A stretch of 64,000 nt of DNA from Magnetococcales bacterium (lineage in GTDB: Bacteria > Pseudomonadota > Magnetococcia > Magnetococcales > JADFYX01), in contig PEAM01000015.1 in NCBI GenBank assembly GCA_002753565.1, forward strand, positions 1 to 64,000. The letters are read 5' to 3'. Both the position numbers and the translations under genes were made by a program. Positions 1 to 64,000 of the stretch are shown piece after piece. Positions within the stretch are counted from its first letter, which is position 1. Each line of letters starts with the position of its first letter. The notes beneath the pieces were generated by a model, which searched no databases, was not told the origin of the DNA, and saw nothing but the letters and a program-made list of their open reading frames with translations.

Positions 1-1215
1 TTTTTTGATAAAGGTCTCTGCCAGGTCAGGAGAGAACATGTGATGAATGGTGCTGATAAAGAGTAGCCAAAATGGATAGTTGGGTGAGAGTTGACTGACG
101 GAATTACCAGAAGCTTCTTTAAGCAGGCAAGAGAGGGCAACCTGGTAGGTGTCCAGAATACGAATCATCATTCTTGGCACCCACAGTGCGGGATTGAATA
201 ACAATAATTTCATGCTCTCCTCTCCCGCAAAGGAGCGCTCCCCAAGCTTGCGGCGGGTCCATTGCAAGACATCATCGTTTGTTCTTTCAGGGGTTTCAGT
301 CGGAAGCAGGTTTTTCATGACATAATGCCAGGCCACTTGGTGAGAATATTTGCTGGGCTGGATCTCATAACTACGATCGAAGAGCTTATAGAGATATTGA
401 AAACCGTAATCAGATTTAATCAGGGAGCTGTCTCCCCCGCCGAGAAACTCCTTATAGTGGCCCAAAATGGCCCGGGCTGCCATGGTATGATCCAGACCGA
501 TAATAAAGGTACAGTTGTCGACGACAAAATAGTTTTTGAACCATTCAAGCAGACGGACCAGATTGTTGGGGGAGCAACGGTCCAGATCGTCAACCAAAAT
601 GTAGAGATGCTTCGGTTTACGGTCAGGAATTCCTTCGATAATTTTATCTACATATTTTTGAAAGCTCTGCCGAAATTGGTCAATTTCTGGAATTTGATCA
701 TTCAAATTTTGTCCATTGCTGCTATCAGCTTCAATCATACGATCCAAGCTACGTTGAAGCGCTTTTTGACTGGAAGTGCCTATGGGAAGTTGAGAGATGG
801 CGTAGTCTGTAATTCCCCGCAGGAGCAACCAGCCTGCTTGTTTGACCTCTTCTGAAAAAGAGTCGTCACTCCAATCAAGGATTGAAGGGAAGTCATCATC
901 TTCAAATTGGGTATAGTTCTCTTTTTGGTTGAGTACATGCAATAACGACACAGACAAAGCCCCTTGGGCTTCATACTCCCAGGCGGGAAAGCAGCAGGTA
1001 AGACGATTGCTGGTATGGAGTTTGCGTCCAATCAGGTTGAGCATATGGGTTTTGCCCACACCCCAGGGTCCAAACACCCCGATCACCCCCAGTTGATAAT
1101 TGGCTGATTCATCTGTCACGCTGTTAACAATAGCGGTAGAGACAGCTTCCATCTCATTCCTGCCAGGTGAGTCGTGCCAATCCCCCAAGGTATCCGAGGC
1201 TAGATTTTTTTTCAT
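1..1215 (-). CDS. KAP-family P-loop NTPase, C-terminus cut by window edge
   Basis: About 405 residues are visible, reading leftward off the window with no stop. The Walker A motif GPWGVGKT lies at about residues 49-56 and the Walker B stretch LYILVDDLDRC at about 204-214; this pair, with the following SPNNLVRLLEWFKN, is typical of KAP P-loop NTPases. KAP proteins often carry membrane helices between the two motifs; I see no clear membrane segment in this interval, so this looks like a soluble subtype. The ATG at 1215 has a GGGAG Shine-Dalgarno with good spacing. KAP proteins have been linked to phage exclusion (PifA of plasmid F) and membrane-associated complexes; the role here is unknown. 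It lies 92 bases behind the helical-repeat gene on the same strand. Family call is firm, function open. Confidence 0.85.
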   Translation of the reverse strand, partial: MKKNLASDTLGDWHDSPGRNEMEAVSTAIVNSVTDESANYQLGVIGVFGPWGVGKTHMLNLIGRKLHTSNRLTCCFPAWEYEAQGALSVSLLHVLNQKENYTQFEDDDFPSILDWSDDSFSEEVKQAGWLLLRGITDYAISQLPIGTSSQKALQRSLDRMIEADSSNGQNLNDQIPEIDQFRQSFQKYVDKIIEGIPDRKPKHLYILVDDLDRCSPNNLVRLLEWFKNYFVVDNCTFIIGLDHTMAARAILGHYKEFLGGGDSSLIKSDYGFQYLYKLFDRSYEIQPSKYSHQVAWHYVMKNLLPTETPERTNDDVLQWTRRKLGERSFAGEESMKLLLFNPALWVPRMMIRILDTYQVALSCLLKEASGNSVSQLSPNYPFWLLFISTIHHMFSPDLAETFIKK

Positions 1216-1227
1216 CTTATTTCTCCC

Positions 1228-1255
1228 TTAAGAGAGTCTGCCAGACCTCTCTTAA
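1228..1255 (-). repeat. 28-base inverted repeat abutting the KAP gene ribosome binding site
   Basis: Arms TTAAGAGAG (1228-1236) and CTCTCTTAA (1247-1255) pair perfectly around a 10-base centre that itself contains TCTG/CAGA. In the transcript of the KAP gene the 3' arm ends immediately before the GGGAG Shine-Dalgarno. It could be an operator or an RNA hairpin that affects ribosome access. The repeat is read directly; the role is inferred. Confidence 0.5.
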
Positions 1256-1262
1256 ATCTATT

Positions 1263-1291
1263 CAAAAATAGAGGGTAATAAAAAACCCCTA
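1263..1291 (-). terminator. Possible terminator or attenuator between the helical-repeat gene and the KAP gene
   Basis: On the minus strand the sequence TAGGGGT, an 8-base loop, then ACCCTCTA (one bulge) is followed by TTTTTG. The stem is short, about 7 pairs, so termination may be partial. If active, it would lower KAP gene expression relative to the upstream gene. Confidence 0.4.
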
Positions 1292-1307
1292 AAGACAGCT
1301 CCTGCTG

Positions 1308-2435
1308 TTACGAGGTTGAAGAGGGTTGCTGTTTGGTCTCATTCATCACCTCGTCATAGATTTGTGGGCGACCAATAAAGTTGCATGCCAGCATGAGTTG
1401 CTGTTTTAAGGTGTCGTCCTTTTTATTCTCCACATTACCCTTCATGATGGCTGTTATATAGTGGATGGCCTCCACATAATCTTTTCGACCCATGTGAACA
1501 GAGATACGTTCTTTGTAGATTTCTTCAAGTGGGTGTTGTTGGTCGGGTTTGTAGACCGCTTCGGCGACAGCCAGCCAATCCAGGGCCTTGCCTAGATGGT
1601 CGGTGCGAACTTGGTCTGTATGCACACCGGCTTTGCGCTGTTCCTGTTTGGCTAACGCAATGGCTAACAGGTGGGCATGCTTAATGCCCATTTCCAGCCC
1701 TTCCAATAGATGCTCTTCCACCACTTCTGTATCGGGGGTACGGTTTGTCTCAACGAAGATGGTTGGCAGGACCCTGTAGATTTGAAATTTGTCTTCGCCG
1801 GGGACTTTGGTGATTCCATCCAGTAGCAAAGCCTGTGCTATATCTGGTTTTCGGAGATATTTAGCATGGAGTATGGCGCCAAAGACCCAGTAGCGCCAGA
1901 AATATTGGCTGTGCCCTAATTCATTCAACCTTTCCCAGACTTTGGTAGCCTTTTCTATATTCTCCTGCTGGCCATAATAGATCTGCAACTGGTCAGCAAG
2001 AATCTCAATGTTTTCTGGCCATAGCTCCTCCCCCCTTTTGAGTAACCGCAACTCCAGATCGGGTCGATTCAGTTTGGAACAGGTAACAGCCAGGTTATGA
2101 AGAGCGTCCGGATCATTGTCTCTGAACTCTTCCAAGTTTGAGTCCATTCTCTCCACCAGTCCCTCGAGAATAAAGATATTTTGAGCATTGGAGCCAGCAC
2201 CGCTACGGATAAGTCCATGAATAGTGGCAAAACCCAGGTCATACAACCCTTCAATGTTGGTGCCTACAAATCTCTGAACCAGCTTTTCTGCGCTCTCTTT
2301 AATATCCGGTGTTTGTGCGGTACCAATAAGGTCCTCTCGGACCTCATCATGATCGGCTATGATTTTTTTCAAGATCATGCGTGTTTCTGGATTTTCAAGA
2401 ATACCGACCACTTGTTTGACTTTTTCTTCATTCAT
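1308..2435 (-). CDS. Uncharacterised helical-repeat (TPR-like) protein, 375 aa
   Basis: I do not recognise the family. The protein is soluble, has no signal peptide or membrane segment, and is rich in amphipathic helices. Residues about 105-260 show TPR/SEL1-like spacing (for example PDALHNLAVTCSKLNRPDLE and ENIEILADQLQIYYGQQENI), suggesting a scaffold or protein-binding surface. The N-terminal 100 residues are acidic and helical. The ATG at 2435 follows an AGGGG element about 9 bases away. It lies upstream of the KAP NTPase on the same strand, with a weak terminator and a hairpin between them, so the two may be partners. No catalytic motif is visible. Confidence 0.6.
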   Translation of the reverse strand: MNEEKVKQVVGILENPETRMILKKIIADHDEVREDLIGTAQTPDIKESAEKLVQRFVGTNIEGLYDLGFATIHGLIRSGAGSNAQNIFILEGLVERMDSNLEEFRDNDPDALHNLAVTCSKLNRPDLELRLLKRGEELWPENIEILADQLQIYYGQQENIEKATKVWERLNELGHSQYFWRYWVFGAILHAKYLRKPDIAQALLLDGITKVPGEDKFQIYRVLPTIFVETNRTPDTEVVEEHLLEGLEMGIKHAHLLAIALAKQEQRKAGVHTDQVRTDHLGKALDWLAVAEAVYKPDQQHPLEEIYKERISVHMGRKDYVEAIHYITAIMKGNVENKKDDTLKQQLMLACNFIGRPQIYDEVMNETKQQPSSTS

Positions 2436-2546
2436 GAGTAATGCCCCTTTTTCTTTTTATAATGGATACTTTTGAAAATTGAAGAGGAGTATATATTAAC
2501 TAAAATAATAATAAAATACAAAAAAATACTGTTATCAAAAATATTG

Positions 2547-2582
2547 CAGGCTCCTTTTTTTCTCGAGAAAAAAAGGAGCCTG
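2547..2582 (-). terminator. Perfect 36-base palindrome, probable typA terminator
   Basis: Two 18-base arms pair without a mismatch, centred on CTCGAG, 40 bases past the typA stop. On the minus strand the stem is followed by CAATATTTTTGAT, a modest T-run. The T7/A7 runs inside the arms make the loop AT-rich. A rho-independent terminator is the simplest reading. The AT-rich stretch 2455-2545 beyond it probably holds the promoter of the 1308-2435 gene, but I see no convincing -35/-10 pair. Confidence 0.6.
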
Positions 2583-2621
2583 ATCTCTGTTGGCGGGGGT
2601 CGCCTCCTGATATTGGGGGGG

Positions 2622-4442
2622 TTAGCTTTTGACGGCTCGTTTATCTTTTTTGCGTTCGTGCTCTTTGAGCAGACGTTTGCGTAGGCGGATGCTCAGGGGG
2701 GTGACCTCTACCAGTTCATCGTCATCGATAAACTCCAGCGCCTGCTCAAGAGAGAGGCGGATGGGGGGGGTCAGGGTGATGGATTCATCGGTGCCGGAGG
2801 CGCGAATATTGGTGAGCTGTTTGGATTTGAGCGGGTTGACGACCAGATCGTCATTGCGGCTGTTGATGCTGGTGATCATCCCTTCGTAGACCGGTTCACC
2901 AGCCCCAATAAAGTGACGACCTCGCTCTTGGAGGTTCCAGAGAGCAAAGGCGACCGCTTTGCCGGCCTCTTTGGCGATGAGAACGCCATTTTTGCGTTGA
3001 CCAATTACCATGGGTACTTTGGGCCCATATTTATCAAAGACGTGGTACATCAGGCCGGTACCGGATGTCATGGTTCTGAAGTCGGTTTGGAAGCCGATCA
3101 ATCCTCGGGCGGGGATTTCGTAGTCGAGACGAACCCGGCCCTGACCATCGGGAATCATATCCTTCAGCTCACCTCGACGCTCACCAAGCGCCTCCATGAC
3201 GGAGCCTTGGTGAATATCTTCCACATCCACCGTCAACTGCTCATACGGCTCCATCTCTTGGCCGTTGACGAGGGAGATAATGGCCTCTGGTCTGGAGACC
3301 CCCAGTTCGAACCCCTCTCGGCGCATGCTCTCTATCAGGATGCCCAGATGGAGCTCTCCCCGGCCCGAGACGCGAAACTTGTCAGGGTCTTCGGTTTCGT
3401 CGATGCGGAGGGCAACATTATGTTCGGCCTCTCTAAACAGTCGATCCCGTATCTGCCGGCTGGTGACAAATTTGCCCTCTTTGCCCGCCAGAGGAGAGTT
3501 GTTGACCTGAAAGGTCATGGTAACCGTGGGTTCGTCGACGGTAAGAGCCGGTAGAGACTCGACGGTGTCGGGATGGCAGACGGTGTCGGAGATACCCAGT
3601 TTGTCGATGCCGGTAAAAGCGATGATCTCTCCGGCGGTGGCGTGGGTGTTCTCTACCTTTTCCAGCCCCAAAAAGCCAAAAATCTGCAACATGCGGGCGT
3701 TGCGGGTTTTCCCTTTGGGGTCGATAATGGTGACTGGGCTGTTGCTCTTGATGGAGCCACGTTCAACCCGGCCTACGCCGATTAATCCGGTAAAGCTGTT
3801 GTAGTCCAGAGAGGAGATGCGCATCTGGAACGGGCCGTCTGGATCTACCTTTGGGTGGGCGACGTGGGAGACGATGGTTTCGAACAGGGGGGTCATATCG
3901 GTGCCACGAATATCGACATCGGTGCTGGCAAAACCCTCCAGGGCCGAGGCGTAGACGACGGGAAAATCCAGCTGTTCATCGGTGGCACCCAGGCGATCGA
4001 ACAAATCGAAGGTCTGCTCCATTACCCAGTTGGGTCTGGCGCCATCCCGGTCAATTTTGTTGATGACCACAATCGGACGGTAACCCAGCGCAAAGGCTTT
4101 TTGCGTTACAAAACGGGTCTGGGGCATGGGCCCCTCGACGGCATCGACCAGCAAGAGAACCGAGTCCACCATGGAGAGTACCCGCTCCACCTCGCCACCA
4201 AAATCGGCATGGCCGGGTGTGTCGACAATGTTGATGCGATAGTTGTTCCATTTGATGGCGGTGTTTTTGGAGGTAATGGTGATTCCGCGCTCTTTTTCAA
4301 GGGCGTTGGAGTCCATAATCCGCTCTTGGGCTTTCCCTCGGGTCTGCAGGGTGCCGGATTGTTGAAGCAGTTTGTCGACCAGTGTGGTTTTTCCATGGTC
4401 GACGTGGGCAATAATGGCAATGTTTCTAAGGTTACGAATCAC
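2622..4442 (-). CDS. typA: Ribosome-associated GTPase TypA/BipA
   Basis: Translational GTPase of the EF-G/LepA class that binds the ribosome and supports 50S assembly and growth under stress. All G motifs are present: AHVDHGKTT (G1, about residues 12-20), RGITI (G2), [11 protein letters not shown] (G3) and NKIDR (G4). The EF-G-like domains and the TypA-specific C-terminal region follow (for example [14 protein letters not shown] and EPVYEGM). Its 606 residues match the usual length of about 607. The mazG stop overlaps its first 11 bases, so translation is probably coupled. The C-terminus is rich in Lys/Arg, as is common in the family. Confidence 0.97.
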
Positions 4443-5298
4443 GAGTTGGGCCTTGTCTTAAATGGGGTTGTTTGCTCTCTTGCCAGAGGATTTCCAGCTC
4501 CTCCAGTGAGGCGTTATGGGCATTTCGGCCCACACTTTGAAGAGTCGCTTCCATGAAGCGGAAACGATTTTGAAATTTGTGGGTTGCCTGACGCAGGGCC
4601 ACTTCCGGGTTGACTTTCAGGTGCCGGGACAGGTTGACCAGGGTAAAAAGCAGATCACCCATCTCTTCGGTGATGGCGGCCTGATCCTGGTTTTGTCGGG
4701 CCTCCTGTAGTTCGGCCATCTCCTCGTCCATTTTTGCCACCACCCCCTCGGCACTGTTCCAGTCAAAACCTACCTGAGCCATTTTCCGCTGTACCTTGGA
4801 GGCCCAGAGGAGGGCGGGGACCCGGCTGTTGATGTCGTCAAAGACAGAGACCGGTCTCTCTTCTTTGTCTGGATCTCCTGCCTGGTTCTGCTGCTTTTCT
4901 GCCCGCTCCTGCCGTTTGATCTCCTCCCATCGCCCGGGAACCTCATCGGCTGAGGTGAGGGTGTCGCTCTGGGTGTTGAAGACATGAGGATGGCGGCGGG
5001 TCATCTTTTTTGTGATGCCTTGGATGACCTCGGTCAGATTAAAGTGGTCCTGTTCTTGGGCAATACGGCTATAGAAAACCACATGGAAGAGCAGATCGCC
5101 CAGTTCATCCTTCAGATTGGATGGGTCGCCACTCTCCACCGCCTCTACCACCTCATAAGCCTCTTCGATGGTGTAGGGGGTTAACGACTGCCAAGTCTGC
5201 TTTCGATCCCAGGGGCAGCCCGATTCAGCGCGAAGGCTGACCATCAGTTGGGCCAGATCCTGCATGGCCTCTCCTACCGCTTCTTTTGTTTTCTTCAT
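4432..5298 (-). CDS. mazG: Nucleoside triphosphate pyrophosphohydrolase MazG
   Basis: MazG hydrolyses NTPs and dNTPs to monophosphates and pyrophosphate, for house-cleaning and control of stringent nucleotides. Two tandem MazG domains are visible: the first with GCPWDRKQT and the metal-binding EEAYEV plus KDELGDLLF, the second with KMDEEMAELQEA and EEMGDLLFTLVNL. The start at 5298 (MKKTKEA) gives 288 residues, close to the family length of about 263-280. An in-frame ATG at 5376 would add 26 unconserved-looking residues and has a slightly better AGG element, so it cannot be excluded. The gene overlaps typA by 11 bases and is divergent from the flagellar operon. Confidence 0.95.
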   Translation of the reverse strand: MKKTKEAVGEAMQDLAQLMVSLRAESGCPWDRKQTWQSLTPYTIEEAYEVVEAVESGDPSNLKDELGDLLFHVVFYSRIAQEQDHFNLTEVIQGITKKMTRRHPHVFNTQSDTLTSADEVPGRWEEIKRQERAEKQQNQAGDPDKEERPVSVFDDINSRVPALLWASKVQRKMAQVGFDWNSAEGVVAKMDEEMAELQEARQNQDQAAITEEMGDLLFTLVNLSRHLKVNPEVALRQATHKFQNRFRFMEATLQSVGRNAHNASLEELEILWQESKQPHLRQGPTRDS

Positions 5299-5472
5299 GG
5301 GGTTTAGGGTGGATAAAAGGAAAGAGATTAAAGGAAGTGTCTGTGGTTTGTACTTCAATTCGGCAAATAGTGCCATGTTTTACCTGAAGGGAGAAGGTTT
5401 GGAACGGAATTATTTCCATTCGCCCCACAAAGTGAAACTCTGAATGCCAATAATACCGCAAATCTTTGGTTA

Positions 5473-5488
5473 TGGCATGGGATTTGCT
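5473..5488 (+). promoter_or_regulatory. Sigma-54 promoter of the flgF operon
   Basis: TGGCAT, five bases, TTGCT matches the -24/-12 consensus, with the invariant GG (5474-5475) and GC (5486-5487) separated by exactly 10 bases. Transcription should start near 5499, leaving a leader of about 29 bases before flgF. Sigma-54 control of middle flagellar genes is well known in many proteobacteria. Confidence 0.8.
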
Positions 5489-5527
5489 TGATTTTCAGGG
5501 TGAAATAACCAATACGGAGAGACTTAA

Positions 5528-6331
5528 ATGGATAGTGGACTATACGCAGCGGTCAATGGGGCATTGAGAACCGAGATGAAATTGGAGGTGTTGACCAATA
5601 ATCTGGCCAACGTCAATACCACCGGCTTTAAAGAAGAGAACATCACCTTCGACTCCTATATGACCTCTCCGGGACCGGAGCAGTTTCCTCTGGCAGGAGA
5701 CTCATTCATGGGTCTGAAAGGGCCGGGGGATATCCCTTTTCCCTTCAGCAATCCAGCAACCAATGCTCTGAGCGTCACCTATCCGGCGGCTCCTTCAACC
5801 ACCACCGATACGGCTCAGGGTGGGGTGGTTCCAACCGCAAACCCACTGGATGTTGCCATTAATGGCGAGGGTTTTTTTGTGGTTGAGACGCCAGAGGGGC
5901 GTCGTTATACCCGCGATGGCTCCTTTGAGGTGAACAAACAGGGGGAGTTGGTTAATAAAGATGGCTATAACGTGTTGGGTGCCGGCGGGGCCAAGTTGAT
6001 TATCGGCTCTTCTGCGGTCAACATTGGTGAGGATGGCACAATATCCAATGCAACCGGTGATCTTGGTAAACTGGAACGGGTCGGGCTGCCGGCTGAGGTA
6101 TTGAAGCGGGTTGGGCAGAATCTCTATTCGGCTCCCCGAGAGACAGAGATTCCCATGGACAATGTTGCCGGTGGGGTGCAGCAGGGTTTTCTGGAGGCCT
6201 CCAACTCCAACGCCATTCGGGGAATGACCCAGATGATCGAGGCCAACCGTGCTTTTGAGAGTTACATGAAAATGATCCAGGCCTTGGATGGTCTGGATGG
6301 GCAGGCCAATCAGATTGGTCGCCTCAGTTAG
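5528..6331 (+). CDS. flgF: Flagellar basal-body rod protein FlgF
   Basis: Proximal rod subunit of the flagellum, exported by the flagellar type III apparatus. The N-terminus MDSGLYAAVNGALRTEM with LTNNLANVNTTGFK is the conserved rod/hook motif; the C-terminal helix has the matching ANRAFESYMKMIQ. The central region has GEGFFVVETPEGRRYTRDGSF, shared by FlgF, FlgG and FlgE. Length 267 residues is normal. It is the first gene of the operon, 40 bases behind the sigma-54 promoter, and lies directly before flgG as in many genomes, which separates it from FlgG. Confidence 0.93.
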   Translation: MDSGLYAAVNGALRTEMKLEVLTNNLANVNTTGFKEENITFDSYMTSPGPEQFPLAGDSFMGLKGPGDIPFPFSNPATNALSVTYPAAPSTTTDTAQGGVVPTANPLDVAINGEGFFVVETPEGRRYTRDGSFEVNKQGELVNKDGYNVLGAGGAKLIIGSSAVNIGEDGTISNATGDLGKLERVGLPAEVLKRVGQNLYSAPRETEIPMDNVAGGVQQGFLEASNSNAIRGMTQMIEANRAFESYMKMIQALDGLDGQANQIGRLS

Positions 6332-6380
6332 TTTTACGATTGAATCAGTATATCCTATTCCTTAACAGGAGAAGAAAATC

Positions 6381-7190
6381 ATGATACGTGCCCTTTGGAC
6401 TTCCGCTACGGGTATGCAGGCCCAACAGACAAATATTGACGTAATCGCCAACAACTTGGCAAACGTCAACACCAACGGCTTTAAGCAATCTCGAACCTCT
6501 TTTCAAGATCTGCTCTATGCCAACATCCGCCCCGCAGGCAGCAGCACCTCGGATACCGGAAGCACGGTACCGGTCGGTATTCAGTTGGGACATGGTGTCA
6601 AGGTGACCTCCGTCGGTAAAGAGTTTACCCAGGGCAGTGCCGTTCATACCAGTGATGCCGCCTTTAATATCGACATGATGGTGCAGGGGAAGGGTTTTTT
6701 CCAGATTGAACTGCCCAATGGGGACACCGCCTATACACGGGATGGTAGCTTCGAGATCAACAACCAGGGCAATATTGTCACCCATGACGGCTATCCTGTG
6801 GTTGGTGGAGCGGTCGGTGTAGACCCGGCTCTTCATACCCGTATCGCTGTGGAGCGGACCGGTTCCATCGGTTTCGCCGTCAATGAGTCTCCCGGTTTTC
6901 TAGCTAACCAGGGGCAGATTCAGCTGGCCTCCTTTGTTAATCCCGCCGGATTGACCGCGATTGGCAACAACCTCTTTGTCGAGAGTGTCGCCTCGGGGGC
7001 TGCTCAGGTTGGTACACCGGACGAAAACGGCATGGGGAGCATCAACCATCACCATCTGGAGCAGTCCAATGTCAACATGGTTACCGAGATGGTCGATATG
7101 ATCGCCACCCAAAGAGCCTATGAGATTGGTACCAAGGCGATTCAAACCGCCGACACCATGCTGGGTCAAGTTGCCAACCTGAAGCGGTAA
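6381..7190 (+). CDS. flgG: Flagellar distal rod protein FlgG
   Basis: Distal rod subunit forming the drive shaft inside the P and L rings. The start MIRALWTSATGMQAQQ and the IANNLANVNTNGFK motif are diagnostic for FlgG; the C-terminus has the conserved NVNMVTEMVDMIATQRAYE. Length 269 residues (Salmonella FlgG has 260). An AGGAG element precedes the ATG. It follows flgF by 49 bases and precedes flgA by 6, so it is in the same operon. Confidence 0.96.
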   Translation: MIRALWTSATGMQAQQTNIDVIANNLANVNTNGFKQSRTSFQDLLYANIRPAGSSTSDTGSTVPVGIQLGHGVKVTSVGKEFTQGSAVHTSDAAFNIDMMVQGKGFFQIELPNGDTAYTRDGSFEINNQGNIVTHDGYPVVGGAVGVDPALHTRIAVERTGSIGFAVNESPGFLANQGQIQLASFVNPAGLTAIGNNLFVESVASGAAQVGTPDENGMGSINHHHLEQSNVNMVTEMVDMIATQRAYEIGTKAIQTADTMLGQVANLKR

Positions 7191-7196
7191 TATAAC

Positions 7197-7910
7197 GTGA
7201 AAAAATCTCTATTTGTCAGTTGTTTGATCGGTCTTTCCACCTGGATGGTGGCCACCACGGGTTTTTCCCAGTTGGTGAGCCGTGCCCAAGTTGTTCAGGG
7301 GGTTAAGGCCCCATTGGAAGCGATGGCTGTCAGGTCCGGTTCTGGCCTTAAGGTGGTCACCCTGTTTCAGCGGCACGATCTGAATCTGCCGGACGGGGAG
7401 GTTACCTGGCGAGTAGAGCTTGATTCTGAAAGTTTGAAGCTGGGTCGCCAACCGATTCCCGTCTCAGTACTGGTCGACGGAGAAGCCGTGTCGTCCATCA
7501 GTCTGAATGCGGTTATCAAGCGATTTGTCGAGGTACCGGTTGTTCGTCGAACCATCAAACGAGGTGTTCGGATAACGGCCGATGATATTCAATGGCATAA
7601 AATTGAGTTGGTCAGAGCTATTGATGGTCTGGTGAAGGATGAGATGGATGTGATCGGCATGGTTGCGGTTCGGACCATTCGTGAGAAGACACCTCTGAGA
7701 ACCAAATGGTTTCGTCTGCCTCTGGCGGTGGATCGGGGTGAGCGGGTTCGGGTTCGGGTTGCTCAGAAGGGGTTGGTAATCAATACGGTAGGGATTGCTC
7801 TGGAAAAGGGGCGGGTCGGAGATCTGATCGAGTTACGCAATCCCCAGAGCCATGTTCGCTATGAAGCGCGGATATCCGCACCGGGTCAGGCTTTGGTCCA
7901 AACTTGGTAG
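7197..7910 (+). CDS. flgA: Flagellar P-ring assembly chaperone FlgA
   Basis: Periplasmic chaperone needed for P-ring (FlgI) assembly. The protein has an N-terminal signal peptide (about residues 1-25, ending near TTGFSQ), then a C-terminal SAF/ChapFlgA domain with VVRRTIKRGVRITADDI and the LRNPQS segment near the end. Length 237 residues. It starts with GTG at 7197, 6 bases after flgG. The order flgG-flgA-flgH-flgI is found in many alphaproteobacteria. Confidence 0.92.
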   Translation: MKKSLFVSCLIGLSTWMVATTGFSQLVSRAQVVQGVKAPLEAMAVRSGSGLKVVTLFQRHDLNLPDGEVTWRVELDSESLKLGRQPIPVSVLVDGEAVSSISLNAVIKRFVEVPVVRRTIKRGVRITADDIQWHKIELVRAIDGLVKDEMDVIGMVAVRTIREKTPLRTKWFRLPLAVDRGERVRVRVAQKGLVINTVGIALEKGRVGDLIELRNPQSHVRYEARISAPGQALVQTW

Positions 7911-7927
7911 TTCTTGGGAGTCAGAAG

Positions 7928-8620
7928 ATGATGAAATCGAAAAAATGGGTTATTCCTGTGGCACTGCTTCTCTTGGCCACCCAGACCGGGTGCGGTATGA
8001 CACGGGCTTCTCGGCGCCCTCCTGCTCCTGTTACGGTTGTTCAACCGACGCCACCTGAGATGTTGGCACCCAAAAAAGGCTCCATCTGGCAATCTACCGA
8101 CAGAAACACGCTGTTTTTAGATAATAAGGCCCGGAATATCGGTGATATTATTACCGTACAGATCAGCGAAAAATCTTCCGCAGAAAAAGATGCGACTACC
8201 GAGCTGAAACGAGGAAACAGCAACGCTGCCTCTTTGGGAGGCATGTTGGATTTGACCACGGTATTAAAATCTGATCAGAGCCTGGCTACCGCCACTGCCT
8301 CCAGCCAGAACGATTTTAAAGGGCAGGGTAACACCACTCGAGAGAGCACCTTGGTGGCGACGGTATCCTGCCTGGTGACCGAAGTGCTGCCCAACGGCAA
8401 TTTGCGTATTGAGGGACGGCGGGATATCACCATCAATCACGAAAACCAGTTTATCCTGCTTTCCGGTATTGTCCGTCCAGAAGATATCAGCCCTGAAAAT
8501 ACGGTCACATCGGCTCAGATAGCCGATGCCCGCATCGACTATTCCGGTGACGGGGATATTGATCAACAGCAGCGACCCAGTTGGCTCAACCGGTTCTTCT
8601 CTACTATCAATGTTCTGTGA
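7928..8620 (+). CDS. flgH: Flagellar L-ring lipoprotein FlgH
   Basis: Outer-membrane L-ring subunit. The N-terminus carries a lipoprotein-type signal peptide ending near TQTGC; position -3 is Gln, so the lipobox is weak, but FlgH is a lipoprotein in general. Family motifs include GSIWQ, NIGDIITVQISE, the segment GNLRIEGRRDI and SGIVRPEDI. The ATG at 7928 has a GGGAG element 7-8 bases away and gives 230 residues; a TTG at 7904 overlapping flgA is less likely. Confidence 0.95.
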   Translation: MMKSKKWVIPVALLLLATQTGCGMTRASRRPPAPVTVVQPTPPEMLAPKKGSIWQSTDRNTLFLDNKARNIGDIITVQISEKSSAEKDATTELKRGNSNAASLGGMLDLTTVLKSDQSLATATASSQNDFKGQGNTTRESTLVATVSCLVTEVLPNGNLRIEGRRDITINHENQFILLSGIVRPEDISPENTVTSAQIADARIDYSGDGDIDQQQRPSWLNRFFSTINVL

Positions 8621-8646
8621 AAACCACCTACAGGAAAAAGCGTATC

Positions 8647-9732
8647 ATGTTCCGATTTCTCGTTGCAGCCACCCTCGTTCTTTGCCAAATCGGATTTGCC
8701 GAGGCGGCCCGTCTGAAGGATGTGGTCAATATTGAAGGGGTTCGAGACAACCCTCTGACCGGCTTTGGTCTGGTTGTTGGTTTGAGTGGAACCGGAGACT
8801 CCGGGGCCGCCTTTACCAATCAATCCCTGAAAATGATGCTGGAGCGTATGGGGATCTCGGCAGAGCAGGCCTTTAAGGTGAAAAATGTGGCGTCGGTCAT
8901 GGTGACCGCCACCCTGCCACCGTTTGCTCGCCAGGGTAGCCGACTGGATGTTACCCTCTCCTCTTTGGGGGATGCCAAGACGCTTCAGGGTGGAACACTG
9001 ATCATGACGCCGCTTAAAGGTGCCGATGGTCGTATCTATGCGGTGGCCCAGGGTGCGCTCTCCATCGGTGGTTTTGCAGCGGAAGGGGGGGGCGCCTCTG
9101 TGCAGAAAAACCATCCGACCGTTGGTCGGATTAGTGACGGCGCCATCATCGAGCGGGAGATCAAGTTTAACTTTAATAAAGAGCATAATCTGCAGTTGGC
9201 TCTTAAAAACCCGGATTTTACCACCGCCAGTCGGATTGTTGGCGCCATCAACGATCTCTTCGGCAAAGGTTTGGCGCTTGCCAAAGATTCCGGCACCATC
9301 TCTGTTCGGATTCCTGAAGATTACAAACGGCAGGTGGTCTCTTTTGTCTCTCGTCTGGAGAAGATGCAGGTCAACCCCGACCAGCCGGCCAAGATTGTGG
9401 TCAATGAGCGAACCGGAACCATCGTCATGGGGGACAATGTTCGAGTCTCTACGGTGGCGCTGGCCCATGGCGGGTTGAGTATCAAAGTTAAGGAGAGTCC
9501 GCAAGTCAGTCAGCCCAACGCCTTGGGTGAAGGGGATACGGTGGTGACACCGGATACCGAAATAGAGGCCACCGAATCCGACGCTCGTCTGATTGAGATG
9601 GAGGAGGGGGTCACCTTGGGAGATCTGGTGAGAGGGCTGAACAGCGTGGGTGTGACACCACGGGATTTAATTGCCATCCTGCAAGCGATCAAAGCTTCAG
9701 GGGCACTACAGGCAGAGTTGGAGATTCTCTAA
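8647..9732 (+). CDS. flgI: Flagellar P-ring protein FlgI
   Basis: Periplasmic P-ring subunit around the rod. After a Sec signal peptide ending at AEA (about residue 19), the mature protein starts ARLKDVVNIEGVRDNPL, with GFGLVVGLSGTGDS; the C-terminus has VTPRDLIAILQAIKASGAL. All are classic FlgI features. Length 361 residues. The ATG at 8647 fits the signal peptide; upstream in-frame starts add unrelated sequence. The stop overlaps the flgJ start by one base. Confidence 0.97.
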   Translation: MFRFLVAATLVLCQIGFAEAARLKDVVNIEGVRDNPLTGFGLVVGLSGTGDSGAAFTNQSLKMMLERMGISAEQAFKVKNVASVMVTATLPPFARQGSRLDVTLSSLGDAKTLQGGTLIMTPLKGADGRIYAVAQGALSIGGFAAEGGGASVQKNHPTVGRISDGAIIEREIKFNFNKEHNLQLALKNPDFTTASRIVGAINDLFGKGLALAKDSGTISVRIPEDYKRQVVSFVSRLEKMQVNPDQPAKIVVNERTGTIVMGDNVRVSTVALAHGGLSIKVKESPQVSQPNALGEGDTVVTPDTEIEATESDARLIEMEEGVTLGDLVRGLNSVGVTPRDLIAILQAIKASGALQAELEIL

Positions 9733-10187
9733 TGAATGGTATTGCTCATCCTGGTATGACTCCTGCAACCCCAACACCGAGTGAGACGAAAAGCACCCTC
9801 TCACCACAAGATGCCCTGCGTCTTCGAGAGGCGGCTGCCGATTTTGAGTCCATGTTTGTCAAACAGATGCTCTCATCCATGAGAAAAGCGATCCCCAAAC
9901 AGGATGGGGGGTTGATTAAAGAGAGTCAGGGTGAAAAAATATTTCGTGATTTGCTGGATGCGGAGTATGCTAAGACAACCAGTCGTTCCGGGCAGGGTCT
10001 GGGACTGGGAGCATCCATGTACAAGCAGTTGATAGCACGGTATGGTTTGGCAACCTCTGGGGAGCAGGGTCAGGCGGTTCCCACGGTGGATGAGGCCAGA
10101 CAGAGCGTCAACCAACTCCAGAGAGAGAACAGCGCCTACCGGGCGGCCGGTCAGGGCCAGGTTGGTGGTGTGGGTAGGTCAAACTGA
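9732..10187 (+). CDS. flgJ: Short FlgJ-like rod-binding protein without muramidase domain
   Basis: The protein has only the N-terminal rod-capping domain of FlgJ: ADFESMFVKQMLSSMRKA, then SQGEKIFRDLLDAEYAK and GLGASMYKQL. Enterobacterial FlgJ (about 313 residues) adds a peptidoglycan hydrolase domain, which is absent here (151 residues total). This single-domain form is common in alphaproteobacteria and epsilonproteobacteria; a separate hydrolase would have to clear the cell wall. Translation is coupled to flgI by a one-base overlap. Confidence 0.88.
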   Translation: MNGIAHPGMTPATPTPSETKSTLSPQDALRLREAAADFESMFVKQMLSSMRKAIPKQDGGLIKESQGEKIFRDLLDAEYAKTTSRSGQGLGLGASMYKQLIARYGLATSGEQGQAVPTVDEARQSVNQLQRENSAYRAAGQGQVGGVGRSN

Positions 10188-10270
10188 TTGGTATGCCTTT
10201 TTGGGTTGAGCCGACCGGTTTGGCCAGAGGCCGATCGGGTCGGGTGAAAACCAATAAGGGATAGGAATTC

Positions 10271-10585
10271 ATGGTAACACGAATCAAAAATGTGGATGTG
10301 GGTCGGTTGAATCGAATTTCCGGTTCACGGGTCTCCAAAGCCAAGGGTGGGGCTGTCTCCCGTCCTACAGCCAAAGCGGGGCGAAAGGATGATGTGGATG
10401 TCTCTTCCCTCTCGCGAACCATTGGTTTGGCGGGAGAGGCTGCACAGTCCGCCCCGGATGTGCGCTCCGAGTTGGTTGCCCCCATTCGAGAAGCGTTGGC
10501 CAATGGTAAATATGAGGTTTCCAGCTTGGATATTGCCGACAAAATTTTGCGGCAGGTTCTAATGGAACGGAAAAGATCAGTTTAG
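10271..10585 (+). CDS. flgM: Anti-sigma-28 factor FlgM
   Basis: FlgM binds and inhibits the flagellar sigma factor FliA until it is exported through the completed hook. The C-terminal half carries the typical pattern IREALANGKYEVSSLDIADK followed by ILRQVL; the N-terminal half is basic and unstructured. Length 104 residues is normal. It lies 83 bases after flgJ and 13 bases before flgN, the usual flgM-flgN pairing. Confidence 0.92.
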   Translation: MVTRIKNVDVGRLNRISGSRVSKAKGGAVSRPTAKAGRKDDVDVSSLSRTIGLAGEAAQSAPDVRSELVAPIREALANGKYEVSSLDIADKILRQVLMERKRSV

Positions 10586-10598
10586 GCGGACACTACCC

Positions 10599-11114
10599 AT
10601 GAGCAAAGTTGAGTTCGACCTGCCTGCCGAAATTCGGCAGTTGCAGGATGTGTTGGACCCCTTGATTCGGCTGTTTGAACGTCTTCACCCCTTGCTGTTA
10701 AAAGAGCGGGAAGCTTTGAACGCTCGCAAGCCAGAGGTGTTGGAAGGGGCTTCGGAGTCGGTCCGCGCCACCCTGGAAGAGATCTACAAAACCGATCAAC
10801 TGCGCCAGCGTCTGACCGCCCGTTTGGGCGCACTCCTGGGCTTGGGACCGGACCAACTGAGCTTGAAACATCTCAATGAGGCGTTGGGTGGTGATTCTGG
10901 TCTGCCGAGCTATCGTGAACGGTTGACCCAGGCTATTCAGAAGGCTGAAGTGCTTAACCGAGAGAATCAGGCGATCTTTGCCGGGGTTCTCTCAGCAACG
11001 GAGTCGATGCTTCGGGTGCTGAAGGAGGGAAATCAGGGACCGGTCTCCTCTTATAACAGGCGGGGTGATCGTCAGCCAGGCGCCAATTTCCATTTTCTCT
11101 CCAGGCAGCTTTAA
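10599..11114 (+). CDS. flgN: FlgN-type flagellar export chaperone
   Basis: Cytoplasmic chaperone for the hook-filament junction proteins FlgK and FlgL. The 171-residue protein is nearly all helical with leucine-rich heptads (about residues 10-140) and ends in the FlgN-type tail with YNRRGDRQPG. Sequence conservation in this family is low, so the call rests on length, helical pattern, tail and position directly after flgM. Confidence 0.82.
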   Translation: MSKVEFDLPAEIRQLQDVLDPLIRLFERLHPLLLKEREALNARKPEVLEGASESVRATLEEIYKTDQLRQRLTARLGALLGLGPDQLSLKHLNEALGGDSGLPSYRERLTQAIQKAEVLNRENQAIFAGVLSATESMLRVLKEGNQGPVSSYNRRGDRQPGANFHFLSRQL

Positions 11115-11182
11115 GCGTGACTACTCAAATTAATGGTTGTATGAACTTTTCAATCTTGGTTGGCGAGGGGGGCTTAAGCTCT

Positions 11183-11197
11183 GCCTTTCGGAAAGGC
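11183..11197 (+). other. Small hairpin in the csrA leader
   Basis: GCCTTT, CGG, AAAGGC forms a compact 6-pair stem about 27 bases before the csrA start. No T-run follows, so it is not a standard terminator. CsrA often represses its own translation by binding GGA in hairpin loops; here CGGA sits at the loop, which would fit but is inference. Confidence 0.35.
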
Positions 11198-11223
11198 CAA
11201 TTTGAAATGAGAGGCGTTGGGCC

Positions 11224-11457
11224 ATGCTGATCCTGACTAGACGAATTGGAGAGAGTTTAAATATTGGTGATGAGATCAAGATTACCCTTTTGGGCATCAA
11301 GGGAAATCAGGTTCGCATCGGTATTGATGCACCCAAACATGTTCAGGTTCATCGGGAAGAGATCTATGACAAGATCAAACGAGAGACCCGAAAAGCCAAC
11401 CGGAAAATGTCTGACGAGGTGTTGGATCAGGCCTCTCGCATTCTCTCCGGCAATTGA
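11224..11457 (+). CDS. csrA: Translational regulator CsrA
   Basis: Dimeric RNA-binding protein that represses or stabilises mRNAs by binding GGA motifs. The start [20 protein letters not shown] and the segment [19 protein letters not shown] are diagnostic, including the Arg (VHREE) that contacts RNA. Length 77 residues, slightly longer than E. coli (61). It ends the flagellar block, a common position, where CsrA can couple flagellar assembly to translation. The following 193 bases to 11650 hold only a weak stem (GCTA/TAGC) before a T-run near 11525. Confidence 0.97.
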
Positions 11458-11650
11458 TACCACTCCCTTCTTCTCCCCCTCTTTTTTTTAGGATCAGGGG
11501 GTGGATTGAGCCTCTCCTTCCTGGCTACCTTAGCGGTTTTTTGTTATTTTCTCCTTCTGTTTCATTATGATTATCGATTAACCATCTTGGCTGGATGGTC
11601 TTCTCGCTCTTTCGCTTGCTGCGTTGGGGGGGGCTGAAAAAGTGAGGGTT

Positions 11651-12667
11651 ATGATAGAACGACTGCCCATTCCTGTTCAGGAAGAAGAACCCCCGGCTCT
11701 GCTGGTGGTTATCGATACCGAAGAGGAGTTTGACTGGCATAGACCGCTGGATAGGCAGGCCACTTCGGTCAAGGCCCTCTCTCAAATTCACCTGGTTCAA
11801 GATCTGTTTGATACCTACGGCATCACCCCCACCTATGTTGTGGACTGGCCGGTGGCCTCTCAAGAGGCCGGCTTTGCCCCGCTTAAATCCTTTGCCGATG
11901 CTGGACGTGCCGTTATCGGTACCCATCTCCACCCCTGGGTCTCTCCCCCTTACGAGGAGGATGTCACCCCTTTCAACTCGTTTCCGGGTAATCTTCCCCG
12001 CCCGTTGGAGGCGGAAAAACTGCATCGATTGAGTGCGAAAATTACCGACTCTTTTGGTCATCGGCCCCTGGTCTATAAGGCGGGCCGGTATGGTTTGGGT
12101 CCTCATACGGCAGAGATATTGGCGGAACAGGGGTACCTGGTGGATCTGAGTGCCTGTCCCGCTTTTGATTACAGTCCTGGAGAGGGGGGGCCAGACTATA
12201 GCAACTATTCTGCCCACCCCTATTGGTTTGGTCCCGGGAGAGCGCTGCTGGGGCTGCCAAGAACCGGGGCTTTTGTCGGCTATCTGCAACGGCAGGCCGG
12301 ATGGCTCTACCCTCTTGCCACCCACCCGGCTTTAAGGTGGGCGAAGGGGCCGGGTATTCTTTCACGGTTGGGTGCTTTGGACCGGTTGGGACTCTCCCCG
12401 GAGGGGTACGATTTTTCCGATTTAAAACGGTTGACGGATGCCCAGTTACGTTTGGGGGTTCGCACCTTCTCCTTCTGTTTCCACTCCCCTTCCGTGATGC
12501 CGGGATGCACCCCCTTTGTGAGTAATCAAGCCGATCTGGAACAGTTTCTGGACCGTTTTCGCCACTATTTTGACTATTTTCTGGGTCAACTGAAGGGGGT
12601 AAGCTGGACCCCTCTTACCTATCGTGATCATCTGATCAAATCCTCGACAGGGAGAATAACAACTTGA
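11651..12667 (+). CDS. Polysaccharide deacetylase (NodB-like), glycan locus
   Basis: Carbohydrate esterase 4-type fold, predicted to remove N- or O-acetyl groups from a sugar. Motif 1 is VVIDTEEEFDW (residues about 20-30), with the WALW/XrtA-type form in which an Asp is followed by TEEEFDW; motif 2 is GTHLHPWV; a later FSFCFHSPSVMPGCTPFV resembles the C-terminal His motif. Length 338 residues; ATG at 11651 has a GAGG element. It overlaps the carbamoyltransferase start by 4 bases, so both are translated together. No signal peptide, so action is likely on a cytoplasmic or lipid-linked precursor. Confidence 0.82.
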   Translation: MIERLPIPVQEEEPPALLVVIDTEEEFDWHRPLDRQATSVKALSQIHLVQDLFDTYGITPTYVVDWPVASQEAGFAPLKSFADAGRAVIGTHLHPWVSPPYEEDVTPFNSFPGNLPRPLEAEKLHRLSAKITDSFGHRPLVYKAGRYGLGPHTAEILAEQGYLVDLSACPAFDYSPGEGGPDYSNYSAHPYWFGPGRALLGLPRTGAFVGYLQRQAGWLYPLATHPALRWAKGPGILSRLGALDRLGLSPEGYDFSDLKRLTDAQLRLGVRTFSFCFHSPSVMPGCTPFVSNQADLEQFLDRFRHYFDYFLGQLKGVSWTPLTYRDHLIKSSTGRITT

Positions 12668-14484
12668 AAATTCTAGGGATTTCAGCGCTGGATAAGGATG
12701 CGACGGTCTCTGTTGTGGAAGAGGGGGAGATTCTCTTTGCTGCCGGAGAGGAGCGTTTTAGCCGCAAAAAACAGCATGCCGGTTTCCCCTATCTGGCGTT
12801 GGAGGCGGCGCTGTCACACTGTCAACTGCAGGCTGAGGATATCGACCGGGTAGCCTACCCTTTCATGGAGGCCTCTGCAGAGGTCAAGATGATGCGCCGA
12901 GGTTTTGAAGAGGAGAATCGGCTTCTGCGGGAAAAAAAGATGGCCGACCCAAGAGCCGCCATAGCCCGTGCCAAAAAGCGGATTCCACCTCGCAGCCAGC
13001 CTGTTCAGGGGCTGCCTCATCCCAACAAAAAGATGGAGAAGGGGTTTTTAAAAGAGCGGTTCTACCACTGGGCAGGCACCTCCCCATCTTTCTCCGGGTG
13101 GGCCGCTTATCGAGCCGGGCAGCAGTGGCTGGATGAGGCGATAAAAGGCCATGCTCACTGGCAGCAGGCGTTGGAAGAGGGGTTGACCCGCTACGGCCTG
13201 GAAAAAAAACTCAGCCGTTTTGACCACCACCACACCCACGCGGTTGGGGCCTATCATATGAGCGGTTTTGACCGGGCCTTGGTTGTCACTTTGGATGGTT
13301 ATGGCAGTGGTCTGGCTGGCTCTGTCTCGCTGGGGGAGGGGGGTAAGATACGTCGGTTGGACGGTATCGCCTTCCCTTTCTCTTTGGGCACCTTTTACGA
13401 AACCGTAACCTCCTCCTTGGGGTTCAACCCAGACCGCCATGCCGGAAAAATAGTCGGCTTGGCCGCTTATGGCGATCCTGCTTTGCTCTCTGAACTGCTG
13501 CTCTCCCGTTTCGACCGGTCACAACCGGGCCATTTTCGTATGTTTCAGAGTCTGAACGTCTACTTTTCCCGTGCCCTGGCCTCCCACTTTCCCATGGTGG
13601 ATGTGGCGGCGGCCTATCAGGCGGTGTTGGAGCTGGTGGCCGGAGAGGTGGTGGCGCATTGGGCCAAGAAGATGGCGTGTGACCATCTGGTTCTGGCCGG
13701 CGGGGTGACCGCCAACGTCAAGATGAACCAACGGCTGTTTGAGCTGGAAGAGATTCGAGGGCTGTTTGTCTATCCCAACATGGGGGATGGGGGGACCGGC
13801 AGCGGGGCCGCTCTGGCCCTCTCTTCTTCTTCAAGGCGGAGCCAGCCCATGGATTCCGCTTATCTGGGGCCGGCCTACTCGGAAGAGGCGATGTTGACCG
13901 CCTTGAATCAGGCAGGGCTTACGTATCGTCAGCCGCCCAATCTGGCGGAGGAGGTGGCCGCGCTGATCCACTCAGGCAAGGTGGTGGCCCGTTTTTCCGG
14001 GCGTATGGAGTATGGTCCTCGGGCTTTGGGTAACCGGTCGATCCTTTATCATGCCCGCCAGCCGGATGTCAATCAGTGGCTTAATCAGCGTTTGGGGCGG
14101 ACCGAGTTCATGCCGTTTGCCCCGGTTACCCTCTGGGAGGCTCGGGAGCGCTGTTATCATAACCTGGATGGTGCCGAATTGGCGGCCCAGTTCATGACCG
14201 TCACCTTCGACTGTACCGACTGGATGAAGGCAACCTGTCCGGCGGCGGTGCATGTGGATGGTACGGCCAGACCACAACTGATTCGTCGTGGTGTCAACCC
14301 GGACTACTATGACATCTTAAAAGCCTACGAAAAGCTCTCCGGAATCCCCTCACTGATCAATACCAGCTTCAATATGCATGAGGAGCCGATTGTCTGTACC
14401 CCTCAGGATGCCGTGCGGGCTTTTGTGCAGGGGGATCTGGATGTGCTGGTCATGGGCCCTTTTTTGGTTAATCACAGCGACTGA
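12664..14484 (+). CDS. Carbamoyltransferase (NodU/TobZ family)
   Basis: Predicted to transfer a carbamoyl group from carbamoyl phosphate, via carbamoyl-adenylate, to a sugar hydroxyl. The N-terminal ASKHA-type domain begins MKILGISALDKDATVSVVEE; the metal/ATP site region has FDHHHTHAVGAYHMSGF (about residue 190) and VTLDGYGSG; the C-terminal part has GRMEYGPRALGNRSIL (about residue 445) and LINTSFNMHEEPIV, all conserved in this family. Length 606 residues is usual. TTG start overlaps the deacetylase stop. The 3' end overlaps the convergent Mor-type gene by 17 bases. Confidence 0.9.
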   Translation: MKILGISALDKDATVSVVEEGEILFAAGEERFSRKKQHAGFPYLALEAALSHCQLQAEDIDRVAYPFMEASAEVKMMRRGFEEENRLLREKKMADPRAAIARAKKRIPPRSQPVQGLPHPNKKMEKGFLKERFYHWAGTSPSFSGWAAYRAGQQWLDEAIKGHAHWQQALEEGLTRYGLEKKLSRFDHHHTHAVGAYHMSGFDRALVVTLDGYGSGLAGSVSLGEGGKIRRLDGIAFPFSLGTFYETVTSSLGFNPDRHAGKIVGLAAYGDPALLSELLLSRFDRSQPGHFRMFQSLNVYFSRALASHFPMVDVAAAYQAVLELVAGEVVAHWAKKMACDHLVLAGGVTANVKMNQRLFELEEIRGLFVYPNMGDGGTGSGAALALSSSSRRSQPMDSAYLGPAYSEEAMLTALNQAGLTYRQPPNLAEEVAALIHSGKVVARFSGRMEYGPRALGNRSILYHARQPDVNQWLNQRLGRTEFMPFAPVTLWEARERCYHNLDGAELAAQFMTVTFDCTDWMKATCPAAVHVDGTARPQLIRRGVNPDYYDILKAYEKLSGIPSLINTSFNMHEEPIVCTPQDAVRAFVQGDLDVLVMGPFLVNHSD

Positions 14485-14824
14485 GAATGGTGTAGATCTG
14501 CCTTTCGGTCAGCTCCATCTTGCGGGCAATGTCCGGGACCTTTCCGCCGCTATCATAGAGACGGATGATCTCTCTGTTACGATTGGCCCGTTTGGCCTTG
14601 GCAGCCCGCGCGATGGAGAGGGTCTCACCACCAAAATATCGGCTCATGAGTTGGGCCTGCTCCAGACCCAGCAGTTGCGAGAGTTTGTGTTGAATTTTTA
14701 TTTTTTTGGGAATGAAGAGCCTGGTTCCTGCGCAGTGGTTTAACAGGGTCATGGCCCCTTCATAGCCGATGATATCTTTTATCTCTACCAAGGATTCTGG
14801 GAACTCTGTCTCTGGTATGTTCAT
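14468..14824 (-). CDS. Mor transcription activator family protein
   Basis: DNA-binding regulator related to Mor and C of phage Mu. The 118-residue protein has an N-terminal dimerisation part (LVEIKDIIGYEGAMTLLNHCAG) and a C-terminal helix-turn-helix (NREIIRLYDSGGKVPDIARK, then LTERQIYTIL). The ATG at 14824 has GGAGAG at good distance; a start at 14839 would add five residues. No other phage gene is nearby, so it looks like a captured regulator rather than part of a prophage. It is convergent with and overlaps the carbamoyltransferase gene by 17 bases, and is divergent from the O-ligase-like gene at 15069. Confidence 0.82.
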   Translation of the reverse strand: MNIPETEFPESLVEIKDIIGYEGAMTLLNHCAGTRLFIPKKIKIQHKLSQLLGLEQAQLMSRYFGGETLSIARAAKAKRANRNREIIRLYDSGGKVPDIARKMELTERQIYTILSRCD

Positions 14825-14850
14825 GGTAACTCTCCGCAAAGTAGTTGAAA

Positions 14851-14911
14851 TTTTCAGTTATCCTCTGCTATGGACGGGGAGAAAGGGAGATGAAGGTTTT
14901 CAGCTACCCTC
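14851..14911. repeat. Two direct repeats upstream of the Mor-type gene
   Basis: TTTTCAGTTATCCTC at 14851-14865 and TTTTCAGCTACCCTC at 14897-14911 match at 13 of 15 bases, 46 bases apart, between the Mor-type gene and the divergent O-ligase-like gene. They could be regulator binding sites; this is a guess from position. Confidence 0.35.
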
Positions 14912-15068
14912 AACAAGGGGTGTCTGTTCAACGGTGCAATCCAGGATCAAGCTCATTTTGTTCCGGTTCCAAAGAGGCGGGATGGTGTATACTCGATAGT
15001 TTGTCTTCATGTGTGTTGGGGGGGGCTCCTCCCAATAGAGATGGCTCCTTGACTTAGAATGACGGTTC

Positions 15069-16532
15069 ATGCGGGATCTTTTCTTAACGCTCTTTATTTT
15101 TGGTATGCTCCCCAACGCCTTTTTGCAGCCGCAAGTCGGGCTGTATCTATGGACCTGGATCAGCTACATGAATCCCCACCGTCTGACCTGGAGCTATGCC
15201 TACTCCTTTCGGTTTAATCTGTTTGTCGCCCTGGTCACCATTCTTGGGATTATCTACTCCTGGGGGAAGACCTCTAAAATTCCCCGATTTTTCCCCGTTT
15301 ATCTCATGGGTCTCTTTTTTGTCTGGACGACAATCACCAGCTTTTATGCCTTTAGTCCTGGTAATGCCTGGAAGGAGTGGGAGCAGTTTTTAAAAATCTA
15401 CCTGATGATCATCGCCACCTTCCTTTTGGTGGACTCCCGCAAATCGTTGAGCATCCTGATGGTTATCATCACCTTTTCCATCGGTTTTTTTGGGGTGAAA
15501 GGGGGGATTTTTACCATCACAACCGGGGGGCGTTTTCATATTGTTGGCCCGAGCGAGTCTTTCTTTTCCGACAACAACACCTTTGCCCTGGCAGAGATCA
15601 TGGTTTTTCCGCTGTTTCTCTTTTTACGCAGCCAGGCCAAACATTGGCTGTTGCGGTTCTCTTTTCTTGTCATGACCTTTTTGGCGGTACTTTCGGTGGT
15701 GGGGAGCTACTCTCGAGGAGGCCTGGTCGGCTTGGCGGTGGTTATTATCTATTTCTGGTTGAGAACACCGGGCAAGATAAAAATTACCGTGATTTTGGCG
15801 CTGGTACTGCCGGTGATTGCCACCTCCATGCCGGAAAAGTGGCAAAACCGGATGTATGTGTTGGCAGAGGAGATTGAAATACCGGTCCAAATCAAGGAGT
15901 TGTTGGAAGTACGTTCTGTTTTTGACCAAAGAAATGACCCCTTTCCCCTAGATGCCAAAAAAGAGGAGGTGCCAGAGGGGGAGACCAGTGAGTTGATGGA
16001 GGATCTCTCCGTGCAGGGCCGTTTTGAGGCGTGGACCTTTGCCTGGAATCTTGTCCAAGATCGGCCTATCGTCGGTGGAGGGTTCCGCATGTTTCGCCAG
16101 GATGCCTTCGATATCTATCATCCGGGGGTCAGGCGACGGGATGCGCACAGTATCTATTTTGAGGTGATGGGAGAGCAGGGTTTTGTCGGGTTGGTACTCT
16201 GGCTCATGCTGCACATTTCGGCTTTTCGGGTGCGAGGCCGGATAATGAAATTAACCAAAAACTTGCCGGAACTCAACTGGGCCTATGAGCTGGCTCGATA
16301 CATCGGTATCGGCATGATGGGCTATTATGCGGCGGGTGCCTTTTTGGGGTTGGCCTACTTTGACCTGCCCTTCCATTACATCTCGATTCTGGTCATCCTT
16401 CAGGTGTTGGTTGAAAAGGAGTTGTCGAAAAATGAGCCACCGAAAAAACGGGGGCGGTTTCCCCATATTCCCAAGAAAATCAGAGAGGCCATACCGGCCG
16501 AGCCTTCTGCCCCGGTAGCTCCACCAGGTTGA
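15069..16532 (+). CDS. O-antigen-ligase-like membrane protein, exosortase-A-associated type
   Basis: Integral membrane protein with about 10-12 hydrophobic helices. The start MRDLFLTLFIFGMLPNAFLQ with the WTWISYMNPHRLTW segment is characteristic of the putative O-glycosylation ligase found beside exosortase A genes. The large periplasmic loop (about residues 265-360) precedes a Wzy_C-type segment with RPIVGGGFRMF and HSIYFEVMGEQGFVGL, which includes the conserved His. Predicted to polymerise or ligate lipid-linked glycan in the inner membrane. Length 487 residues. The C-terminus is basic and proline-rich. Confidence 0.85.
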   Translation: MRDLFLTLFIFGMLPNAFLQPQVGLYLWTWISYMNPHRLTWSYAYSFRFNLFVALVTILGIIYSWGKTSKIPRFFPVYLMGLFFVWTTITSFYAFSPGNAWKEWEQFLKIYLMIIATFLLVDSRKSLSILMVIITFSIGFFGVKGGIFTITTGGRFHIVGPSESFFSDNNTFALAEIMVFPLFLFLRSQAKHWLLRFSFLVMTFLAVLSVVGSYSRGGLVGLAVVIIYFWLRTPGKIKITVILALVLPVIATSMPEKWQNRMYVLAEEIEIPVQIKELLEVRSVFDQRNDPFPLDAKKEEVPEGETSELMEDLSVQGRFEAWTFAWNLVQDRPIVGGGFRMFRQDAFDIYHPGVRRRDAHSIYFEVMGEQGFVGLVLWLMLHISAFRVRGRIMKLTKNLPELNWAYELARYIGIGMMGYYAAGAFLGLAYFDLPFHYISILVILQVLVEKELSKNEPPKKRGRFPHIPKKIREAIPAEPSAPVAPPG

Positions 16533-16563
16533 ACCTGGAAACCGTTTCCAGGTTGAATCGCCC

Positions 16564-18357
16564 TTATGCCCAGCCCCGGCGGGCCAAGGCATACTCCATG
16601 GTGGCGACCCGATTGAAGAGATCGGGGTCGTTGATTTTTTCCCGATGAAAATAGCGGCTCATACGGGGAAAAGAGAGGTCTAGTACCTCGTTGAGAAAGG
16701 TCTCCTGGAGATAAAAGGGGCGGTTTTTTGGCCGGCTGAATTTAAGACGATAGAGATAACCCCGTAACCCAATGGGGCGATGGGAGGAGGACCAGTAGGC
16801 CCAGCGCTGTTTGAGGGGGGGGGCGGTGGAGAGTCGATGGCCATAGATACTGTGATAGTGGGCCAGTCGAGGGTTTAACTGCTGAATCATTCTGGCCTCC
16901 AGTCGCCCCTGCTCCTTGTAGGTCAGGGGAATGTGCCAGCTATCACGAATAAGGGTCGGTTCCAGGAAGGGGAAGGCGGCCCAGCCTATCCGGCTGTTGA
17001 GGGCAGACTCCCGAGCGGTCCAGTATCGGCCCCGAAAGAGAGGGTAGGCCATCTCGATTCGACCCCGGTGGAGCCAATCGGCACCTCGGCCCAGGGCATG
17101 GGTCAGGGCTGTGGTGAGGTGTTGACCATAGTCGGTAGGGGAGAAAGCGTCGGTGCAGGTTTTGGGGTCATACCGGGAGAAGAAGCTCCAGACCAGTTGT
17201 TCGATGGTTAGGGGGCGATCCGGCAGATAAAAGAAGTTTCGGTAGATCTCCCCCAGCCCCCCATTGACCACCAGATGGTTGCTGGCACGGCTGACCCGGT
17301 CGGCTCCATCCACTCCAGAGTCCAAGAGGCCATCGGATTTCCAGCCATCGAAAAGGTACCAGTTTTTTTCCAACTGTTCGGCAAAACCGTCGGGTGTCAG
17401 GTTGGCCAGTCGGCTTTTATCGATCACCTTCAGTGGCAGCCCTTCCCCTTGGGCGATCTGTTTGGCAACCGTGACATCGCCATCGGTTTCCGAGCCATAT
17501 ACAAACAGATCCGGCACCACGCCCGCATCCAAAAAGAGCGCTAAAATCAGCCGGGAGTCATACCCCCCCGAAAGGGCGGTGTTGATCCGGTCTCCGAAAC
17601 AGTCCCGGTAGGTTGCAAAGAGGGGGCGCAGTTTGTCCAGTTGCTGGTGGACGGTCTCCTCAAAGGAGAGCGGTCGGCCAGGGGGCTGCCAGTCACAGAG
17701 GTTTTCCCGCTTGGGAAAGCGCACCCGGTCGTCTAGTTTGATGGTGCGATCGAACGAGAGGGTTTTTATCTGTTTGATAAAGGTTTTCTGACCAAAAGTG
17801 GTGCCGTTCCAGGCATATTCGTAGCAGCCCTGGGGGTCACTCTCCCCGTGGGGGAGCAGGTCAAACAGGACTTGAAAGGAGTTGGAAAAGAGGGTCTGAT
17901 CTTCATTATGGTAGATTTTGCTGGCACCCAGCGTGTCGCTGGCCAGAAAAAGGGTGCCCCCTTTTTGGATGACCAGGGTAAATTGACCACGGGTTCTGTT
18001 CCAGTCCAAGTGACCCTCTTCAAAAGCGGTAAAACAGCCTTTAAGGGCAGAGACCCCGACGCTGTCATCGAAGAAAAAACACCCGCAAACACCGATAAAT
18101 TGATCATCACCCATCGAGATAAAAGAGGGGAACAGGGGGCTGTCGGGCTGCTGGGAGTGGATTAGTTTGTAAAAAAAAGCCAGGCGGTACTCCGGTGTGA
18201 TCAGAGATTGGGCTTGGACAAACCCCTGAGTGGTCAGATGGCTCTCCAGGGTGTGGATTTTGTGCAGGGGAGAGGGGTTCCGTGTCAAGAAAAAGAGGGC
18301 CATGGCGTAGATCACTTTCCAAAATGGTGAGGATGAAAAGGGGGGTGTGGATGCCAT
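16564..18357 (-). CDS. Asparagine-synthase-like protein lacking a functional glutaminase domain
   Basis: The C-terminal half is an asparagine-synthase ATP-pyrophosphatase domain with the PP-loop SGGYDSRLILAL (about residue 265 from the chosen start) that adenylates a carboxylate. The N-terminal part retains the fold trace of the class II glutaminase (TLGASKIYH, then LFSNSFQVLF) but has no N-terminal catalytic Cys, so glutamine hydrolysis is unlikely. Such proteins amidate or otherwise modify sugars or peptides in glycan clusters. The ATG at 18357 has AGAGGG five bases upstream and gives 597 residues; the longer reading frame upstream runs over the divergent gene. A later ATG at 18303 is possible. 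Confidence 0.78.
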   Translation of the reverse strand: MASTPPFSSSPFWKVIYAMALFFLTRNPSPLHKIHTLESHLTTQGFVQAQSLITPEYRLAFFYKLIHSQQPDSPLFPSFISMGDDQFIGVCGCFFFDDSVGVSALKGCFTAFEEGHLDWNRTRGQFTLVIQKGGTLFLASDTLGASKIYHNEDQTLFSNSFQVLFDLLPHGESDPQGCYEYAWNGTTFGQKTFIKQIKTLSFDRTIKLDDRVRFPKRENLCDWQPPGRPLSFEETVHQQLDKLRPLFATYRDCFGDRINTALSGGYDSRLILALFLDAGVVPDLFVYGSETDGDVTVAKQIAQGEGLPLKVIDKSRLANLTPDGFAEQLEKNWYLFDGWKSDGLLDSGVDGADRVSRASNHLVVNGGLGEIYRNFFYLPDRPLTIEQLVWSFFSRYDPKTCTDAFSPTDYGQHLTTALTHALGRGADWLHRGRIEMAYPLFRGRYWTARESALNSRIGWAAFPFLEPTLIRDSWHIPLTYKEQGRLEARMIQQLNPRLAHYHSIYGHRLSTAPPLKQRWAYWSSSHRPIGLRGYLYRLKFSRPKNRPFYLQETFLNEVLDLSFPRMSRYFHREKINDPDLFNRVATMEYALARRGWA

Positions 18358-18490
18358 CCCTCTTGAGTCTGGTGGTTTTTGTTGGAAAATAGGTGGTGAT
18401 GCTGTTTCGTATTGTGCCACAATCCCCCTCTCATAAAAAACCTTTTTGTCGCACACCTTACTCTCCAACCCGAGCCGAGGTAACCGGGCT

Positions 18491-19495
18491 ATGAACAACC
18501 GGACAGCACTGTGTCTGACGGTGGATACGGAATTTGATATTGCCGGTGCTTTTTCCAACCCGGACCGCAACCGCCCCAAAGGGTTGGAGAGCGTCTGGTG
18601 GACGGCTGGAGGGGAAGATCAGGGGTTGGGCTTTATTCTGCGGACCCTCAAGGCGTACGGGGTGACGGCAACCTTTTTTGTTGAAACCCTCAACCGCTCC
18701 TACTTTGGTGATGGTCCCATGGGGTCGGTGGTGGAGCGGCTGCTGGAGCAGGGAGAGGATATTCAGCTTCATCTCCACCCCTGCTGGCTGGCTTTCGATA
18801 ATAAAAATTGGCGGAGAGAGGTTCTGGCCCACCCTCCTGGAGATACCCTCTCTGCCCTCCCGTTTGACGAGCTGGTCGAGGTGATTGGACAAGGGGTGGA
18901 GAGGCTGCAGCAGTGGGGGGCAAAGAGGCCGGTAGCCTTGCGTTCCGGCAATCTGGATAGCCAGGCAGCCATCTATCGAGCCATGGCAAAAAACGGTCTG
19001 AAACTGGCCTCTCATATCGGCACCGGCTACAATCCGCCAGGGGATGTGTCTCTGCAGCTTTTGGGTGGGCGCCAGTGGATTGAGGGGGTGATGGAGGTGC
19101 CGGTTACCAGCTACACCCACCTGCCGTTATCCGGTCAACGTCGATTACGCTTATGGGCCATTACCGCCTGCTCTTGCCAAGAGATGGAGAGTCTGCTCTG
19201 GTCGGCCAGAGAGCAAGGGGTCTCCACCCTGGTGGTGATAACCCACCCTTCAGAATTTATTAAAAGGGGCGCATGGGGGCTTCAAAAAAACAGCGTCAAC
19301 CAAACACGGCTGGCGTGGCTCTGCCGATTTGTGGCTGACCATCCTGAGGCGTTTGAAATGGTCAATTTTGGGGCTGCGGCAGAGGGGTGGTTGCAGGCAG
19401 GAGAGCGTCCGGAGCCAACCTTGACAGCCCCTCTGGCTTCGGTAGTGGCCCGGATGGTTGAAAACAGTTTGAACGATCTGCTGCCTTGGTATTAG
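18491..19495 (+). CDS. Polysaccharide deacetylase (NodB-like), second copy
   Basis: CE4-type deacetylase. Motif 1 is CLTVDTEFDIAG (residues about 8-19), motif 2 is IQLHLHPCW, followed by RSGNLDSQAAIYRAM and a C-terminal VVITHPSEF. It shares with the 11651 protein the DTE-type first motif and the HLHPW/HLHPC second motif, so both probably come from the same subfamily. Length 334 residues from ATG 18491 with GAGG upstream; starts further up would overlap the divergent gene region. It is followed after 34 bases by the acyltransferase gene at 19530. Confidence 0.82.
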   Translation: MNNRTALCLTVDTEFDIAGAFSNPDRNRPKGLESVWWTAGGEDQGLGFILRTLKAYGVTATFFVETLNRSYFGDGPMGSVVERLLEQGEDIQLHLHPCWLAFDNKNWRREVLAHPPGDTLSALPFDELVEVIGQGVERLQQWGAKRPVALRSGNLDSQAAIYRAMAKNGLKLASHIGTGYNPPGDVSLQLLGGRQWIEGVMEVPVTSYTHLPLSGQRRLRLWAITACSCQEMESLLWSAREQGVSTLVVITHPSEFIKRGAWGLQKNSVNQTRLAWLCRFVADHPEAFEMVNFGAAAEGWLQAGERPEPTLTAPLASVVARMVENSLNDLLPWY

Positions 19496-19529
19496 GCGAT
19501 GAGCGTAGAAAGAGAGGAGTGCCTGTTTA

Positions 19530-20720
19530 ATGGATGAATCCTGGAGCCGATTGGAGCTGGAAACAGAGGCTGCTCGCCAACAAGCCATCGGCTTTGCCAA
19601 CCGGGTGATGACCGCAGCAGGTGGTACCCATCTGCTCTCCGATCTGGAATGGGCGCTCTGTGGGGGAGATTGTACCGATAACCTGCTGGTCTATGGTTTT
19701 GATCGAGGGGAGGCTGGGGCCGGTTTTGCCCTGTTTCGCATTCAGCAGCGCCCTCTGAAATTTCGAGTAGGGGAGTTGACCCTGTTTCAGGTCGGGCTAA
19801 CCCGCTATGATCTGTGGCAACAGCCGATTATTGTCGTGGCAGGGGCGGATCAAGGCAGCTGGACTGCCCAGGCGTCGGCTCTGCTTGCCCGTCTGCACCT
19901 CGACCTGCCGGCCCGTTCTGCTTTGGGGGTAGAGGGGGTGCAGATGGCGGGTATGTTTTTGCGGTTGTTGTCAGCCCACCCAGATTTTTCAACCCTGCAG
20001 ATGGGTGCCCCCTTCAAGCATCAGTTTATCAACATGCCTTCAAGCTATGAGGCCTATCTGGCTGGACTGGGGGCCAGCTCTCGCAAGACTTTTTTATATC
20101 GACAGCGCCGACTCTATCGAGTGTGTGAGGGTGTGGTAGCTCTGCGCCGTTTTTCCCAGCCGGAGGAGGTGGAGGGTTTTCTGGATGGGGCGGTTGCCGT
20201 CTCTCAGAAAACCTATCAATGGCAACTGTTGGGGTTGGGGTTGCGCAATCGAAAAGGGTTGGCACGACGGTTGGACTTTGCCGCCAAACGGGGTTGGTTA
20301 TGCTCTTATCTTCTCTATTGCCAAGAGAAGCCGGTGGCCTTCATGTTGGGCTATCACCATGGGCGCTGCTACCACTATATCGATGTCGGGTTCGACCGGG
20401 ATTGGGGTAAACACTCGGTGGGGTCGGTGTTGCAGTTGGAGGTGATGGCCGACCTTTATCGTCTGGAGGTTCCCCCTGAACGGTTTGATTTTTCAACCGG
20501 TTTTGGGGAGCATAAAGCCCGATTCGGCAATCGGGAAGAGGCGGAGGTCAACCTGCTGCTTTTCCCCAAAAACCTCTCAAACCAAGCCCTTGTTACCAGC
20601 TATCGGGGGTTTGAGTGGTGTATGGAGGGGCTGCTGGGGCTGTTGGAGCGGATGGGGGTGAAACAGACCATCAAAAAAGCCCTGCGCCGATCTGCTGGCC
20701 TCTTCTCTTCTGATAAATAA
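19530..20720 (+). CDS. CelD/FemAB-like GNAT acyltransferase
   Basis: Acetyltransferase_6-type protein of 396 residues. The C-terminal GNAT-fold half is recognisable by SSRKTFLYRQRRLYR (the family motif in which substrates are contacted), LLYCQEKPVAFMLGYHHG, YHYIDVGFDRDWGKHSVGSV and the FDFSTGFGEHKARFG stretch. Predicted to acylate or aminoacylate a sugar of the polysaccharide. It follows a deacetylase, which could provide the free amino group. No membrane segment. A related protein is encoded at 54479. Confidence 0.8.
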   Translation: MDESWSRLELETEAARQQAIGFANRVMTAAGGTHLLSDLEWALCGGDCTDNLLVYGFDRGEAGAGFALFRIQQRPLKFRVGELTLFQVGLTRYDLWQQPIIVVAGADQGSWTAQASALLARLHLDLPARSALGVEGVQMAGMFLRLLSAHPDFSTLQMGAPFKHQFINMPSSYEAYLAGLGASSRKTFLYRQRRLYRVCEGVVALRRFSQPEEVEGFLDGAVAVSQKTYQWQLLGLGLRNRKGLARRLDFAAKRGWLCSYLLYCQEKPVAFMLGYHHGRCYHYIDVGFDRDWGKHSVGSVLQLEVMADLYRLEVPPERFDFSTGFGEHKARFGNREEAEVNLLLFPKNLSNQALVTSYRGFEWCMEGLLGLLERMGVKQTIKKALRRSAGLFSSDK

Positions 20721-20728
20721 AAAAACGG

Positions 20729-22018
20729 TTAAGGCATGTTGTAGAAGTGGTTCCAGAGGGTCTGGAGATGGGTGATATCCTGGCTTGCAGCGGTCTCTCG
20801 GATAGAGTGCATGGCCCAGGTTGGTACGCCGATATCCAGAGCAGACAGTCCCAGACGGGCCGAGAGCATGGGACCAATGGTACTGCCACACCCCATATCG
20901 GCTCGGACGGTAAAGTGTTGACTGGGGATCTGCTTTTGTTGGCAGAGGTTGATAAACCAACTGCCCGAGAGGGCGTGGGTGGCATAGCGTTGGTTGGTGT
21001 TATATTTAAGCACAACCCCCTCGCCCAGGTAGGGGCTGTTGTTCTCATCCTGTTTGTTCGGAAAATTGGGATGGTAGCCGTGGGCATTGTCGACGGAGAT
21101 CATTTTTGCGGTTGCCAGGGTCTGTCTGAATCGCTCCTCGTGGGGAACAAGACGGTGTAGCAGGGACTCCATAAAATTACCATTGGCCCCCACGGTGGAG
21201 GTACTGCCAACCTCTTCGTGGTCAAAGCAGGCCAGCAGGCTGAGGTTCTCCTCATTGGAGGGGCCGATGAGCGATTCCAGGCCGACAAAACAGCTCAGCA
21301 GATTGTCCAGTCTGGCCCCGACGACCCACTCGTTGGCGAGACCGCTGAACTGAACCGGTTGGGTATCGTAAAAAGAGAGATCCCAATCCAGCAGCTCCAG
21401 CGTATCGGTTTTGCCAACCCCCTCATCGGCCAACGCCTGTTTTATCCGTTTGGTAAACTGCTCCCTGGCCGAAAGGTCGGGGTTGATGGGGCCAAAGATC
21501 GGGTTGAGTTCTGTGTGGCGGTCGGGGGCATAGCCTTTGTTGACCTCTCGGTTGAGATGAATGGCCAGATTGGGCAGACGTGTGATGGGCTTTTTAAAAT
21601 CGATCAGTTGATGGCCAATCTGCCCTTTACCGTTGCGATAGACCACCAGACCGGCCAGGGAGAGGTCCCGATCAAACCAGGTGGAGAGAATGGGAGAGCC
21701 GTAGATCTCCACATCCCAGACCAACAGTCTGTTTTTCTCTTTGAGGGGGGTCGGCTTGACCTTGAGGGTTGGGCTGTCGGTATGGGCGCCGGCTAGCTTC
21801 AGTTGGGGAACCCCCCCTAAACCCTCTTTGGGTACGCGAAAGGCCATGAGAGAGGTGAGATTCCGAACCACATAATAGCGTCCACCAGCCCGAAGCTGCC
21901 AGGTTTTGGTCTCATCCAGTGGTTCAAATCCGGCTGCGGATAAAACCGAAACCATGGTTTGAACCCCGTGGTAGGGGGTCGGGGAGGTGTTGATATGGGC
22001 TAGAATGGAATCGATCAA
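20729..22018 (-). CDS. apeB: M18 family aspartyl aminopeptidase
   Basis: Cytoplasmic dinuclear zinc aminopeptidase that removes N-terminal acidic or neutral residues. Metal and catalytic motifs are all visible: GAHTDSPTLKVKP, ACFDHEEVGSTS (Asp and the Glu-Glu pair), ISVDNAHGYHPN and, near the C-terminus, DIGVPTWAMHSIRE with the last His ligand. Length 429 residues. The TTG start at 22018 gives MIDSILAHINTSPTPYH, which aligns with the family start; no nearer ATG fits. It is convergent with the acyltransferase gene, 8 bases between the stops. Confidence 0.93.
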   Translation of the reverse strand: MIDSILAHINTSPTPYHGVQTMVSVLSAAGFEPLDETKTWQLRAGGRYYVVRNLTSLMAFRVPKEGLGGVPQLKLAGAHTDSPTLKVKPTPLKEKNRLLVWDVEIYGSPILSTWFDRDLSLAGLVVYRNGKGQIGHQLIDFKKPITRLPNLAIHLNREVNKGYAPDRHTELNPIFGPINPDLSAREQFTKRIKQALADEGVGKTDTLELLDWDLSFYDTQPVQFSGLANEWVVGARLDNLLSCFVGLESLIGPSNEENLSLLACFDHEEVGSTSTVGANGNFMESLLHRLVPHEERFRQTLATAKMISVDNAHGYHPNFPNKQDENNSPYLGEGVVLKYNTNQRYATHALSGSWFINLCQQKQIPSQHFTVRADMGCGSTIGPMLSARLGLSALDIGVPTWAMHSIRETAASQDITHLQTLWNHFYNMP

Positions 22019-22539
22019 TCGTCTTCTCGTCAGGGTTGGATCTCACCATCCGGCGAGATGGGTGTTAGATTTAAGAGGCTATAACAGGATTCTCAGCCAG
22101 GATGATCTCCCTGATGGCTTGCAGGTGCGGGTTGTCCACTCCTGACAGGTGTTTCCATTTTTCGTTAGATGTGGGTCAGTCCTCTTTTTAACGGCAGGTA
22201 CCTTCAACCGAGGAAGGTAATCAAACTACCCATTGTTGGCAAGCGTTAATTGCTCAGGCGGCCTCTCTCTTATTGTTTGGAGGAGCCGAAACGGGCCGTT
22301 TTATCAATCGCTATTCTACGATATTGCCAGGTATCCGGTTTACACTCAATCCAGAGGATTAATCCGGGCAGCCCAGGCGCCTTAAACGCCAACAAGCTTA
22401 AGAGTGATGGCTGACAATTGACAACCGAGGGATAATATCGGTAGTTTTGTTGGGGGCTGATCCACTCTCGCAAGACTGGATTGGGTCGTTTCTTGGTTGA
22501 GGTATCTTTGTCCCCATCAGGTTGTTACAGTCAGGCGGT
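22019..22539. other. 521-base gap without a supported gene
   Basis: Divergent intergenic region between the M18 peptidase and the TauE/SafE-type gene. The longest reading frame here (67 codons, minus strand, 22270-22473) has no Shine-Dalgarno or recognisable composition. The region should hold both promoters, but I see no clear -35/-10 pair. A sigma-54-like pair near 22237-22255 has a 12-base instead of 10-base gap and was rejected. Confidence 0.5.
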
Positions 22540-23316
22540 ATGTCGATCTCATCTCAACTCTTTGAGTTTTTGGTTGTTGGACTGCTCAGCGCCATCCACT
22601 GTCTGATCATGTGTGGTGGCATTGTCGGCGCCCTGACCATCAGCCTGCCGATCCAAACCCGGCAGAGTCCCAAAGCCCTGTTTGAAATATTGGCTATCTT
22701 TAGCCTGGGCCGATTGGTAAGTTATGCCCTGGCCGGTTTTTTTGCCGGGCTGTTTGGGGAGCTTTTGGTCAACACCTTCAGCCTTCAAGAGAGCCACAGC
22801 CAGATACTGTATTCGCTGAGTCTCGTGGTGTTGGTCGGTATCGGTCTGCATATTGCGGGCTGGTTCCCGGAGGTGGCTCGGTTGGAGAAAGTGGGGAGCC
22901 GACTATGGAGGTGGATTGAGCCGGTGGCCCAGTCTCTTCTGCCGGTAGAGAGCCGTTTTCAGGCGTTGATTTTGGGGTTTCTTTGGGGGTGGCTTCCGTG
23001 TGGGGTGACCTATTCGGTACTCATCTGGTCTGCTCTGCTGGGGGACTCCCTGTCGGGTGCGTTGGCCATGGGAGCTTTTGGGCTGGGAACCGTGCCGGGG
23101 ATACTCATGGCCAGCTATTTTTCGGGGCGATTTCATCGATATCAGAAAAAAGGGTTGAAAAGAGGGCTGGGAATCCTGATTATACTCCTGGCGCTGATCT
23201 TTGGTTTTTTGTGGAATCCTCACGATTTACATCGGCACGACTTCTCCAACCAACAGGAGACGTGCCCTACGCCAATAGCGACCCATAACCATATGGCTCC
23301 AGAGGTGGTGAAATAG
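22540..23316 (+). CDS. TauE/SafE-family (COG2836-type) membrane protein
   Basis: Small membrane protein with about six helices. Two half-repeats carry HCLIMCGGIVGAL (about residue 18) and GFLWGWLPCGVTYSVL (about residue 150), the Cys-containing motifs of the sulfite-exporter-like/DsbD_2 group that sits near cytochrome oxidase maturation genes and heavy-metal genes. A copper-related role is suggested by the neighbours (PCu(A)C and SCO genes) but not shown. ATG at 22540 has AGGCGGT close upstream; 258 residues. It is followed after one base by the sigma-54 activator gene, so the two are co-transcribed. The C-terminal tail is histidine-rich. Confidence 0.82.
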   Translation: MSISSQLFEFLVVGLLSAIHCLIMCGGIVGALTISLPIQTRQSPKALFEILAIFSLGRLVSYALAGFFAGLFGELLVNTFSLQESHSQILYSLSLVVLVGIGLHIAGWFPEVARLEKVGSRLWRWIEPVAQSLLPVESRFQALILGFLWGWLPCGVTYSVLIWSALLGDSLSGALAMGAFGLGTVPGILMASYFSGRFHRYQKKGLKRGLGILIILLALIFGFLWNPHDLHRHDFSNQQETCPTPIATHNHMAPEVVK

Positions 23317-23317
23317 A

Positions 23318-24280
23318 ATGGATGATCAAAAGCAGTTTTTAGGAGACTCTCCTGAGTTTCTTTCTGTCATTCGGGCCGCCGGGTTGGTGGCGCCAACCGA
23401 TGCAACCGTTCTCATTACCGGTGAATCGGGAACCGGCAAGGAGTTGCTCTCTCGCTATATTCACAACAACAGCCGTCGCCGACAACAGCCTTGGATCACC
23501 ATCAACTGTGCCGCTCTTCCTGAATCTTTGGCTGAGTCGGAGCTTTTTGGCCATGCCAAGGGGGCCTTTACCGGTGCGGCCCTGAATAAAAAAGGCTGGG
23601 TGCAGGCTGCTGATGGCGGCACCCTGTTTTTAGACGAAATCTCAGAGCTCCCGCTCTCTATTCAAGCCAAGCTGCTGCGTTTGTTGGAGTCTGGTGAGTG
23701 CCAGGGGGTAGGCCATGGACAGATTTCCCGTGTAAATGTTCGGGTTGTTGCCGCCACCAACAAACATCTGCCCGATCTGGTTCGGGAGGGGGGCTTTCGT
23801 GAGGATCTTTTCTATCGACTCAATATCGTCCCCCTGACTCTGCCCCCTCTGCGGGACCGCCTTCAAGATCTCTCTTTGCTTATCAACCTGTTCATGGCGC
23901 GGGTTTCCACAAAAAACGCTCTTCCCCAGACCCGTTTTCATCCCAAGGCTTTGGCGGTGCTGCGTGCCTACTCCTGGCCTGGAAATATCCGAGAGTTAAG
24001 AAATTTTTGCGAACGGGTCAGCATTCTAAATGCCGGGCAGACGTTGGTGGTGGATGATCTGCCGGTAGAGATGCGCCAGGGCCAGGATGTGCCTTGGGCC
24101 GGAGAGAGGGCCGCCTTTGTTTTGCCTGACGAAGGCTTGAATTTTTTGCAGATGGAACGGGATCTTCTCGATCAGGCGTTGCGTCGTTCGGCAGGCAATA
24201 AAAGCCGGGCAGCCCGGTTGTTGGGCTTCTCCCGAGACACCTTTCTCTATCGGCTGAAAAAATTTTCCATCCCTGTCTAG
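23318..24280 (+). CDS. Sigma-54-dependent activator without N-terminal sensor domain
   Basis: Bacterial enhancer-binding protein that remodels the sigma-54 holoenzyme by ATP hydrolysis. The AAA+ domain starts almost at residue 1, with Walker A GESGTGKE (35-42), the sigma-54 contacting GAFTGA loop (82-87), Walker B LFLDE (103-107) and an arginine-finger region. The C-terminal Fis-type helix-turn-helix (SAGNKSRAARLLGFSRDTFL) ends at 320. With no receiver, GAF or PAS domain the protein resembles PspF in layout, so control must come from a partner protein or from its own level. Its likely target lies just downstream (24289-24395). Confidence 0.92.
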   Translation: MDDQKQFLGDSPEFLSVIRAAGLVAPTDATVLITGESGTGKELLSRYIHNNSRRRQQPWITINCAALPESLAESELFGHAKGAFTGAALNKKGWVQAADGGTLFLDEISELPLSIQAKLLRLLESGECQGVGHGQISRVNVRVVAATNKHLPDLVREGGFREDLFYRLNIVPLTLPPLRDRLQDLSLLINLFMARVSTKNALPQTRFHPKALAVLRAYSWPGNIRELRNFCERVSILNAGQTLVVDDLPVEMRQGQDVPWAGERAAFVLPDEGLNFLQMERDLLDQALRRSAGNKSRAARLLGFSRDTFLYRLKKFSIPV

Positions 24281-24288
24281 TCTCGAAA

Positions 24289-24329
24289 GTGGGTCACATG
24301 ACCTGTTCAGAGTGTGTCATATAACCCAC
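24289..24329. promoter_or_regulatory. Inverted repeat, candidate enhancer for the upstream activator
   Basis: GTGGGTCACATGAC (24289-24302) and GTCATATAACCCAC (24316-24329) are inverted copies matching at 12 of 14 positions, 13 bases apart. Each half is itself partly palindromic (GGTCA-CA-TGACC). The pair lies about 85 bases before the expected start of the promoter at 24380, a typical place for a sigma-54 activator site. Confidence 0.55.
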
Positions 24330-24379
24330 CATTACCCCTGTCTTTTTTTCAACCTATTGAAATAAAAAAAGAAAACATC

Positions 24380-24395
24380 TGGCACAGATCCTGAT
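24380..24395 (+). promoter_or_regulatory. Possible sigma-54 promoter of the PCu(A)C gene
   Basis: TGGCAC, AGATC, CTGAT: the -24 element is perfect, the -12 element has GA where GC is expected and 3 of 5 matches. Spacing of 10 bases between the key pairs is right. Together with the upstream inverted repeat and the activator gene it is plausible, but the poor -12 box leaves real doubt. A small leader hairpin (GCC..AGTCGGC, about 24410-24430) follows. Confidence 0.45.
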
Positions 24396-24478
24396 AGATA
24401 GGGGTGGATAGCCGATGACTCCTTAGTCGGCATAAACAGCTTTCAATCTACTTAATTCAAGAGGTCTTACTGCGTATC

Positions 24479-25009
24479 ATGCAAACAATTCGATTGACAA
24501 CCCTGTTGACCATGGTCGGTCTTCTGGCTATTGGCGGATGCCAAGCGGCCGCTCAATCCATGGACCACGACAAGATGGAAAAGGGGGGGATGCACGCCGA
24601 ACAGAAGGTGATGGTTCAGCAGCCCTGGGCCAGGGCATCTGCCGGAATGGCTAAAGCAGGTGCGGCCTTTATGACCCTGATGAACCACGGTATGAGCGAT
24701 GACCGCCTGCTTTCTGCCAGTGCCAATGTGTCCGAGCGGGTTGAGTTGCATACCCATCTGATGGATAACGGCGTTATGCGTATGCGTGAAGTTCCCCATA
24801 TCGATCTACCCAAGGGAAAAATGGTCTCTCTTCAACCTGGTGGACTGCATATCATGTTCATGAAGCTGAACAAACCCTTCCAGGAGGGCGACAGCTTTCC
24901 CTTGACCCTTAGGTTTGAAAAAGCTGGAACCGTAGAGATTCAGGTGGTGGTCAAAGGGGTTTCGGCTGGTGGTATGGGTGGTGGTCACATGCAGGGACAC
25001 TCGATGTAG
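24479..25009 (+). CDS. Copper chaperone PCu(A)C, lipoprotein
   Basis: Periplasmic Cu(I) chaperone that delivers copper, usually to the CuA or CuB centre of terminal oxidases. The N-terminus is a lipoprotein signal (LLAIGGC, lipobox at about residues 16-21). The copper-binding pattern is visible as HTHLMDNGVMRMREV followed by PGGLHIMFM. The N- and C-terminal tails are rich in Met and His (MDHDKMEKGGMHAEQ and GGMGGGHMQGHSM), an added metal-binding feature. Length 176 residues. It follows the candidate sigma-54 promoter, with SCO downstream. Confidence 0.92.
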   Translation: MQTIRLTTLLTMVGLLAIGGCQAAAQSMDHDKMEKGGMHAEQKVMVQQPWARASAGMAKAGAAFMTLMNHGMSDDRLLSASANVSERVELHTHLMDNGVMRMREVPHIDLPKGKMVSLQPGGLHIMFMKLNKPFQEGDSFPLTLRFEKAGTVEIQVVVKGVSAGGMGGGHMQGHSM

Positions 25010-25035
25010 TTTTTTTTGCCCAATGATTTTCCCAG

Positions 25036-25084
25036 TGGGCTGTCTTCGCTCTTCCCCCTCCTCAAAAGAGGGCAGCCCTTTTTC
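25036..25084 (+). terminator. First of two tandem hairpins after the PCu(A)C gene
   Basis: GGGCTG and CAGCCC pair around an inner CCCTC/GAGGG stem, followed by TTTTTC. The stem is interrupted on one side, so strength is uncertain. Confidence 0.45.
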
Positions 25085-25086
25085 AT

Positions 25087-25140
25087 CGGTTGGCGTTTTT
25101 TTCACCAATGCCAGAAAAAAGCGCCAACCGATTTTTTTTT
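25087..25140 (+). terminator. Strong terminator-like hairpin between PCu(A)C and SCO genes
   Basis: CGGTTGGCG...TTTTTT and AAAAAA..GCGCCAACCG form an almost perfect stem of about 17 pairs, followed by ATTTTTTTTT. This fits a rho-independent terminator or an attenuator that sets PCu(A)C above SCO. The SCO ATG follows only 13 bases later, so SCO is either expressed by read-through or from a start in the hairpin region. Confidence 0.75.
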
Positions 25141-25152
25141 AGAGTACTAACC

Positions 25153-25767
25153 ATGAATCGTACAGGGATCGTTAACCATCGCCGGGCTTTTTTTCTCTCA
25201 ACCTTTTGGCTGATGGCCTCTCTTCTCTTTGTGTCGGCAGAGGCCGATTGCGGCCCTAAAGATCCCATGCCCCTGCGGGGGAGTTTTTCTTTGGTAGATG
25301 AGACCGGAAAAAAAGTAACCTTGGAGGGTTACCGAGGCCGCTATCTGTTAATCTATTTTGGTTATACCTACTGCCCGGATATCTGTCCCACCAGTTTGGG
25401 TATTATTGGTGAGGTTTTGGACAAGCTCTCCCCGCCGGCATTGGATAAGTTGACGCCTCTGTTTGTAACCGTCGACCCCGAACGGGATACGGTCGAACAT
25501 GTGAATGAGTACACCGATGCTTTTCACCCCAAGCTTATCGGCTTGACCGGTTCGGTTGAAGAGACCAATCGGGCTGCCAAAACCTTTGGCGTCTATTTTG
25601 CCAAGGCCGAGGAAGACCCGGACGATCCGACTGATTATCTGGTAGACCACTCCTCCAACACCTTTTTCCTCGATCCACAGGGGCGAATTGTCACCATTTT
25701 TGGTCATGCACCAGAGGTAGAAGAGGTGGTTCGGAATTTGGAGCAACATCTTGTGGGAGAGAAGTAG
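25153..25767 (+). CDS. SCO1/SenC-type copper and thiol protein
   Basis: Membrane-anchored or secreted thioredoxin-fold protein that matures the CuA site of cytochrome oxidase. The essential motif YCPDICP (Cys about 74 and 78) and the distant His in VDHSSNTFF (about 163) are present, as is FVTVDPERDTV. An N-terminal hydrophobic segment (residues about 12-30) acts as signal or anchor. ATG at 25153 gives 204 residues; a frame opening at 25090 lies inside the terminator. The small secreted protein at 25769 follows by one base. Confidence 0.93.
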   Translation: MNRTGIVNHRRAFFLSTFWLMASLLFVSAEADCGPKDPMPLRGSFSLVDETGKKVTLEGYRGRYLLIYFGYTYCPDICPTSLGIIGEVLDKLSPPALDKLTPLFVTVDPERDTVEHVNEYTDAFHPKLIGLTGSVEETNRAAKTFGVYFAKAEEDPDDPTDYLVDHSSNTFFLDPQGRIVTIFGHAPEVEEVVRNLEQHLVGEK

Positions 25768-25768
25768 G

Positions 25769-26221
25769 GTGCCTCTTTTTTTTCTCTTTGTCGCGTTTGT
25801 GGGTCTCTCTCTTTCTAGCCCACCTCTTCTGGCTGCCACCTCGGTGGAGGCTGAGGAGAGTTTGGCTGTTAAAAGCTACCGACAGTTTGCCACGGCCTTT
25901 ATTCGGGGGGAGCTGGTGGAGGCCAGCCGTTTTGCCGATGGACAGGCGTTGCGCACCGTGCGGCGTAAACAGTATGTGCAGAGCAAGGGGGAGGTTACGG
26001 TTCCCCCGGTTGAGACAGAGATTCTCATCGTTGGTGAAAATCCACAAAAAGGGGGGGTTCAGGTGGATATTCAGGGGGTTCTCCTGGCTCGTCATTCTCT
26101 GCCAGACTCCTCTGAGCTGGAGACCAAGGTCCATCGCCAGACCATTACGATGCTTCATCGTAAGAGCGGCTGGAAAGTGGTCTATTTTATCGATGACCTG
26201 GAAAAATGCTGCCTACCCTGA
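25769..26221 (+). CDS. Small secreted protein of unknown function
   Basis: I do not recognise the family. The 150-residue product has a Sec signal peptide (FFLFVAFVGLSLSSPPLLAA, cleavage near residue 23), then a compact alpha-plus-beta domain of about 125 residues with VHRQTITMLHRKSGWKVVYF near the end, reminiscent of NTF2-like/DUF4878-type folds; a pair of Cys lies at the C-terminus (EKCCLP). GTG at 25769 follows the SCO stop by one base with GAGAG upstream, so it belongs to the same transcript and may take part in copper or oxidase maturation. Confidence 0.7.
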   Translation: MPLFFLFVAFVGLSLSSPPLLAATSVEAEESLAVKSYRQFATAFIRGELVEASRFADGQALRTVRRKQYVQSKGEVTVPPVETEILIVGENPQKGGVQVDIQGVLLARHSLPDSSELETKVHRQTITMLHRKSGWKVVYFIDDLEKCCLP

Positions 26222-26351
26222 TCTTCCCCCAACCTGCTCTCTTTCCCTGCCTGTAAAAATATTCCAAGGTTTTTTCTTCCTGATGGGGCCAATAGGGAGT
26301 CTGTTTTACCAATTTTGTGGGTTAGATGATTGTTTTGCCGTGCAGGTGAGG

Positions 26352-28976
26352 CTAATAAATCCCTTTGGCATTGAGGAACTGGGCATAGTTTCGGTCATCG
26401 GTGATGAAATGTTCGATGAAGAGGTCGTGAAAAAAGGTTTTAAACTCTTCTTGGCTGATCGCCCTCTTTTTTTCGGCCTTTTTTTGGAATGAGTTCATAT
26501 GGCCCATCAGCTTTTTATGGGTTTCACGATGGCTGCGGAAATCGGGGTAGGCATAACGCTGCATTAAATTTTGTTCCACCGAAAAGTGGTGTTCCGTATA
26601 CTTTATGAGGGTGTTCAAGGCATTTTTAAGGGTGCCTTTGCTGTTTTCGGTACGCAACACCTCCAAGACTCCCCTGGCAATTTCCAGGAGTTTTTTGTGG
26701 TGGGTGTCCATCTCTAGAATCTGGATGCTATAGGTGCTGCTCCAGCGCAGAGAGTCCCGCTCTCCCCCCAGATGGACAGCCTCTGAGGCACGTTTGAGAT
26801 AGGACTCATAGAGTTTCCAGCGGACGATAGGGATATCACCCACCAGCTTACCGGGAATTTGGTAGGTGGTAACCGGATCCAACGCCTCCAGGCGGAACAG
26901 ACAGGTGGTATTGAAGATGGCCGACTCCTCTCCGAAATAGTCTTTGGGCTCGAGAATATCAAGCCGTTTTCCCCTGAGAGACCGAGTTATCCGGCCCGAT
27001 TTGATCAGGTTCAGGTAGGTTAGATCCCGACATGCGATCACCTCGCCTGCTTGAAAGGTTTGTACTTTGATCTCGTCGATAATTTGATTGAAAACCCGAT
27101 AATAGACCCCCTCTGAAAAAAGATTGGTCGACTCCAGAAATGTCCGGTCTTCCCAGGTCTGCTCAATTTTTCCCATCAAATTGTTGCGTTTGATCAGTTC
27201 TCTAAACAGTACAATGGGCATCTCCAAGGCTTTGACGAAACAGGCGGTACTATAGGTAAACTCTGAAGGGATGTCGTATAAGCCCGGTAGATCACCCACC
27301 AGGGTGCCTCCCGAAAGGCGGCTGAAATGGTTTTCGCTGGTGCGGATTTTTTCTACCGCCCCGGTTAAAATCAGATAGATGACCGTGGGCTTTTCTCCCT
27401 CCTTCAGCAGAATGGTGCCGGGGTTGAAATCGACAACCGGGGCATTGATAAGAATGCGCAAATGGTGAAAAGGGATGTTGGGCAGAGCGCTCTCAATAAA
27501 GGAGAAGGCGTTGCGGCGGGCCAGATCTGACTGGCTGGAGATCAGTACATCCACCATGCCGTGAGGTGCGTTGGAGCCGATCTCCTTCTCGGCATAGGTT
27601 AGCTCACGGGCAAGATGGGCAAGAAGGATGCGTTCTGACTTGTCTTGTTTAAAGTCAACAGCCGTGCCGTGTATCATGCCTCCGCCGATATCCAGTTTTT
27701 TCAGGTTGACCGGAGTAAGATATTTGGTCTTGATCTCGTCGAAGTACGCCTGGGAAACACCAGGTTTGCTTGGGTCCGGCTCAATCATCTCCTCTAAAAC
27801 CTTAAGAGAGACAATGTCGGCAAAGTGAGCGTAGCTCTTATACCCCTCTTCCCAGAGGGTGCGAAATAGAAAAACGGTGGTCTCTAACGGGTGGGGAGAG
27901 TAGATCGGCTGTACCTCCAGCCCCTGAACATCGTTCCAAACGTCGGCTTTCAGGTTGTGGATCTCAAAAAAATCTTGGAATCGCTCCTCCTCGATGGAGA
28001 GAAGGGCGGCAATTTTTTTCTCAACCGTTGCCCGAACCGGTGGGGTGGCAAAATATTTAATCTTATGACCTGAGCGCATCAAGGTGGTGATGCCGCAAAA
28101 ATGGTCATCGTGGGCGTGGGTATGAAAAACCCCTTCAATTTCGTTAATGCCAATACCCAGAGCAGAGAGGTTGTTGAACAGGTTGGGGCCGGCGTCGATC
28201 AGATAGATTTTCCCCTGAAACATGATAATGCTGGACATGCTCGGGCGGTTGACATCCCAACCATCTCCCTCCCCGGAGTGGATGACTCCAAAATACTCTC
28301 TGGGTATAAATTGAAAGCTCAGCGGATAGGCCGCTTCGTAGGTCTCTCCCTCATTCAGATTCAGGTCAACGATCACCCGTTTACCCTGAAATTCGAACTC
28401 GTAGATATTAAGGGATTTTCGACGAATAATGACGCCGTTTCTGATCTCGACATCCTTATCCTTGACGGTGCAGGTATCGAGAAGGTCCTGGCTGGGCCGG
28501 ATGGTCCCGAAGGCAAAGCGGAGCTTGATACGCATCATCTCCTCCGCCCGTTTTCGGCCTTCCCCGGTCATCATGATCTCCTCTTTGGAGACCAGACCGT
28601 AATTGCCACGGTAGATATACTGCATCTGGGCGTTGATCTGTTCTCCCAAGCCAATGAGAAGCGGTTTTTGACCGGTATTGTTGGGATGGTTGGGGAGGAT
28701 CAGCCCTTGTTTGTAGAGCATCTGTAAAACGGGAAATTCACCCAGGTTTGAAAACTCGCCGTTTTGCAGCATGACATCGGAAAGCAAAATGGCGTTGGGG
28801 CCGGTCTCAAAGGGTACACCCTCTCGCTCGGTTTGGGTGATCAGACCTCTTTTCATCAGGTGCTTGACACAATCCATCGGACAGCCGCACAGCACTCTAA
28901 GATCAGCATCGGGAAACTCAACCCAGAAGAGACCGCGTGCTACGGAGATTTTCTTGATTATCTCTTGGTCTGCCAT
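26352..28976 (-). CDS. Multidomain sensor: metallo-beta-lactamase fold, two cNMP-binding domains, C-terminal hemerythrin
   Basis: 874 residues. After an N-terminal region with a CGCPMDC cluster (about 30-37) and an unassigned segment to about 230, a metallo-beta-lactamase fold has LIDAGPN and the metal motif HTHAHDDH (about 285-292). Two cyclic-nucleotide-binding beta-rolls follow (about 505-605 and 625-715; FNPGTILLKEGEKP, GTLVGDLPG, then FQAGEVIACRD). The C-terminus (about 745-874) is a bacteriohemerythrin with all diiron ligands: HHKK, HHFSVEQ, SHRETH and EHFITDD. No membrane segment. Likely a cytoplasmic sensor tying O2 or NO binding to nucleotide state; the hydrolase substrate is unknown. 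ATG at 28976 fits AGG spacing better than GTG at 28985. Confidence 0.88.
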   Translation of the reverse strand: MADQEIIKKISVARGLFWVEFPDADLRVLCGCPMDCVKHLMKRGLITQTEREGVPFETGPNAILLSDVMLQNGEFSNLGEFPVLQMLYKQGLILPNHPNNTGQKPLLIGLGEQINAQMQYIYRGNYGLVSKEEIMMTGEGRKRAEEMMRIKLRFAFGTIRPSQDLLDTCTVKDKDVEIRNGVIIRRKSLNIYEFEFQGKRVIVDLNLNEGETYEAAYPLSFQFIPREYFGVIHSGEGDGWDVNRPSMSSIIMFQGKIYLIDAGPNLFNNLSALGIGINEIEGVFHTHAHDDHFCGITTLMRSGHKIKYFATPPVRATVEKKIAALLSIEEERFQDFFEIHNLKADVWNDVQGLEVQPIYSPHPLETTVFLFRTLWEEGYKSYAHFADIVSLKVLEEMIEPDPSKPGVSQAYFDEIKTKYLTPVNLKKLDIGGGMIHGTAVDFKQDKSERILLAHLARELTYAEKEIGSNAPHGMVDVLISSQSDLARRNAFSFIESALPNIPFHHLRILINAPVVDFNPGTILLKEGEKPTVIYLILTGAVEKIRTSENHFSRLSGGTLVGDLPGLYDIPSEFTYSTACFVKALEMPIVLFRELIKRNNLMGKIEQTWEDRTFLESTNLFSEGVYYRVFNQIIDEIKVQTFQAGEVIACRDLTYLNLIKSGRITRSLRGKRLDILEPKDYFGEESAIFNTTCLFRLEALDPVTTYQIPGKLVGDIPIVRWKLYESYLKRASEAVHLGGERDSLRWSSTYSIQILEMDTHHKKLLEIARGVLEVLRTENSKGTLKNALNTLIKYTEHHFSVEQNLMQRYAYPDFRSHRETHKKLMGHMNSFQKKAEKKRAISQEEFKTFFHDLFIEHFITDDRNYAQFLNAKGIY

Positions 28977-29265
28977 CTCTTTCACCTCACGATCTGCTCA
29001 TTCAATTAGAAAAAGATATATCCGATAATGATTACTGACTTATATTTTATCTTGAGAACTAAGTTACCATCTTTTAAGTGGATATTTCAACCTGAAGCAG
29101 GAAAAGAGGAGAGAGATAAATGGGATATCTGTTGTTTGAGGTGGGATCGTGGGAGCCTGTTGATTGTGGTTGTGGGGGCTCGAAACCAGCCAGGGTAGGG
29201 TCATGAAGGGGCGGTTGGTCAGTTTTTGATGTTCGATAATATGATTATTGTAAGTTAAAAATGGT

Positions 29266-29652
29266 CTACTGCCGGCTCCATGCATCTCTCACCGTCTGGG
29301 CAAGGGTCATGGGGTCAAACGGTTTTGTGATAACCTCCAAGGCGCCGATCTCCTTATAAAAAGAGACCTCTTGAGGCTGGACTTTGGCGGTCATGAAGAT
29401 AACCGGTATGGTCTCCATTCCTGGTATCTGACGGATTTTTTGAAACGCTGTCGGACCATCCATACCCGGCATCATGACATCAAACAGCAACAGGTCCGGT
29501 TGATACTCAACCACCGCATCAACAGCCTCCTGACCGGTGTTGCAGACCTTCAGTTCAAATTCACCAATCACCTCCAGAGCCAGGGTTGCCACCTCTTGGA
29601 TATCGGGTTCGTCTTCTGCATAGACTATTCTATTCAAAGGTTTGGCTGTCAT
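29266..29652 (-). CDS. Single-domain response regulator (CheY-like receiver)
   Basis: 128 residues, receiver only: acidic pocket in IVYAEDEPD, phosphoacceptor Asp in LLLFDVMMPGMDG (about residue 54), Thr/Ser in FMTAKV and Lys in VITKPF. There is no output domain, so it acts through protein contact or as a phosphorelay carrier. The ATG at 29652 has GGAGAG upstream; an upstream ATG gives nine extra residues. It lies between the hemerythrin fusion and the VOC protein gene and may receive phosphate from the hybrid kinase at 31617. Confidence 0.92.
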   Translation of the reverse strand: MTAKPLNRIVYAEDEPDIQEVATLALEVIGEFELKVCNTGQEAVDAVVEYQPDLLLFDVMMPGMDGPTAFQKIRQIPGMETIPVIFMTAKVQPQEVSFYKEIGALEVITKPFDPMTLAQTVRDAWSRQ

Positions 29653-29752
29653 GCTGTCTCTCCAAAAAAAAATTATCACGCATCGGATAGCTCACCAGCA
29701 GCAGTTTAGCAAATTGATGGGACAATACCCTCGAAAAAAGAGTGTAGAGGCG

Positions 29753-29781
29753 GGGGTGAAAGGGTCAGACCGGCTCACCCC
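29753..29781 (-). terminator. Weak hairpin past the VOC gene
   Basis: GGGGTGA and TCACCCC form a 7-pair stem in the 266-base gap between the VOC gene and the response-regulator gene. The T-run (CTCTTTTTTC on the minus strand) lies about 12 bases beyond, so it is a poor terminator candidate. Confidence 0.3.
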
Positions 29782-29918
29782 TCCCTGTGGGAACACCCCC
29801 TGTTCACCCGATTAAACCCTCCGAACAGGTGGGGAAAATGTTCTGAAGAGATTTTGCATCGCTGTTTGAATCCATAGGAAACAGTGCGTCAATCCGCCCA
29901 ACGCCTTTACGCAGCTTT

Positions 29919-30278
29919 TCAGGCCCCTTTGTCTGACCAGACGGCATACTCATTGCCGTTGGGATCGCAAAAGTGAAAACGGTGGCCACCGGGAAAGGCG
30001 AATACCGGTTTGACAATGCGGCCATTGGCCCCTTCAATTTTTGCCTGGGTCTCTTTTAACTGGCTGCTATACAGAACAATTAAAGCGCCACCACTTGCGG
30101 TGGTAGAGGAGAGGTCGGCTTGATAAAAACCTCCATTGAGCCCTTCAGCGGAGAAGACGGTGTACTCCTTGCCATAATCGGTAAAAGACCAGCTGAAAAC
30201 CTCTGAAAAAAACTTTTTGGTGGTGGCAATATTTTTGCTGGGGAACTCTACGTAGCTGATTTTTCCTTCAACACTCAT
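29919..30278 (-). CDS. VOC-family (glyoxalase-like) protein
   Basis: 119-residue single VOC domain: the start MSVEGKISYVEFPSKNIAT TKKFF and the C-terminal FHFCDPNGNEYAVWSD are typical of the glyoxalase/bleomycin-resistance/dioxygenase superfamily. The metal-ligand pattern is not complete (no clear N-terminal His), so it may bind a ligand rather than catalyse. The substrate cannot be told from sequence. It lies 45 bases past the end of the PP2C response-regulator gene on the same strand. Confidence 0.88.
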   Translation of the reverse strand: MSVEGKISYVEFPSKNIATTKKFFSEVFSWSFTDYGKEYTVFSAEGLNGGFYQADLSSTTASGGALIVLYSSQLKETQAKIEGANGRIVKPVFAFPGGHRFHFCDPNGNEYAVWSDKGA

Positions 30279-30323
30279 GCTGTATTCCTCTCTTTTAAAA
30301 GGGTAAAACGTGTAAGGGGGGTA

Positions 30324-31487
30324 CTATCGGCTAAAACCGATGATACAGACATCATCTCGTCTTTTCTCTTCTCCCTGGTAGGTCAATAAGGTCTGATAGA
30401 GCTGTTGGCCGACCTCCGCCATGGGGTGCTCTTTCAGAGTGGTGAGTGCCTCAAGCAAACGTTTTTTGCCAAATCCACGCCGTTTTTCTCCGCCGATTTG
30501 ATCGATCATGCCATCACTGCTCATAAAAAAACGCCGTTGATCAGGGGTGTCGATTTGGTGGTTTGTAAAAAGGGTGTCTGCCTCTATGCGACGATAGCCG
30601 ATCCCCTTTTTATCCCCTTTTATTTCAACGATCTCTTGATCCTTGTCCTGATAAAACAGGGAAAAACGGGCGCCGGAGAAGATAAGGTGATTGGTGTCGT
30701 CAGGCAGAAAGCAGGCGCCCAGCTCCAGCCCATCATCCGATTCACCCTCTGAGGTGTCTTGATTGAGCAGGTGTTGAATACCCTTGTGCATCCGGGAGAT
30801 GATTTGTGCCGGATCGTTGGCGGAATATTGTTGCAGCGCCTGATCTAGAACACCGTTGGCGATCAGGGTCATGAAGGCGCCGGGAACCCCGTGACCGGTA
30901 CAGTCTCCCAAGATAATCAAGAGACCCTCGTCGGTTGGTCGACACCAATAGAGATCTCCTCCCACCACATCCCGAGGCTCCCATAGCACAAAATGGTTGG
31001 GGAGCCTCTGCTCAAGGAGAGAGGCGGGGGGAAGGATGGCGCCCTGGATTCGTCTGGCGTAGCGAATGCTCTCCATCACCAGACTGTTGGTGGCATCGAG
31101 CTTTTTATAGGCCAGACGAAGGGCCAGATGGGTTTTGACCCGCTCTTTGAGAATGGGTGGGCTGATGGGTTTGATGATATAATCTACAGCCCCCAACTCC
31201 AGCCCTTTTTGTTCATCTTCCACCTGCACTTTTGCCGTAACAAAGATGATGGGGATTTCGGCGGTGGAGGGGTCGGCCTTGAGCTGTCGACACACTTCAT
31301 AACCATCCATTTCCGGCATCATGATATCCAGCAGGATCATGTCTGGCTTGGGGGTGCTTTGGGCGATGCGCAGGGCGCGCTGACCGTTGAGAGCCGCTTT
31401 TACTTTATACTCTTTGACCAGAATACTACCAAGAACATCCAAATTTTCAGGGGTATCATCGACAATCATGATTAATGGCTTCGCCAT
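30324..31487 (-). CDS. Response regulator with SpoIIE/RsbU-type PP2C phosphatase output
   Basis: Receiver domain at about residues 5-120 (IVDDTPEN; phospho-Asp in MILLDIMMPEMDG; Lys in YIIKPI), a short coiled linker, then a PPM/SpoIIE phosphatase domain from about 150 to 387 with DVVGGDLYW, GDCTGHGVPGAFMTL and FFMSSDGMID carrying the metal Asp residues. Such proteins dephosphorylate anti-sigma antagonists in partner-switching pathways; no STAS or anti-sigma gene is nearby. A good GGAGAG element precedes the ATG. A 17-base inverted repeat lies 67 bases upstream. Confidence 0.92.
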   Translation of the reverse strand: MAKPLIMIVDDTPENLDVLGSILVKEYKVKAALNGQRALRIAQSTPKPDMILLDIMMPEMDGYEVCRQLKADPSTAEIPIIFVTAKVQVEDEQKGLELGAVDYIIKPISPPILKERVKTHLALRLAYKKLDATNSLVMESIRYARRIQGAILPPASLLEQRLPNHFVLWEPRDVVGGDLYWCRPTDEGLLIILGDCTGHGVPGAFMTLIANGVLDQALQQYSANDPAQIISRMHKGIQHLLNQDTSEGESDDGLELGACFLPDDTNHLIFSGARFSLFYQDKDQEIVEIKGDKKGIGYRRIEADTLFTNHQIDTPDQRRFFMSSDGMIDQIGGEKRRGFGKKRLLEALTTLKEHPMAEVGQQLYQTLLTYQGEEKRRDDVCIIGFSR

Positions 31488-31553
31488 TTACTCTCTCTCC
31501 TGGTGCGCAATACACTTGATTTGAAGAAGCACGTTGGTTCCAAGGCTAACGTA

Positions 31554-31570
31554 TTCAGGTCCAACCTGAA
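31554..31570. promoter_or_regulatory. Perfect inverted repeat, candidate operator upstream of the PP2C response regulator
   Basis: TTCAGGT, CCA, ACCTGAA is a perfect 7+3+7 repeat in the 129-base gap between the hybrid kinase stop and the phosphatase gene start. No T-run follows on either strand, so an operator is likelier than a terminator. Confidence 0.4.
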
Positions 31571-31616
31571 ATGGGAAATGGAAAAAATCAGCCGACAGGC
31601 CGTATTGCAAGTGGAT

Positions 31617-33887
31617 CTAGCTTATGGATTCGGTGGGTTCGCTCTGTTTGACAAGAGGTTTTTGTGGCACGAATTGAGCAATCAGCTCCAGCAGTTTTTT
31701 CTTTCTGATTGGCTTGGTAAGGTGCAGATTACAGCCGGCCTCTTGGATTTTTTCCGACTCTTCTTTTAAAGCATGGGCGGTGAGGGCCAGAATGGGGGTG
31801 GGTTTTTGGTTGTTGGCCTGCTCCCAGGCACGAATCTGGCGGGTGGCCTCCAGACCATCCATGATGGGCATCTGGATATCCATCAAGACCATGTCAAACG
31901 CAAACGCCTTAAACTTCTCAACCGCCTCCAGGCCATTTTTTGCCAACACAAGATGGATGGTCGTATGGCTGAGGTAGGCCTGAATGACCCATTGGTTATC
32001 TTGATTGTCCTCAACCAACAATAGCGTCACCCCTGATGATTCTGTCTTTTCACTTTCCAAGCTCTCCAGGGGTGTCGGAAGGAGGTCCGCTGTTCTTGTG
32101 GGTGGGGAGTGCCTTGGGGAGCCGGCCTTGAAAGGGGCAGAGAAGATAAAAGAGCTGCCTTGGCCTGGTTTGCTCTCCAAAAGAATGGTGCCTTTCATCA
32201 GTTGGGCCAGACGCTGACAGATGTTCAAGCCCAGGCCGCTGCCTCCATAGCGTCGGGTGGTCGAGTTGTCCCCTTGGGTAAAAGCCTGAAAAATCTTCTC
32301 TTGAATCGATTTGGAGATTCCGGGGCCGGTATCGGAGACCACAAACTCAATCCAGTCCCCCTTACCCTCTTGAACCCGAAGAGAGACCTCCCCTTTTTCG
32401 GTAAATTTGATGGCATTACCAATCAGGTTGACCAAAACCTGCCGCAGTCTGTTGGCATCTCCTTCCACAAGTGAGGGGAGATTATCGTCCCACTGCCAGG
32501 TGAGTGAAATGCCCTTTTCTTCTGCAGAGTAGAGAAACAGCTCAATGATCTCATCCATGACACGGTGGAGGTCAAACAGGGTCTGATCCAGGAGCAGTTG
32601 ACCCGCTTCAATTTTAGAGAGGTCGAGAATGTCGTTGATGAGAGCCAGCAGCGTCTCTCCTGAACGGTTGATGGTCTTGACATAGATCTCCTGTTTGGCT
32701 GTCAAGGGGGTCTCTTCCAGCAGTTCGCTCATCCCCAGGATGGCGTTCATGGGGGTGCGGATTTCATGGCTCATGGTGGCAAGAAATTCACTTTTGGCAA
32801 GGGTGGCCTGCAGCGCTTTTTTGTTGGCCTCTTTTAACACCCGGTTAAGACGCAAAATAGAATAGTGCCGGTAGAGCAGGAATAGGCTGATCAGTACAAA
32901 AGCCAGAATAATTTTGAAAAGTAGCTTATAGTCAAGTTGATGGTCGATCTTCAAATTGGCCCAGCGGGCTGTGATGGTGAGCTTGTCTTGGTCGGTGAGG
33001 GTATGGATGGCTTTGTTGAACAGAGCAATCAGCCGCTCTTTACCCTTGAGGGTGGTAAGATGAAAGTGATTGGAAAATTCGAGCTGTCCCGCAATTTTGA
33101 TGCCGTTGATTCCCGCCTGTTGGGCGGCATATCGGATGGCTGGAATGGTGTCTAAGAAGGCGAAAATCTCCTTATCTGCCAATAGTTGCAAACCCTCTTG
33201 AATATTTTCAGTTTCGATGATCAGAGCCTCTCTGTTTAGCTCTCTAACCCGATCAACCAGATAATTTCCCCGCACAATACCCAGCGGTTGATCGAGGATC
33301 AGGTTGAAATCGGCGATGAAAAGTTCGGTATCGCGGGCGGCAATCGCGCCATAGGTTTGATAGTAGGGTTGTGAAAAGAGCATCACTTTCTCACGGGCCT
33401 CGCTATGAGCGGCCGCAGAGAGGGCGGTGCATTGGCCCAGAAAAAACTTTTTCTTGGACTCCTCCCAGTTTTTGGTGTGAACCAGCTTGAACTCAATGCC
33501 CAGTCGGATTCCGATAAGACGGACAAAATCTGCTGCGATACCTTCATGTTGACCAATATTATTGATCCGCTCAAAGGGCATCCAGTCTGGATCGACACAG
33601 AGGGTGACAGGACCCCTCTGTGCAAGAAAAGCGCGCTCTTCTTGGCTGAGAAGCAGCTCAGTTTTGGGGGTAATACGCTCTGCCCAGGCGCTGCTCAACA
33701 GAGGGGAGGCAGAGCTGTTCGGGCTTTTGTCTGCTGGGCTGGCAATGCCTGGGGTGCAGAGGGCGGATATCAGGAAGAGGAGGGCAGCCCATGACAGAAT
33801 GGGAAGGTGGCAACCTGCCTCTCGCTCTACCCTGCAACGGGTGGGGCGAAATTTAAGAAACAGCCAGCTTTCTGCTCTATTACTCAT
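31617..33887 (-). CDS. Hybrid sensor histidine kinase with periplasmic solute-binding domain
   Basis: 756 residues. An N-terminal signal or anchor helix (about 27-47) precedes a periplasmic SBP_bac_3-type domain (about 90-310, with WMPFERINNIGQHEGIAADF) as in BvgS/EvgS-type kinases. A membrane helix (about 320-340) leads to a HisKA domain with the phospho-His in ATMSHEIRTPMNAIL, then HATPase with NLIGNAIKFTEKG, SDTGPGI and GGSGLGL. A C-terminal receiver has VEDNQDNQ, MVLMDIQMPIMDG and LTKPI. No HPt domain is present. The ligand is a small periplasmic solute such as an amino acid, by family. It lies upstream of the PP2C response-regulator gene, a probable partner. Confidence 0.94.
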   Translation of the reverse strand: MSNRAESWLFLKFRPTRCRVEREAGCHLPILSWAALLFLISALCTPGIASPADKSPNSSASPLLSSAWAERITPKTELLLSQEERAFLAQRGPVTLCVDPDWMPFERINNIGQHEGIAADFVRLIGIRLGIEFKLVHTKNWEESKKKFFLGQCTALSAAAHSEAREKVMLFSQPYYQTYGAIAARDTELFIADFNLILDQPLGIVRGNYLVDRVRELNREALIIETENIQEGLQLLADKEIFAFLDTIPAIRYAAQQAGINGIKIAGQLEFSNHFHLTTLKGKERLIALFNKAIHTLTDQDKLTITARWANLKIDHQLDYKLLFKIILAFVLISLFLLYRHYSILRLNRVLKEANKKALQATLAKSEFLATMSHEIRTPMNAILGMSELLEETPLTAKQEIYVKTINRSGETLLALINDILDLSKIEAGQLLLDQTLFDLHRVMDEIIELFLYSAEEKGISLTWQWDDNLPSLVEGDANRLRQVLVNLIGNAIKFTEKGEVSLRVQEGKGDWIEFVVSDTGPGISKSIQEKIFQAFTQGDNSTTRRYGGSGLGLNICQRLAQLMKGTILLESKPGQGSSFIFSAPFKAGSPRHSPPTRTADLLPTPLESLESEKTESSGVTLLLVEDNQDNQWVIQAYLSHTTIHLVLAKNGLEAVEKFKAFAFDMVLMDIQMPIMDGLEATRQIRAWEQANNQKPTPILALTAHALKEESEKIQEAGCNLHLTKPIRKKKLLELIAQFVPQKPLVKQSEPTESIS

Positions 33888-34242
33888 TTGCAAACCGAAA
33901 AAGAGGGGGTTCTATCAAAAGATAAATAGATGTTAACGTAGTTTTTAGAAGATTACCATTCTTAACTTTTTCTCTACTGGTACCAAACGCTCTCAGGCTG
34001 AGATCCGATCGATCTGCTCTCTGTGAGAGGGTGGCAAGGAAAAGATGGGGTGTGGAAGCCGAAGCCGTACAGACGAACTGTTACAATTTAATACAATTTC
34101 ATCAGGTTGCTTGTCCCTTCCTGACGGTGCAAAGTAAAAAAAATAGCTCGAAAAAAATAGAAAAATAGTGTCTAATGAAAGCTGTTGCCCCGTGCCGTAC
34201 AATCGGCTTTTTTAAGCTGGAACGCCAAGACAGGTTATAAAA
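33888..34242. other. 355-base divergent intergenic region
   Basis: It separates the hybrid kinase gene from the giant surface-protein gene and should hold both promoters. Stretches near 34080-34105 and 34125-34160 are AT-rich. A short stem GCCG/CGGC before a T-run (about 34194-34212) is a weak terminator-like element just before the surface-protein leader. No open reading frame with a ribosome site was seen. Confidence 0.45.
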
Positions 34243-37200
34243 ATGAAAAGAGAGGTGGGTTCTCAAACCTCCGGGCCATTTGAAATGTACACCTATGCCC
34301 TGGATGCTGTTGGCTTGGAGAGCCTGGTCATACCAGGTGGACACCTTCTTCTGCGTGCCGATTTTTTCCGTCTGGGAGACGACCTTATCTTGCGTGGATC
34401 AGGAGAGGAGGCCGGGCAGTCGGTTCGGGTCACCTCCTACTTTTCACAACCCAACCCCCCCACACTACAGACCGTTTCTGGCGCGCAAATTTCTGCTGAC
34501 CTTGCTGCCCACCTTGCGGGTCCGGTTGCTCCGGGGATGGAGGTGATGGCAGGGGGTGAGGGGGTAGATTCGACTGCCATCGGTTATGTTGAAACCCTGG
34601 TTGGTGAGGTGGTTGTCGTTCGATCGGGGCTGAAACTGGTTGCCGAAAAAGGGATGGCCCTCCAGGAAGGGGACCGGCTCGAAACCGGAGAAGAGGGTCG
34701 TGTGGGGCTGGTCTATGGAGATGATACGACAGTTTCGTTGGGTGGCAACGGGCGGATGGTCATCGAAGAGATGTCCTACGATCCCGCCGCAGGTGTGGGG
34801 CGCTCTTCTACCACTGTTGTTCAAGGTACCTTCTCATTTGTCAGTGGTGGTGTGGCCAAACTGGGAGAGGAGGCCATGGTTTTTAAAACCCCGGTTGCCC
34901 AGATTGGTGTTCGCGGCACGACGGTGGCGGGTACCGCCGGTGCAGAAGGGAGTGAGAACAGCTTTACCCTTCTTCAAGATGCCGACGGAGGAGTCGGCTC
35001 CATTTCGGTCACCAATAGTGCCGGAACCCAACTGCTCAGCCAGCCCAATCAGACCACAACCGTCACCAGCTTTTTTGTCTCTCCGGTTAAACCGTTCCTC
35101 ATCTCTTCCGCACAAGTGGAGCAGCACTATGGGGCCACCATCCAGGCCCGCCCCACCCCTTCTCGGCGCAGTAGGGAGTCGGAGGATAGCAGGGAGGAAG
35201 ACGCGGAGGCACAAGACGAGGGAGAGGGGGAGCCTGTAGAAGAACAACCCCCCGAAAAAGAAGAGGAGAAAGCGCAGAACACAGCGGGTGAGGGGGAAGA
35301 GGGTCCAGGTGAAGGGGAGGAAGAGCAAGAGCAGGAGAAAAAGCCCTCTGACGGGGAGGGGAAACCCCAGCCAGAGGGGGATGACGAAGAGCGGCAGAGC
35401 CCCCCTTTCGATGGCGAAGGGTTGGCCGATGAGCCAGACAAACCAGAGATGGAGAGCCCAAAACGGAGGCTCCAGCAAGAGGGAGAGGGCAGGGAGGGGC
35501 GCGATGATCTTGCCCCCAAGTTGCCGTTAACTGAAGGTCAGGAGATGCCCCCTGGTGAAGGGGCGCTCTCGGATGGTGGCCCGCTTTCTGGTCTGAACTT
35601 AACCACCAAGCCCAACGTTCCGGCTGGGGATCAGCCCGATGGGCCGCCCCCGCCCGGTAGCCCTGTTTTCTCTCCTGGCAAGACATGGAGTGGCGAGATG
35701 CCCCCCTTGGGGCCGGCCGGAAGCCAAGAGAAAGGTTACTCCTTTCAGGTAAACCCGGCGGGTGGCAGCGAGATCGACCTAACCCCCCAGAGCTTCTCTG
35801 CACCGGAGCGACCACCTCTTAACCAGTCGTCTCAACCCATATCCCAACCCAGTCGGGACGATGGAGGGGGGTATGGAGAGGAAAATCCAAAGCCAGCTCT
35901 GACCTCGGAACCCGTTCTGGACGCCACATCCGAACCCACCCCCACACCAACCGCTCAACCCGCCCTGCCCACCAAGGGTAGTGCGATTGATGGTTACATC
36001 AAAAATGCTCTGGTTTTTGCCGATGCGGACAATGATGGGGTGTTGGATGGAAGCGAAAACCATACTCAAACCGATGATAACGGCGATTTTTCTCTGGTGG
36101 CTGGCAACCATCCTCTTGTGGTCAAGGGAGGCATCGATATCTCTACCGGCCTCTCTTTCACCGGTCTTATGAAGGCTCCCCCTGGGGCGACCATGGTAAC
36201 CCCCTTGACCAGCCTGATGGTTGAGTTGGTCAACGCCGGGGTGGCCTCCTCGGCGGGTGAGGCGGAGTCTATTCTCTCTCATGCCCTGGGTATTCCGGCC
36301 GGTTCTGACTTGCTGCACCTGGACCCGATTCAAGCGGTTAAAAACGGTGATGCCAATGGGCCTCTCATTATGTCGGCCGCCATTCAGGTACAGAATACGG
36401 TGGCCCAGGCTGCGGCTGTTTTGCAAGGGGCAGATTCGCAAACAGATGAGCAGGCCGCCTTTCAGGCTGTGTTTAAGTCCTTGGCCGCCAAGATCCAAAC
36501 CGCCGGCACCAGCATCAACCTCACTGATGCAACTCAGATGGAGGATTTGATTACCCGTGCTGCCAAGGACAGCCTGGGGTTTTCAGGGGATACCCTGACA
36601 AGGGTGGAGTCGGCCATGGGCCATGTCGCCCTGATTATCACCCACTCCAACGGAACCGCCAAGCTTCTCGAGAGCCAGAGCGGGGAGAGCCTGCTTGCCC
36701 AGTTGGCCAAGGTGGCTCATGTGGCTCAGGGGACCGGTTCTGAATGGATACGACAGGCAACCGATCCAGACAATACCAGCTTCAGTTTTGGTGATGGCTC
36801 CGACAGTGGTGTTCTCAACGCCCTGACCCACGGCTTGGGGACTCTGGTCAACGATGCCCAGGTTAACCAATCCGACGGTACCACCAGCACCACCACCGCC
36901 ACCATCACCCCGCCCACCGCCAACTATATTCCCATTGTAACCGGCGTGGTGACAAGCTCCACCCTTGAAGATACCGATCTTTCCGGCCAAACAACGGCAT
37001 CCGACAGTGATGGCGACACCCTGACCTATACGGTTTTGTCCCAAGGCAGCCACGGCAGTGCCACCATCGATGATAGCAGCGGCGCATGGCAGTACACACC
37101 CGATACCGATTACCACGGCACGGACAGCTTTTCAATTCGGGTGGATGATGGCAATCAGGGAAAAGCCACCCAAACCATCCAGCTTACCATCGATAGCGTC

Positions 37201-40200
37201 AACGACGCCCCCACACTGGATATCAGCGCCAGCCCCGCCTTCATTGGCGTTGCCGTTAACGATACCAACCCTTTGGGTATGAGTGTGGCCGATCTGGTTG
37301 TGGACGGCTCTTTTTCGGATGACGATCTGGATTCCGAAAGTATTGCCATCACCTATATCGATAACAGCTTTGGCAGTTGGCAGTTTTCCATTGATGGGGG
37401 TAGCCATTGGGATGTGATGAGCCAAACGGCTGGTGCCGCGGTAGACTTGACCGCTTCAGCCCGATTGTTATCAGCCGACGATCTGCTGCGCTTTGTCTCC
37501 GACGGGGTGACCCCTGGGGATTATTCCCTCCGTTTTCGGGCTTGGGATCAGAGCGTTGGTAGCCCAGGGGAGACCTTGGATGCAAGCTCTACCGGAGGGG
37601 ATACCCCCTTCAGTATCGCCGAAGAGAGTGCAACCATCCATGTGGATGCCAATGGTCAAAACCACCATACCCAGGCAACGGACAGCTCTTGGCACACCGC
37701 CAGCAACTGGTCCATGGGGGTGTTGCCCACCGCCGCCCACGATGTCACTCTCGCTGCCACCGGAACCAGGGTTAGCCATGATGATGGCTCGGTTACCCCT
37801 CTTTTTAGTTTGACGGCCAACGAAGACCTTACCCTCTCCAATGGTGGGGTGTTGGAGATATCCCAAGCCTCCACCATCGCCGCAGGAAAAACCCTTTCAG
37901 TTGAAGAGGGTATCCTCAGAGGGACCGGTTTGCTGAATGTCAGCGGTACCCTTGCCAGCCACGAAGGGACGATATCCCTAGCCACTCATCTGGATGCAGG
38001 TGGAACCTTCAAGGCGAACCAATCTGGTCAGACTATTGCGGTTGAAGGGGCGTTCAGCACCGATGCCAATAGCACGATACTGGTGGGCCAGGGTGGTGGT
38101 GATGCCCATGGCACTCTGACCTTCGCTTCGGGCTTTATTAACGCCGGCACCTTGAAAATAGATAACGATAGCTCAGCCAGCATGAACAGCTCCCTCTCGG
38201 TAACCAGCGGCTCCCTTGCCAACACCGGGACCATCCAATCTCTGGATTCCAACGGCGGTGGTGGCAGCCGAACCCTGACGGCGGATATTCTCAACGGCAT
38301 AGGAGGCACCCTGGATATCGATGCCAACCTGACCCTGGTGGGCAATCTAGAGAGCTCTCTGGGCACCATCGACATCCTTGCCGGTAAAATTTTGACCCTG
38401 AGCGGCACCACCCTGGGGGTTGACGCTGCAACAACCTTGACAGGTGGCGGGACCATCGCCTTGAGTGGCAACTCGACTCTCTCGGTTGGCGCGGGGGGCT
38501 ACACCCATGATACCAGCTTGATCAACCTGAGCCTGGATAGTGGTGCGGTTACCACTACCGGGAGCGGTACCCTCTCTGTTACGGGAGATTGGAACCTTCG
38601 CGGTACCAATGATCGGTTCGATGTGGTGGTGGATAAGTCGGCCACCGGTACTCTTACCCTCCAGGCCAACAACAGCTATGGCGACTCTACCCAGACCTTC
38701 AGTAAGGGGCTGATCAACAGCGGTTCTCTTTCATTGGCAGGGTACAACTATAACGATGTTCTCTTAACAATCGGAGCCGATGCTGTACTCGACAACAGCG
38801 GAACCCTGAGTGTCGACGGGGATTTTTATGGCAGCAAAACCCTTGCCGGTTCGGTGACAAACCGTGGCATCTTGCAACTCAATGGAGACAGCCTGACAAT
38901 AACCAACAGCGACACCACCTTTGACACCACATCGGGCACCATCAACTTAAACAGTGGCTACACCCTCACCATCAACCAAGGTACGGTGCTGTTTGGCGCC
39001 GACACGGTGCTGAGCGGCAGCGGTACCCTCAATTTGACAGGCGCCGTCGATCTGGATCTTGGCAGCGAGGGGTATACCCACAGGGCCACCGCCAGTACCG
39101 ATTTAAGATTGGGTGGTGAGGTGACGGTTAGAGGCAGTGGTGGGCTGACCAATGCGGGTGTTCTTACGCTGCGTGGTGTGGGGGACAGCTTCGAGACCAG
39201 CGTCACCAATCAGGCCGGCACCGGCGTAGCGTTAACCATCCTGGCCAACAACAGCTACGGTCAGACCACCCAAACGTTCAACCAGGGGCTGACCAACGAG
39301 GGTGTACTGAATCTGGACGGCTACACCTATAACAATCTTCTGGTCGACATAGCCAGCGGTCAGGCGCTGGATAACAGCGGCACCCTGTTGGTTGGCGGCG
39401 ATTTTTACGGCAGCAAGAGCATTGTCGGCAAGGTGAACAACAGCGGTACCATTGAACTGAACGGGGACAGCCTCACTGTCAGCAACAGCGGCACCACCTT
39501 TGATACCTCTGACGGCACCATCAACTTAAACAGTGGCTACACCCTCACCATCAACCAAGGTACGGTGCTGTTTGGCGCCGACACGGTGCTGAGCGGCAGC
39601 GGTACCCTCAATTTGACAGGCGCCGTCGATCTGGATCTTGGCAGCGAGGGGTATACCCACAGGGCCACCGCCAGTACCGATTTAAGATTGGGTGGTGAGG
39701 TGACGGTTAGAGGCAGTGGTGGGCTGACCAATGCGGGTGTTCTTACGCTGCGTGGTGTGGGGGACAGCTTCGAGACCAGCGTCACCAATCAGGCCGGCAC
39801 CGGCGTAGCGTTAACCATCCTGGCCAACAACAGCTACGGTCAGACCACCCAAACGTTCAACCAGGGGCTGACCAACGAGGGTGTACTGAATCTGGACGGC
39901 TACACCTATAACAATCTTCTGGTCGACATAGCCAGCGGTCAGGCGCTGGATAACAGCGGCACCCTGTTGGTTGGCGGCGATTTTTACGGCAGCAAGAGCA
40001 TTGTCGGCAAGGTGAACAACAGCGGTACCATTGAACTGAACGGGGATAGCCTCACTGTCAGCAACAGCGGCACCACCTTCGATACCACTGCGGGCAGGTT
40101 GGATGTCGCAAGCTCCCACACCCTCACCCTCAGCGGTGGTACGGTGCAGTTTGGAGCGGGCACCGTACTGAGCGGCAGTGGTACGGTCAATCTGGCCGGC

Positions 40201-41886
40201 ACCGTCGATCTGGATCTGGGCAATGAGGGGTATACCCATACGACAACCAGTACCAACTTGAATTTTGGTGGGGTGGTGACCGTGCGGGGGGCAGGGGGGT
40301 TGACCAATAGTGGCCATCTGGCTCTGAGAGGTGTTGATGACACCTTCGATACCACCGTCACCAATAGTTCCGAGTCGGGATCTCTGCTAGCCATCCAGGC
40401 CAACAACAGTTACGGTCACTCCACTCAAACCTTCAATCAGGGGTTGACCAACAACGGCACCATGAATCTGGAAGGGTACACCTACAACAATATTCTGGTG
40501 AAAATAGGCGAAGGCCACACCCTGGATAACAGCGGCACCCTTAAGGTGGAGGGGGACTATTATGGCGCCAAAACCATTCAAGGTGAGGTTGATAACAGTG
40601 GTACCATCGAGTTGAACGGGGATAGCCTTGTCATCACCGGCTCTGTTCATAACAGCGGGGGTACGTTGGATATTGCTTCCAGCACCACCTTGACCGTCAA
40701 CGGCGGAACAGAGTCCACTGTCAGCAATACCGGAGGGGGTACCATTCAAGGTTCGGGAACGCTCAACCTGACTTCTGCCAACACCAACTTGATCAACAAC
40801 GCCTCCATTACCCCAGGGAGTGATGGTACGGCAGGCTCTCTGACCATCTCGGGCAACCTTGTGCTGGGCAGTGACTCCCGCCTTGCCATCGATCTGGGAG
40901 GAACCACCCCCGGCAGTCAGCATGATCTGTTAACCGTCTCCGGCAACGCCCAGTTGGACGGTGTACTGGACCTCTCCCTGATCAACTCTTTTGAGTCAAC
41001 CATCAGTGCGGGCAATAGTTTCAAGGTGATGACCTTTGCAAGCCGCTCGGGAGAGTTTGACACCATTGTGGGGCTGGATCAAAACAGCTCCCTTTTCTTT
41101 AAAACCACCTATACCGATACCGATGTGACCATCCAGGCGGTTGATATTGCGTTCCTGGGCAGCTCGGATACCAGCGGAGATGATCTGTTATCCGGGCTGG
41201 CCGGCGATGATGTTCTGAACGGGGAAGCTGGAGATGACCAGCTTTTTGGTGGTGCGGGGGATGATATTCTCAACGGGGGTGACGGGGATGATCGTCTGGT
41301 TGGAGGCGAGGGTGTCGACTTCTTGAATGGGGGTGATGGCAACGACTCTCTGGATGGGGGTGACGGTAATGATCTCCTTATAGGTGGCAAAGGTGCCGAT
41401 CAACTCGTTGGGGGGGCGGGAAGTGATCTGTTTCACTATGCATCTCCAGAGGATTTGGAGGGCGCAAGTGTCACATCTCTGGCTGACTCTATTACAGACT
41501 TTCATCCGGGAACAGACTCTATTGGCCTCTCAACGGATGGTTTTTCCGGTTTGGGTGGCTCTCTTAGTCAGGGCAGCAACTATTTTGCGATCGGCTGGAG
41601 CGGTATCGATCGTGCTGCTCTGGATACCGCTCTCTCTGATGGCTCCATAGAGGCCGAGGCAACCCTCTTGGAGGGGGGAGATTGGGATGTGACCGATGGG
41701 CAGGATTATATAGCGTTCCTGAATTTTATCGATAGCGATGATGGTCTTGACAGTGGGGATTTCCTCCTCTTTGACCACGATGATGCCACCGCGGGTCTGT
41801 CGGTTCTTGCCCGGTTGGACGCGCTGGATGGGGAGCCGTTATCTGTCGCTGACTTTACCCTGTCTGGCAGTGGTTCGGCTGAGTAG
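34243..41886 (+). CDS. Giant FecR/cadherin-like/RTX surface protein, 2547 aa
   Basis: Probable type I-secreted adhesin or matrix protein. An N-terminal conserved module (about 1-110) and a FecR-like domain (about 120-230, ending PVAQIGVRGTTV) precede a Glu/Gly/Pro-rich acidic linker (about 305-580). A module with DADNDGVLDGSENHTQTDDN follows (about 577-890), then cadherin/VCBS-like repeats (about 890-1130, with DSDGDTLTYTV and YHGTDSFSIRVDDG). Beta-helix-like Gly/Asn/Thr-rich sequence fills about 1130-2220, including four tandem units of about 193 residues. RTX nonapeptides (GGDGDDRL, GGAGDDIL type) lie at about 2309-2399, then a C-terminal secretion-signal-like tail. There is no Sec signal, consistent with type I export. 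No transporter gene is in the window. Confidence 0.88.
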   Translation: MKREVGSQTSGPFEMYTYALDAVGLESLVIPGGHLLLRADFFRLGDDLILRGSGEEAGQSVRVTSYFSQPNPPTLQTVSGAQISADLAAHLAGPVAPGMEVMAGGEGVDSTAIGYVETLVGEVVVVRSGLKLVAEKGMALQEGDRLETGEEGRVGLVYGDDTTVSLGGNGRMVIEEMSYDPAAGVGRSSTTVVQGTFSFVSGGVAKLGEEAMVFKTPVAQIGVRGTTVAGTAGAEGSENSFTLLQDADGGVGSISVTNSAGTQLLSQPNQTTTVTSFFVSPVKPFLISSAQVEQHYGATIQARPTPSRRSRESEDSREEDAEAQDEGEGEPVEEQPPEKEEEKAQNTAGEGEEGPGEGEEEQEQEKKPSDGEGKPQPEGDDEERQSPPFDGEGLADEPDKPEMESPKRRLQQEGEGREGRDDLAPKLPLTEGQEMPPGEGALSDGGPLSGLNLTTKPNVPAGDQPDGPPPPGSPVFSPGKTWSGEMPPLGPAGSQEKGYSFQVNPAGGSEIDLTPQSFSAPERPPLNQSSQPISQPSRDDGGGYGEENPKPALTSEPVLDATSEPTPTPTAQPALPTKGSAIDGYIKNALVFADADNDGVLDGSENHTQTDDNGDFSLVAGNHPLVVKGGIDISTGLSFTGLMKAPPGATMVTPLTSLMVELVNAGVASSAGEAESILSHALGIPAGSDLLHLDPIQAVKNGDANGPLIMSAAIQVQNTVAQAAAVLQGADSQTDEQAAFQAVFKSLAAKIQTAGTSINLTDATQMEDLITRAAKDSLGFSGDTLTRVESAMGHVALIITHSNGTAKLLESQSGESLLAQLAKVAHVAQGTGSEWIRQATDPDNTSFSFGDGSDSGVLNALTHGLGTLVNDAQVNQSDGTTSTTTATITPPTANYIPIVTGVVTSSTLEDTDLSGQTTASDSDGDTLTYTVLSQGSHGSATIDDSSGAWQYTPDTDYHGTDSFSIRVDDGNQGKATQTIQLTIDSVNDAPTLDISASPAFIGVAVNDTNPLGMSVADLVVDGSFSDDDLDSESIAITYIDNSFGSWQFSIDGGSHWDVMSQTAGAAVDLTASARLLSADDLLRFVSDGVTPGDYSLRFRAWDQSVGSPGETLDASSTGGDTPFSIAEESATIHVDANGQNHHTQATDSSWHTASNWSMGVLPTAAHDVTLAATGTRVSHDDGSVTPLFSLTANEDLTLSNGGVLEISQASTIAAGKTLSVEEGILRGTGLLNVSGTLASHEGTISLATHLDAGGTFKANQSGQTIAVEGAFSTDANSTILVGQGGGDAHGTLTFASGFINAGTLKIDNDSSASMNSSLSVTSGSLANTGTIQSLDSNGGGGSRTLTADILNGIGGTLDIDANLTLVGNLESSLGTIDILAGKILTLSGTTLGVDAATTLTGGGTIALSGNSTLSVGAGGYTHDTSLINLSLDSGAVTTTGSGTLSVTGDWNLRGTNDRFDVVVDKSATGTLTLQANNSYGDSTQTFSKGLINSGSLSLAGYNYNDVLLTIGADAVLDNSGTLSVDGDFYGSKTLAGSVTNRGILQLNGDSLTITNSDTTFDTTSGTINLNSGYTLTINQGTVLFGADTVLSGSGTLNLTGAVDLDLGSEGYTHRATASTDLRLGGEVTVRGSGGLTNAGVLTLRGVGDSFETSVTNQAGTGVALTILANNSYGQTTQTFNQGLTNEGVLNLDGYTYNNLLVDIASGQALDNSGTLLVGGDFYGSKSIVGKVNNSGTIELNGDSLTVSNSGTTFDTSDGTINLNSGYTLTINQGTVLFGADTVLSGSGTLNLTGAVDLDLGSEGYTHRATASTDLRLGGEVTVRGSGGLTNAGVLTLRGVGDSFETSVTNQAGTGVALTILANNSYGQTTQTFNQGLTNEGVLNLDGYTYNNLLVDIASGQALDNSGTLLVGGDFYGSKSIVGKVNNSGTIELNGDSLTVSNSGTTFDTTAGRLDVASSHTLTLSGGTVQFGAGTVLSGSGTVNLAGTVDLDLGNEGYTHTTTSTNLNFGGVVTVRGAGGLTNSGHLALRGVDDTFDTTVTNSSESGSLLAIQANNSYGHSTQTFNQGLTNNGTMNLEGYTYNNILVKIGEGHTLDNSGTLKVEGDYYGAKTIQGEVDNSGTIELNGDSLVITGSVHNSGGTLDIASSTTLTVNGGTESTVSNTGGGTIQGSGTLNLTSANTNLINNASITPGSDGTAGSLTISGNLVLGSDSRLAIDLGGTTPGSQHDLLTVSGNAQLDGVLDLSLINSFESTISAGNSFKVMTFASRSGEFDTIVGLDQNSSLFFKTTYTDTDVTIQAVDIAFLGSSDTSGDDLLSGLAGDDVLNGEAGDDQLFGGAGDDILNGGDGDDRLVGGEGVDFLNGGDGNDSLDGGDGNDLLIGGKGADQLVGGAGSDLFHYASPEDLEGASVTSLADSITDFHPGTDSIGLSTDGFSGLGGSLSQGSNYFAIGWSGIDRAALDTALSDGSIEAEATLLEGGDWDVTDGQDYIAFLNFIDSDDGLDSGDFLLFDHDDATAGLSVLARLDALDGEPLSVADFTLSGSGSAE
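38935..40046 (+). repeat. Tandem 579-base duplication in the surface-protein gene
   Basis: Bases 38935-39467 and 39514-40046 read identically (533 bases, no mismatch seen), offset by 579 bases or 193 codons. More diverged units precede (from about 38359) and follow (to about 40660), giving four copies. Identity at silent positions shows the middle copy arose recently by duplication or gene conversion. Copy number could vary between strains, and short-read assemblies may collapse it. Confidence 0.9.
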
Positions 41887-42035
41887 AACCCTCCCTTCGC
41901 CCTTCTCTCCTCCAAACAGGATGATAGAGACGTTATGGCCTGTTTAGATAAGGTTTACCAGTGCTTTAAACCAAACAATCTGCTACGATCATCAAGATGA
42001 AAATATAACCGGAAAATTAGGAGAACTTGCCCTCT

Positions 42036-43994
42036 ATGTCCTTTCCCAAACTCCCCCAGAAAATCCTTGTCGCTGCTCTGATCTTTACCCTGGCCGGACT
42101 CTATACCATTACCCTTGTTCCGACCGTTGAGGTGGCGTGGGTGATGGGGTTTCTCTACTTTACCATCTTTCTTTTTGTCTTCGAGGTGGTTGGTGTCGAT
42201 GTTGCCGCTCTGTTGGTGATGGTCATGTTGGGGTTGACCAACCTTTTTGCGCCGGCCATGGGGCTGGAAAAAGGGCTGGTAGATAATCAGCAGCTGTTCA
42301 ACGGCTTTGCCTCCAATGCCGTGATCTCCATTATTGCCGTCATGATTATCGGGTCTGGGCTGGATAAGACCGGCATCATGAGTAAAATGGCTGTCCTGAT
42401 CATGCGGGTGGGAGGTACCTCTGAAAGCCGTGTTATACCGATTATCTCCAGCACCGTCGGTATTATCTCCAGCTTCATGCAAAATGTCGGTGCAGCCGCC
42501 CTTTTTATTCCTGTGGTCAGTCGCATCTCGGCCCGCAGTGGTCTGCCCATGTCCCGGTTGCTGATGCCCATGGGCTTTTGTGCCATTCTGGGTGGTACGG
42601 TCACCATGGTTGGCTCCAGCCCCCTCATTCTGCTCAACGATCTGATACTCAACTCCAATGCCACCTTGCCTGCAGATAAACAGATGGAGACCTGGGGGCT
42701 GTTCTCTGTCACACCAGTGGGGCTGGCTCTGATGGTGACCGGCATTCTCTATTTTGTCATTGCCGGACGGTATGTTCTCCCCAAGTCAGGGGGTAAAGGG
42801 GCGTTGGCTATCAGCCCCATGGACTATTTCCAGGAAGTGTACGGCTTGGACTACGTCCTCTGTGTCGTCTCCCTGACCAAAAAAAGCAAGATGGATGGCA
42901 AAACCCTGTTTGATGTCGAACACGATGTGGACCACCATAAAATCCGCGTGATTGCCGCGACCCGTCTGACGGGTCAGGTGGTTATGGGCCACAACGGGAT
43001 GGATCGAGATTTCTTATTGAAAAACGGCATGCAGTTGGGTGTGATGGGCGTCAAAGAGGAGATTGCCGACTGGGCCAAGGATTGGGGCTGTAAAATCCAA
43101 AAGGATCTCGGGGTCTTTTCCGAAGCACTCTCCGATAGCAAAGCCGGTATTGCCGAGGTGGTTATTCCACCCGGCTCCCATATGATTGGAAAGAGCGCTC
43201 GGGATGTCTGGTTGCGGAAAACAACCGGTATCTCCATGGTTGGTTTGCATCGTAATGGCAAAACCCTGCAAGAGGGCGAGGGGATTCGCACCTTGCCCCT
43301 GCAGGCCGGTGACACCATGGTGGTTCATACCAGTTGGGAGAGTCTGGCCCGTCTGGAGAAAGACCGTAACTATCTGGTGGTAACAACGGAGTATCCCAAA
43401 GAGGAGTTGCGCCCCCATAAAGTGGTCTGGGCCGGATTTTTCTTTGCCGTCGCTCTATCCATGGTGCTGTTTACCGACCTGAGACTCTCCGTCTCTCTGT
43501 TGACGGGAGCCTTGGGTATGGTTCTTTCGGGTGTTCTCACCATTGATGAGGCTTATGAGGCGGTAAGCTGGAAGACGGTTTTCTTGCTGGCCAGCCTGAT
43601 TCCCCTGGGTGGAGCGGTTGAAAACTCCGGTACAGCCGCCTGGATCGCCCAGGAGGTCTTGAGCACTTTAGGCGAAACACCCATATGGGTGCTGCAGACA
43701 GCCATCGCCCTCTTATCTACCTTTTTCACCTTGGTCATGTCCAATGTGGGAGCAACGGTTCTGCTGGTTCCTCTGGCGGTTAATATTGCCGTCGGAGCTG
43801 GGGCCGATCCTGCCGTTTTTGCTTTGACCGTCGCCCTGGCTACCTCCAACTCCTTTCTCATTCCTACCCATCAGGTTAATGCCCTGATCATGGGGCCGGC
43901 TGGCTATCGGGTCGTGGATTTCATGCGAGCCGGTGGGGTGATGACGGTACTGTTTTTGGTTGTGTTGATGGTGATGATGGGGATTGTCTATTGA
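42036..43994 (+). CDS. SLC13-family permease with two TrkA-C domains
   Basis: Sodium-coupled anion or dicarboxylate transporter of the divalent anion:Na+ symporter group. Membrane helices fill about residues 8-240 and 455-650, with the FMQNVGAAALFIPV and TMVGSSPLILLND segments and the repeat MSNVGATVLLVPLAVN / TSNSFLIPTHQVN. Between them, two RCK_C/TrkA-C-like regulatory domains lie at about 255-330 and 365-445 (VVIPPGSHMIGKSARDVWL). Substrate cannot be read from sequence; sulfate, citrate-type acids or amino-acid-derived anions are possible. ATG at 42036 gives 652 residues; a TTG at 42027 is an alternative. The gamma-glutamyltransferase gene follows after 38 bases. Confidence 0.9.
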   Translation: MSFPKLPQKILVAALIFTLAGLYTITLVPTVEVAWVMGFLYFTIFLFVFEVVGVDVAALLVMVMLGLTNLFAPAMGLEKGLVDNQQLFNGFASNAVISIIAVMIIGSGLDKTGIMSKMAVLIMRVGGTSESRVIPIISSTVGIISSFMQNVGAAALFIPVVSRISARSGLPMSRLLMPMGFCAILGGTVTMVGSSPLILLNDLILNSNATLPADKQMETWGLFSVTPVGLALMVTGILYFVIAGRYVLPKSGGKGALAISPMDYFQEVYGLDYVLCVVSLTKKSKMDGKTLFDVEHDVDHHKIRVIAATRLTGQVVMGHNGMDRDFLLKNGMQLGVMGVKEEIADWAKDWGCKIQKDLGVFSEALSDSKAGIAEVVIPPGSHMIGKSARDVWLRKTTGISMVGLHRNGKTLQEGEGIRTLPLQAGDTMVVHTSWESLARLEKDRNYLVVTTEYPKEELRPHKVVWAGFFFAVALSMVLFTDLRLSVSLLTGALGMVLSGVLTIDEAYEAVSWKTVFLLASLIPLGGAVENSGTAAWIAQEVLSTLGETPIWVLQTAIALLSTFFTLVMSNVGATVLLVPLAVNIAVGAGADPAVFALTVALATSNSFLIPTHQVNALIMGPAGYRVVDFMRAGGVMTVLFLVVLMVMMGIVY

Positions 43995-44032
43995 TGGCAC
44001 CGTAAACAGAACACTATTCAGGTATCCTAACC

Positions 44033-45739
44033 ATGTGGAAAAATCTTGGTTTTATCCTGTTGCTTCTCTGCCTGGCCAACATAGCCACGGCAGAGGGTGC
44101 TGCTCCCCCAGAGCCAAACCGCTTTATGATCGTGGCGGCCAACCCGTTGGCGGTTGAGGCTGGGTATGAGGTTTTAAAGAAAGGTGGCAGCGCTCTGGAT
44201 GCCGCCGTCGCCGTGCAGATGGTTCTCTCCCTGGTCGAGCCACAATCTTCCGGTATTGGCGGAGGGGCGTTTCTGCTGCATTGGGATAACACCAAGAAAA
44301 AACTCTCTGCCTATGATGGACGAGAAACGGCTCCTGCAGCCGCCAGGGCAAACCGTTTTTTGCTTCCTGATAGCCTTCAGCCCCAGGCCTTCTACCAAGC
44401 TGTGGTGGGGGGGCTTTCGGTTGGGGTTCCAGGGGTTGTTGGCATGTTGGGCAAGGCCCATGAGAATCATGGTAGAACACCTTGGGCAGAACTTTTTACC
44501 CCGGCAAGGGATTTGGCCCAGGATGGTTTTGTGGTCTCTCCTCGTCTCTCTGCACAGTTGACTAAAGACCCCTATTTAAAAAACAGCCCCACCGCCCGTT
44601 TTTACTTCTACAACAGTGACGGAACCCCCAAAAAACGGTTGGTTAACCCGGCCTATGCCCAGACCCTTCAGCGTCTGGCAGAGCGTGGGGCTGAAGGGTT
44701 CTATACCGGCTCCCTCGCTGAGGATATTGTCGATACGGTACGCCACGCTCAACCGCCGGGGGATCTGACTCTGGCCGACATGAGGGGATATGAAGCCAAA
44801 CAACGTCAGCCAATATGTCATCTCTACCGCACCAATCGGTTGTGTTCCATACCTCCCCCAACTTCGGGAGGTATCGCTGTTCTGCAGCTTTTGGGGATTT
44901 TAGATCATTTTGAGGTGGGGGATAAATCCCACCATTCCGCCGAGATGGTTCATCTGTTTACCCAGGCTCAACGTCTGGTTTTTGCTGATCGTGACTATTT
45001 TGTGGCCGACTCAGACTTTGTTCCGGTCCCTATCAAGGAGCTGCTGGATGGTGACTACTTAAAGCGACGTGCCAAGGCTATAGATCCCAGCCGTGACAGG
45101 GGAAAAGCGAGTCGTGGCAACCCCCAAGGCAACGCCTCCTATTTTCGAGAGGGGGGAGAAGAGTTCTCTCTGCCCTCCACCTCCCATATCTCTATTGTCG
45201 ATGGTTGGGGGAGTGCTGTTTCCATGACCACATCCGTTGAAAACCGTTTCGGCTCACGGCTGATGGTGGGTGGATTTTTATTGAACAATCAGCTTACAGA
45301 CTTTACCTTTGTTCCGACATTAAAGGGCCAGCCTGTTGCCAACCGGGTTGAGCCGGGAAAACGGCCCAGAAGCTCCATGGCCCCTGTCATGGTATTCGAT
45401 CTGGACGGTAACTTACGCATTGTTGCAGGGTCTCCGGGTGGTAGCCGGATTATTGGTTACGTTGCCCAAACTCTATGGAACCTGATGGCGTGGGGGCTTG
45501 ATCCACAATCTGCGGTTGCAGCCGCCCATGTTGGCAACCGCAATGGGGTAACCGAACTGGAAAAGGGAACCTCTCTCGAATCCCATAAAGCCAAATTGGA
45601 GAGCATGGGCCATTCAGTCATAATAAAAGCCATGACCAGTGGTCTGAACGTCATTACCCTGAAAGAGGGTGTGCTTCAAGGGGGAACAGACCCTCGACGG
45701 GAAGGTAGGGTGATGTGGGGTACGGTGACACCACAGTAA
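44033..45739 (+). CDS. ggt: Gamma-glutamyltransferase precursor
   Basis: Periplasmic N-terminal nucleophile hydrolase that cleaves or transfers the gamma-glutamyl group of glutathione. A Sec signal peptide (residues 1-20, ending at ATA-EG) is followed by the large-subunit region with GGSALDAAVAVQMVLSLVEP and SSGIGGGAFLLHW. Autoprocessing should occur before the Thr of STSHISIVDGWGSAVSMTTS. The small subunit has NRFGSRLMVGGFLLNNQLTDF and PRSSMAPVMV. Length 568 residues is normal. Together with the permease upstream it may salvage glutamate or cysteinylglycine products. Confidence 0.95.
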   Translation: MWKNLGFILLLLCLANIATAEGAAPPEPNRFMIVAANPLAVEAGYEVLKKGGSALDAAVAVQMVLSLVEPQSSGIGGGAFLLHWDNTKKKLSAYDGRETAPAAARANRFLLPDSLQPQAFYQAVVGGLSVGVPGVVGMLGKAHENHGRTPWAELFTPARDLAQDGFVVSPRLSAQLTKDPYLKNSPTARFYFYNSDGTPKKRLVNPAYAQTLQRLAERGAEGFYTGSLAEDIVDTVRHAQPPGDLTLADMRGYEAKQRQPICHLYRTNRLCSIPPPTSGGIAVLQLLGILDHFEVGDKSHHSAEMVHLFTQAQRLVFADRDYFVADSDFVPVPIKELLDGDYLKRRAKAIDPSRDRGKASRGNPQGNASYFREGGEEFSLPSTSHISIVDGWGSAVSMTTSVENRFGSRLMVGGFLLNNQLTDFTFVPTLKGQPVANRVEPGKRPRSSMAPVMVFDLDGNLRIVAGSPGGSRIIGYVAQTLWNLMAWGLDPQSAVAAAHVGNRNGVTELEKGTSLESHKAKLESMGHSVIIKAMTSGLNVITLKEGVLQGGTDPRREGRVMWGTVTPQ

Positions 45740-45771
45740 GATTTGATAGAGGGGACATAAGCCCGGTCTCG

Positions 45772-45829
45772 GTTAGCCAGCTCCAGGTAGTAGGGGGCTG
45801 CAAGCCCTCCTTAAGGAGGTGCGGCTAAC
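45772..45829. repeat. Compact branched inverted-repeat element
   Basis: GTTAGCC (45772-45778) pairs with GGCTAAC (45823-45829). Inside lie a hairpin AGGGGGCT-GCA-AGCCC..CC (45792-45810) and the palindrome CTCCTTAAGGAG overlapping its 3' part. There is no T-run. It sits between the convergent ggt and zinc-ribbon-like genes, so it could be a bidirectional terminator-like fold, a structured RNA or an intergenic repeat. Role unknown. Confidence 0.4.
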
Positions 45830-45844
45830 GGCAGTATTCCAGGA

Positions 45845-46219
45845 TTATATCTGCAGATAGTTTTCGTAGAACGTTCTGGCACTGATGTTTTGTGAACAGG
45901 CCTTGCAGATGAACCGCTCCAGTTTTTCCGGGTCACCAAAAATACCCTCCTCCTTGTTTACATCAAAAAAGTGCTGACAGACCTGGCACTTTTTCACATC
46001 ACTCTTCTGGCGGTCCAGATCAGCAACCACCTCAAGAGCCAGATCTCGAAACGGTATGAAACCGGGGCAGGAGATCGCATTGTTAGCGGTATCGAATGAA
46101 ATTTCCGGGTAGTTCATGTTCTGGATGATAAAGAGCCAATATTTTGCATCAAACTGTTGTTTAATGAGCGTATTAGCCTCATCCAAGGAGTAGGTGTTGA
46201 ACGGTTGATTTGATTTCAT
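45845..46219 (-). CDS. Small uncharacterised protein with a zinc-ribbon-like C-terminus
   Basis: I do not recognise the 124-residue protein. The first 75 residues are mixed alpha and beta; the C-terminal part has CQVC (about 81-84) and CKAC (about 105-108) separated by about 20 residues, a plausible zinc ribbon. No membrane segment or signal peptide. The ATG at 46219 has no strong Shine-Dalgarno, but codon use and the Cys pairs support a real gene. It lies downstream of the GFA-family gene on the same strand and may be co-transcribed. Confidence 0.6.
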   Translation of the reverse strand: MKSNQPFNTYSLDEANTLIKQQFDAKYWLFIIQNMNYPEISFDTANNAISCPGFIPFRDLALEVVADLDRQKSDVKKCQVCQHFFDVNKEEGIFGDPEKLERFICKACSQNISARTFYENYLQI

Positions 46220-46274
46220 GAGAGGACCACTCAGAGCCGGAATAGGGTGTAACTACCGTTTCTAGGGTAATAGG

Positions 46275-46676
46275 TTATTTTTCAGCAGGCCCTCGGTGGA
46301 ATTGGACCACGCCATCGGGCATTTTTTCCCATGTTGCCTTTGAGCCGACAAAAATATGCATCCCTATCTCAATGTCAGGGTCGCCATTCAGACAGCCTAA
46401 AGTGACTCCGTGGACTAACCCTTTGTAGGTACCGCACAGAGTAGAGCCACACTTTTTGCAAAATTGTAGTCCGAAATCTTGCTGACTTGCATACGATGTC
46501 AGACAGTTCTCCCCCGAAAGCCACTGAAAGTCGCCCGGCTCAACCTCTGCGTAGGCTGAGGCTTGGCTGCTAAACGCTTTTCGACATCGGGAGCAGTGAC
46601 ATGACCGGGCATTCCGAAGGGGGCCTGTGATCCGGTACGTCACGGCTCCACAAAAACATTCACCAGTTAGTGGCAC
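46275..46676 (-). CDS. GFA-family zinc protein (glutathione-dependent formaldehyde-activating fold)
   Basis: 133 residues with the seven-Cys pattern of the GFA/CENP-V fold: GECFCGAVTY, SCHCSRCRKAF and FCKKCGSTLC. The family includes the S-hydroxymethyl-glutathione synthase Gfa but most members have no assigned reaction. GTG start at 46676 has AAGGAGA about five bases upstream. A glutathione link would fit the nearby gamma-glutamyltransferase, but this is weak. It is divergent from the deacetylase gene at 46870; the 193-base gap holds no clear promoter. Confidence 0.9.
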   Translation of the reverse strand: MPLTGECFCGAVTYRITGPLRNARSCHCSRCRKAFSSQASAYAEVEPGDFQWLSGENCLTSYASQQDFGLQFCKKCGSTLCGTYKGLVHGVTLGCLNGDPDIEIGMHIFVGSKATWEKMPDGVVQFHRGPAEK

Positions 46677-46869
46677 AGACTCTCCTTATCTTTATAAAAC
46701 CTGGAAACCGAGAGTGGATGGTACAGTGGTCCCATGCATTCTTCAAGTCCGATAAGGATCACTCTGGTTTATCTGATTAATTTTTCTACCTGCCCTGTGG
46801 TGCGTGGGATATATTTTGTAAGATACACCTCACCTGACCCTCATTTTTTTTTACCGGAGGCCGGAAAGA

Positions 46870-47655
46870 GTGAAAAAATTGCTTCTCCATGCTGTCCGCA
46901 GCCTGCACCTTGTTTTTTTAAATCCAGCTCTTCCGACTCGCCTGGCTATTTATCTGCACGCTTTGGAAGCGGAAAACTACCGGGCCTTTGAAGAGTTTGT
47001 GACCTATTTTAGAGGGTTGGGTTATAGGTTTTGTCGGGTTGATGAGTTTCATGCAACCTCTGATAAGGTGATTCTTCTCAGTTTTGACGACAACTACCGA
47101 TCCTGGTTTGATGCCATCGATCTGCTTGAACAGCTCGAGGTAAAAGCCCTCTTTTTTATCAATACGCTGCCCACCCTCAAACAGACAGACGATCAGACCA
47201 TCTCCGGTTACTATGACCGAATTGCCCATCACGGAGAACGTATTCCGTTAACCATGGCGCAGATCCAAGCCCTGCACCAAGGGGGTCACACCATCGGTTG
47301 TCACGGCCACTCCCATTTTAATATGGCCCAGCTCCCTTTTGAGCAAGCTGTACAGGAGATCCAATCCAACCGGCAACAGCTGGAAACCATCATCGGAGAA
47401 GCCGTCAACCATCTCTCCTATCCGTTTGGCATGCGCCGCCATTTTACCCCAGCCCTGCGACAGTGGTGTCGAGAGAATGGCTTTAAAACCGTATTCAATG
47501 CCATTCCGGGGCTGCAACACACCGACAACAGGGACTGTTTCGATGTAAACCGAACCCGTTGGCATCTGCACCACCCGATTAAACGCAATGTGGAGGATCT
47601 GTCAATCGATGGGCGTTGGTTTGAAAAATTAACAAAAAAAAGTGCGGTAGGATGA
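46870..47655 (+). CDS. Polysaccharide deacetylase (NodB-like), third copy
   Basis: CE4-type deacetylase of 261 residues with classical motifs: LLSFDDNYRSW (motif 1, Asp-Asp), GCHGHSHFN (motif 2, the His pair) and HLSYPFGMRR (motif 3). This is the usual CE4 form, unlike the DTE-type copies at 11651 and 18491. No signal peptide is evident, though the N-terminus has a hydrophobic stretch (LLLHAVRSLHLVFLNPAL). GTG start at 46870, stop overlapping the next ATG by four bases. It opens the second glycan segment. Confidence 0.9.
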   Translation: MKKLLLHAVRSLHLVFLNPALPTRLAIYLHALEAENYRAFEEFVTYFRGLGYRFCRVDEFHATSDKVILLSFDDNYRSWFDAIDLLEQLEVKALFFINTLPTLKQTDDQTISGYYDRIAHHGERIPLTMAQIQALHQGGHTIGCHGHSHFNMAQLPFEQAVQEIQSNRQQLETIIGEAVNHLSYPFGMRRHFTPALRQWCRENGFKTVFNAIPGLQHTDNRDCFDVNRTRWHLHHPIKRNVEDLSIDGRWFEKLTKKSAVG

Positions 47656-48485
47656 AGATGGATAGAGAAACCAAGGGGCTAAAGGTTGGTCTTTTCACCA
47701 AAGATTCAGGTACCATTTACCGTCCGTTTATCCATCGGCATTATGCACAACTCAAGCAAGAGAATATTCATATTGAGTGGGTGGTCTTAGACCGTTATCA
47801 AGATAAAAAAGACCATTTTTTCAAGCATGCCCTGCGGGTGGCAAAACGTCAGGCCAAATACAACGGGTTTCCCTGGTTTTTACAGATTGTCAATATCCTT
47901 TTTTACAAAGCCATGGTCCGCAGCAAACAACACCCCGCCAATCAGCACCCCCTGCCAGAGGAGATTGTGACCGTTGAGGTGGGCAACCTGAATGATGATG
48001 TGTGCGTCGAAACCACCAAACAATTACCCTGTGACGTGATCTGTCTCATGGGTACCAGAATTATCTCAAAAAAAGTTCTCGATGCTCTGAAACCCGCCCT
48101 GGTTATCAATATTCATTCGGGAGATCCGGCCTTTGTTCGAGGCTCCCCAGCCCTGTTCTGGGAAATTTTGGATGGTCGAGATACCATTGTCTTAACCATT
48201 CACGAAGTGGTTCCCGAGTTGGATGCCGGGCCTATCCTGCTGCAAAAAGAGCTGCCCATCCGATATTCCGGCAGCTTGGGAAAAACTCTGGATGCCACCT
48301 CGGATCTTCTGCCCGATCAGATAACGGATATGTTTAAAGAGGTGTTGAGGCAGTGCCAAAACAAAACGGAGGAGAGACGCCCCTTTTCTCCAGGAAAAAT
48401 CCGGGTTATCCCCTCTGTTTTACAGACGATTGCAGCCCATAGAGTGTGTCAGAAAAAAACAGCTTCCGGGCAGAAAAGTGTTTGA
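47652..48485 (+). CDS. Formyltransferase-like protein
   Basis: 277-residue protein with the Formyl_trans_N fold of methionyl-tRNA and sugar formyltransferases: CDVICLMGTRIISKKVLDAL, then VINIHSGDPAFVRGSPALFW, in which the family's catalytic NxHxS is represented by N-I-H-S, and ELDAGPILL with the catalytic Asp. Predicted to transfer a formyl group from 10-formyl-tetrahydrofolate to an amino sugar. Preceded by a deacetylase, which could expose the amino group. The ATG overlaps the deacetylase stop, and the 3' end overlaps the next gene by 8 bases. Confidence 0.85.
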   Translation: MKMDRETKGLKVGLFTKDSGTIYRPFIHRHYAQLKQENIHIEWVVLDRYQDKKDHFFKHALRVAKRQAKYNGFPWFLQIVNILFYKAMVRSKQHPANQHPLPEEIVTVEVGNLNDDVCVETTKQLPCDVICLMGTRIISKKVLDALKPALVINIHSGDPAFVRGSPALFWEILDGRDTIVLTIHEVVPELDAGPILLQKELPIRYSGSLGKTLDATSDLLPDQITDMFKEVLRQCQNKTEERRPFSPGKIRVIPSVLQTIAAHRVCQKKTASGQKSV

Positions 48486-50022
48486 CAGGGTAGAAGGGCG
48501 GGCAGGGGTTGTGCTAACGGCTCTGCTGCTTTTCAGCCTCCCCCTCTTTGGTGCAGATAACGCCCGCCCGCCCCAACACCCTTTTCAGGAGCCGGGGGCT
48601 CGTGGTGAGGTGGATTGGTTGACGGTTATTCCCAATCGAATCCCCCCTTTATGCCATGAGCGTGGTGATCGCTGGCCGCTGATTCTTTGGAAAAGTGGCG
48701 GCTATGACGCTCTCTCAGAAGCGACCATTCAGATGCTGCTTGAGCGGGGTCTGACCCAACATATCAAGTTGGATGTTGGTATGATTCCCGCTGCCCAGGC
48801 TCTGCAAAAAGCGGGGTCGCCCATTATTATCATGGAGAACCGTACCGGCGTTTGGCCCTACAACCTGGCAGGAGAGGCCACTTTATGGGCGCACCAATAC
48901 CCGGCAGCGTCACTCCCTGCCCAATCCTCCTGGCGAAGCAAGCCTTCTCTCACCCTGTTTGCCGGTTGGCACAGAGCGGCTGAGCAGGTGAGGGATACCC
49001 TTGGTCAGTATAAAGACCAGGGGGTGACCGTCAACGCTGTCTGGCTCGATTGGGAGGGGGAGCCGCTGTTAGCCAGTTATCTGGCTGCACGGCTCTCTCC
49101 AACCACCAGTAAACGGTTGCCCAGGTCGGTTTTAGCCGACAAAAAGGCTTTTTATCGCTATCGCCGCCAGCTTTGGAACCAGCTCATGTCGGCCTATGTA
49201 GCCGCCCCCGTACGAGAGATTTTCCCCCAAGTATCTGTCACCAATTGGGTCATCACGCTTTCCTCCCCAGAGAGGCCGGTGCTGGATTGGCATAACAACC
49301 CCCATCCTCCCTTAGGCCCCACCCTCTTTACCGCAACAACCCCCATTGCCTATGGAATTGATACCAGCTACCTATCCAATTGGAAAAAAAGTTTTTCTTA
49401 TGATCAGGAGCATGTAGACCGACTCTATCGGCATGTCATACTGCGTCAGGTTTCCGATGATGCTTTCAACCGTCAACAGATGGCCCCTTACCTGAATGCC
49501 ATACCCTGGGTAGCCCGCTGGGTGCCGGACCATCTCAACAAGAGGTTGCCGGTGATGAGTCGGGCCAGCTACCGGGAGGCTCTTCGCCATCTCTGGTTGC
49601 GGGGTGTGGCTGGCATGCAGATTTATAATGTTACAGCGGGCATCTACCAAGAGATGGCCATCCGAGAGGTGGAGGATGGGGTGGCTGTTTATGACGAAAT
49701 GCTGGCCTATCGCCCCTTTTTGGAGAGGGGACGGGTGATGAACCTGGACTATCCGGGGGTGCAGGCATCGGCTATTCTCTGGTCTGGGCTGTTGTTGGAG
49801 GATCAGGCGATCATTAGAACAGTCAGACAAGGGGAGGGGGAGGAGAGCCTGACCATTGAGCCGTGGCCAAACGCTCTGGTTACCCTGAAGGTTCCTGTTC
49901 AGGGTGTTACCTATCTGCTCCAACGCACAGAAGCCGGAAACATAACCGTGACAAAACAACCCGCTCTCCGAGATGATGACGGGAAGTGTATCACCTCAAA
50001 CCTGGAAAACAGCCAGCCATGA
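48478..50022 (+). CDS. Secreted barrel-like protein of unknown function, possible glycoside hydrolase
   Basis: 514 residues with an N-terminal signal peptide (GVVLTALLLFSLPLFGA, cleavage near residue 27). The remainder looks like an alpha/beta barrel: VNAVWLDWEGEPLLASYL has the Asp-Trp-Glu arrangement that resembles the D-x-E acid pair of hyaluronidase-type (GH56) enzymes, and YREALRHLWLRGVAGMQIYN is typical of late barrel strands. A C-terminal beta domain follows. I do not recognise a named family. GTG at 48478 overlaps the previous gene by 8 bases; GTG at 48511 is possible. Glycan trimming or export processing is an inference from the locus. Confidence 0.65.
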   Translation: MFDRVEGRAGVVLTALLLFSLPLFGADNARPPQHPFQEPGARGEVDWLTVIPNRIPPLCHERGDRWPLILWKSGGYDALSEATIQMLLERGLTQHIKLDVGMIPAAQALQKAGSPIIIMENRTGVWPYNLAGEATLWAHQYPAASLPAQSSWRSKPSLTLFAGWHRAAEQVRDTLGQYKDQGVTVNAVWLDWEGEPLLASYLAARLSPTTSKRLPRSVLADKKAFYRYRRQLWNQLMSAYVAAPVREIFPQVSVTNWVITLSSPERPVLDWHNNPHPPLGPTLFTATTPIAYGIDTSYLSNWKKSFSYDQEHVDRLYRHVILRQVSDDAFNRQQMAPYLNAIPWVARWVPDHLNKRLPVMSRASYREALRHLWLRGVAGMQIYNVTAGIYQEMAIREVEDGVAVYDEMLAYRPFLERGRVMNLDYPGVQASAILWSGLLLEDQAIIRTVRQGEGEESLTIEPWPNALVTLKVPVQGVTYLLQRTEAGNITVTKQPALRDDDGKCITSNLENSQP

Positions 50023-51242
50023 AAATCCTTTTAGTCCATAACTACTACGGCTCTGCGGCCCCCAGTGGTGAAAACAGCGTCTATGAGGCCGAGGTCGCGT
50101 TGCTGCGCCAGCATGGGCACCAGGTGATTGAGTGGACCAGACACAGCGATGATCTGCGTAACCGTGGCCTTTTTGGTCTGCTCAAAGGGGGGGTGATCAC
50201 CCCCTGGAATCAGGCCGTACGACAAGAAATTCGTCAGCTCATCGAGCAGGAACGGCCCGAGATCATGCATGTGCATAACACCTTTCCCCTGATCTCCCCA
50301 GCCATTTTTCATGCCGCCTCCGGTAGCCAAACCGCAACAGTATTAACCCTGCACAACTACCGGATTTTCTGTGCTTCTGGCATTTTGATGCGAGATGGAA
50401 AACCTTGCCATCTCTGTCTGGAACAACAATCTCCCTGGATGGGGCTCTATCACGGCTGTTATCGGAACAGCCGCCTCGCCACCCTCCCCATGGCGGTGAG
50501 TATTGCCGTCCACCGCAGGATGGACACCTGGAACCGCCAGCTGGACCACCTGATCACCCTGACCCACTTTCAGGCTGACATTATGGCAAAAGCGGGTGTT
50601 AAGCGGGAGCTGATCCGTGTTAAACCCCATTTTTTGGTTAAACCACCTCAGCCTGTTCCGTGGTCGTTACGAACAGGCCACGTGGTGTTTGTTGGTCGCC
50701 TGAGCCAGGAAAAAGGGGTGCATCTCCTCCTGCGCAGTTGGGAAATATGGGGGAAGTCTGCGCCCGAGCTGGTGTTGATTGGCGATGGCCCTGACCGCAC
50801 AGCACTGGAAAACCAGGTAAAAAAGGTGGGACTAACCGATAAAATCACCTTTTTAGGCCAGCTACCCCATGCCGAAGCTCAAAAGCGGGTGGGCCAAGCC
50901 CGACTTCTCATCCTGCCATCCCTCTGTTATGAGGGGTTTCCCATGGTACTCTGTGAAGCCTTTGCCCTTGGCGTGCCGGTTGCTGCTTCTAATCATGGCG
51001 CCATGACCAGCTTGATTGAGGATGGCAAAATCGGTGCTCTTTTTAAGCCTGATTGTGCCCTGGAGCTGGAGTCTAGAGTCCGCGCTCTGTGGCGCTCACA
51101 AAAAAAACTGGCCACCATGGGGAAGAATGCCCGGACTGAGTTTGAAGATCACTACGCAGAAAAAAGCAACTACTCCTTTCTGATGGCTATCTATCGGAGC
51201 GCCTGCATACGTCGTACGAAAGGGTTGAAGAGGGAGTGCTAG
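50019..51242 (+). CDS. GT4-family glycosyltransferase
   Basis: 407-residue retaining GT-B glycosyltransferase. The N-terminal domain begins KILLVHNYYGSAAPSGENSV, with TVLTLHNYRIFCASG. The C-terminal nucleotide-sugar domain has VFVGRLSQEKGVHLLL, LVLIGDGPDRTALE and the E-x7-E motif in CYEGFPMVLCEAFALG. The ATG shares four bases with the upstream stop, so translation is coupled. Predicted to add a sugar to a lipid-linked precursor; donor and acceptor are unknown. Confidence 0.92.
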   Translation: MKILLVHNYYGSAAPSGENSVYEAEVALLRQHGHQVIEWTRHSDDLRNRGLFGLLKGGVITPWNQAVRQEIRQLIEQERPEIMHVHNTFPLISPAIFHAASGSQTATVLTLHNYRIFCASGILMRDGKPCHLCLEQQSPWMGLYHGCYRNSRLATLPMAVSIAVHRRMDTWNRQLDHLITLTHFQADIMAKAGVKRELIRVKPHFLVKPPQPVPWSLRTGHVVFVGRLSQEKGVHLLLRSWEIWGKSAPELVLIGDGPDRTALENQVKKVGLTDKITFLGQLPHAEAQKRVGQARLLILPSLCYEGFPMVLCEAFALGVPVAASNHGAMTSLIEDGKIGALFKPDCALELESRVRALWRSQKKLATMGKNARTEFEDHYAEKSNYSFLMAIYRSACIRRTKGLKREC

Positions 51243-51252
51243 GAATAAAAGT

Positions 51253-52749
51253 GTGGAATCCATAAAAAAAATTTACGCCAAAACAAGGGCCCAGGTTAAG
51301 CAGAATAGCAGCCCACCACCACAAAAGGTGCTGGGCCGCTATTCCAAATCACCCAGGTCTCTTTTCTATGCCTATCTTGCCTTTCTTTTCTGGCTTCCCA
51401 TCCCTCTGGGCAGTAACAGGCCTTGGGCTTGGAGTATGATGGAGGTGTGGATTTTTGCCATCGCCATGGTCTGGCTTGCTCTGTACACCTTCTCCAACCT
51501 TAACGTAACGACAGCTTTCCGATGTGCCCGTACGGTGATTCTCTGCTGGAGTATCTGGCTGCTTTTCAGCACCCTCCATTTTTTACCCCTGCCGGTAGAA
51601 ATAACCACTTTTCTGGCTCCCAAACTTGCCGCAATTCACCAAACTGCCACACCAGGGGAGGGGTTGAGTGCCATCCCCTTGAGCATCACCCCTTATGCAT
51701 CCTGGGTAGAGTGGTTGAAAGGCGCCTCTTACCTGCTGGTTTTCATCATGACCCTGCTTTTGGTCGAGAGCCGCAACCGTCTGCGTATGTTGGCTTGGAT
51801 TATGGTCTCCAGTGCAGCCATACAAGCGATGATTGGTACCTTTTTCTTCTTATCAGAGAGTCACATGGAGTTACTGTTTTCGGCGGTCTCCTCGCCACAG
51901 GGAGCCGCTTCCGGCACCTTTATCAACCGCAACCATTTTGCCAACTTTCTTGTTATCAATTTTGCCATGGGCATTGGCTTGATTATTGCCGGCCTGAAGG
52001 AGAGCAGCCAAACAGAGTCCTTTGACAATAAACTGCTCTCTTTTATTCGTGTCATTATCAGCTATAAGCTGCCGTTGCGTATTTTTTTGGTCATCATTGT
52101 GATCGGTATCGTATTAAGCCGCTCTCGGATGGGCAATACATCCCTTTTAATAAGTCTGTTTATTGCAGGAACCTTTATTTTAAAAGCCTTTAAAGCAAGG
52201 CGCCATATTGTCATCCTGTTGTTGCTCAGCTTTTTGGTTGTCGATCTGTTTCTTATTGGCAAGGTCGTAGGGGTCGACAAGGTGCTGCAACGCATTGAAC
52301 AGACGACCGTGGCAACAGAGTCAAAGCCTAAAGTTTTTAAAGATACCCTCTCGCTGATAGGTGACCATTGGTTGCTGGGGACGGGAATGGGTTCCTTTTC
52401 AGACACTTTTCCCCGCTATAAATCCTTCACGGCAGAGAACCACTTCCGGCATGCTGAAAATGACTATCTGGAGTATTTTGCCGAGACGGGTCTGATCGGT
52501 TTTTCTCTGCTTGGATTCCCGGTACTGCTCTCTCTTTTAACGGTAATACGCATCCATCTGCAGACCTCTGATCCCTTATACAGGGGGCTCTCTTTCGCCT
52601 CGATCATGGGTATCTCAGCCACCTTGATCCACGCCTTGGCCGATTTTAACCTCCATATACCAGCCAATACGGTTACCTTTATGGTTTTATTGTCTATTCC
52701 CTGGATGTTAAAAACCCAGGCCATAGAGCAAGTGAGCGATTCAACTTGA
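51253..52749 (+). CDS. O-antigen ligase/polymerase-like membrane protein
   Basis: 498 residues with about 12 hydrophobic helices and a large periplasmic loop. The Wzy_C-type signatures are ASGTFINRNHFANFLVINF, VLSRSRMGNTSLLISLF and, after a basic loop, HWLLGTGMGSFSDTFPRY with AENDYLEYFAETGLIGF. Predicted to polymerise or transfer lipid-linked glycan. The GTG at 51253 follows the glycosyltransferase by 10 bases. Unlike the 15069 protein it lacks the exosortase-A-associated N-terminus. Confidence 0.88.
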   Translation: MESIKKIYAKTRAQVKQNSSPPPQKVLGRYSKSPRSLFYAYLAFLFWLPIPLGSNRPWAWSMMEVWIFAIAMVWLALYTFSNLNVTTAFRCARTVILCWSIWLLFSTLHFLPLPVEITTFLAPKLAAIHQTATPGEGLSAIPLSITPYASWVEWLKGASYLLVFIMTLLLVESRNRLRMLAWIMVSSAAIQAMIGTFFFLSESHMELLFSAVSSPQGAASGTFINRNHFANFLVINFAMGIGLIIAGLKESSQTESFDNKLLSFIRVIISYKLPLRIFLVIIVIGIVLSRSRMGNTSLLISLFIAGTFILKAFKARRHIVILLLLSFLVVDLFLIGKVVGVDKVLQRIEQTTVATESKPKVFKDTLSLIGDHWLLGTGMGSFSDTFPRYKSFTAENHFRHAENDYLEYFAETGLIGFSLLGFPVLLSLLTVIRIHLQTSDPLYRGLSFASIMGISATLIHALADFNLHIPANTVTFMVLLSIPWMLKTQAIEQVSDST

Positions 52750-52857
52750 GTCTCTCCTCTATTGTTTTATTTGAACGCGATGGTGTATCTTGCTAGAATA
52801 AAAGGGGGATGTTGTGTCGTGTTTTTTAATGAATCTGTATTCAAGCTGAAGGATGTG

Positions 52858-53634
52858 ATGAGTAGAAAGAGTACAGAGATGATTTTAGGTTACCCTGTTA
52901 CCCTTTCTGGAGTGGAGGGGGTGGTTGCTGAGGTTTTTTCTTGGCTGGATAGTCCCAATAAAACGTGTCGGTACTTTGTCTGTGCCAACCCACACTCCTT
53001 GGAGGTCGCCCGAGTTGACCCCCTTTTCCATCAAGCTATTTTGGCATCCGACCTTATTCTGCCCGATGGTATCGGCATCTCGTTGGCGTCAAAACTGTTG
53101 GGTGGTCAGATACGGGGCCGGATAACCGGCAGTAATCTTTTCTATCAACTCTCTGCGGCATTGAATCAGCGAGAAGGGGGGGGGAGCTGTTTTTTTCTGG
53201 GTTCAACGCCTGAGGTTTTGGGCAGGTTGACACAGCTTATGGCTCGGGACTATCCCAACATTACCGTTGCCGGGGTTTATTCGCCCCCATTCAGAACAGA
53301 GTTTAGCGCTGAAGAGAACCAGAAAATGGTTGATGTGGTCAATCAAGCCAAGCCGGACCTTCTTTGGGTCGGTATGACGGCTCCCAAACAGGAAAAGTGG
53401 ATTTATCACAATCGGCACCAGTTACAGGTCTCTTTGGCGGGGCCTATTGGGGCTGTTCTTAATTTTTATTCAGGTGACCGGGAGCGGGCTTCACCCTTTT
53501 TTCGACGGATAGGCTTGGAGTGGCTGCCACGCTTTTTAAAAGAGCCACGCAGACTCTGGCGACGGAATTTGGTCTCCAACCCAGCTTTCGTGCTCAGGGT
53601 GTTGGCGGAGCGGGTGAAAAGGGTTAAGGGTTAG
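52858..53634 (+). CDS. WecG/TagA/CpsF-family glycosyltransferase
   Basis: 258 residues. GT26 motifs are clear: FVCANPHSLEVAR, the Asp-containing LILPDGIGISLASKLLG, CFFLGSTPEV, LLWVGMTAPKQEKW and GAVLNFYSGDRERA. Members transfer N-acetylmannosamine, its uronic acid or glucose-type sugars to undecaprenyl-linked acceptors at the membrane face. The ATG at 52858 has AAGGA at good spacing; frames opening upstream at 52762 are less likely. Spacing of 108 bases from the O-ligase-like gene may hold a promoter. Confidence 0.93.
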   Translation: MSRKSTEMILGYPVTLSGVEGVVAEVFSWLDSPNKTCRYFVCANPHSLEVARVDPLFHQAILASDLILPDGIGISLASKLLGGQIRGRITGSNLFYQLSAALNQREGGGSCFFLGSTPEVLGRLTQLMARDYPNITVAGVYSPPFRTEFSAEENQKMVDVVNQAKPDLLWVGMTAPKQEKWIYHNRHQLQVSLAGPIGAVLNFYSGDRERASPFFRRIGLEWLPRFLKEPRRLWRRNLVSNPAFVLRVLAERVKRVKG

Positions 53635-53683
53635 AGAGGGGTGAGTCGGTGTATTTTCAAAAAATTGTTGTACAGTTTAGTTT

Positions 53684-54460
53684 ATGCCGAAGCGGATGAT
53701 ACAGAGTGTCAAACACTATCTGAAGCGATTTCGCCGCTGGTCCTTTCGACGGTTGGTGTCGGCGTACGCTGTTCCCGGCAGCGTTTCAAAGGCGCCGGCC
53801 CTGGTGCTGGCTCCCCATCCTGATGATGAGGTTTTTGGTTGTGGTGGGTTGATCGCCTTAAAGCGGGATCTGGGTCTGCCGGTTACGGTGGTTTTTCTGA
53901 CCCATGGCGAGGCCTCCCACCGCGCTTGTTGTCAGACCGACCCCAAGCGGATTGGAGCTTGGCGGCGGCAACAGGCTTTGGCGTCTCTGGCTGTTCTGGG
54001 TGTGGCAGAAGACAGCATCCATTGGCTTGCGTGTCAAGATGGTCAGATTCCCCAAGCGGGTGATCCCACTTTTCTTGAGACAGAATCACAGTTGGCGAAA
54101 CTCTTGCAACACCATCCTGGTGAGATCTATACCCCCCATCCGCTGGATGGCTGGCCCGACCATAAAGCGGCCACCGAGCTGACCAGAGCGGCTCTGCAGA
54201 AGGTGGACGGGGTTTTCGACCTCTACTACTATCCGGTCTGGATGTGGTATCTGTTCCCGTTTAGCCAATTCTCCCTAATCCCTCAGCAAAAGGTGTTTGC
54301 GGTGGATGTGGCCTCGGGTCTGGATCGTAAAAGAGAGGCAATGGACGGTTATCTGTCCTCTTTGGTTCAACCTTGCGGCGTGCCTGGTTGTGGGCGGCTG
54401 CCGGAGGGGTTTCTTGACCCTTTTCAACAATCCAGGGAGTTTTTTTTCCGCCCCTCCTAA
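53684..54460 (+). CDS. PIG-L/LmbE-family deacetylase
   Basis: 258 residues. The zinc-binding motif APHPDDEVFGCGG (about residues 43-55), the THGEASHRA region and the third ligand in TPHPLDGWPDHKA are all present. The family removes N-acetyl groups from GlcNAc-type sugars, for example GlcNAc-phosphatidylinositol. A basic N-terminus (KHYLKRFRRWSFRRL) could bind membrane. Position between a GT26 transferase and the acyltransferase suggests deacetylation followed by re-acylation of a sugar. Confidence 0.92.
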   Translation: MPKRMIQSVKHYLKRFRRWSFRRLVSAYAVPGSVSKAPALVLAPHPDDEVFGCGGLIALKRDLGLPVTVVFLTHGEASHRACCQTDPKRIGAWRRQQALASLAVLGVAEDSIHWLACQDGQIPQAGDPTFLETESQLAKLLQHHPGEIYTPHPLDGWPDHKAATELTRAALQKVDGVFDLYYYPVWMWYLFPFSQFSLIPQQKVFAVDVASGLDRKREAMDGYLSSLVQPCGVPGCGRLPEGFLDPFQQSREFFFRPS

Positions 54461-54478
54461 CCAGGCTGTGTCCAGACT

Positions 54479-55573
54479 ATGAAGAGTACAACCGAGCAGG
54501 TGTGGCAGTTTGAGTGGATGGAGGCTTGGGATGCCATTTGGGATGATGGTTTCGTCACAGAATGGCTCTCTTGGCTGGAGTCCGATCTCCATGCCCATGT
54601 TTTTTTTCATCCGGTTCTGGTTAGGGCGTGGGTCGAGAGCTATGATAATCTGACCACTCTCCAGCCCCGGTTTTTGCTGGCACGACGGGGGAGTGAGACC
54701 GTTTTTTGGCCTCTGGTGCTGATTAAACAGGGGTGGAAGGGATGCTGGCAACGTCTGTTGACGCCTGTTGGTGCCAATGAGTTCGATTATCACGATCCTC
54801 TGGTGGTCAGCCCTGGGAGGGCGGCGACGGAGACCGCTTTTTTTCAGGCTTTTCAGGGGTGGCTGGCAGGGGGAAAGGCTAAAGGTTTTGACCGGCTTTA
54901 CCTGCCTCATCTGCGGATTCTGTCCCCTTTGGCGGCCTCCTCTTCTGTCGTTAATGTGGCGCCATATCTTGATCTTGAGGGTCTGGATAACTTGGAGGGT
55001 TTGCTCTCAACATTGGGAAAACGTCAGCGTGGAGAGATCCGCCGTAATCTGCGCCGACTAGACGAGGCAGAGAAGAGCTGCCTGCAGGTGTATGAGGCTG
55101 ATGAGGTGGATGAGGTGCTGGATTTTCTGCCAGAGTTGCTTGCCAGACATGCGCAAAAATGGCCAAACAGCTATAAAGCGCCAGATTTTCATGCCAATCT
55201 GATTCGCCATGGCCTGCCTGCTGGGGTTGTGCATGTTTCTGTTCTCAGGGTTGGTCACATTCCGGTTGGTTGGCATATTGGTTTTATTTTTAAACAGCGT
55301 TTTTATTGGTATTTGCCTGTCTATGACTTTAATTTTGCCAAACTGTCACCGGGAAGAGTCCATCTGGTCAAAGTGATGGAGGCGTTCATGGCAAATGGTG
55401 GGAAAATCTTCGACTTTCTCGTCGGTGACGAACCCTATAAAAAGGGTTGGACCAGCACCCAGACCTTGCTGAGGTCTCAGATGTTGGTCATGCCTGGGGT
55501 TGGCAGCAGAGTGCGTGTTCAGGGTGCGCAAAGGGTGCGGCGCGTGGCCGGAGTGATTGCTCGCTATCGATGA
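54479..55573 (+). CDS. CelD/FemAB-like GNAT acyltransferase, second copy
   Basis: 364 residues, Acetyltransferase_6-like. Recognisable parts are the ASPL-like YLDLEGLDNLEGLLSTLG with KRQRGEIRRNLRRLDEAE, the GNAT segment VLRVGHIPVGWHIGFIFKQR, then YDFNFAKLSPGRVHLVKVM and FDFLVGDEPYKKGWT. This last motif is characteristic of the group found in exopolysaccharide clusters. It shares the overall layout of the 19530 protein, but sequence similarity is modest. Follows the PIG-L gene by 18 bases. Confidence 0.82.
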   Translation: MKSTTEQVWQFEWMEAWDAIWDDGFVTEWLSWLESDLHAHVFFHPVLVRAWVESYDNLTTLQPRFLLARRGSETVFWPLVLIKQGWKGCWQRLLTPVGANEFDYHDPLVVSPGRAATETAFFQAFQGWLAGGKAKGFDRLYLPHLRILSPLAASSSVVNVAPYLDLEGLDNLEGLLSTLGKRQRGEIRRNLRRLDEAEKSCLQVYEADEVDEVLDFLPELLARHAQKWPNSYKAPDFHANLIRHGLPAGVVHVSVLRVGHIPVGWHIGFIFKQRFYWYLPVYDFNFAKLSPGRVHLVKVMEAFMANGGKIFDFLVGDEPYKKGWTSTQTLLRSQMLVMPGVGSRVRVQGAQRVRRVAGVIARYR

Positions 55574-55625
55574 TGAAAGGTGAGATTGAAAATGAGAGTG
55601 CAAGGTGTCATATAGGGGTGCCAAG

Positions 55626-56462
55626 GTGAGAAATATCCTGTCTTTCAAAAGAAAGCCCGTCAAAAATTTATTATCCAATCAAAGCGCACGGGATTTTTTT
55701 GAGCATCTGTTCCGCTCTACCCTTATCGACCTGATGGCGCAGGTCAAAAGGGGCCATGAAGGAGCGTTGGACTCTATATTGCTGGTTGGAGCCATGCCCT
55801 TTGAGATTAAAATAGTGCTTGAGTTTCCTTTCCAGAGAGTGATTGTCTCCAATATAGAGGATTTTATCGACCCAACAACATTCCGTGAAATCATGGTGCT
55901 TGTTGATGGTGATGAGCGGTTGGACTATTGTGAGTCCAGCTTAGAGAGCCTGAGTTTTCCTGGCCGCTCCTTTGATCTGGTTGTCTGCAAAGAGACCCTG
56001 CACCATCTGTCCCGTCCGGTTCTAGGGCTTTATGAGATGTTGCGGGTTTGTCGTCATGGCCTGTTTTTTATAGAAGGTAACCTGACGTTACTCACAAAAC
56101 TATTAAGAAAAACCAAGATTGGCAGCTCCTACGAAGAGAACTGGAGTATTAGCAAAGGGAGGGTTCGGGACAACTTTGTCTTTAAATGGGACCCCGACTT
56201 TGTTGTTGAAATATTGAGAAGCTACTACCTTGAGTCCGGTTTTTCGGCCACCTTTTATGATATGTGGTACTCCTCCAGATTTCATCAAACCTATTTTTTA
56301 AGAGTTGTTCTGTTACTCTTGAATAGGTTTTCCCAACTTATTCCCCTCTTCCCACGAGGGAACTATTTAATCTGTCTTATTCTTCCAGGTCACGATATAC
56401 CACATAAAATTGGTTGGGAGTTGGAGAAAACTGTTGAACCTGACACTATTTGTACGGGTTGA
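55626..56462 (+). CDS. SAM-dependent methyltransferase-like protein
   Basis: 278 residues. The Rossmann-type order is seen as ILLVGAMPFEIKIVL, then a Methyltransf_11-like FDLVVCKETLHHLSRPVLGLYEML with the acidic motif IV equivalent. The glycine motif I is degenerate (GAMPFE rather than GxGxG), so activity is uncertain. The C-terminal hydrophobic part (FLRVVLLLLNRFSQLIPLF) could be membrane-associated. GTG at 55626 with AGGGG seven bases before is favoured over the GTG at 55605. Bases 56463-56537 are AT-rich and hold the start region of the next gene. Confidence 0.68.
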   Translation: MRNILSFKRKPVKNLLSNQSARDFFEHLFRSTLIDLMAQVKRGHEGALDSILLVGAMPFEIKIVLEFPFQRVIVSNIEDFIDPTTFREIMVLVDGDERLDYCESSLESLSFPGRSFDLVVCKETLHHLSRPVLGLYEMLRVCRHGLFFIEGNLTLLTKLLRKTKIGSSYEENWSISKGRVRDNFVFKWDPDFVVEILRSYYLESGFSATFYDMWYSSRFHQTYFLRVVLLLLNRFSQLIPLFPRGNYLICLILPGHDIPHKIGWELEKTVEPDTICTG

Positions 56463-56537
56463 TACATTGTATTTTATTATCACCTCAAGCTAAGAATCAG
56501 GATGTTTTTTTGTGTTGGTCTATAGGTTTGGTCGAGT

Positions 56538-57767
56538 ATGATAAAAAGTAAAAAGTACTATGGGCTTGAGTTTGTTCGGGGTGTTGTGGCCGTGGAGGTT
56601 GCCATAGCCCATTTTATTCTCATCAATTCTGAGCTGAAACAGTACCCTGTTTTAAAGCTTATCTCATCTTGGGCTATGGAAGCGGTCATTCTGTTTTTTG
56701 TCTTGTCGGGTATTGTTATCAACCATAGCATCAGTACCAAAAAATATGATCGATCAGGCTTTATTCGGTCACGTATGATACGTATATTGCCCGCCTACTG
56801 GTTTTCCCTTGTGTTAACTGGCATGGTTCAACTGTCGGTCTCCATTCCTTTGCCAGATTTTCAAACCCTGCTAGGTAATCTGTTTCTTGTGGCAACACTG
56901 CAAGGCTATATTGTCGATACCTTTGTCTTGAATCCACCGGCTTGGAGTCTCTCATTCGAAAGTGTTTTTTATCTGTTGATTGCCTGGAGTTTTTATTCAT
57001 CAAGAAGATATTACCGTATCTCTTTATGGGTTGTCTTTGGTTTGGTGTCGGTTATACTTTTGCAAAATAAAACGATGGACACGGGTTTTTCAGGCCATTT
57101 TATCAGTATTGCCGCCTATTCAATGATATGGTTAACAGGGTATGCAGCCTATCAATGGCGGCATCAATTTCATGGGCACCTTTTGCCGGCCCTGTTTCTT
57201 TTTCTTTCTGTTCCTCTGGCTTCTCGCATCCACTTTATCCATGCCCAATTTAATATATTAGGACAGATTCTTATGGGGATCATCTCAGTTCCCTACCTGA
57301 TTTATCTTATTCAATCCGAGGCTGGGAATGACCGTAAAGAGGGTGGTAGCAAGAGACGAGGGTGGGTGGTTTTTGCATGCTATTTTGCAGTCTATCTTAT
57401 GTTGACAGGGCTTTTATTCGCATGGTCAAAATCAACACAAGAGATGCTCTATTTTGTTGTTATATTGCCTTGGATCAGTTTTCTTTTAGTTGCAGTCCAT
57501 CGATTGTTAGAAGGGCGGGATAATAGAATTATCCTCCCAGTTGGAAAGGTGTTGGGGCGGATCTCTTATCCTCTCTACCTCTTTCATTTTCCGATCATAA
57601 TCTATGTTAAAAGTCTTTTTCCTGATACGATTGTCTACAATATTCTTGTCTCTCTTACGGCAACTGTCACTCTTTGTGTTGTGTTTGAATATAGTGTTCA
57701 GCCAAAAATCAACTCCTATTTCAATCGTATCTCTATGGATAATAGATCGTCGTTTAATAACAATTAA
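56538..57767 (+). CDS. Acyltransferase 3 family membrane protein (OafA-like)
   Basis: 409 residues with about 10 membrane helices. Family signatures are GLEFVRGVVAVEVAIAHF (with the first catalytic-region His), FFVLSGIVI and SGFIRSRMIRILPAYWFS. The family transfers acetyl or succinyl groups to surface sugars from the cytoplasmic acyl donor. The gene is noticeably AT-richer than its neighbours and has many ATA/TTA codons, which may indicate separate acquisition. Confidence 0.92.
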   Translation: MIKSKKYYGLEFVRGVVAVEVAIAHFILINSELKQYPVLKLISSWAMEAVILFFVLSGIVINHSISTKKYDRSGFIRSRMIRILPAYWFSLVLTGMVQLSVSIPLPDFQTLLGNLFLVATLQGYIVDTFVLNPPAWSLSFESVFYLLIAWSFYSSRRYYRISLWVVFGLVSVILLQNKTMDTGFSGHFISIAAYSMIWLTGYAAYQWRHQFHGHLLPALFLFLSVPLASRIHFIHAQFNILGQILMGIISVPYLIYLIQSEAGNDRKEGGSKRRGWVVFACYFAVYLMLTGLLFAWSKSTQEMLYFVVILPWISFLLVAVHRLLEGRDNRIILPVGKVLGRISYPLYLFHFPIIIYVKSLFPDTIVYNILVSLTATVTLCVVFEYSVQPKINSYFNRISMDNRSSFNNN

Positions 57768-57788
57768 GAAAGTGAACGGATAGATTCA

Positions 57789-58982
57789 TTGGCAATCCAT
57801 GCAACACACACCCATAAAACTGTTCTGATCCTACTGCCCATGTTGTTGGTGGGTGGGACAGAAGTGCAGACGTTAAACATGGTACGGGTATTAATAGCTG
57901 CAGGATATCGGGTAACCGTCTGCTGCTTCCATGAAGTGGATGGGGGGGTTGTCAGGCAGTTTGAGGAGGCGGGGAGTCCTGTTATCTCAATGGGACTTCA
58001 ACGCTCAAAAGGGCTGGGACTTTTTTTCTATTTTTTGAAGCTTCTGTTTCGCCTTGTGGCTATCATTCGCCGAGAAAAACCGCAGATTATCCATGTGCAA
58101 TATGTTGCCCCTGGGTTGGTGCCCATTGTTGCGGCCCGGTTGGCTGGGGTTAAGGTTTTGCTGGCTACCGTCCATTATCCGGGGCGACCCCATGGTTGGA
58201 AAGCAAAAATGTTGTTGCGCGGTGCGGCCCGGCTATGCCGTGCTTTTTTTTGTGTCTCTCAATCGGTAGAGCGTTCCTGGTTTGGTGATAGCCTTCTGTT
58301 CAACCCGGCCTCTGTGCCTCGTAGCCGCCGACATTTTACCCTGTACAATGGGGTGGATATGGCGGGGATTGATCGTGCCGTGCAAAAAAGCCAAACTCAG
58401 CCACCTGACATTCTCAATGGAGCGGTTGATCAGTACCCCTTGATTGGGGTGGTTGGGCGGTTAAGTTATGAAAAAGGGCAGGGGGTTTTGCTGCAAGCCA
58501 TGGTGCAGATTGTTGAGAGGTTCCCAGATACTCATCTGGTGGTGGTGGGGGATGGGCGGGACCGTGAAAGCCTGCAACAAAAAAGTCAGGCTCTTGCTCT
58601 TGGGCAACATGTTACCTGGTTGGGACGCCAAAACCTTGAGGAGGTGCTGACACGGTTGCCTTCCTTTGATCTTCTGGTTGTACCCTCACTTTTTGAGGGT
58701 TTTGGTCTGGCGGCGGTAGAAGCTATGGCTTGTGGTACGCCTGTGGTAGCCTCTAAGGTGGATGGTTTGATGGAGGTGATCCAGGATGGCGTAACGGGTT
58801 GGTTGGTCCCTTCCGGTGATGCGGCGGCTTTGGCAGAGGTGATGATTGCCGTGCTGCAAAATCCAGAGCAACGTGTCAAGGTTGGCCTGGCTGGGCAGGG
58901 GTGGGTAAGAGGTAACTTCTCCATGGAGCGGTATGAACAATCACTCCTGGCAGCCTATCACCATTTTTCATCGATAAAATGA
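57789..58982 (+). CDS. GT4-family glycosyltransferase
   Basis: 397-residue GT-B enzyme. The N-terminus has ILLPMLLVGGTEVQTLNMV (the GG..x motif of WaaG-like enzymes); the C-terminal domain has VVGRLSYEKGQGVLLQAM, LVVVGDGRDRESLQ and the E-x7-E motif in SLFEGFGLAAVEAMACGTPV. Predicted to add a hexose in the cytoplasm. The TTG at 57789 is the only start that keeps the complete first strand; Shine-Dalgarno is weak. Confidence 0.9.
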   Translation: MAIHATHTHKTVLILLPMLLVGGTEVQTLNMVRVLIAAGYRVTVCCFHEVDGGVVRQFEEAGSPVISMGLQRSKGLGLFFYFLKLLFRLVAIIRREKPQIIHVQYVAPGLVPIVAARLAGVKVLLATVHYPGRPHGWKAKMLLRGAARLCRAFFCVSQSVERSWFGDSLLFNPASVPRSRRHFTLYNGVDMAGIDRAVQKSQTQPPDILNGAVDQYPLIGVVGRLSYEKGQGVLLQAMVQIVERFPDTHLVVVGDGRDRESLQQKSQALALGQHVTWLGRQNLEEVLTRLPSFDLLVVPSLFEGFGLAAVEAMACGTPVVASKVDGLMEVIQDGVTGWLVPSGDAAALAEVMIAVLQNPEQRVKVGLAGQGWVRGNFSMERYEQSLLAAYHHFSSIK

Positions 58983-59064
58983 GTGTGCTATCACACCTTG
59001 CCATAGGGGTCTGTTTAATGAGTTATGATCAACCCAACACTCTTGTTAACGCAAGGTATAGGCC

Positions 59065-60255
59065 ATGAAAACCAATTTAAGAGAGTTGCCACCCTTAGTC
59101 CGTATTGTGCTGGTTTTAACCTTGGTTGCCACCATAGGTGGAACGCAGATTTTTGGTTTTCGTATTGTTGGATTGGCCTGGTTTATTCCTCTGGTCTTTT
59201 CCCTTGTCGTCTTGTCAGAAAATTTTAGCAGACATATTGCTTTTCCAGTTAAAATATGGGTTATGTGGGGCCTGTTTGTTATCATTCACATGGTGTTGTC
59301 CGATGCCGTCCACTCTCTGCAGCGTTCGGTCATGTTGCTGGTCCCTATTGTCGTTGGTGTGGCGGTCTCATCCTTGAAAATTACCGACCATCATCTGTTT
59401 GTCTTTGAAAAACAGTATACCCGCATGTCGATCATTTTTTTTGTCATTGCACTTTTTAAAGCGGGCGTATTGACATCCCTGCAGTTGCCAACGACAGGCG
59501 CGTTGGCTGCAGAGATCATGACGGGAGCCATGCTCTGTTGTCTGTTTGCGGCCAGTTATGCCTTGGGTAACGCCAGAGCTCTTTTTAGTTGGATCATGCT
59601 CTCGATCATTCCGGTTATCACCTTGACTCGAGCAGGTATGGTGGTCACCGGGTTATCGTTTACTCTAACCTTCTCTCCACTGAAACTCTGGAAACGGGTA
59701 CTCTCATTTTTGGCTGTTTTGGCTGCCGGTATTGCCATTTTCTATTCAGACCGGGTGCAGAAGATCATGTTTTTTTCCGGCAGTGGCGTGTTGGCCGATA
59801 TGAGTCTCTCCAACCCAAACTTTGCCACCAGCGGTCGTGTCTATATCTGGTCTCTGCTTCAAGAGGGGGTTGGTGAGGCGCCATGGTTTGGTCATGGTGC
59901 CAATGTTTCCGAAGAGTTGATATCCTTCTATATTCCAGGGTTAGCCCACCCCCATAATGATTGGTTGCGGTTTCAGTATGACTATGGATACGTTGGGGTG
60001 AGCATCTTTTCTGTCTGTGTTGTGTGGCAGATAGTCGATGCATGGTTGATGGCCCGGAAAAGCTCTGGTCGAGCCAAAGTGCTGTTTTATGCTGCGGCCT
60101 CCTCTTTTCCGGTCTTTATGCTGTTCATGCTGACGGATAATATTGTGTTGTATGCGGCATTTTTTGGCAATTTTCAGTTTACTCTGTTGGGGCTGGCCTA
60201 CTCGTCACACTATCATCATTCAAAAGAGGGTAAGATATCTCAGACTGGTGACTGA
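59065..60255 (+). CDS. O-antigen ligase/polymerase-like membrane protein, third in window
   Basis: 396 residues with about 10 helices and the Wzy_C-type motif in SGRVYIWSLLQEGV followed by HPHNDWLRFQYDYGYVGVSI, including the conserved His. Predicted polymerase or ligase for a lipid-linked glycan. Shorter than the other two copies (487 and 498 residues) and without a large C-terminal region. It is convergent with the GT2 gene, the ends overlapping by 16 bases. Confidence 0.85.
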   Translation: MKTNLRELPPLVRIVLVLTLVATIGGTQIFGFRIVGLAWFIPLVFSLVVLSENFSRHIAFPVKIWVMWGLFVIIHMVLSDAVHSLQRSVMLLVPIVVGVAVSSLKITDHHLFVFEKQYTRMSIIFFVIALFKAGVLTSLQLPTTGALAAEIMTGAMLCCLFAASYALGNARALFSWIMLSIIPVITLTRAGMVVTGLSFTLTFSPLKLWKRVLSFLAVLAAGIAIFYSDRVQKIMFFSGSGVLADMSLSNPNFATSGRVYIWSLLQEGVGEAPWFGHGANVSEELISFYIPGLAHPHNDWLRFQYDYGYVGVSIFSVCVVWQIVDAWLMARKSSGRAKVLFYAAASSFPVFMLFMLTDNIVLYAAFFGNFQFTLLGLAYSSHYHHSKEGKISQTGD

Positions 60256-61331
60256 GGAGTTTTGCGCCCTTGGTCTGCCCGGTTAAGCCCTTTTTTTCTC
60301 CGACTATTGACCAGCCAGCGGGATGCTCTGCGCAGTGCTTTTGCCGGTGCTTTGGGTAGAAGTGCCAAGCCGGTAAGAAAGGCCACTCTCAGGGTCAGAC
60401 CGCCAAACCTGAATGATTTAAACAGCTCACTAAGAGCAGCCTGGTTCCAGCCGTTGTCTAAAAAATTGGAGGCACGCATACGGTGCCACAAGGCCAGGTA
60501 CTGTTTCATGCCGGCAACCCTCTGTTTGGGGGCGGTTTGCAGTAGAGTCCTCAGCTCTTGAGCGACCCGATCTTCTCCTACGGCGTGCCTATTGGATCGG
60601 GGTTGGCCATTTTTGGGTGAGGCCGGAGAGTAAAAGATGGAGAGGTAGGGGGCTGAGGAGAGAGCGATGGGGTAGCGGAATGCCAAATGGGCCCAGGTGA
60701 GCAGATCTTCACCGCTCAAGATGCCCACAGGAAAGCCGCCAATGGAGATAAGGGCCTCTTTTCGGATCATGACATTGGAAGAGTTTAGCGGGGGGTCTGA
60801 TTGGGCGGCAATGGCAAAATAGTCCGGTATGATCCCTTCCCATCCATCGGGAAGCCCCTTCAAAATGGCTTTCAACCGCTCTCCATCGGCATTGATTGTC
60901 AGGCTTTTTACGGCAAAAACCGAACACTCCGGATAGGTTTCTTTTAAGTGCCACATTTTTTCCAAACAGCCAGGCAACCATTCATCATCGGCATCCAAAA
61001 AGGCAAGCAGTTGGCTTCTGGCGGCCTCTACTCCTCGGTTACGGGCTGCTGAGACGCCAGCATTTTTCTGGTGCACACACGCTATTCTGCTATCGTCAAT
61101 AGAGGCAAGCCGTTCCACTCCACAGTCTGTTGAACCATCATCGACGACAATCATCTCCCAGTTGGAAAACGTTTGTGCCATCACCGAGTGTACAGCTCGC
61201 AGAACCTCATTCTCCTTATTGAAAAGGGGCATGATGATTGAAATGTCAGGGGGTGGCGATGGGAGGTGCCGGGTGAGAGGAGGGTGCGTCGTTAGTTCCT
61301 GTGGGTCAGATGTTGGTTGGCTGTGGCTCAT
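60240..61331 (-). CDS. GT2-family glycosyltransferase
   Basis: 363-residue inverting GT-A enzyme. ISIIMPLFNKENEVLRAV opens the nucleotide-binding fold; VVDDGSTD, GVSAARNRGVEAA and the metal-binding AFLDADDEW are diagnostic. A proline-rich N-terminus of about 25 residues precedes the domain. The ATG at 61331 shares four bases with the stop of the upstream GT4 gene, so the two are co-translated. No membrane segments. Confidence 0.93.
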   Translation of the reverse strand: MSHSQPTSDPQELTTHPPLTRHLPSPPPDISIIMPLFNKENEVLRAVHSVMAQTFSNWEMIVVDDGSTDCGVERLASIDDSRIACVHQKNAGVSAARNRGVEAARSQLLAFLDADDEWLPGCLEKMWHLKETYPECSVFAVKSLTINADGERLKAILKGLPDGWEGIIPDYFAIAAQSDPPLNSSNVMIRKEALISIGGFPVGILSGEDLLTWAHLAFRYPIALSSAPYLSIFYSPASPKNGQPRSNRHAVGEDRVAQELRTLLQTAPKQRVAGMKQYLALWHRMRASNFLDNGWNQAALSELFKSFRFGGLTLRVAFLTGLALLPKAPAKALRRASRWLVNSRRKKGLNRADQGRKTPQSPV

Positions 61332-62533
61332 GTTGTTCTTACCCGGCCTTTCCAGAGAAGGGCCAGTTGACGGAGTAACCCGTTGGGGTCGGGGCGTCGG
61401 GTCAGATGGATAACCGCCATTGCTCCCTCCAGAAAACGGTCTAGAGACCATTCCGCTATGGTCTCTTGGGCCTTTTGCCCCATTTGGGCTCGCTGATCGG
61501 CCGGTAGTTGGCTTAATGTCACCATCAAATCGGTCAGAGAGGCCTCGTCACCTGCGGTAAAAGTCCAACCGTTTTCCCCCTCTTTGAGTAAGGAGGGAAC
61601 AGCACCGCACGCCGTACTAGCCAACACCGGCAGGCTGGAAGCCATGGCCTCGTTGATAATAAGCCCCCAGGTTTCCGAAAAACTTGGTACGATCACTGCT
61701 TGTGCTAAGCCTAAGTAGTCGCAGAGGTCTGGCGCCATGACCCGGCCAGGAAAATGGATGCCACGGATACCTTCGGCTTTTTTTTTGATTACCGCTTCAT
61801 GTGGTCCTCCGCCCACCATAACCAGCTGCCAGGGGTCGGAGGTTTTGGATTGGTAGCGTGCAAAGGCAGCCATTAATGATTCCAGCCCTTTCATTGGCAG
61901 GAATCTGCCAACATACAGGAAAAAATGCCGGGGTAGATTCCGGGTTGCCAAGGTCTCTTCTGAGTGGCTTCGGGCTTGCTGGGCCCGTTTGGCGTAGTAG
62001 TCGTTATCGACCACATTGAGCCCAAAAAAAAGACGCTCAGCCGGAATGCCCAGATGGACATAATAGGGGTGGTGGGTGGCGGAGGGGATGAGTGCCCCAT
62101 CCACATTTTTATGGATGACTCTTTTAATCTGGGTTGTTAACCAACCTCGAATATTGGTTTTATCGTAAGAGGTATCCATTAGAATGACACGAACATTTTT
62201 GGTTTGCATTCTATAATGGATGGCAGCCATACCTTCCGGGGTTGCTGTGGAGGGGGCGATGATGACGTCGGGTTGGGTTGCTTGCAATGTGGTCAATACG
62301 GTTGAGTGGATCTCTTGGACTGAGTGTTGGTGGTAGGAGGTTGTTGGCAGACAGGTAATCGTTTGAAAGTCTGGGTAAGCTTCTGTTTTTTTGTCGAATT
62401 GATAGCTGTGATCCTGGGAGGCCACTTCAATGGCGGTTAACCGGTCTCCTCTCGATTCCAGGTGCGCTTGCAGGTATTGGGCGCGGGCTTGGTGATAGGG
62501 GAGAAATCTTTGCCAAATTAAAGCAATATGCAT
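61328..62533 (-). CDS. GT4-family glycosyltransferase
   Basis: 401-residue GT-B enzyme. The N-terminus IALIWQRFLPYHQARAQYL and the C-terminal LYVGRFLPMKGLESLMAAF, VMVGGGPHEAVIKKKA and the E-x7-E motif in SFSETWGLIINEAMASSLPV identify it. It forms a two-gene minus-strand unit with the GT2 gene. It is divergent from the chain-length determinant gene; the 242-base gap to 62775 is the promoter region. Confidence 0.9.
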   Translation of the reverse strand: MHIALIWQRFLPYHQARAQYLQAHLESRGDRLTAIEVASQDHSYQFDKKTEAYPDFQTITCLPTTSYHQHSVQEIHSTVLTTLQATQPDVIIAPSTATPEGMAAIHYRMQTKNVRVILMDTSYDKTNIRGWLTTQIKRVIHKNVDGALIPSATHHPYYVHLGIPAERLFFGLNVVDNDYYAKRAQQARSHSEETLATRNLPRHFFLYVGRFLPMKGLESLMAAFARYQSKTSDPWQLVMVGGGPHEAVIKKKAEGIRGIHFPGRVMAPDLCDYLGLAQAVIVPSFSETWGLIINEAMASSLPVLASTACGAVPSLLKEGENGWTFTAGDEASLTDLMVTLSQLPADQRAQMGQKAQETIAEWSLDRFLEGAMAVIHLTRRPDPNGLLRQLALLWKGRVRTT

Positions 62534-62584
62534 CAGATAGGGTTCCTGGTTTGAAATTCCTGGTGACTTGATTTATTTCGGTAC

Positions 62585-62595
62585 GCTATGATAGC
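62585..62595. promoter_or_regulatory. Short perfect inverted repeat in a divergent promoter region
   Basis: GCTAT-G-ATAGC lies 52 bases upstream of the minus-strand GT4 gene and 181 bases before the chain-length gene. The TATGAT within it could be a -10 element, but no matching -35 at 16-18 bases was found. Operator role is a guess. Confidence 0.25.
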
Positions 62596-62775
62596 ATAAG
62601 ATGATAAAAAATCTGTAAAAATGGGGTGATGTTTCATCCTGCTTTACCTCTGTGCGATCCTTTGATTTCGCGGCAAAAATGAGCCACAAAACAGCAGTGA
62701 ATATACCGCTGTTTCTATCTCAAACTCAACTGTTAACCATCTTGAATACTGTACTCGCTGGCTTAGGATCATTTA

Positions 62776-64000
62776 ATGGAACGATCTGTTACGGAAAAAT
62801 CTTCAAACCTTGCTGTTAATACTGGCAACGCCGTCACGATTCCTCAACTGGATGTCAAAAAGACACCGATGGAGTATTTGCGGGTTGTTCGTGAGCGGAT
62901 GTGGAGCATTTTTTTTCTGACTATTTCTGTTGGTATTATTACCGTTATATTGGTCTCTTCCATGCAGCCGGTCTATCGGGCTGCCGCCATTCTCCAAATT
63001 GAGCCAAAAACCAAGCAGCTCTCCTCTATCGACGATATCTATGGAAACAATACGTTTTCCCGAGAATATTTTAAAACACAGCTGACCATTCTCCAGTCCC
63101 GCTCTCTGCTCCATCAGGTTGCCCTGTTTTTGGGGATGGATAAGGGGGTTGTTGTCTCTGCACCCGCAGAAAAAAAGAGCACACGATTCGACTGGAAACA
63201 GTATCTGCCGGACCAAATTGCCGACCTGTTGCTCCTCTTTTTTCAACTGAACGTTGTGGCCCCGGAACCCAGCCTGGATATGAAGATGGAGGAGGTCCGT
63301 TTAAAGGGAATTCTGGTGCAAAAGATTGCCGGCAGTCTGGATGTCAAGCCGGTGCGTGGTTCGGGTCAGTTGGTTGAGATCAGTTATGAATCAACCGATC
63401 CGGAGGAGGCCGCCAATGTCCCCAATACCTTGGTCAAGGTCTTCATACGCAGCGGTTTCCAAACCCGCCAGAAAGTCACCTCCGATGCCTCGACCTGGTT
63501 TTCGAATCGTCTGGATGTTCTGCGGCAGAAACTGCGTGAATCTGAACAGAATCTGCGTAAGTTTCAGGAGCAGAACAATCTGCTCGATACCCAGAGTGGC
63601 GGCGGTCTTGTGGCCAAACGGTTTGAAGAGGTCTACTCCGATCTGCGGGTAGCGCGGGGTGAACAGAAGGCCTTGAAAACCCTCTATGACCAGATAACAA
63701 ATACTAAAAAACGCTCCCTGAACGAGTTGATCTCCATTCCAGAAATCTTGAGCGATTCTGTCGTAGGGGATCGGCGTCTTGTTTTAATTGAAAAAGAGCA
63801 GGAGGTGGTGGCCCTGGCCCAACGCTACGGTCCTAAACACCCCAAAATGATTGCGGCGATCTCTGCCCGGAATTCGGCCCGGTCCAGTCTGCGTAAGCAG
63901 GTGGACACCAAGATAAAATCGATCCAAAATCAATATAAGCAGATTAGCAATACGGTCTATTTTCTGGAACGCCAATACAACAAAACCAAGGGGGAGTTAC
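62776..64000 (+). CDS. Wzz/GNVR-type polysaccharide chain-length determinant, C-terminus cut by window edge
   Basis: About 408 residues visible, open to the right edge. A short cytoplasmic N-terminus (ending MEYLRVVRERMW at about residue 45) leads into a membrane helix (about 46-66), then a periplasmic Wzz domain with YRAAAILQIEP (about 72-82) and DIYGNN. A long coiled coil (about 220-400, with NRLDVLRQKLRESEQNL and the VVALAQRYGPKHPKMI motif) follows. The family sets chain length or exports capsule and exopolysaccharide; a C-terminal tyrosine autokinase domain could follow outside the window. The ATG at 62776 is the first Met of the frame. Confidence 0.88.
   Translation, partial: MERSVTEKSSNLAVNTGNAVTIPQLDVKKTPMEYLRVVRERMWSIFFLTISVGIITVILVSSMQPVYRAAAILQIEPKTKQLSSIDDIYGNNTFSREYFKTQLTILQSRSLLHQVALFLGMDKGVVVSAPAEKKSTRFDWKQYLPDQIADLLLLFFQLNVVAPEPSLDMKMEEVRLKGILVQKIAGSLDVKPVRGSGQLVEISYESTDPEEAANVPNTLVKVFIRSGFQTRQKVTSDASTWFSNRLDVLRQKLRESEQNLRKFQEQNNLLDTQSGGGLVAKRFEEVYSDLRVARGEQKALKTLYDQITNTKKRSLNELISIPEILSDSVVGDRRLVLIEKEQEVVALAQRYGPKHPKMIAAISARNSARSSLRKQVDTKIKSIQNQYKQISNTVYFLERQYNKTKGEL

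Follow-up and report, generated by a model that had tools for sequence, protein, structure and literature searches.

A metallo-beta-lactamase core with tandem CNB domains and exchangeable inputs in Magnetococcia, one version of which carries a bacteriohemerythrin

The window, the whole 64,000-nucleotide stretch of Magnetococcales DNA that was analysed, contains at 26352-28976 on the minus strand a single stop-free frame of 874 codons, which starts at the ATG at 28976, with the GTG at 28985 as another possible start. The encoded protein consists of a family-specific N-terminal domain (N-domain), a metallo-beta-lactamase (MBL) fold, two cNMP-binding-fold (CNB) domains and a bacteriohemerythrin, as shown in Table 1. 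The original prediction of an MBL fold, two cNMP-binding domains and a bacteriohemerythrin in one 874-residue protein is borne out, as each of these parts passes the curated cut-offs of Pfam or NCBIfam. Lactamase_B_2 (PF12706) covers residues 259-362 with 38.3 bits (E 1.4e-9, cut-off 27), and Lactamase_B (PF00753) also lies above its gathering cut-off. Two stretches match cNMP_binding (PF00027) with 57.3 bits over the whole protein and, separately, with scores that both exceed the cut-off of 27.5, while Hemerythrin is above its gathering cut-off at residues 755-853 and the NCBIfam bacteriohemerythrin model NF033749 reaches 95.2 bits (cut-off 84). The complete domain order recurs in orthologues at 55-66% identity, so the fusion is not a chance one. 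No family with this order was described in the literature searched, in agreement with what had been supposed, and as the search fell short of most subscription papers, novelty is not thereby proven.

Table 1. Features of the studied gene and of the genes upstream of it (positions in the window).
Feature	Position	Strand	Basis
Whole gene: N-domain, MBL, CNB, CNB, bacteriohemerythrin, 874 aa	26352..28976	-	open frame; orthologues with the same order
Family-specific N-terminal domain, residues 7-172; motifs CGCP, ETGPNAILLSD, HPNNTG, YIYRGNYGL	28461..28958	-	conservation in 19 diverse members
MBL-fold catalytic domain (predicted), residues 178-500	27477..28445	-	PF12706, PF00753; PDB profile and Foldseek matches
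HAHDDH metal motif (HxHxDH), residues 287-292	28101..28118	-	ligand positions identical in 137/137
First CNB (cNMP-binding fold) domain, residues 515-598; cassette Arg replaced by Ser571	27183..27434	-	PF00027 37.1 bits; PKG alignment; column counts
Second CNB domain, residues 639-710; Glu683 kept, cassette Arg replaced by Cys692	26847..27062	-	PF00027 29.0 bits; PKG alignment; column counts
Helix after second CNB, joins hemerythrin, DIPIVRWKLYESYLKRA, residues 711-742	26751..26846	-	helix in model; IPIVRWKL
Bacteriohemerythrin, residues 743-869, ligands H760 H797 E801 H816 H820 H856 D861	26370..26750	-	NF033749; PDB matches; ligand conservation
Single-domain receiver, upstream	29266-29679	-	
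Glyoxalase-like gene, upstream		same as studied gene	
Receiver-SpoIIE phosphatase, upstream	30324-31487	-	
SBP_bac_3 hybrid histidine kinase, upstream	31617-33893	-	

The intergenic gaps here measure 46-281 bp, and the neighbours of the hemerythrin-version gene were found not to be conserved in the orthologues, so an operon is not claimed; a promoter and terminator scan for operon signals gave results near chance. In other members of the family, modules such as the SBP_bac_3 part of 31617-33893 and the receiver of the adjacent 30324-31487 gene are attached directly to the MBL-CNB core. Convergent with the studied gene, the plus strand at 22522-26221 encodes a DsbD-like membrane protein, a sigma-54 activator, a PCu(A)C copper chaperone and SCO1/SenC, which looks like a cluster for the copper supply of cytochrome oxidase. 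Further along, a 2547-aa secreted-type protein (34243-41886, plus strand) carries RTX repeats with bacterial Ig and cadherin-like domains and contains 579-bp tandem units, a 241-nt stretch being identical between two copies.

The core, which comprises the N-domain, MBL and two CNB domains, was detected in all 48 Magnetococcia genomes examined, with 1 to 6 copies each and often more than one, and a full-length hemerythrin version is present in at least 39 of these genomes; many of the genomes are metagenome-assembled (MAGs), and frames were taken from stop to stop. Outside this group the core occurs in only 7 of the 350 other sampled genomes of the phylum. In the literature searched, the core family is so far undescribed. 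With one genome taken per species, full-length orthologues (55-66% identity) were obtained from Magnetococcales MAGs, Candidatus Magnetaquicoccus inordinatus and one betaproteobacterial MAG, a spirochaete MAG contributed the core alone, and the nearest relatives of the window's protein fall within its own order. Plasmid records gave hemerythrin-level matches only and viral contigs contained no relatives. An assignment to anti-phage defence was rejected, the matches being weak.

The original prediction missed both the N-domain as a defining part of the family and the fusion of the core to other inputs. The N-domain (~175 residues), with 53-70% identity across 19 diverse members, forms together with the MBL active-site region the best conserved part of the family, and no credible Pfam or PDB match was found for it. 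It is always accompanied by the rest of the core, no stand-alone copy being present among 398 genomes of the phylum. Complete members score ~1e-77 or better against the N-domain profile, the weaker matches are all partial copies, and other genomes give nothing down to 1e-4, a gap indicating that the family is sharply bounded. The CGCPMDC string near the N-terminus had been taken for a cluster; the literal string is indeed there, with C30 in 136/137 and C32 in 127/137 members, but C36 is a cysteine in only 8/137, and a conserved CxCx3C metal cluster was therefore rejected. A degenerate MBL half is likewise not claimed for the N-domain, as the basis would be only a similar order of strands and helices and the full-length ELAC2 alignment (below) of a low-confidence model; the profile-profile comparison of the N-domain with the protein's own MBL domain revealed no repeat relationship.

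The HxHxDH motif that had been noted is present as THAHDDH, and the candidate metal and active-site residues H287, H289, D291, H292, H362, H384, D387, H436 and H454 are identical in 137/137 members. Atypical class II phosphodiesterases are defined by a [T/S]HxHxDH motif in the MBL domain (PMC9293780), and THAHDDH together with PF12706 conforms to this definition, the remaining dinuclear ligands being invariant as well. Apyc1, which belongs to the class II phosphodiesterases, cleaves cyclic mononucleotides (cNMPs), as does YhfI (PMC9117128). When the N-domain and MBL were compared with the PDB as one profile, Apyc1 ranked first (E 8.8e-9). With the MBL-only profile, however, arylsulfatase 8gyg came first (E 3.5e-8), slightly ahead of Apyc1 (1.7e-7), which leaves more than one substrate class as a candidate; RNase Z was also among the profile matches. 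The AlphaFold models were built with 8 aligned sequences and have a mean pLDDT of 66-67, the N-domain and residues 422-483 being of low confidence, and a Foldseek search with such a model retrieved PhnP-family, YhfI, arylsulfatase and Apyc1 structures, so that MBL phosphodiesterases are among the matches.

Two other identities of the MBL domain were weighed against these data. Reduction of O2 or NO by a flavo-diiron-like MBL had been hinted at by the original prediction; with the hemerythrin delivering the gas, such a reading would draw on the diiron hemerythrin and on the MBL fold common to flavo-diiron proteins. Flavo-diiron proteins carry an HxExD pattern in this domain. All 137 members have HxHxDH instead, flavodoxin and rubredoxin domains are absent from the Pfam scan, and members without any hemerythrin are common, so a flavo-diiron identity was rejected and a gas-reducing enzyme appears extremely improbable. 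The same modular enzyme might, alternatively, act on a substrate other than a cyclic mononucleotide, such as a sulfate or phosphate ester, a cyclic dinucleotide, RNA or a lactone. The top rank of arylsulfatase with the MBL-only profile speaks for this, as do the matching folds of PhnP-type proteins, RNase Z and RNase J and the alignment of the N-domain and MBL model along its full length to the long RNase Z ELAC2 (8rr1_E, TM 0.50 against ~0.33 for single-domain MBLs). Against it, the RNase Z model TIGR02651 gives 35.8 bits, far under its cut-off of 292.95, by which Ribonuclease Z identity was rejected, and the genome has another frame, of 310 aa, that is RNase Z-like; nucleotide signalling is further favoured by the many cyclases and by the CNB domains standing in tandem. 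Class III cyclases were found in 48/48 genomes, with 2-20 class III cyclase domains per genome and 9 in that of the window. We consider another substrate less likely, yet a reading to be kept in view: motif, solved relatives, tandem CNB domains and cyclases favour a cyclic-mononucleotide phosphodiesterase, with arylsulfatase or other phosphoester substrates as the alternatives.

Among 137 distinct members, domain matching assigned 55 to a version with C-terminal hemerythrin, 34 to one with an N-terminal receiver, 17 to one with an N-terminal SBP_bac_3 part plus a transmembrane segment and 31 to the core alone, where one of the 55 also starts with a receiver and the receiver and core-alone classes each include one truncated copy. 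A single protein (L027 1498-4620) unites receiver, core and hemerythrin. The core tree (FastTree, midpoint root, approximate) splits into two clades, the first with the receiver and SBP versions, the second with the hemerythrin versions, and all SBP versions constitute one group. The hemerythrin labels require 9 changes on the tree vs ~43 in shuffles, a distribution compatible with an early gain of hemerythrin and several losses. Receiver and SBP_bac_3 parts reach the core via coiled-coil-like linkers, 40/52 of which carry an [EAK]RT motif. This motif resembles the ERT signature of the signalling helix, an element that in most cases connects a sensor with a catalytic signalling domain (PMC1592074). 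Directly upstream of the 34 receiver-core genes, on the same strand, a histidine-kinase gene was found in 10 cases and a receiver gene in 11 (the counts overlap). From these exchangeable inputs and upstream kinase or receiver genes, we infer that the core is a signalling output module, and since one core is combined with different inputs, the protein is better read as a member of a family of signalling outputs than as an odd fusion.

MBL-fold sensor domains are known, and the MBL part could in principle be a ligand or metal/redox sensor and no enzyme, leaving the protein as a sensor hub, in keeping with the sensory folds of CNB and hemerythrin. This appears improbable, given that the full HxHxDH set of hydrolase ligands is invariant in 137/137 members and that the core has no other plausible output, though receivers and SBP_bac_3 sensors feed it.

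The expectation that all hemerythrin diiron ligands would be present was confirmed, all seven being found. All 55 hemerythrin-bearing members share H760, E801, H816, H820, H856 and D861, and 51 of the 55 have H797. The latter histidine is replaced in four fused proteins, among them the paralogue L002; the second copy in the window's genome (51% identity) has a cysteine there. The PDB matches of the C-terminal domain are solved bacteriohemerythrins and DcrH. Other arrangements were also observed: elsewhere in the same genome, a 302-aa frame (L006 1468-2373, C76) encodes a small, simpler fusion in which a hemerythrin stands behind a single CNB, and a very long 1581-aa frame (L007, C82) has two tandem hemerythrin domains. 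In a genome of the same genus (G009, L061 4580-7197), the hemerythrin part is detached from the core and lies in a frame of its own that overlaps it, through a frameshift or an assembly error. The hemerythrin might be a passive O2- or iron-handling passenger, with true signalling confined to the receiver and SBP versions, in line with the many other hemerythrin domains in the genome and lineage (PMC2556348) and with the diiron histidine missing from four fused copies. The other six ligands, however, are kept throughout, and the fused hemerythrins fall together in one group (support 84), distinct from the six further hemerythrins that served as a small outgroup set, which leaves a passenger unlikely. 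The hemerythrin is the likely input for O2 or redox state.

The CNB domains are atypical. Alignment with the PKG of Plasmodium places Ser571 and Cys692 at the position of the phosphate-binding arginine in the first and second domain, respectively. Arginine occupies this cassette column in 9/137 members for the first CNB and 15/137 for the second, while the cassette glutamate is kept in 71/137 and 131/137, respectively. Because the cassette arginine is mostly lost, canonical cNMP binding by these pockets is unlikely in most members. In fold searches with the model, the best matches of the tandem CNB region were PKA regulatory subunits, those of the whole model were the tandem CNB regulatory regions of PKA and PKG, and the top matches include Trypanosome PKA regulatory subunits solved with nucleosides, which hints that the CNB domains might have another ligand. 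The helix that follows the second CNB carries IPIVRWKL in members both with and without hemerythrin.

Taken together, we consider that there is about an even chance that the protein is a modular signalling enzyme whose core is an atypical class II-type (MBL) phosphodiesterase, probably for a cyclic mononucleotide, gated by the redox or O2 state of the diiron centre, the functional part of this account being drawn from sequence. The output would be the core, with hydrolysis of a cyclic mononucleotide or other cyclic phosphate as the most likely reaction, at a dinuclear metal centre that H287, H289, D291, H292, H362, D387 and H454 would hold. The tandem CNB after the MBL would serve as the relay; instead of cNMP, its atypical pockets may bind a nucleoside, or they may have no ligand at all. 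In the 874-aa version, the C-terminal bacteriohemerythrin would be the input through its attachment to the helix after the second CNB, and a change between the diferrous and the O2-bound or oxidised state would shift that helix, then the CNB pair, then the hydrolase activity. In other members the input would come from a receiver that can be phosphorylated or from an SBP_bac_3 sensor in the periplasm, linked by the signalling helix to the N-domain. The sequences themselves show the domains, the conserved ligands, the exchange of inputs and the distribution, whereas substrate, direction of control and relay path are the conjectural parts of this explanation. The slightly better score of arylsulfatase with the MBL-only profile, the missing neighbour conservation of the hemerythrin-version gene, the low confidence of the N-domain model and the replacement of H797 in four fused proteins count against it. 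The cytoplasmic gas or redox sensor linked to a nucleotide-dependent hydrolase that was originally envisaged stands in so far as a multidomain, probably soluble sensor-enzyme with a likely O2/redox input and a probable catalytic MBL part is indicated; its nucleotide dependence is doubtful, given Ser571 and Cys692.

Magnetococcia position themselves at the O2 gradient, and the link of O2 or redox state to second messengers is little known there. The family is a direct candidate for such a link: a single polypeptide holds both a conserved MBL site and a conserved diiron site, and the genomes have cyclases. Its receiver-core members suggest that the output of a response regulator can be a predicted MBL hydrolase, and the N-domain that defines the family is conserved and without assigned function. 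Tentatively, and with less confidence than in the enzyme itself, the family might represent a lineage-defining, undescribed output module that consists of the N-domain, an MBL hydrolase and an atypical tandem CNB, is shared by all Magnetococcia and is connected to hemerythrin, two-component receiver or periplasmic SBP_bac_3 inputs. The protein would then be the first cyclic-mononucleotide phosphodiesterase gated by a hemerythrin, the O2 sensing of magneto-aerotactic bacteria would include a cNMP arm, and the CNB domains would have been repurposed for a different ligand.

Compared with known systems, the atypical class II phosphodiesterases Rv1339, C. glutamicum CpdA, YhfI and Apyc1 share the PF12706-type MBL and [T/S]HxHxDH (PMC9293780, PMC9117128), Apyc1 being among the best solved relatives by profile; they are, however, stand-alone enzymes without CNB or sensor domains, and their identity to the 874-aa protein is low. 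In the receiver and SBP versions, the core resembles the output module of a two-component or one-component system. Two tandem CNB domains are also present in the regulatory regions of PKA and PKG, but these belong to eukaryotic kinases and have a canonical phosphate-binding cassette. A C-terminal sensory hemerythrin is also found in DcrH and other chimeric bacteriohemerythrins, whose partners are chemoreceptor, GGDEF, kinase or CheY-like parts, with no MBL partner listed (PMC2556348). In Bhr-HD-GYP of Ferrovum sp., a bacteriohemerythrin is joined to a redox-dependent phosphodiesterase that is active in the reduced hemerythrin form and was named the only known hemerythrin phosphodiesterase in 2022 (PMC8846402, PMC9388753); by analogy, a similar switch, in either direction, may operate in the 874-aa protein. 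Bhr-HD-GYP differs in that its HD-GYP acts on c-di-GMP, its hemerythrin is N-terminal and it has no CNB, so the present protein, if a cNMP phosphodiesterase, would be a second kind of hemerythrin-controlled phosphodiesterase. In layout as described, the core is similar to Dictyostelium GbpA/GbpB, intracellular proteins that carry two CNB domains behind an MBL catalytic domain and share the cell with nucleotide cyclases; in them, cNMP binding activates the phosphodiesterase (PMC11988041). The MBL-CNB-CNB order is the same in both, but the descriptions of GbpA/GbpB mention neither a hemerythrin nor a receiver or SBP_bac_3 part, and the bacterial family has its own N-domain and CNB pockets mostly without the cassette arginine (S571 and C692 here) that activation of the GbpA/GbpB kind would need, which counts against the preferred explanation in that form. 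If the core does hydrolyse cNMPs, it would be a bacterial counterpart of this Dictyostelium layout.
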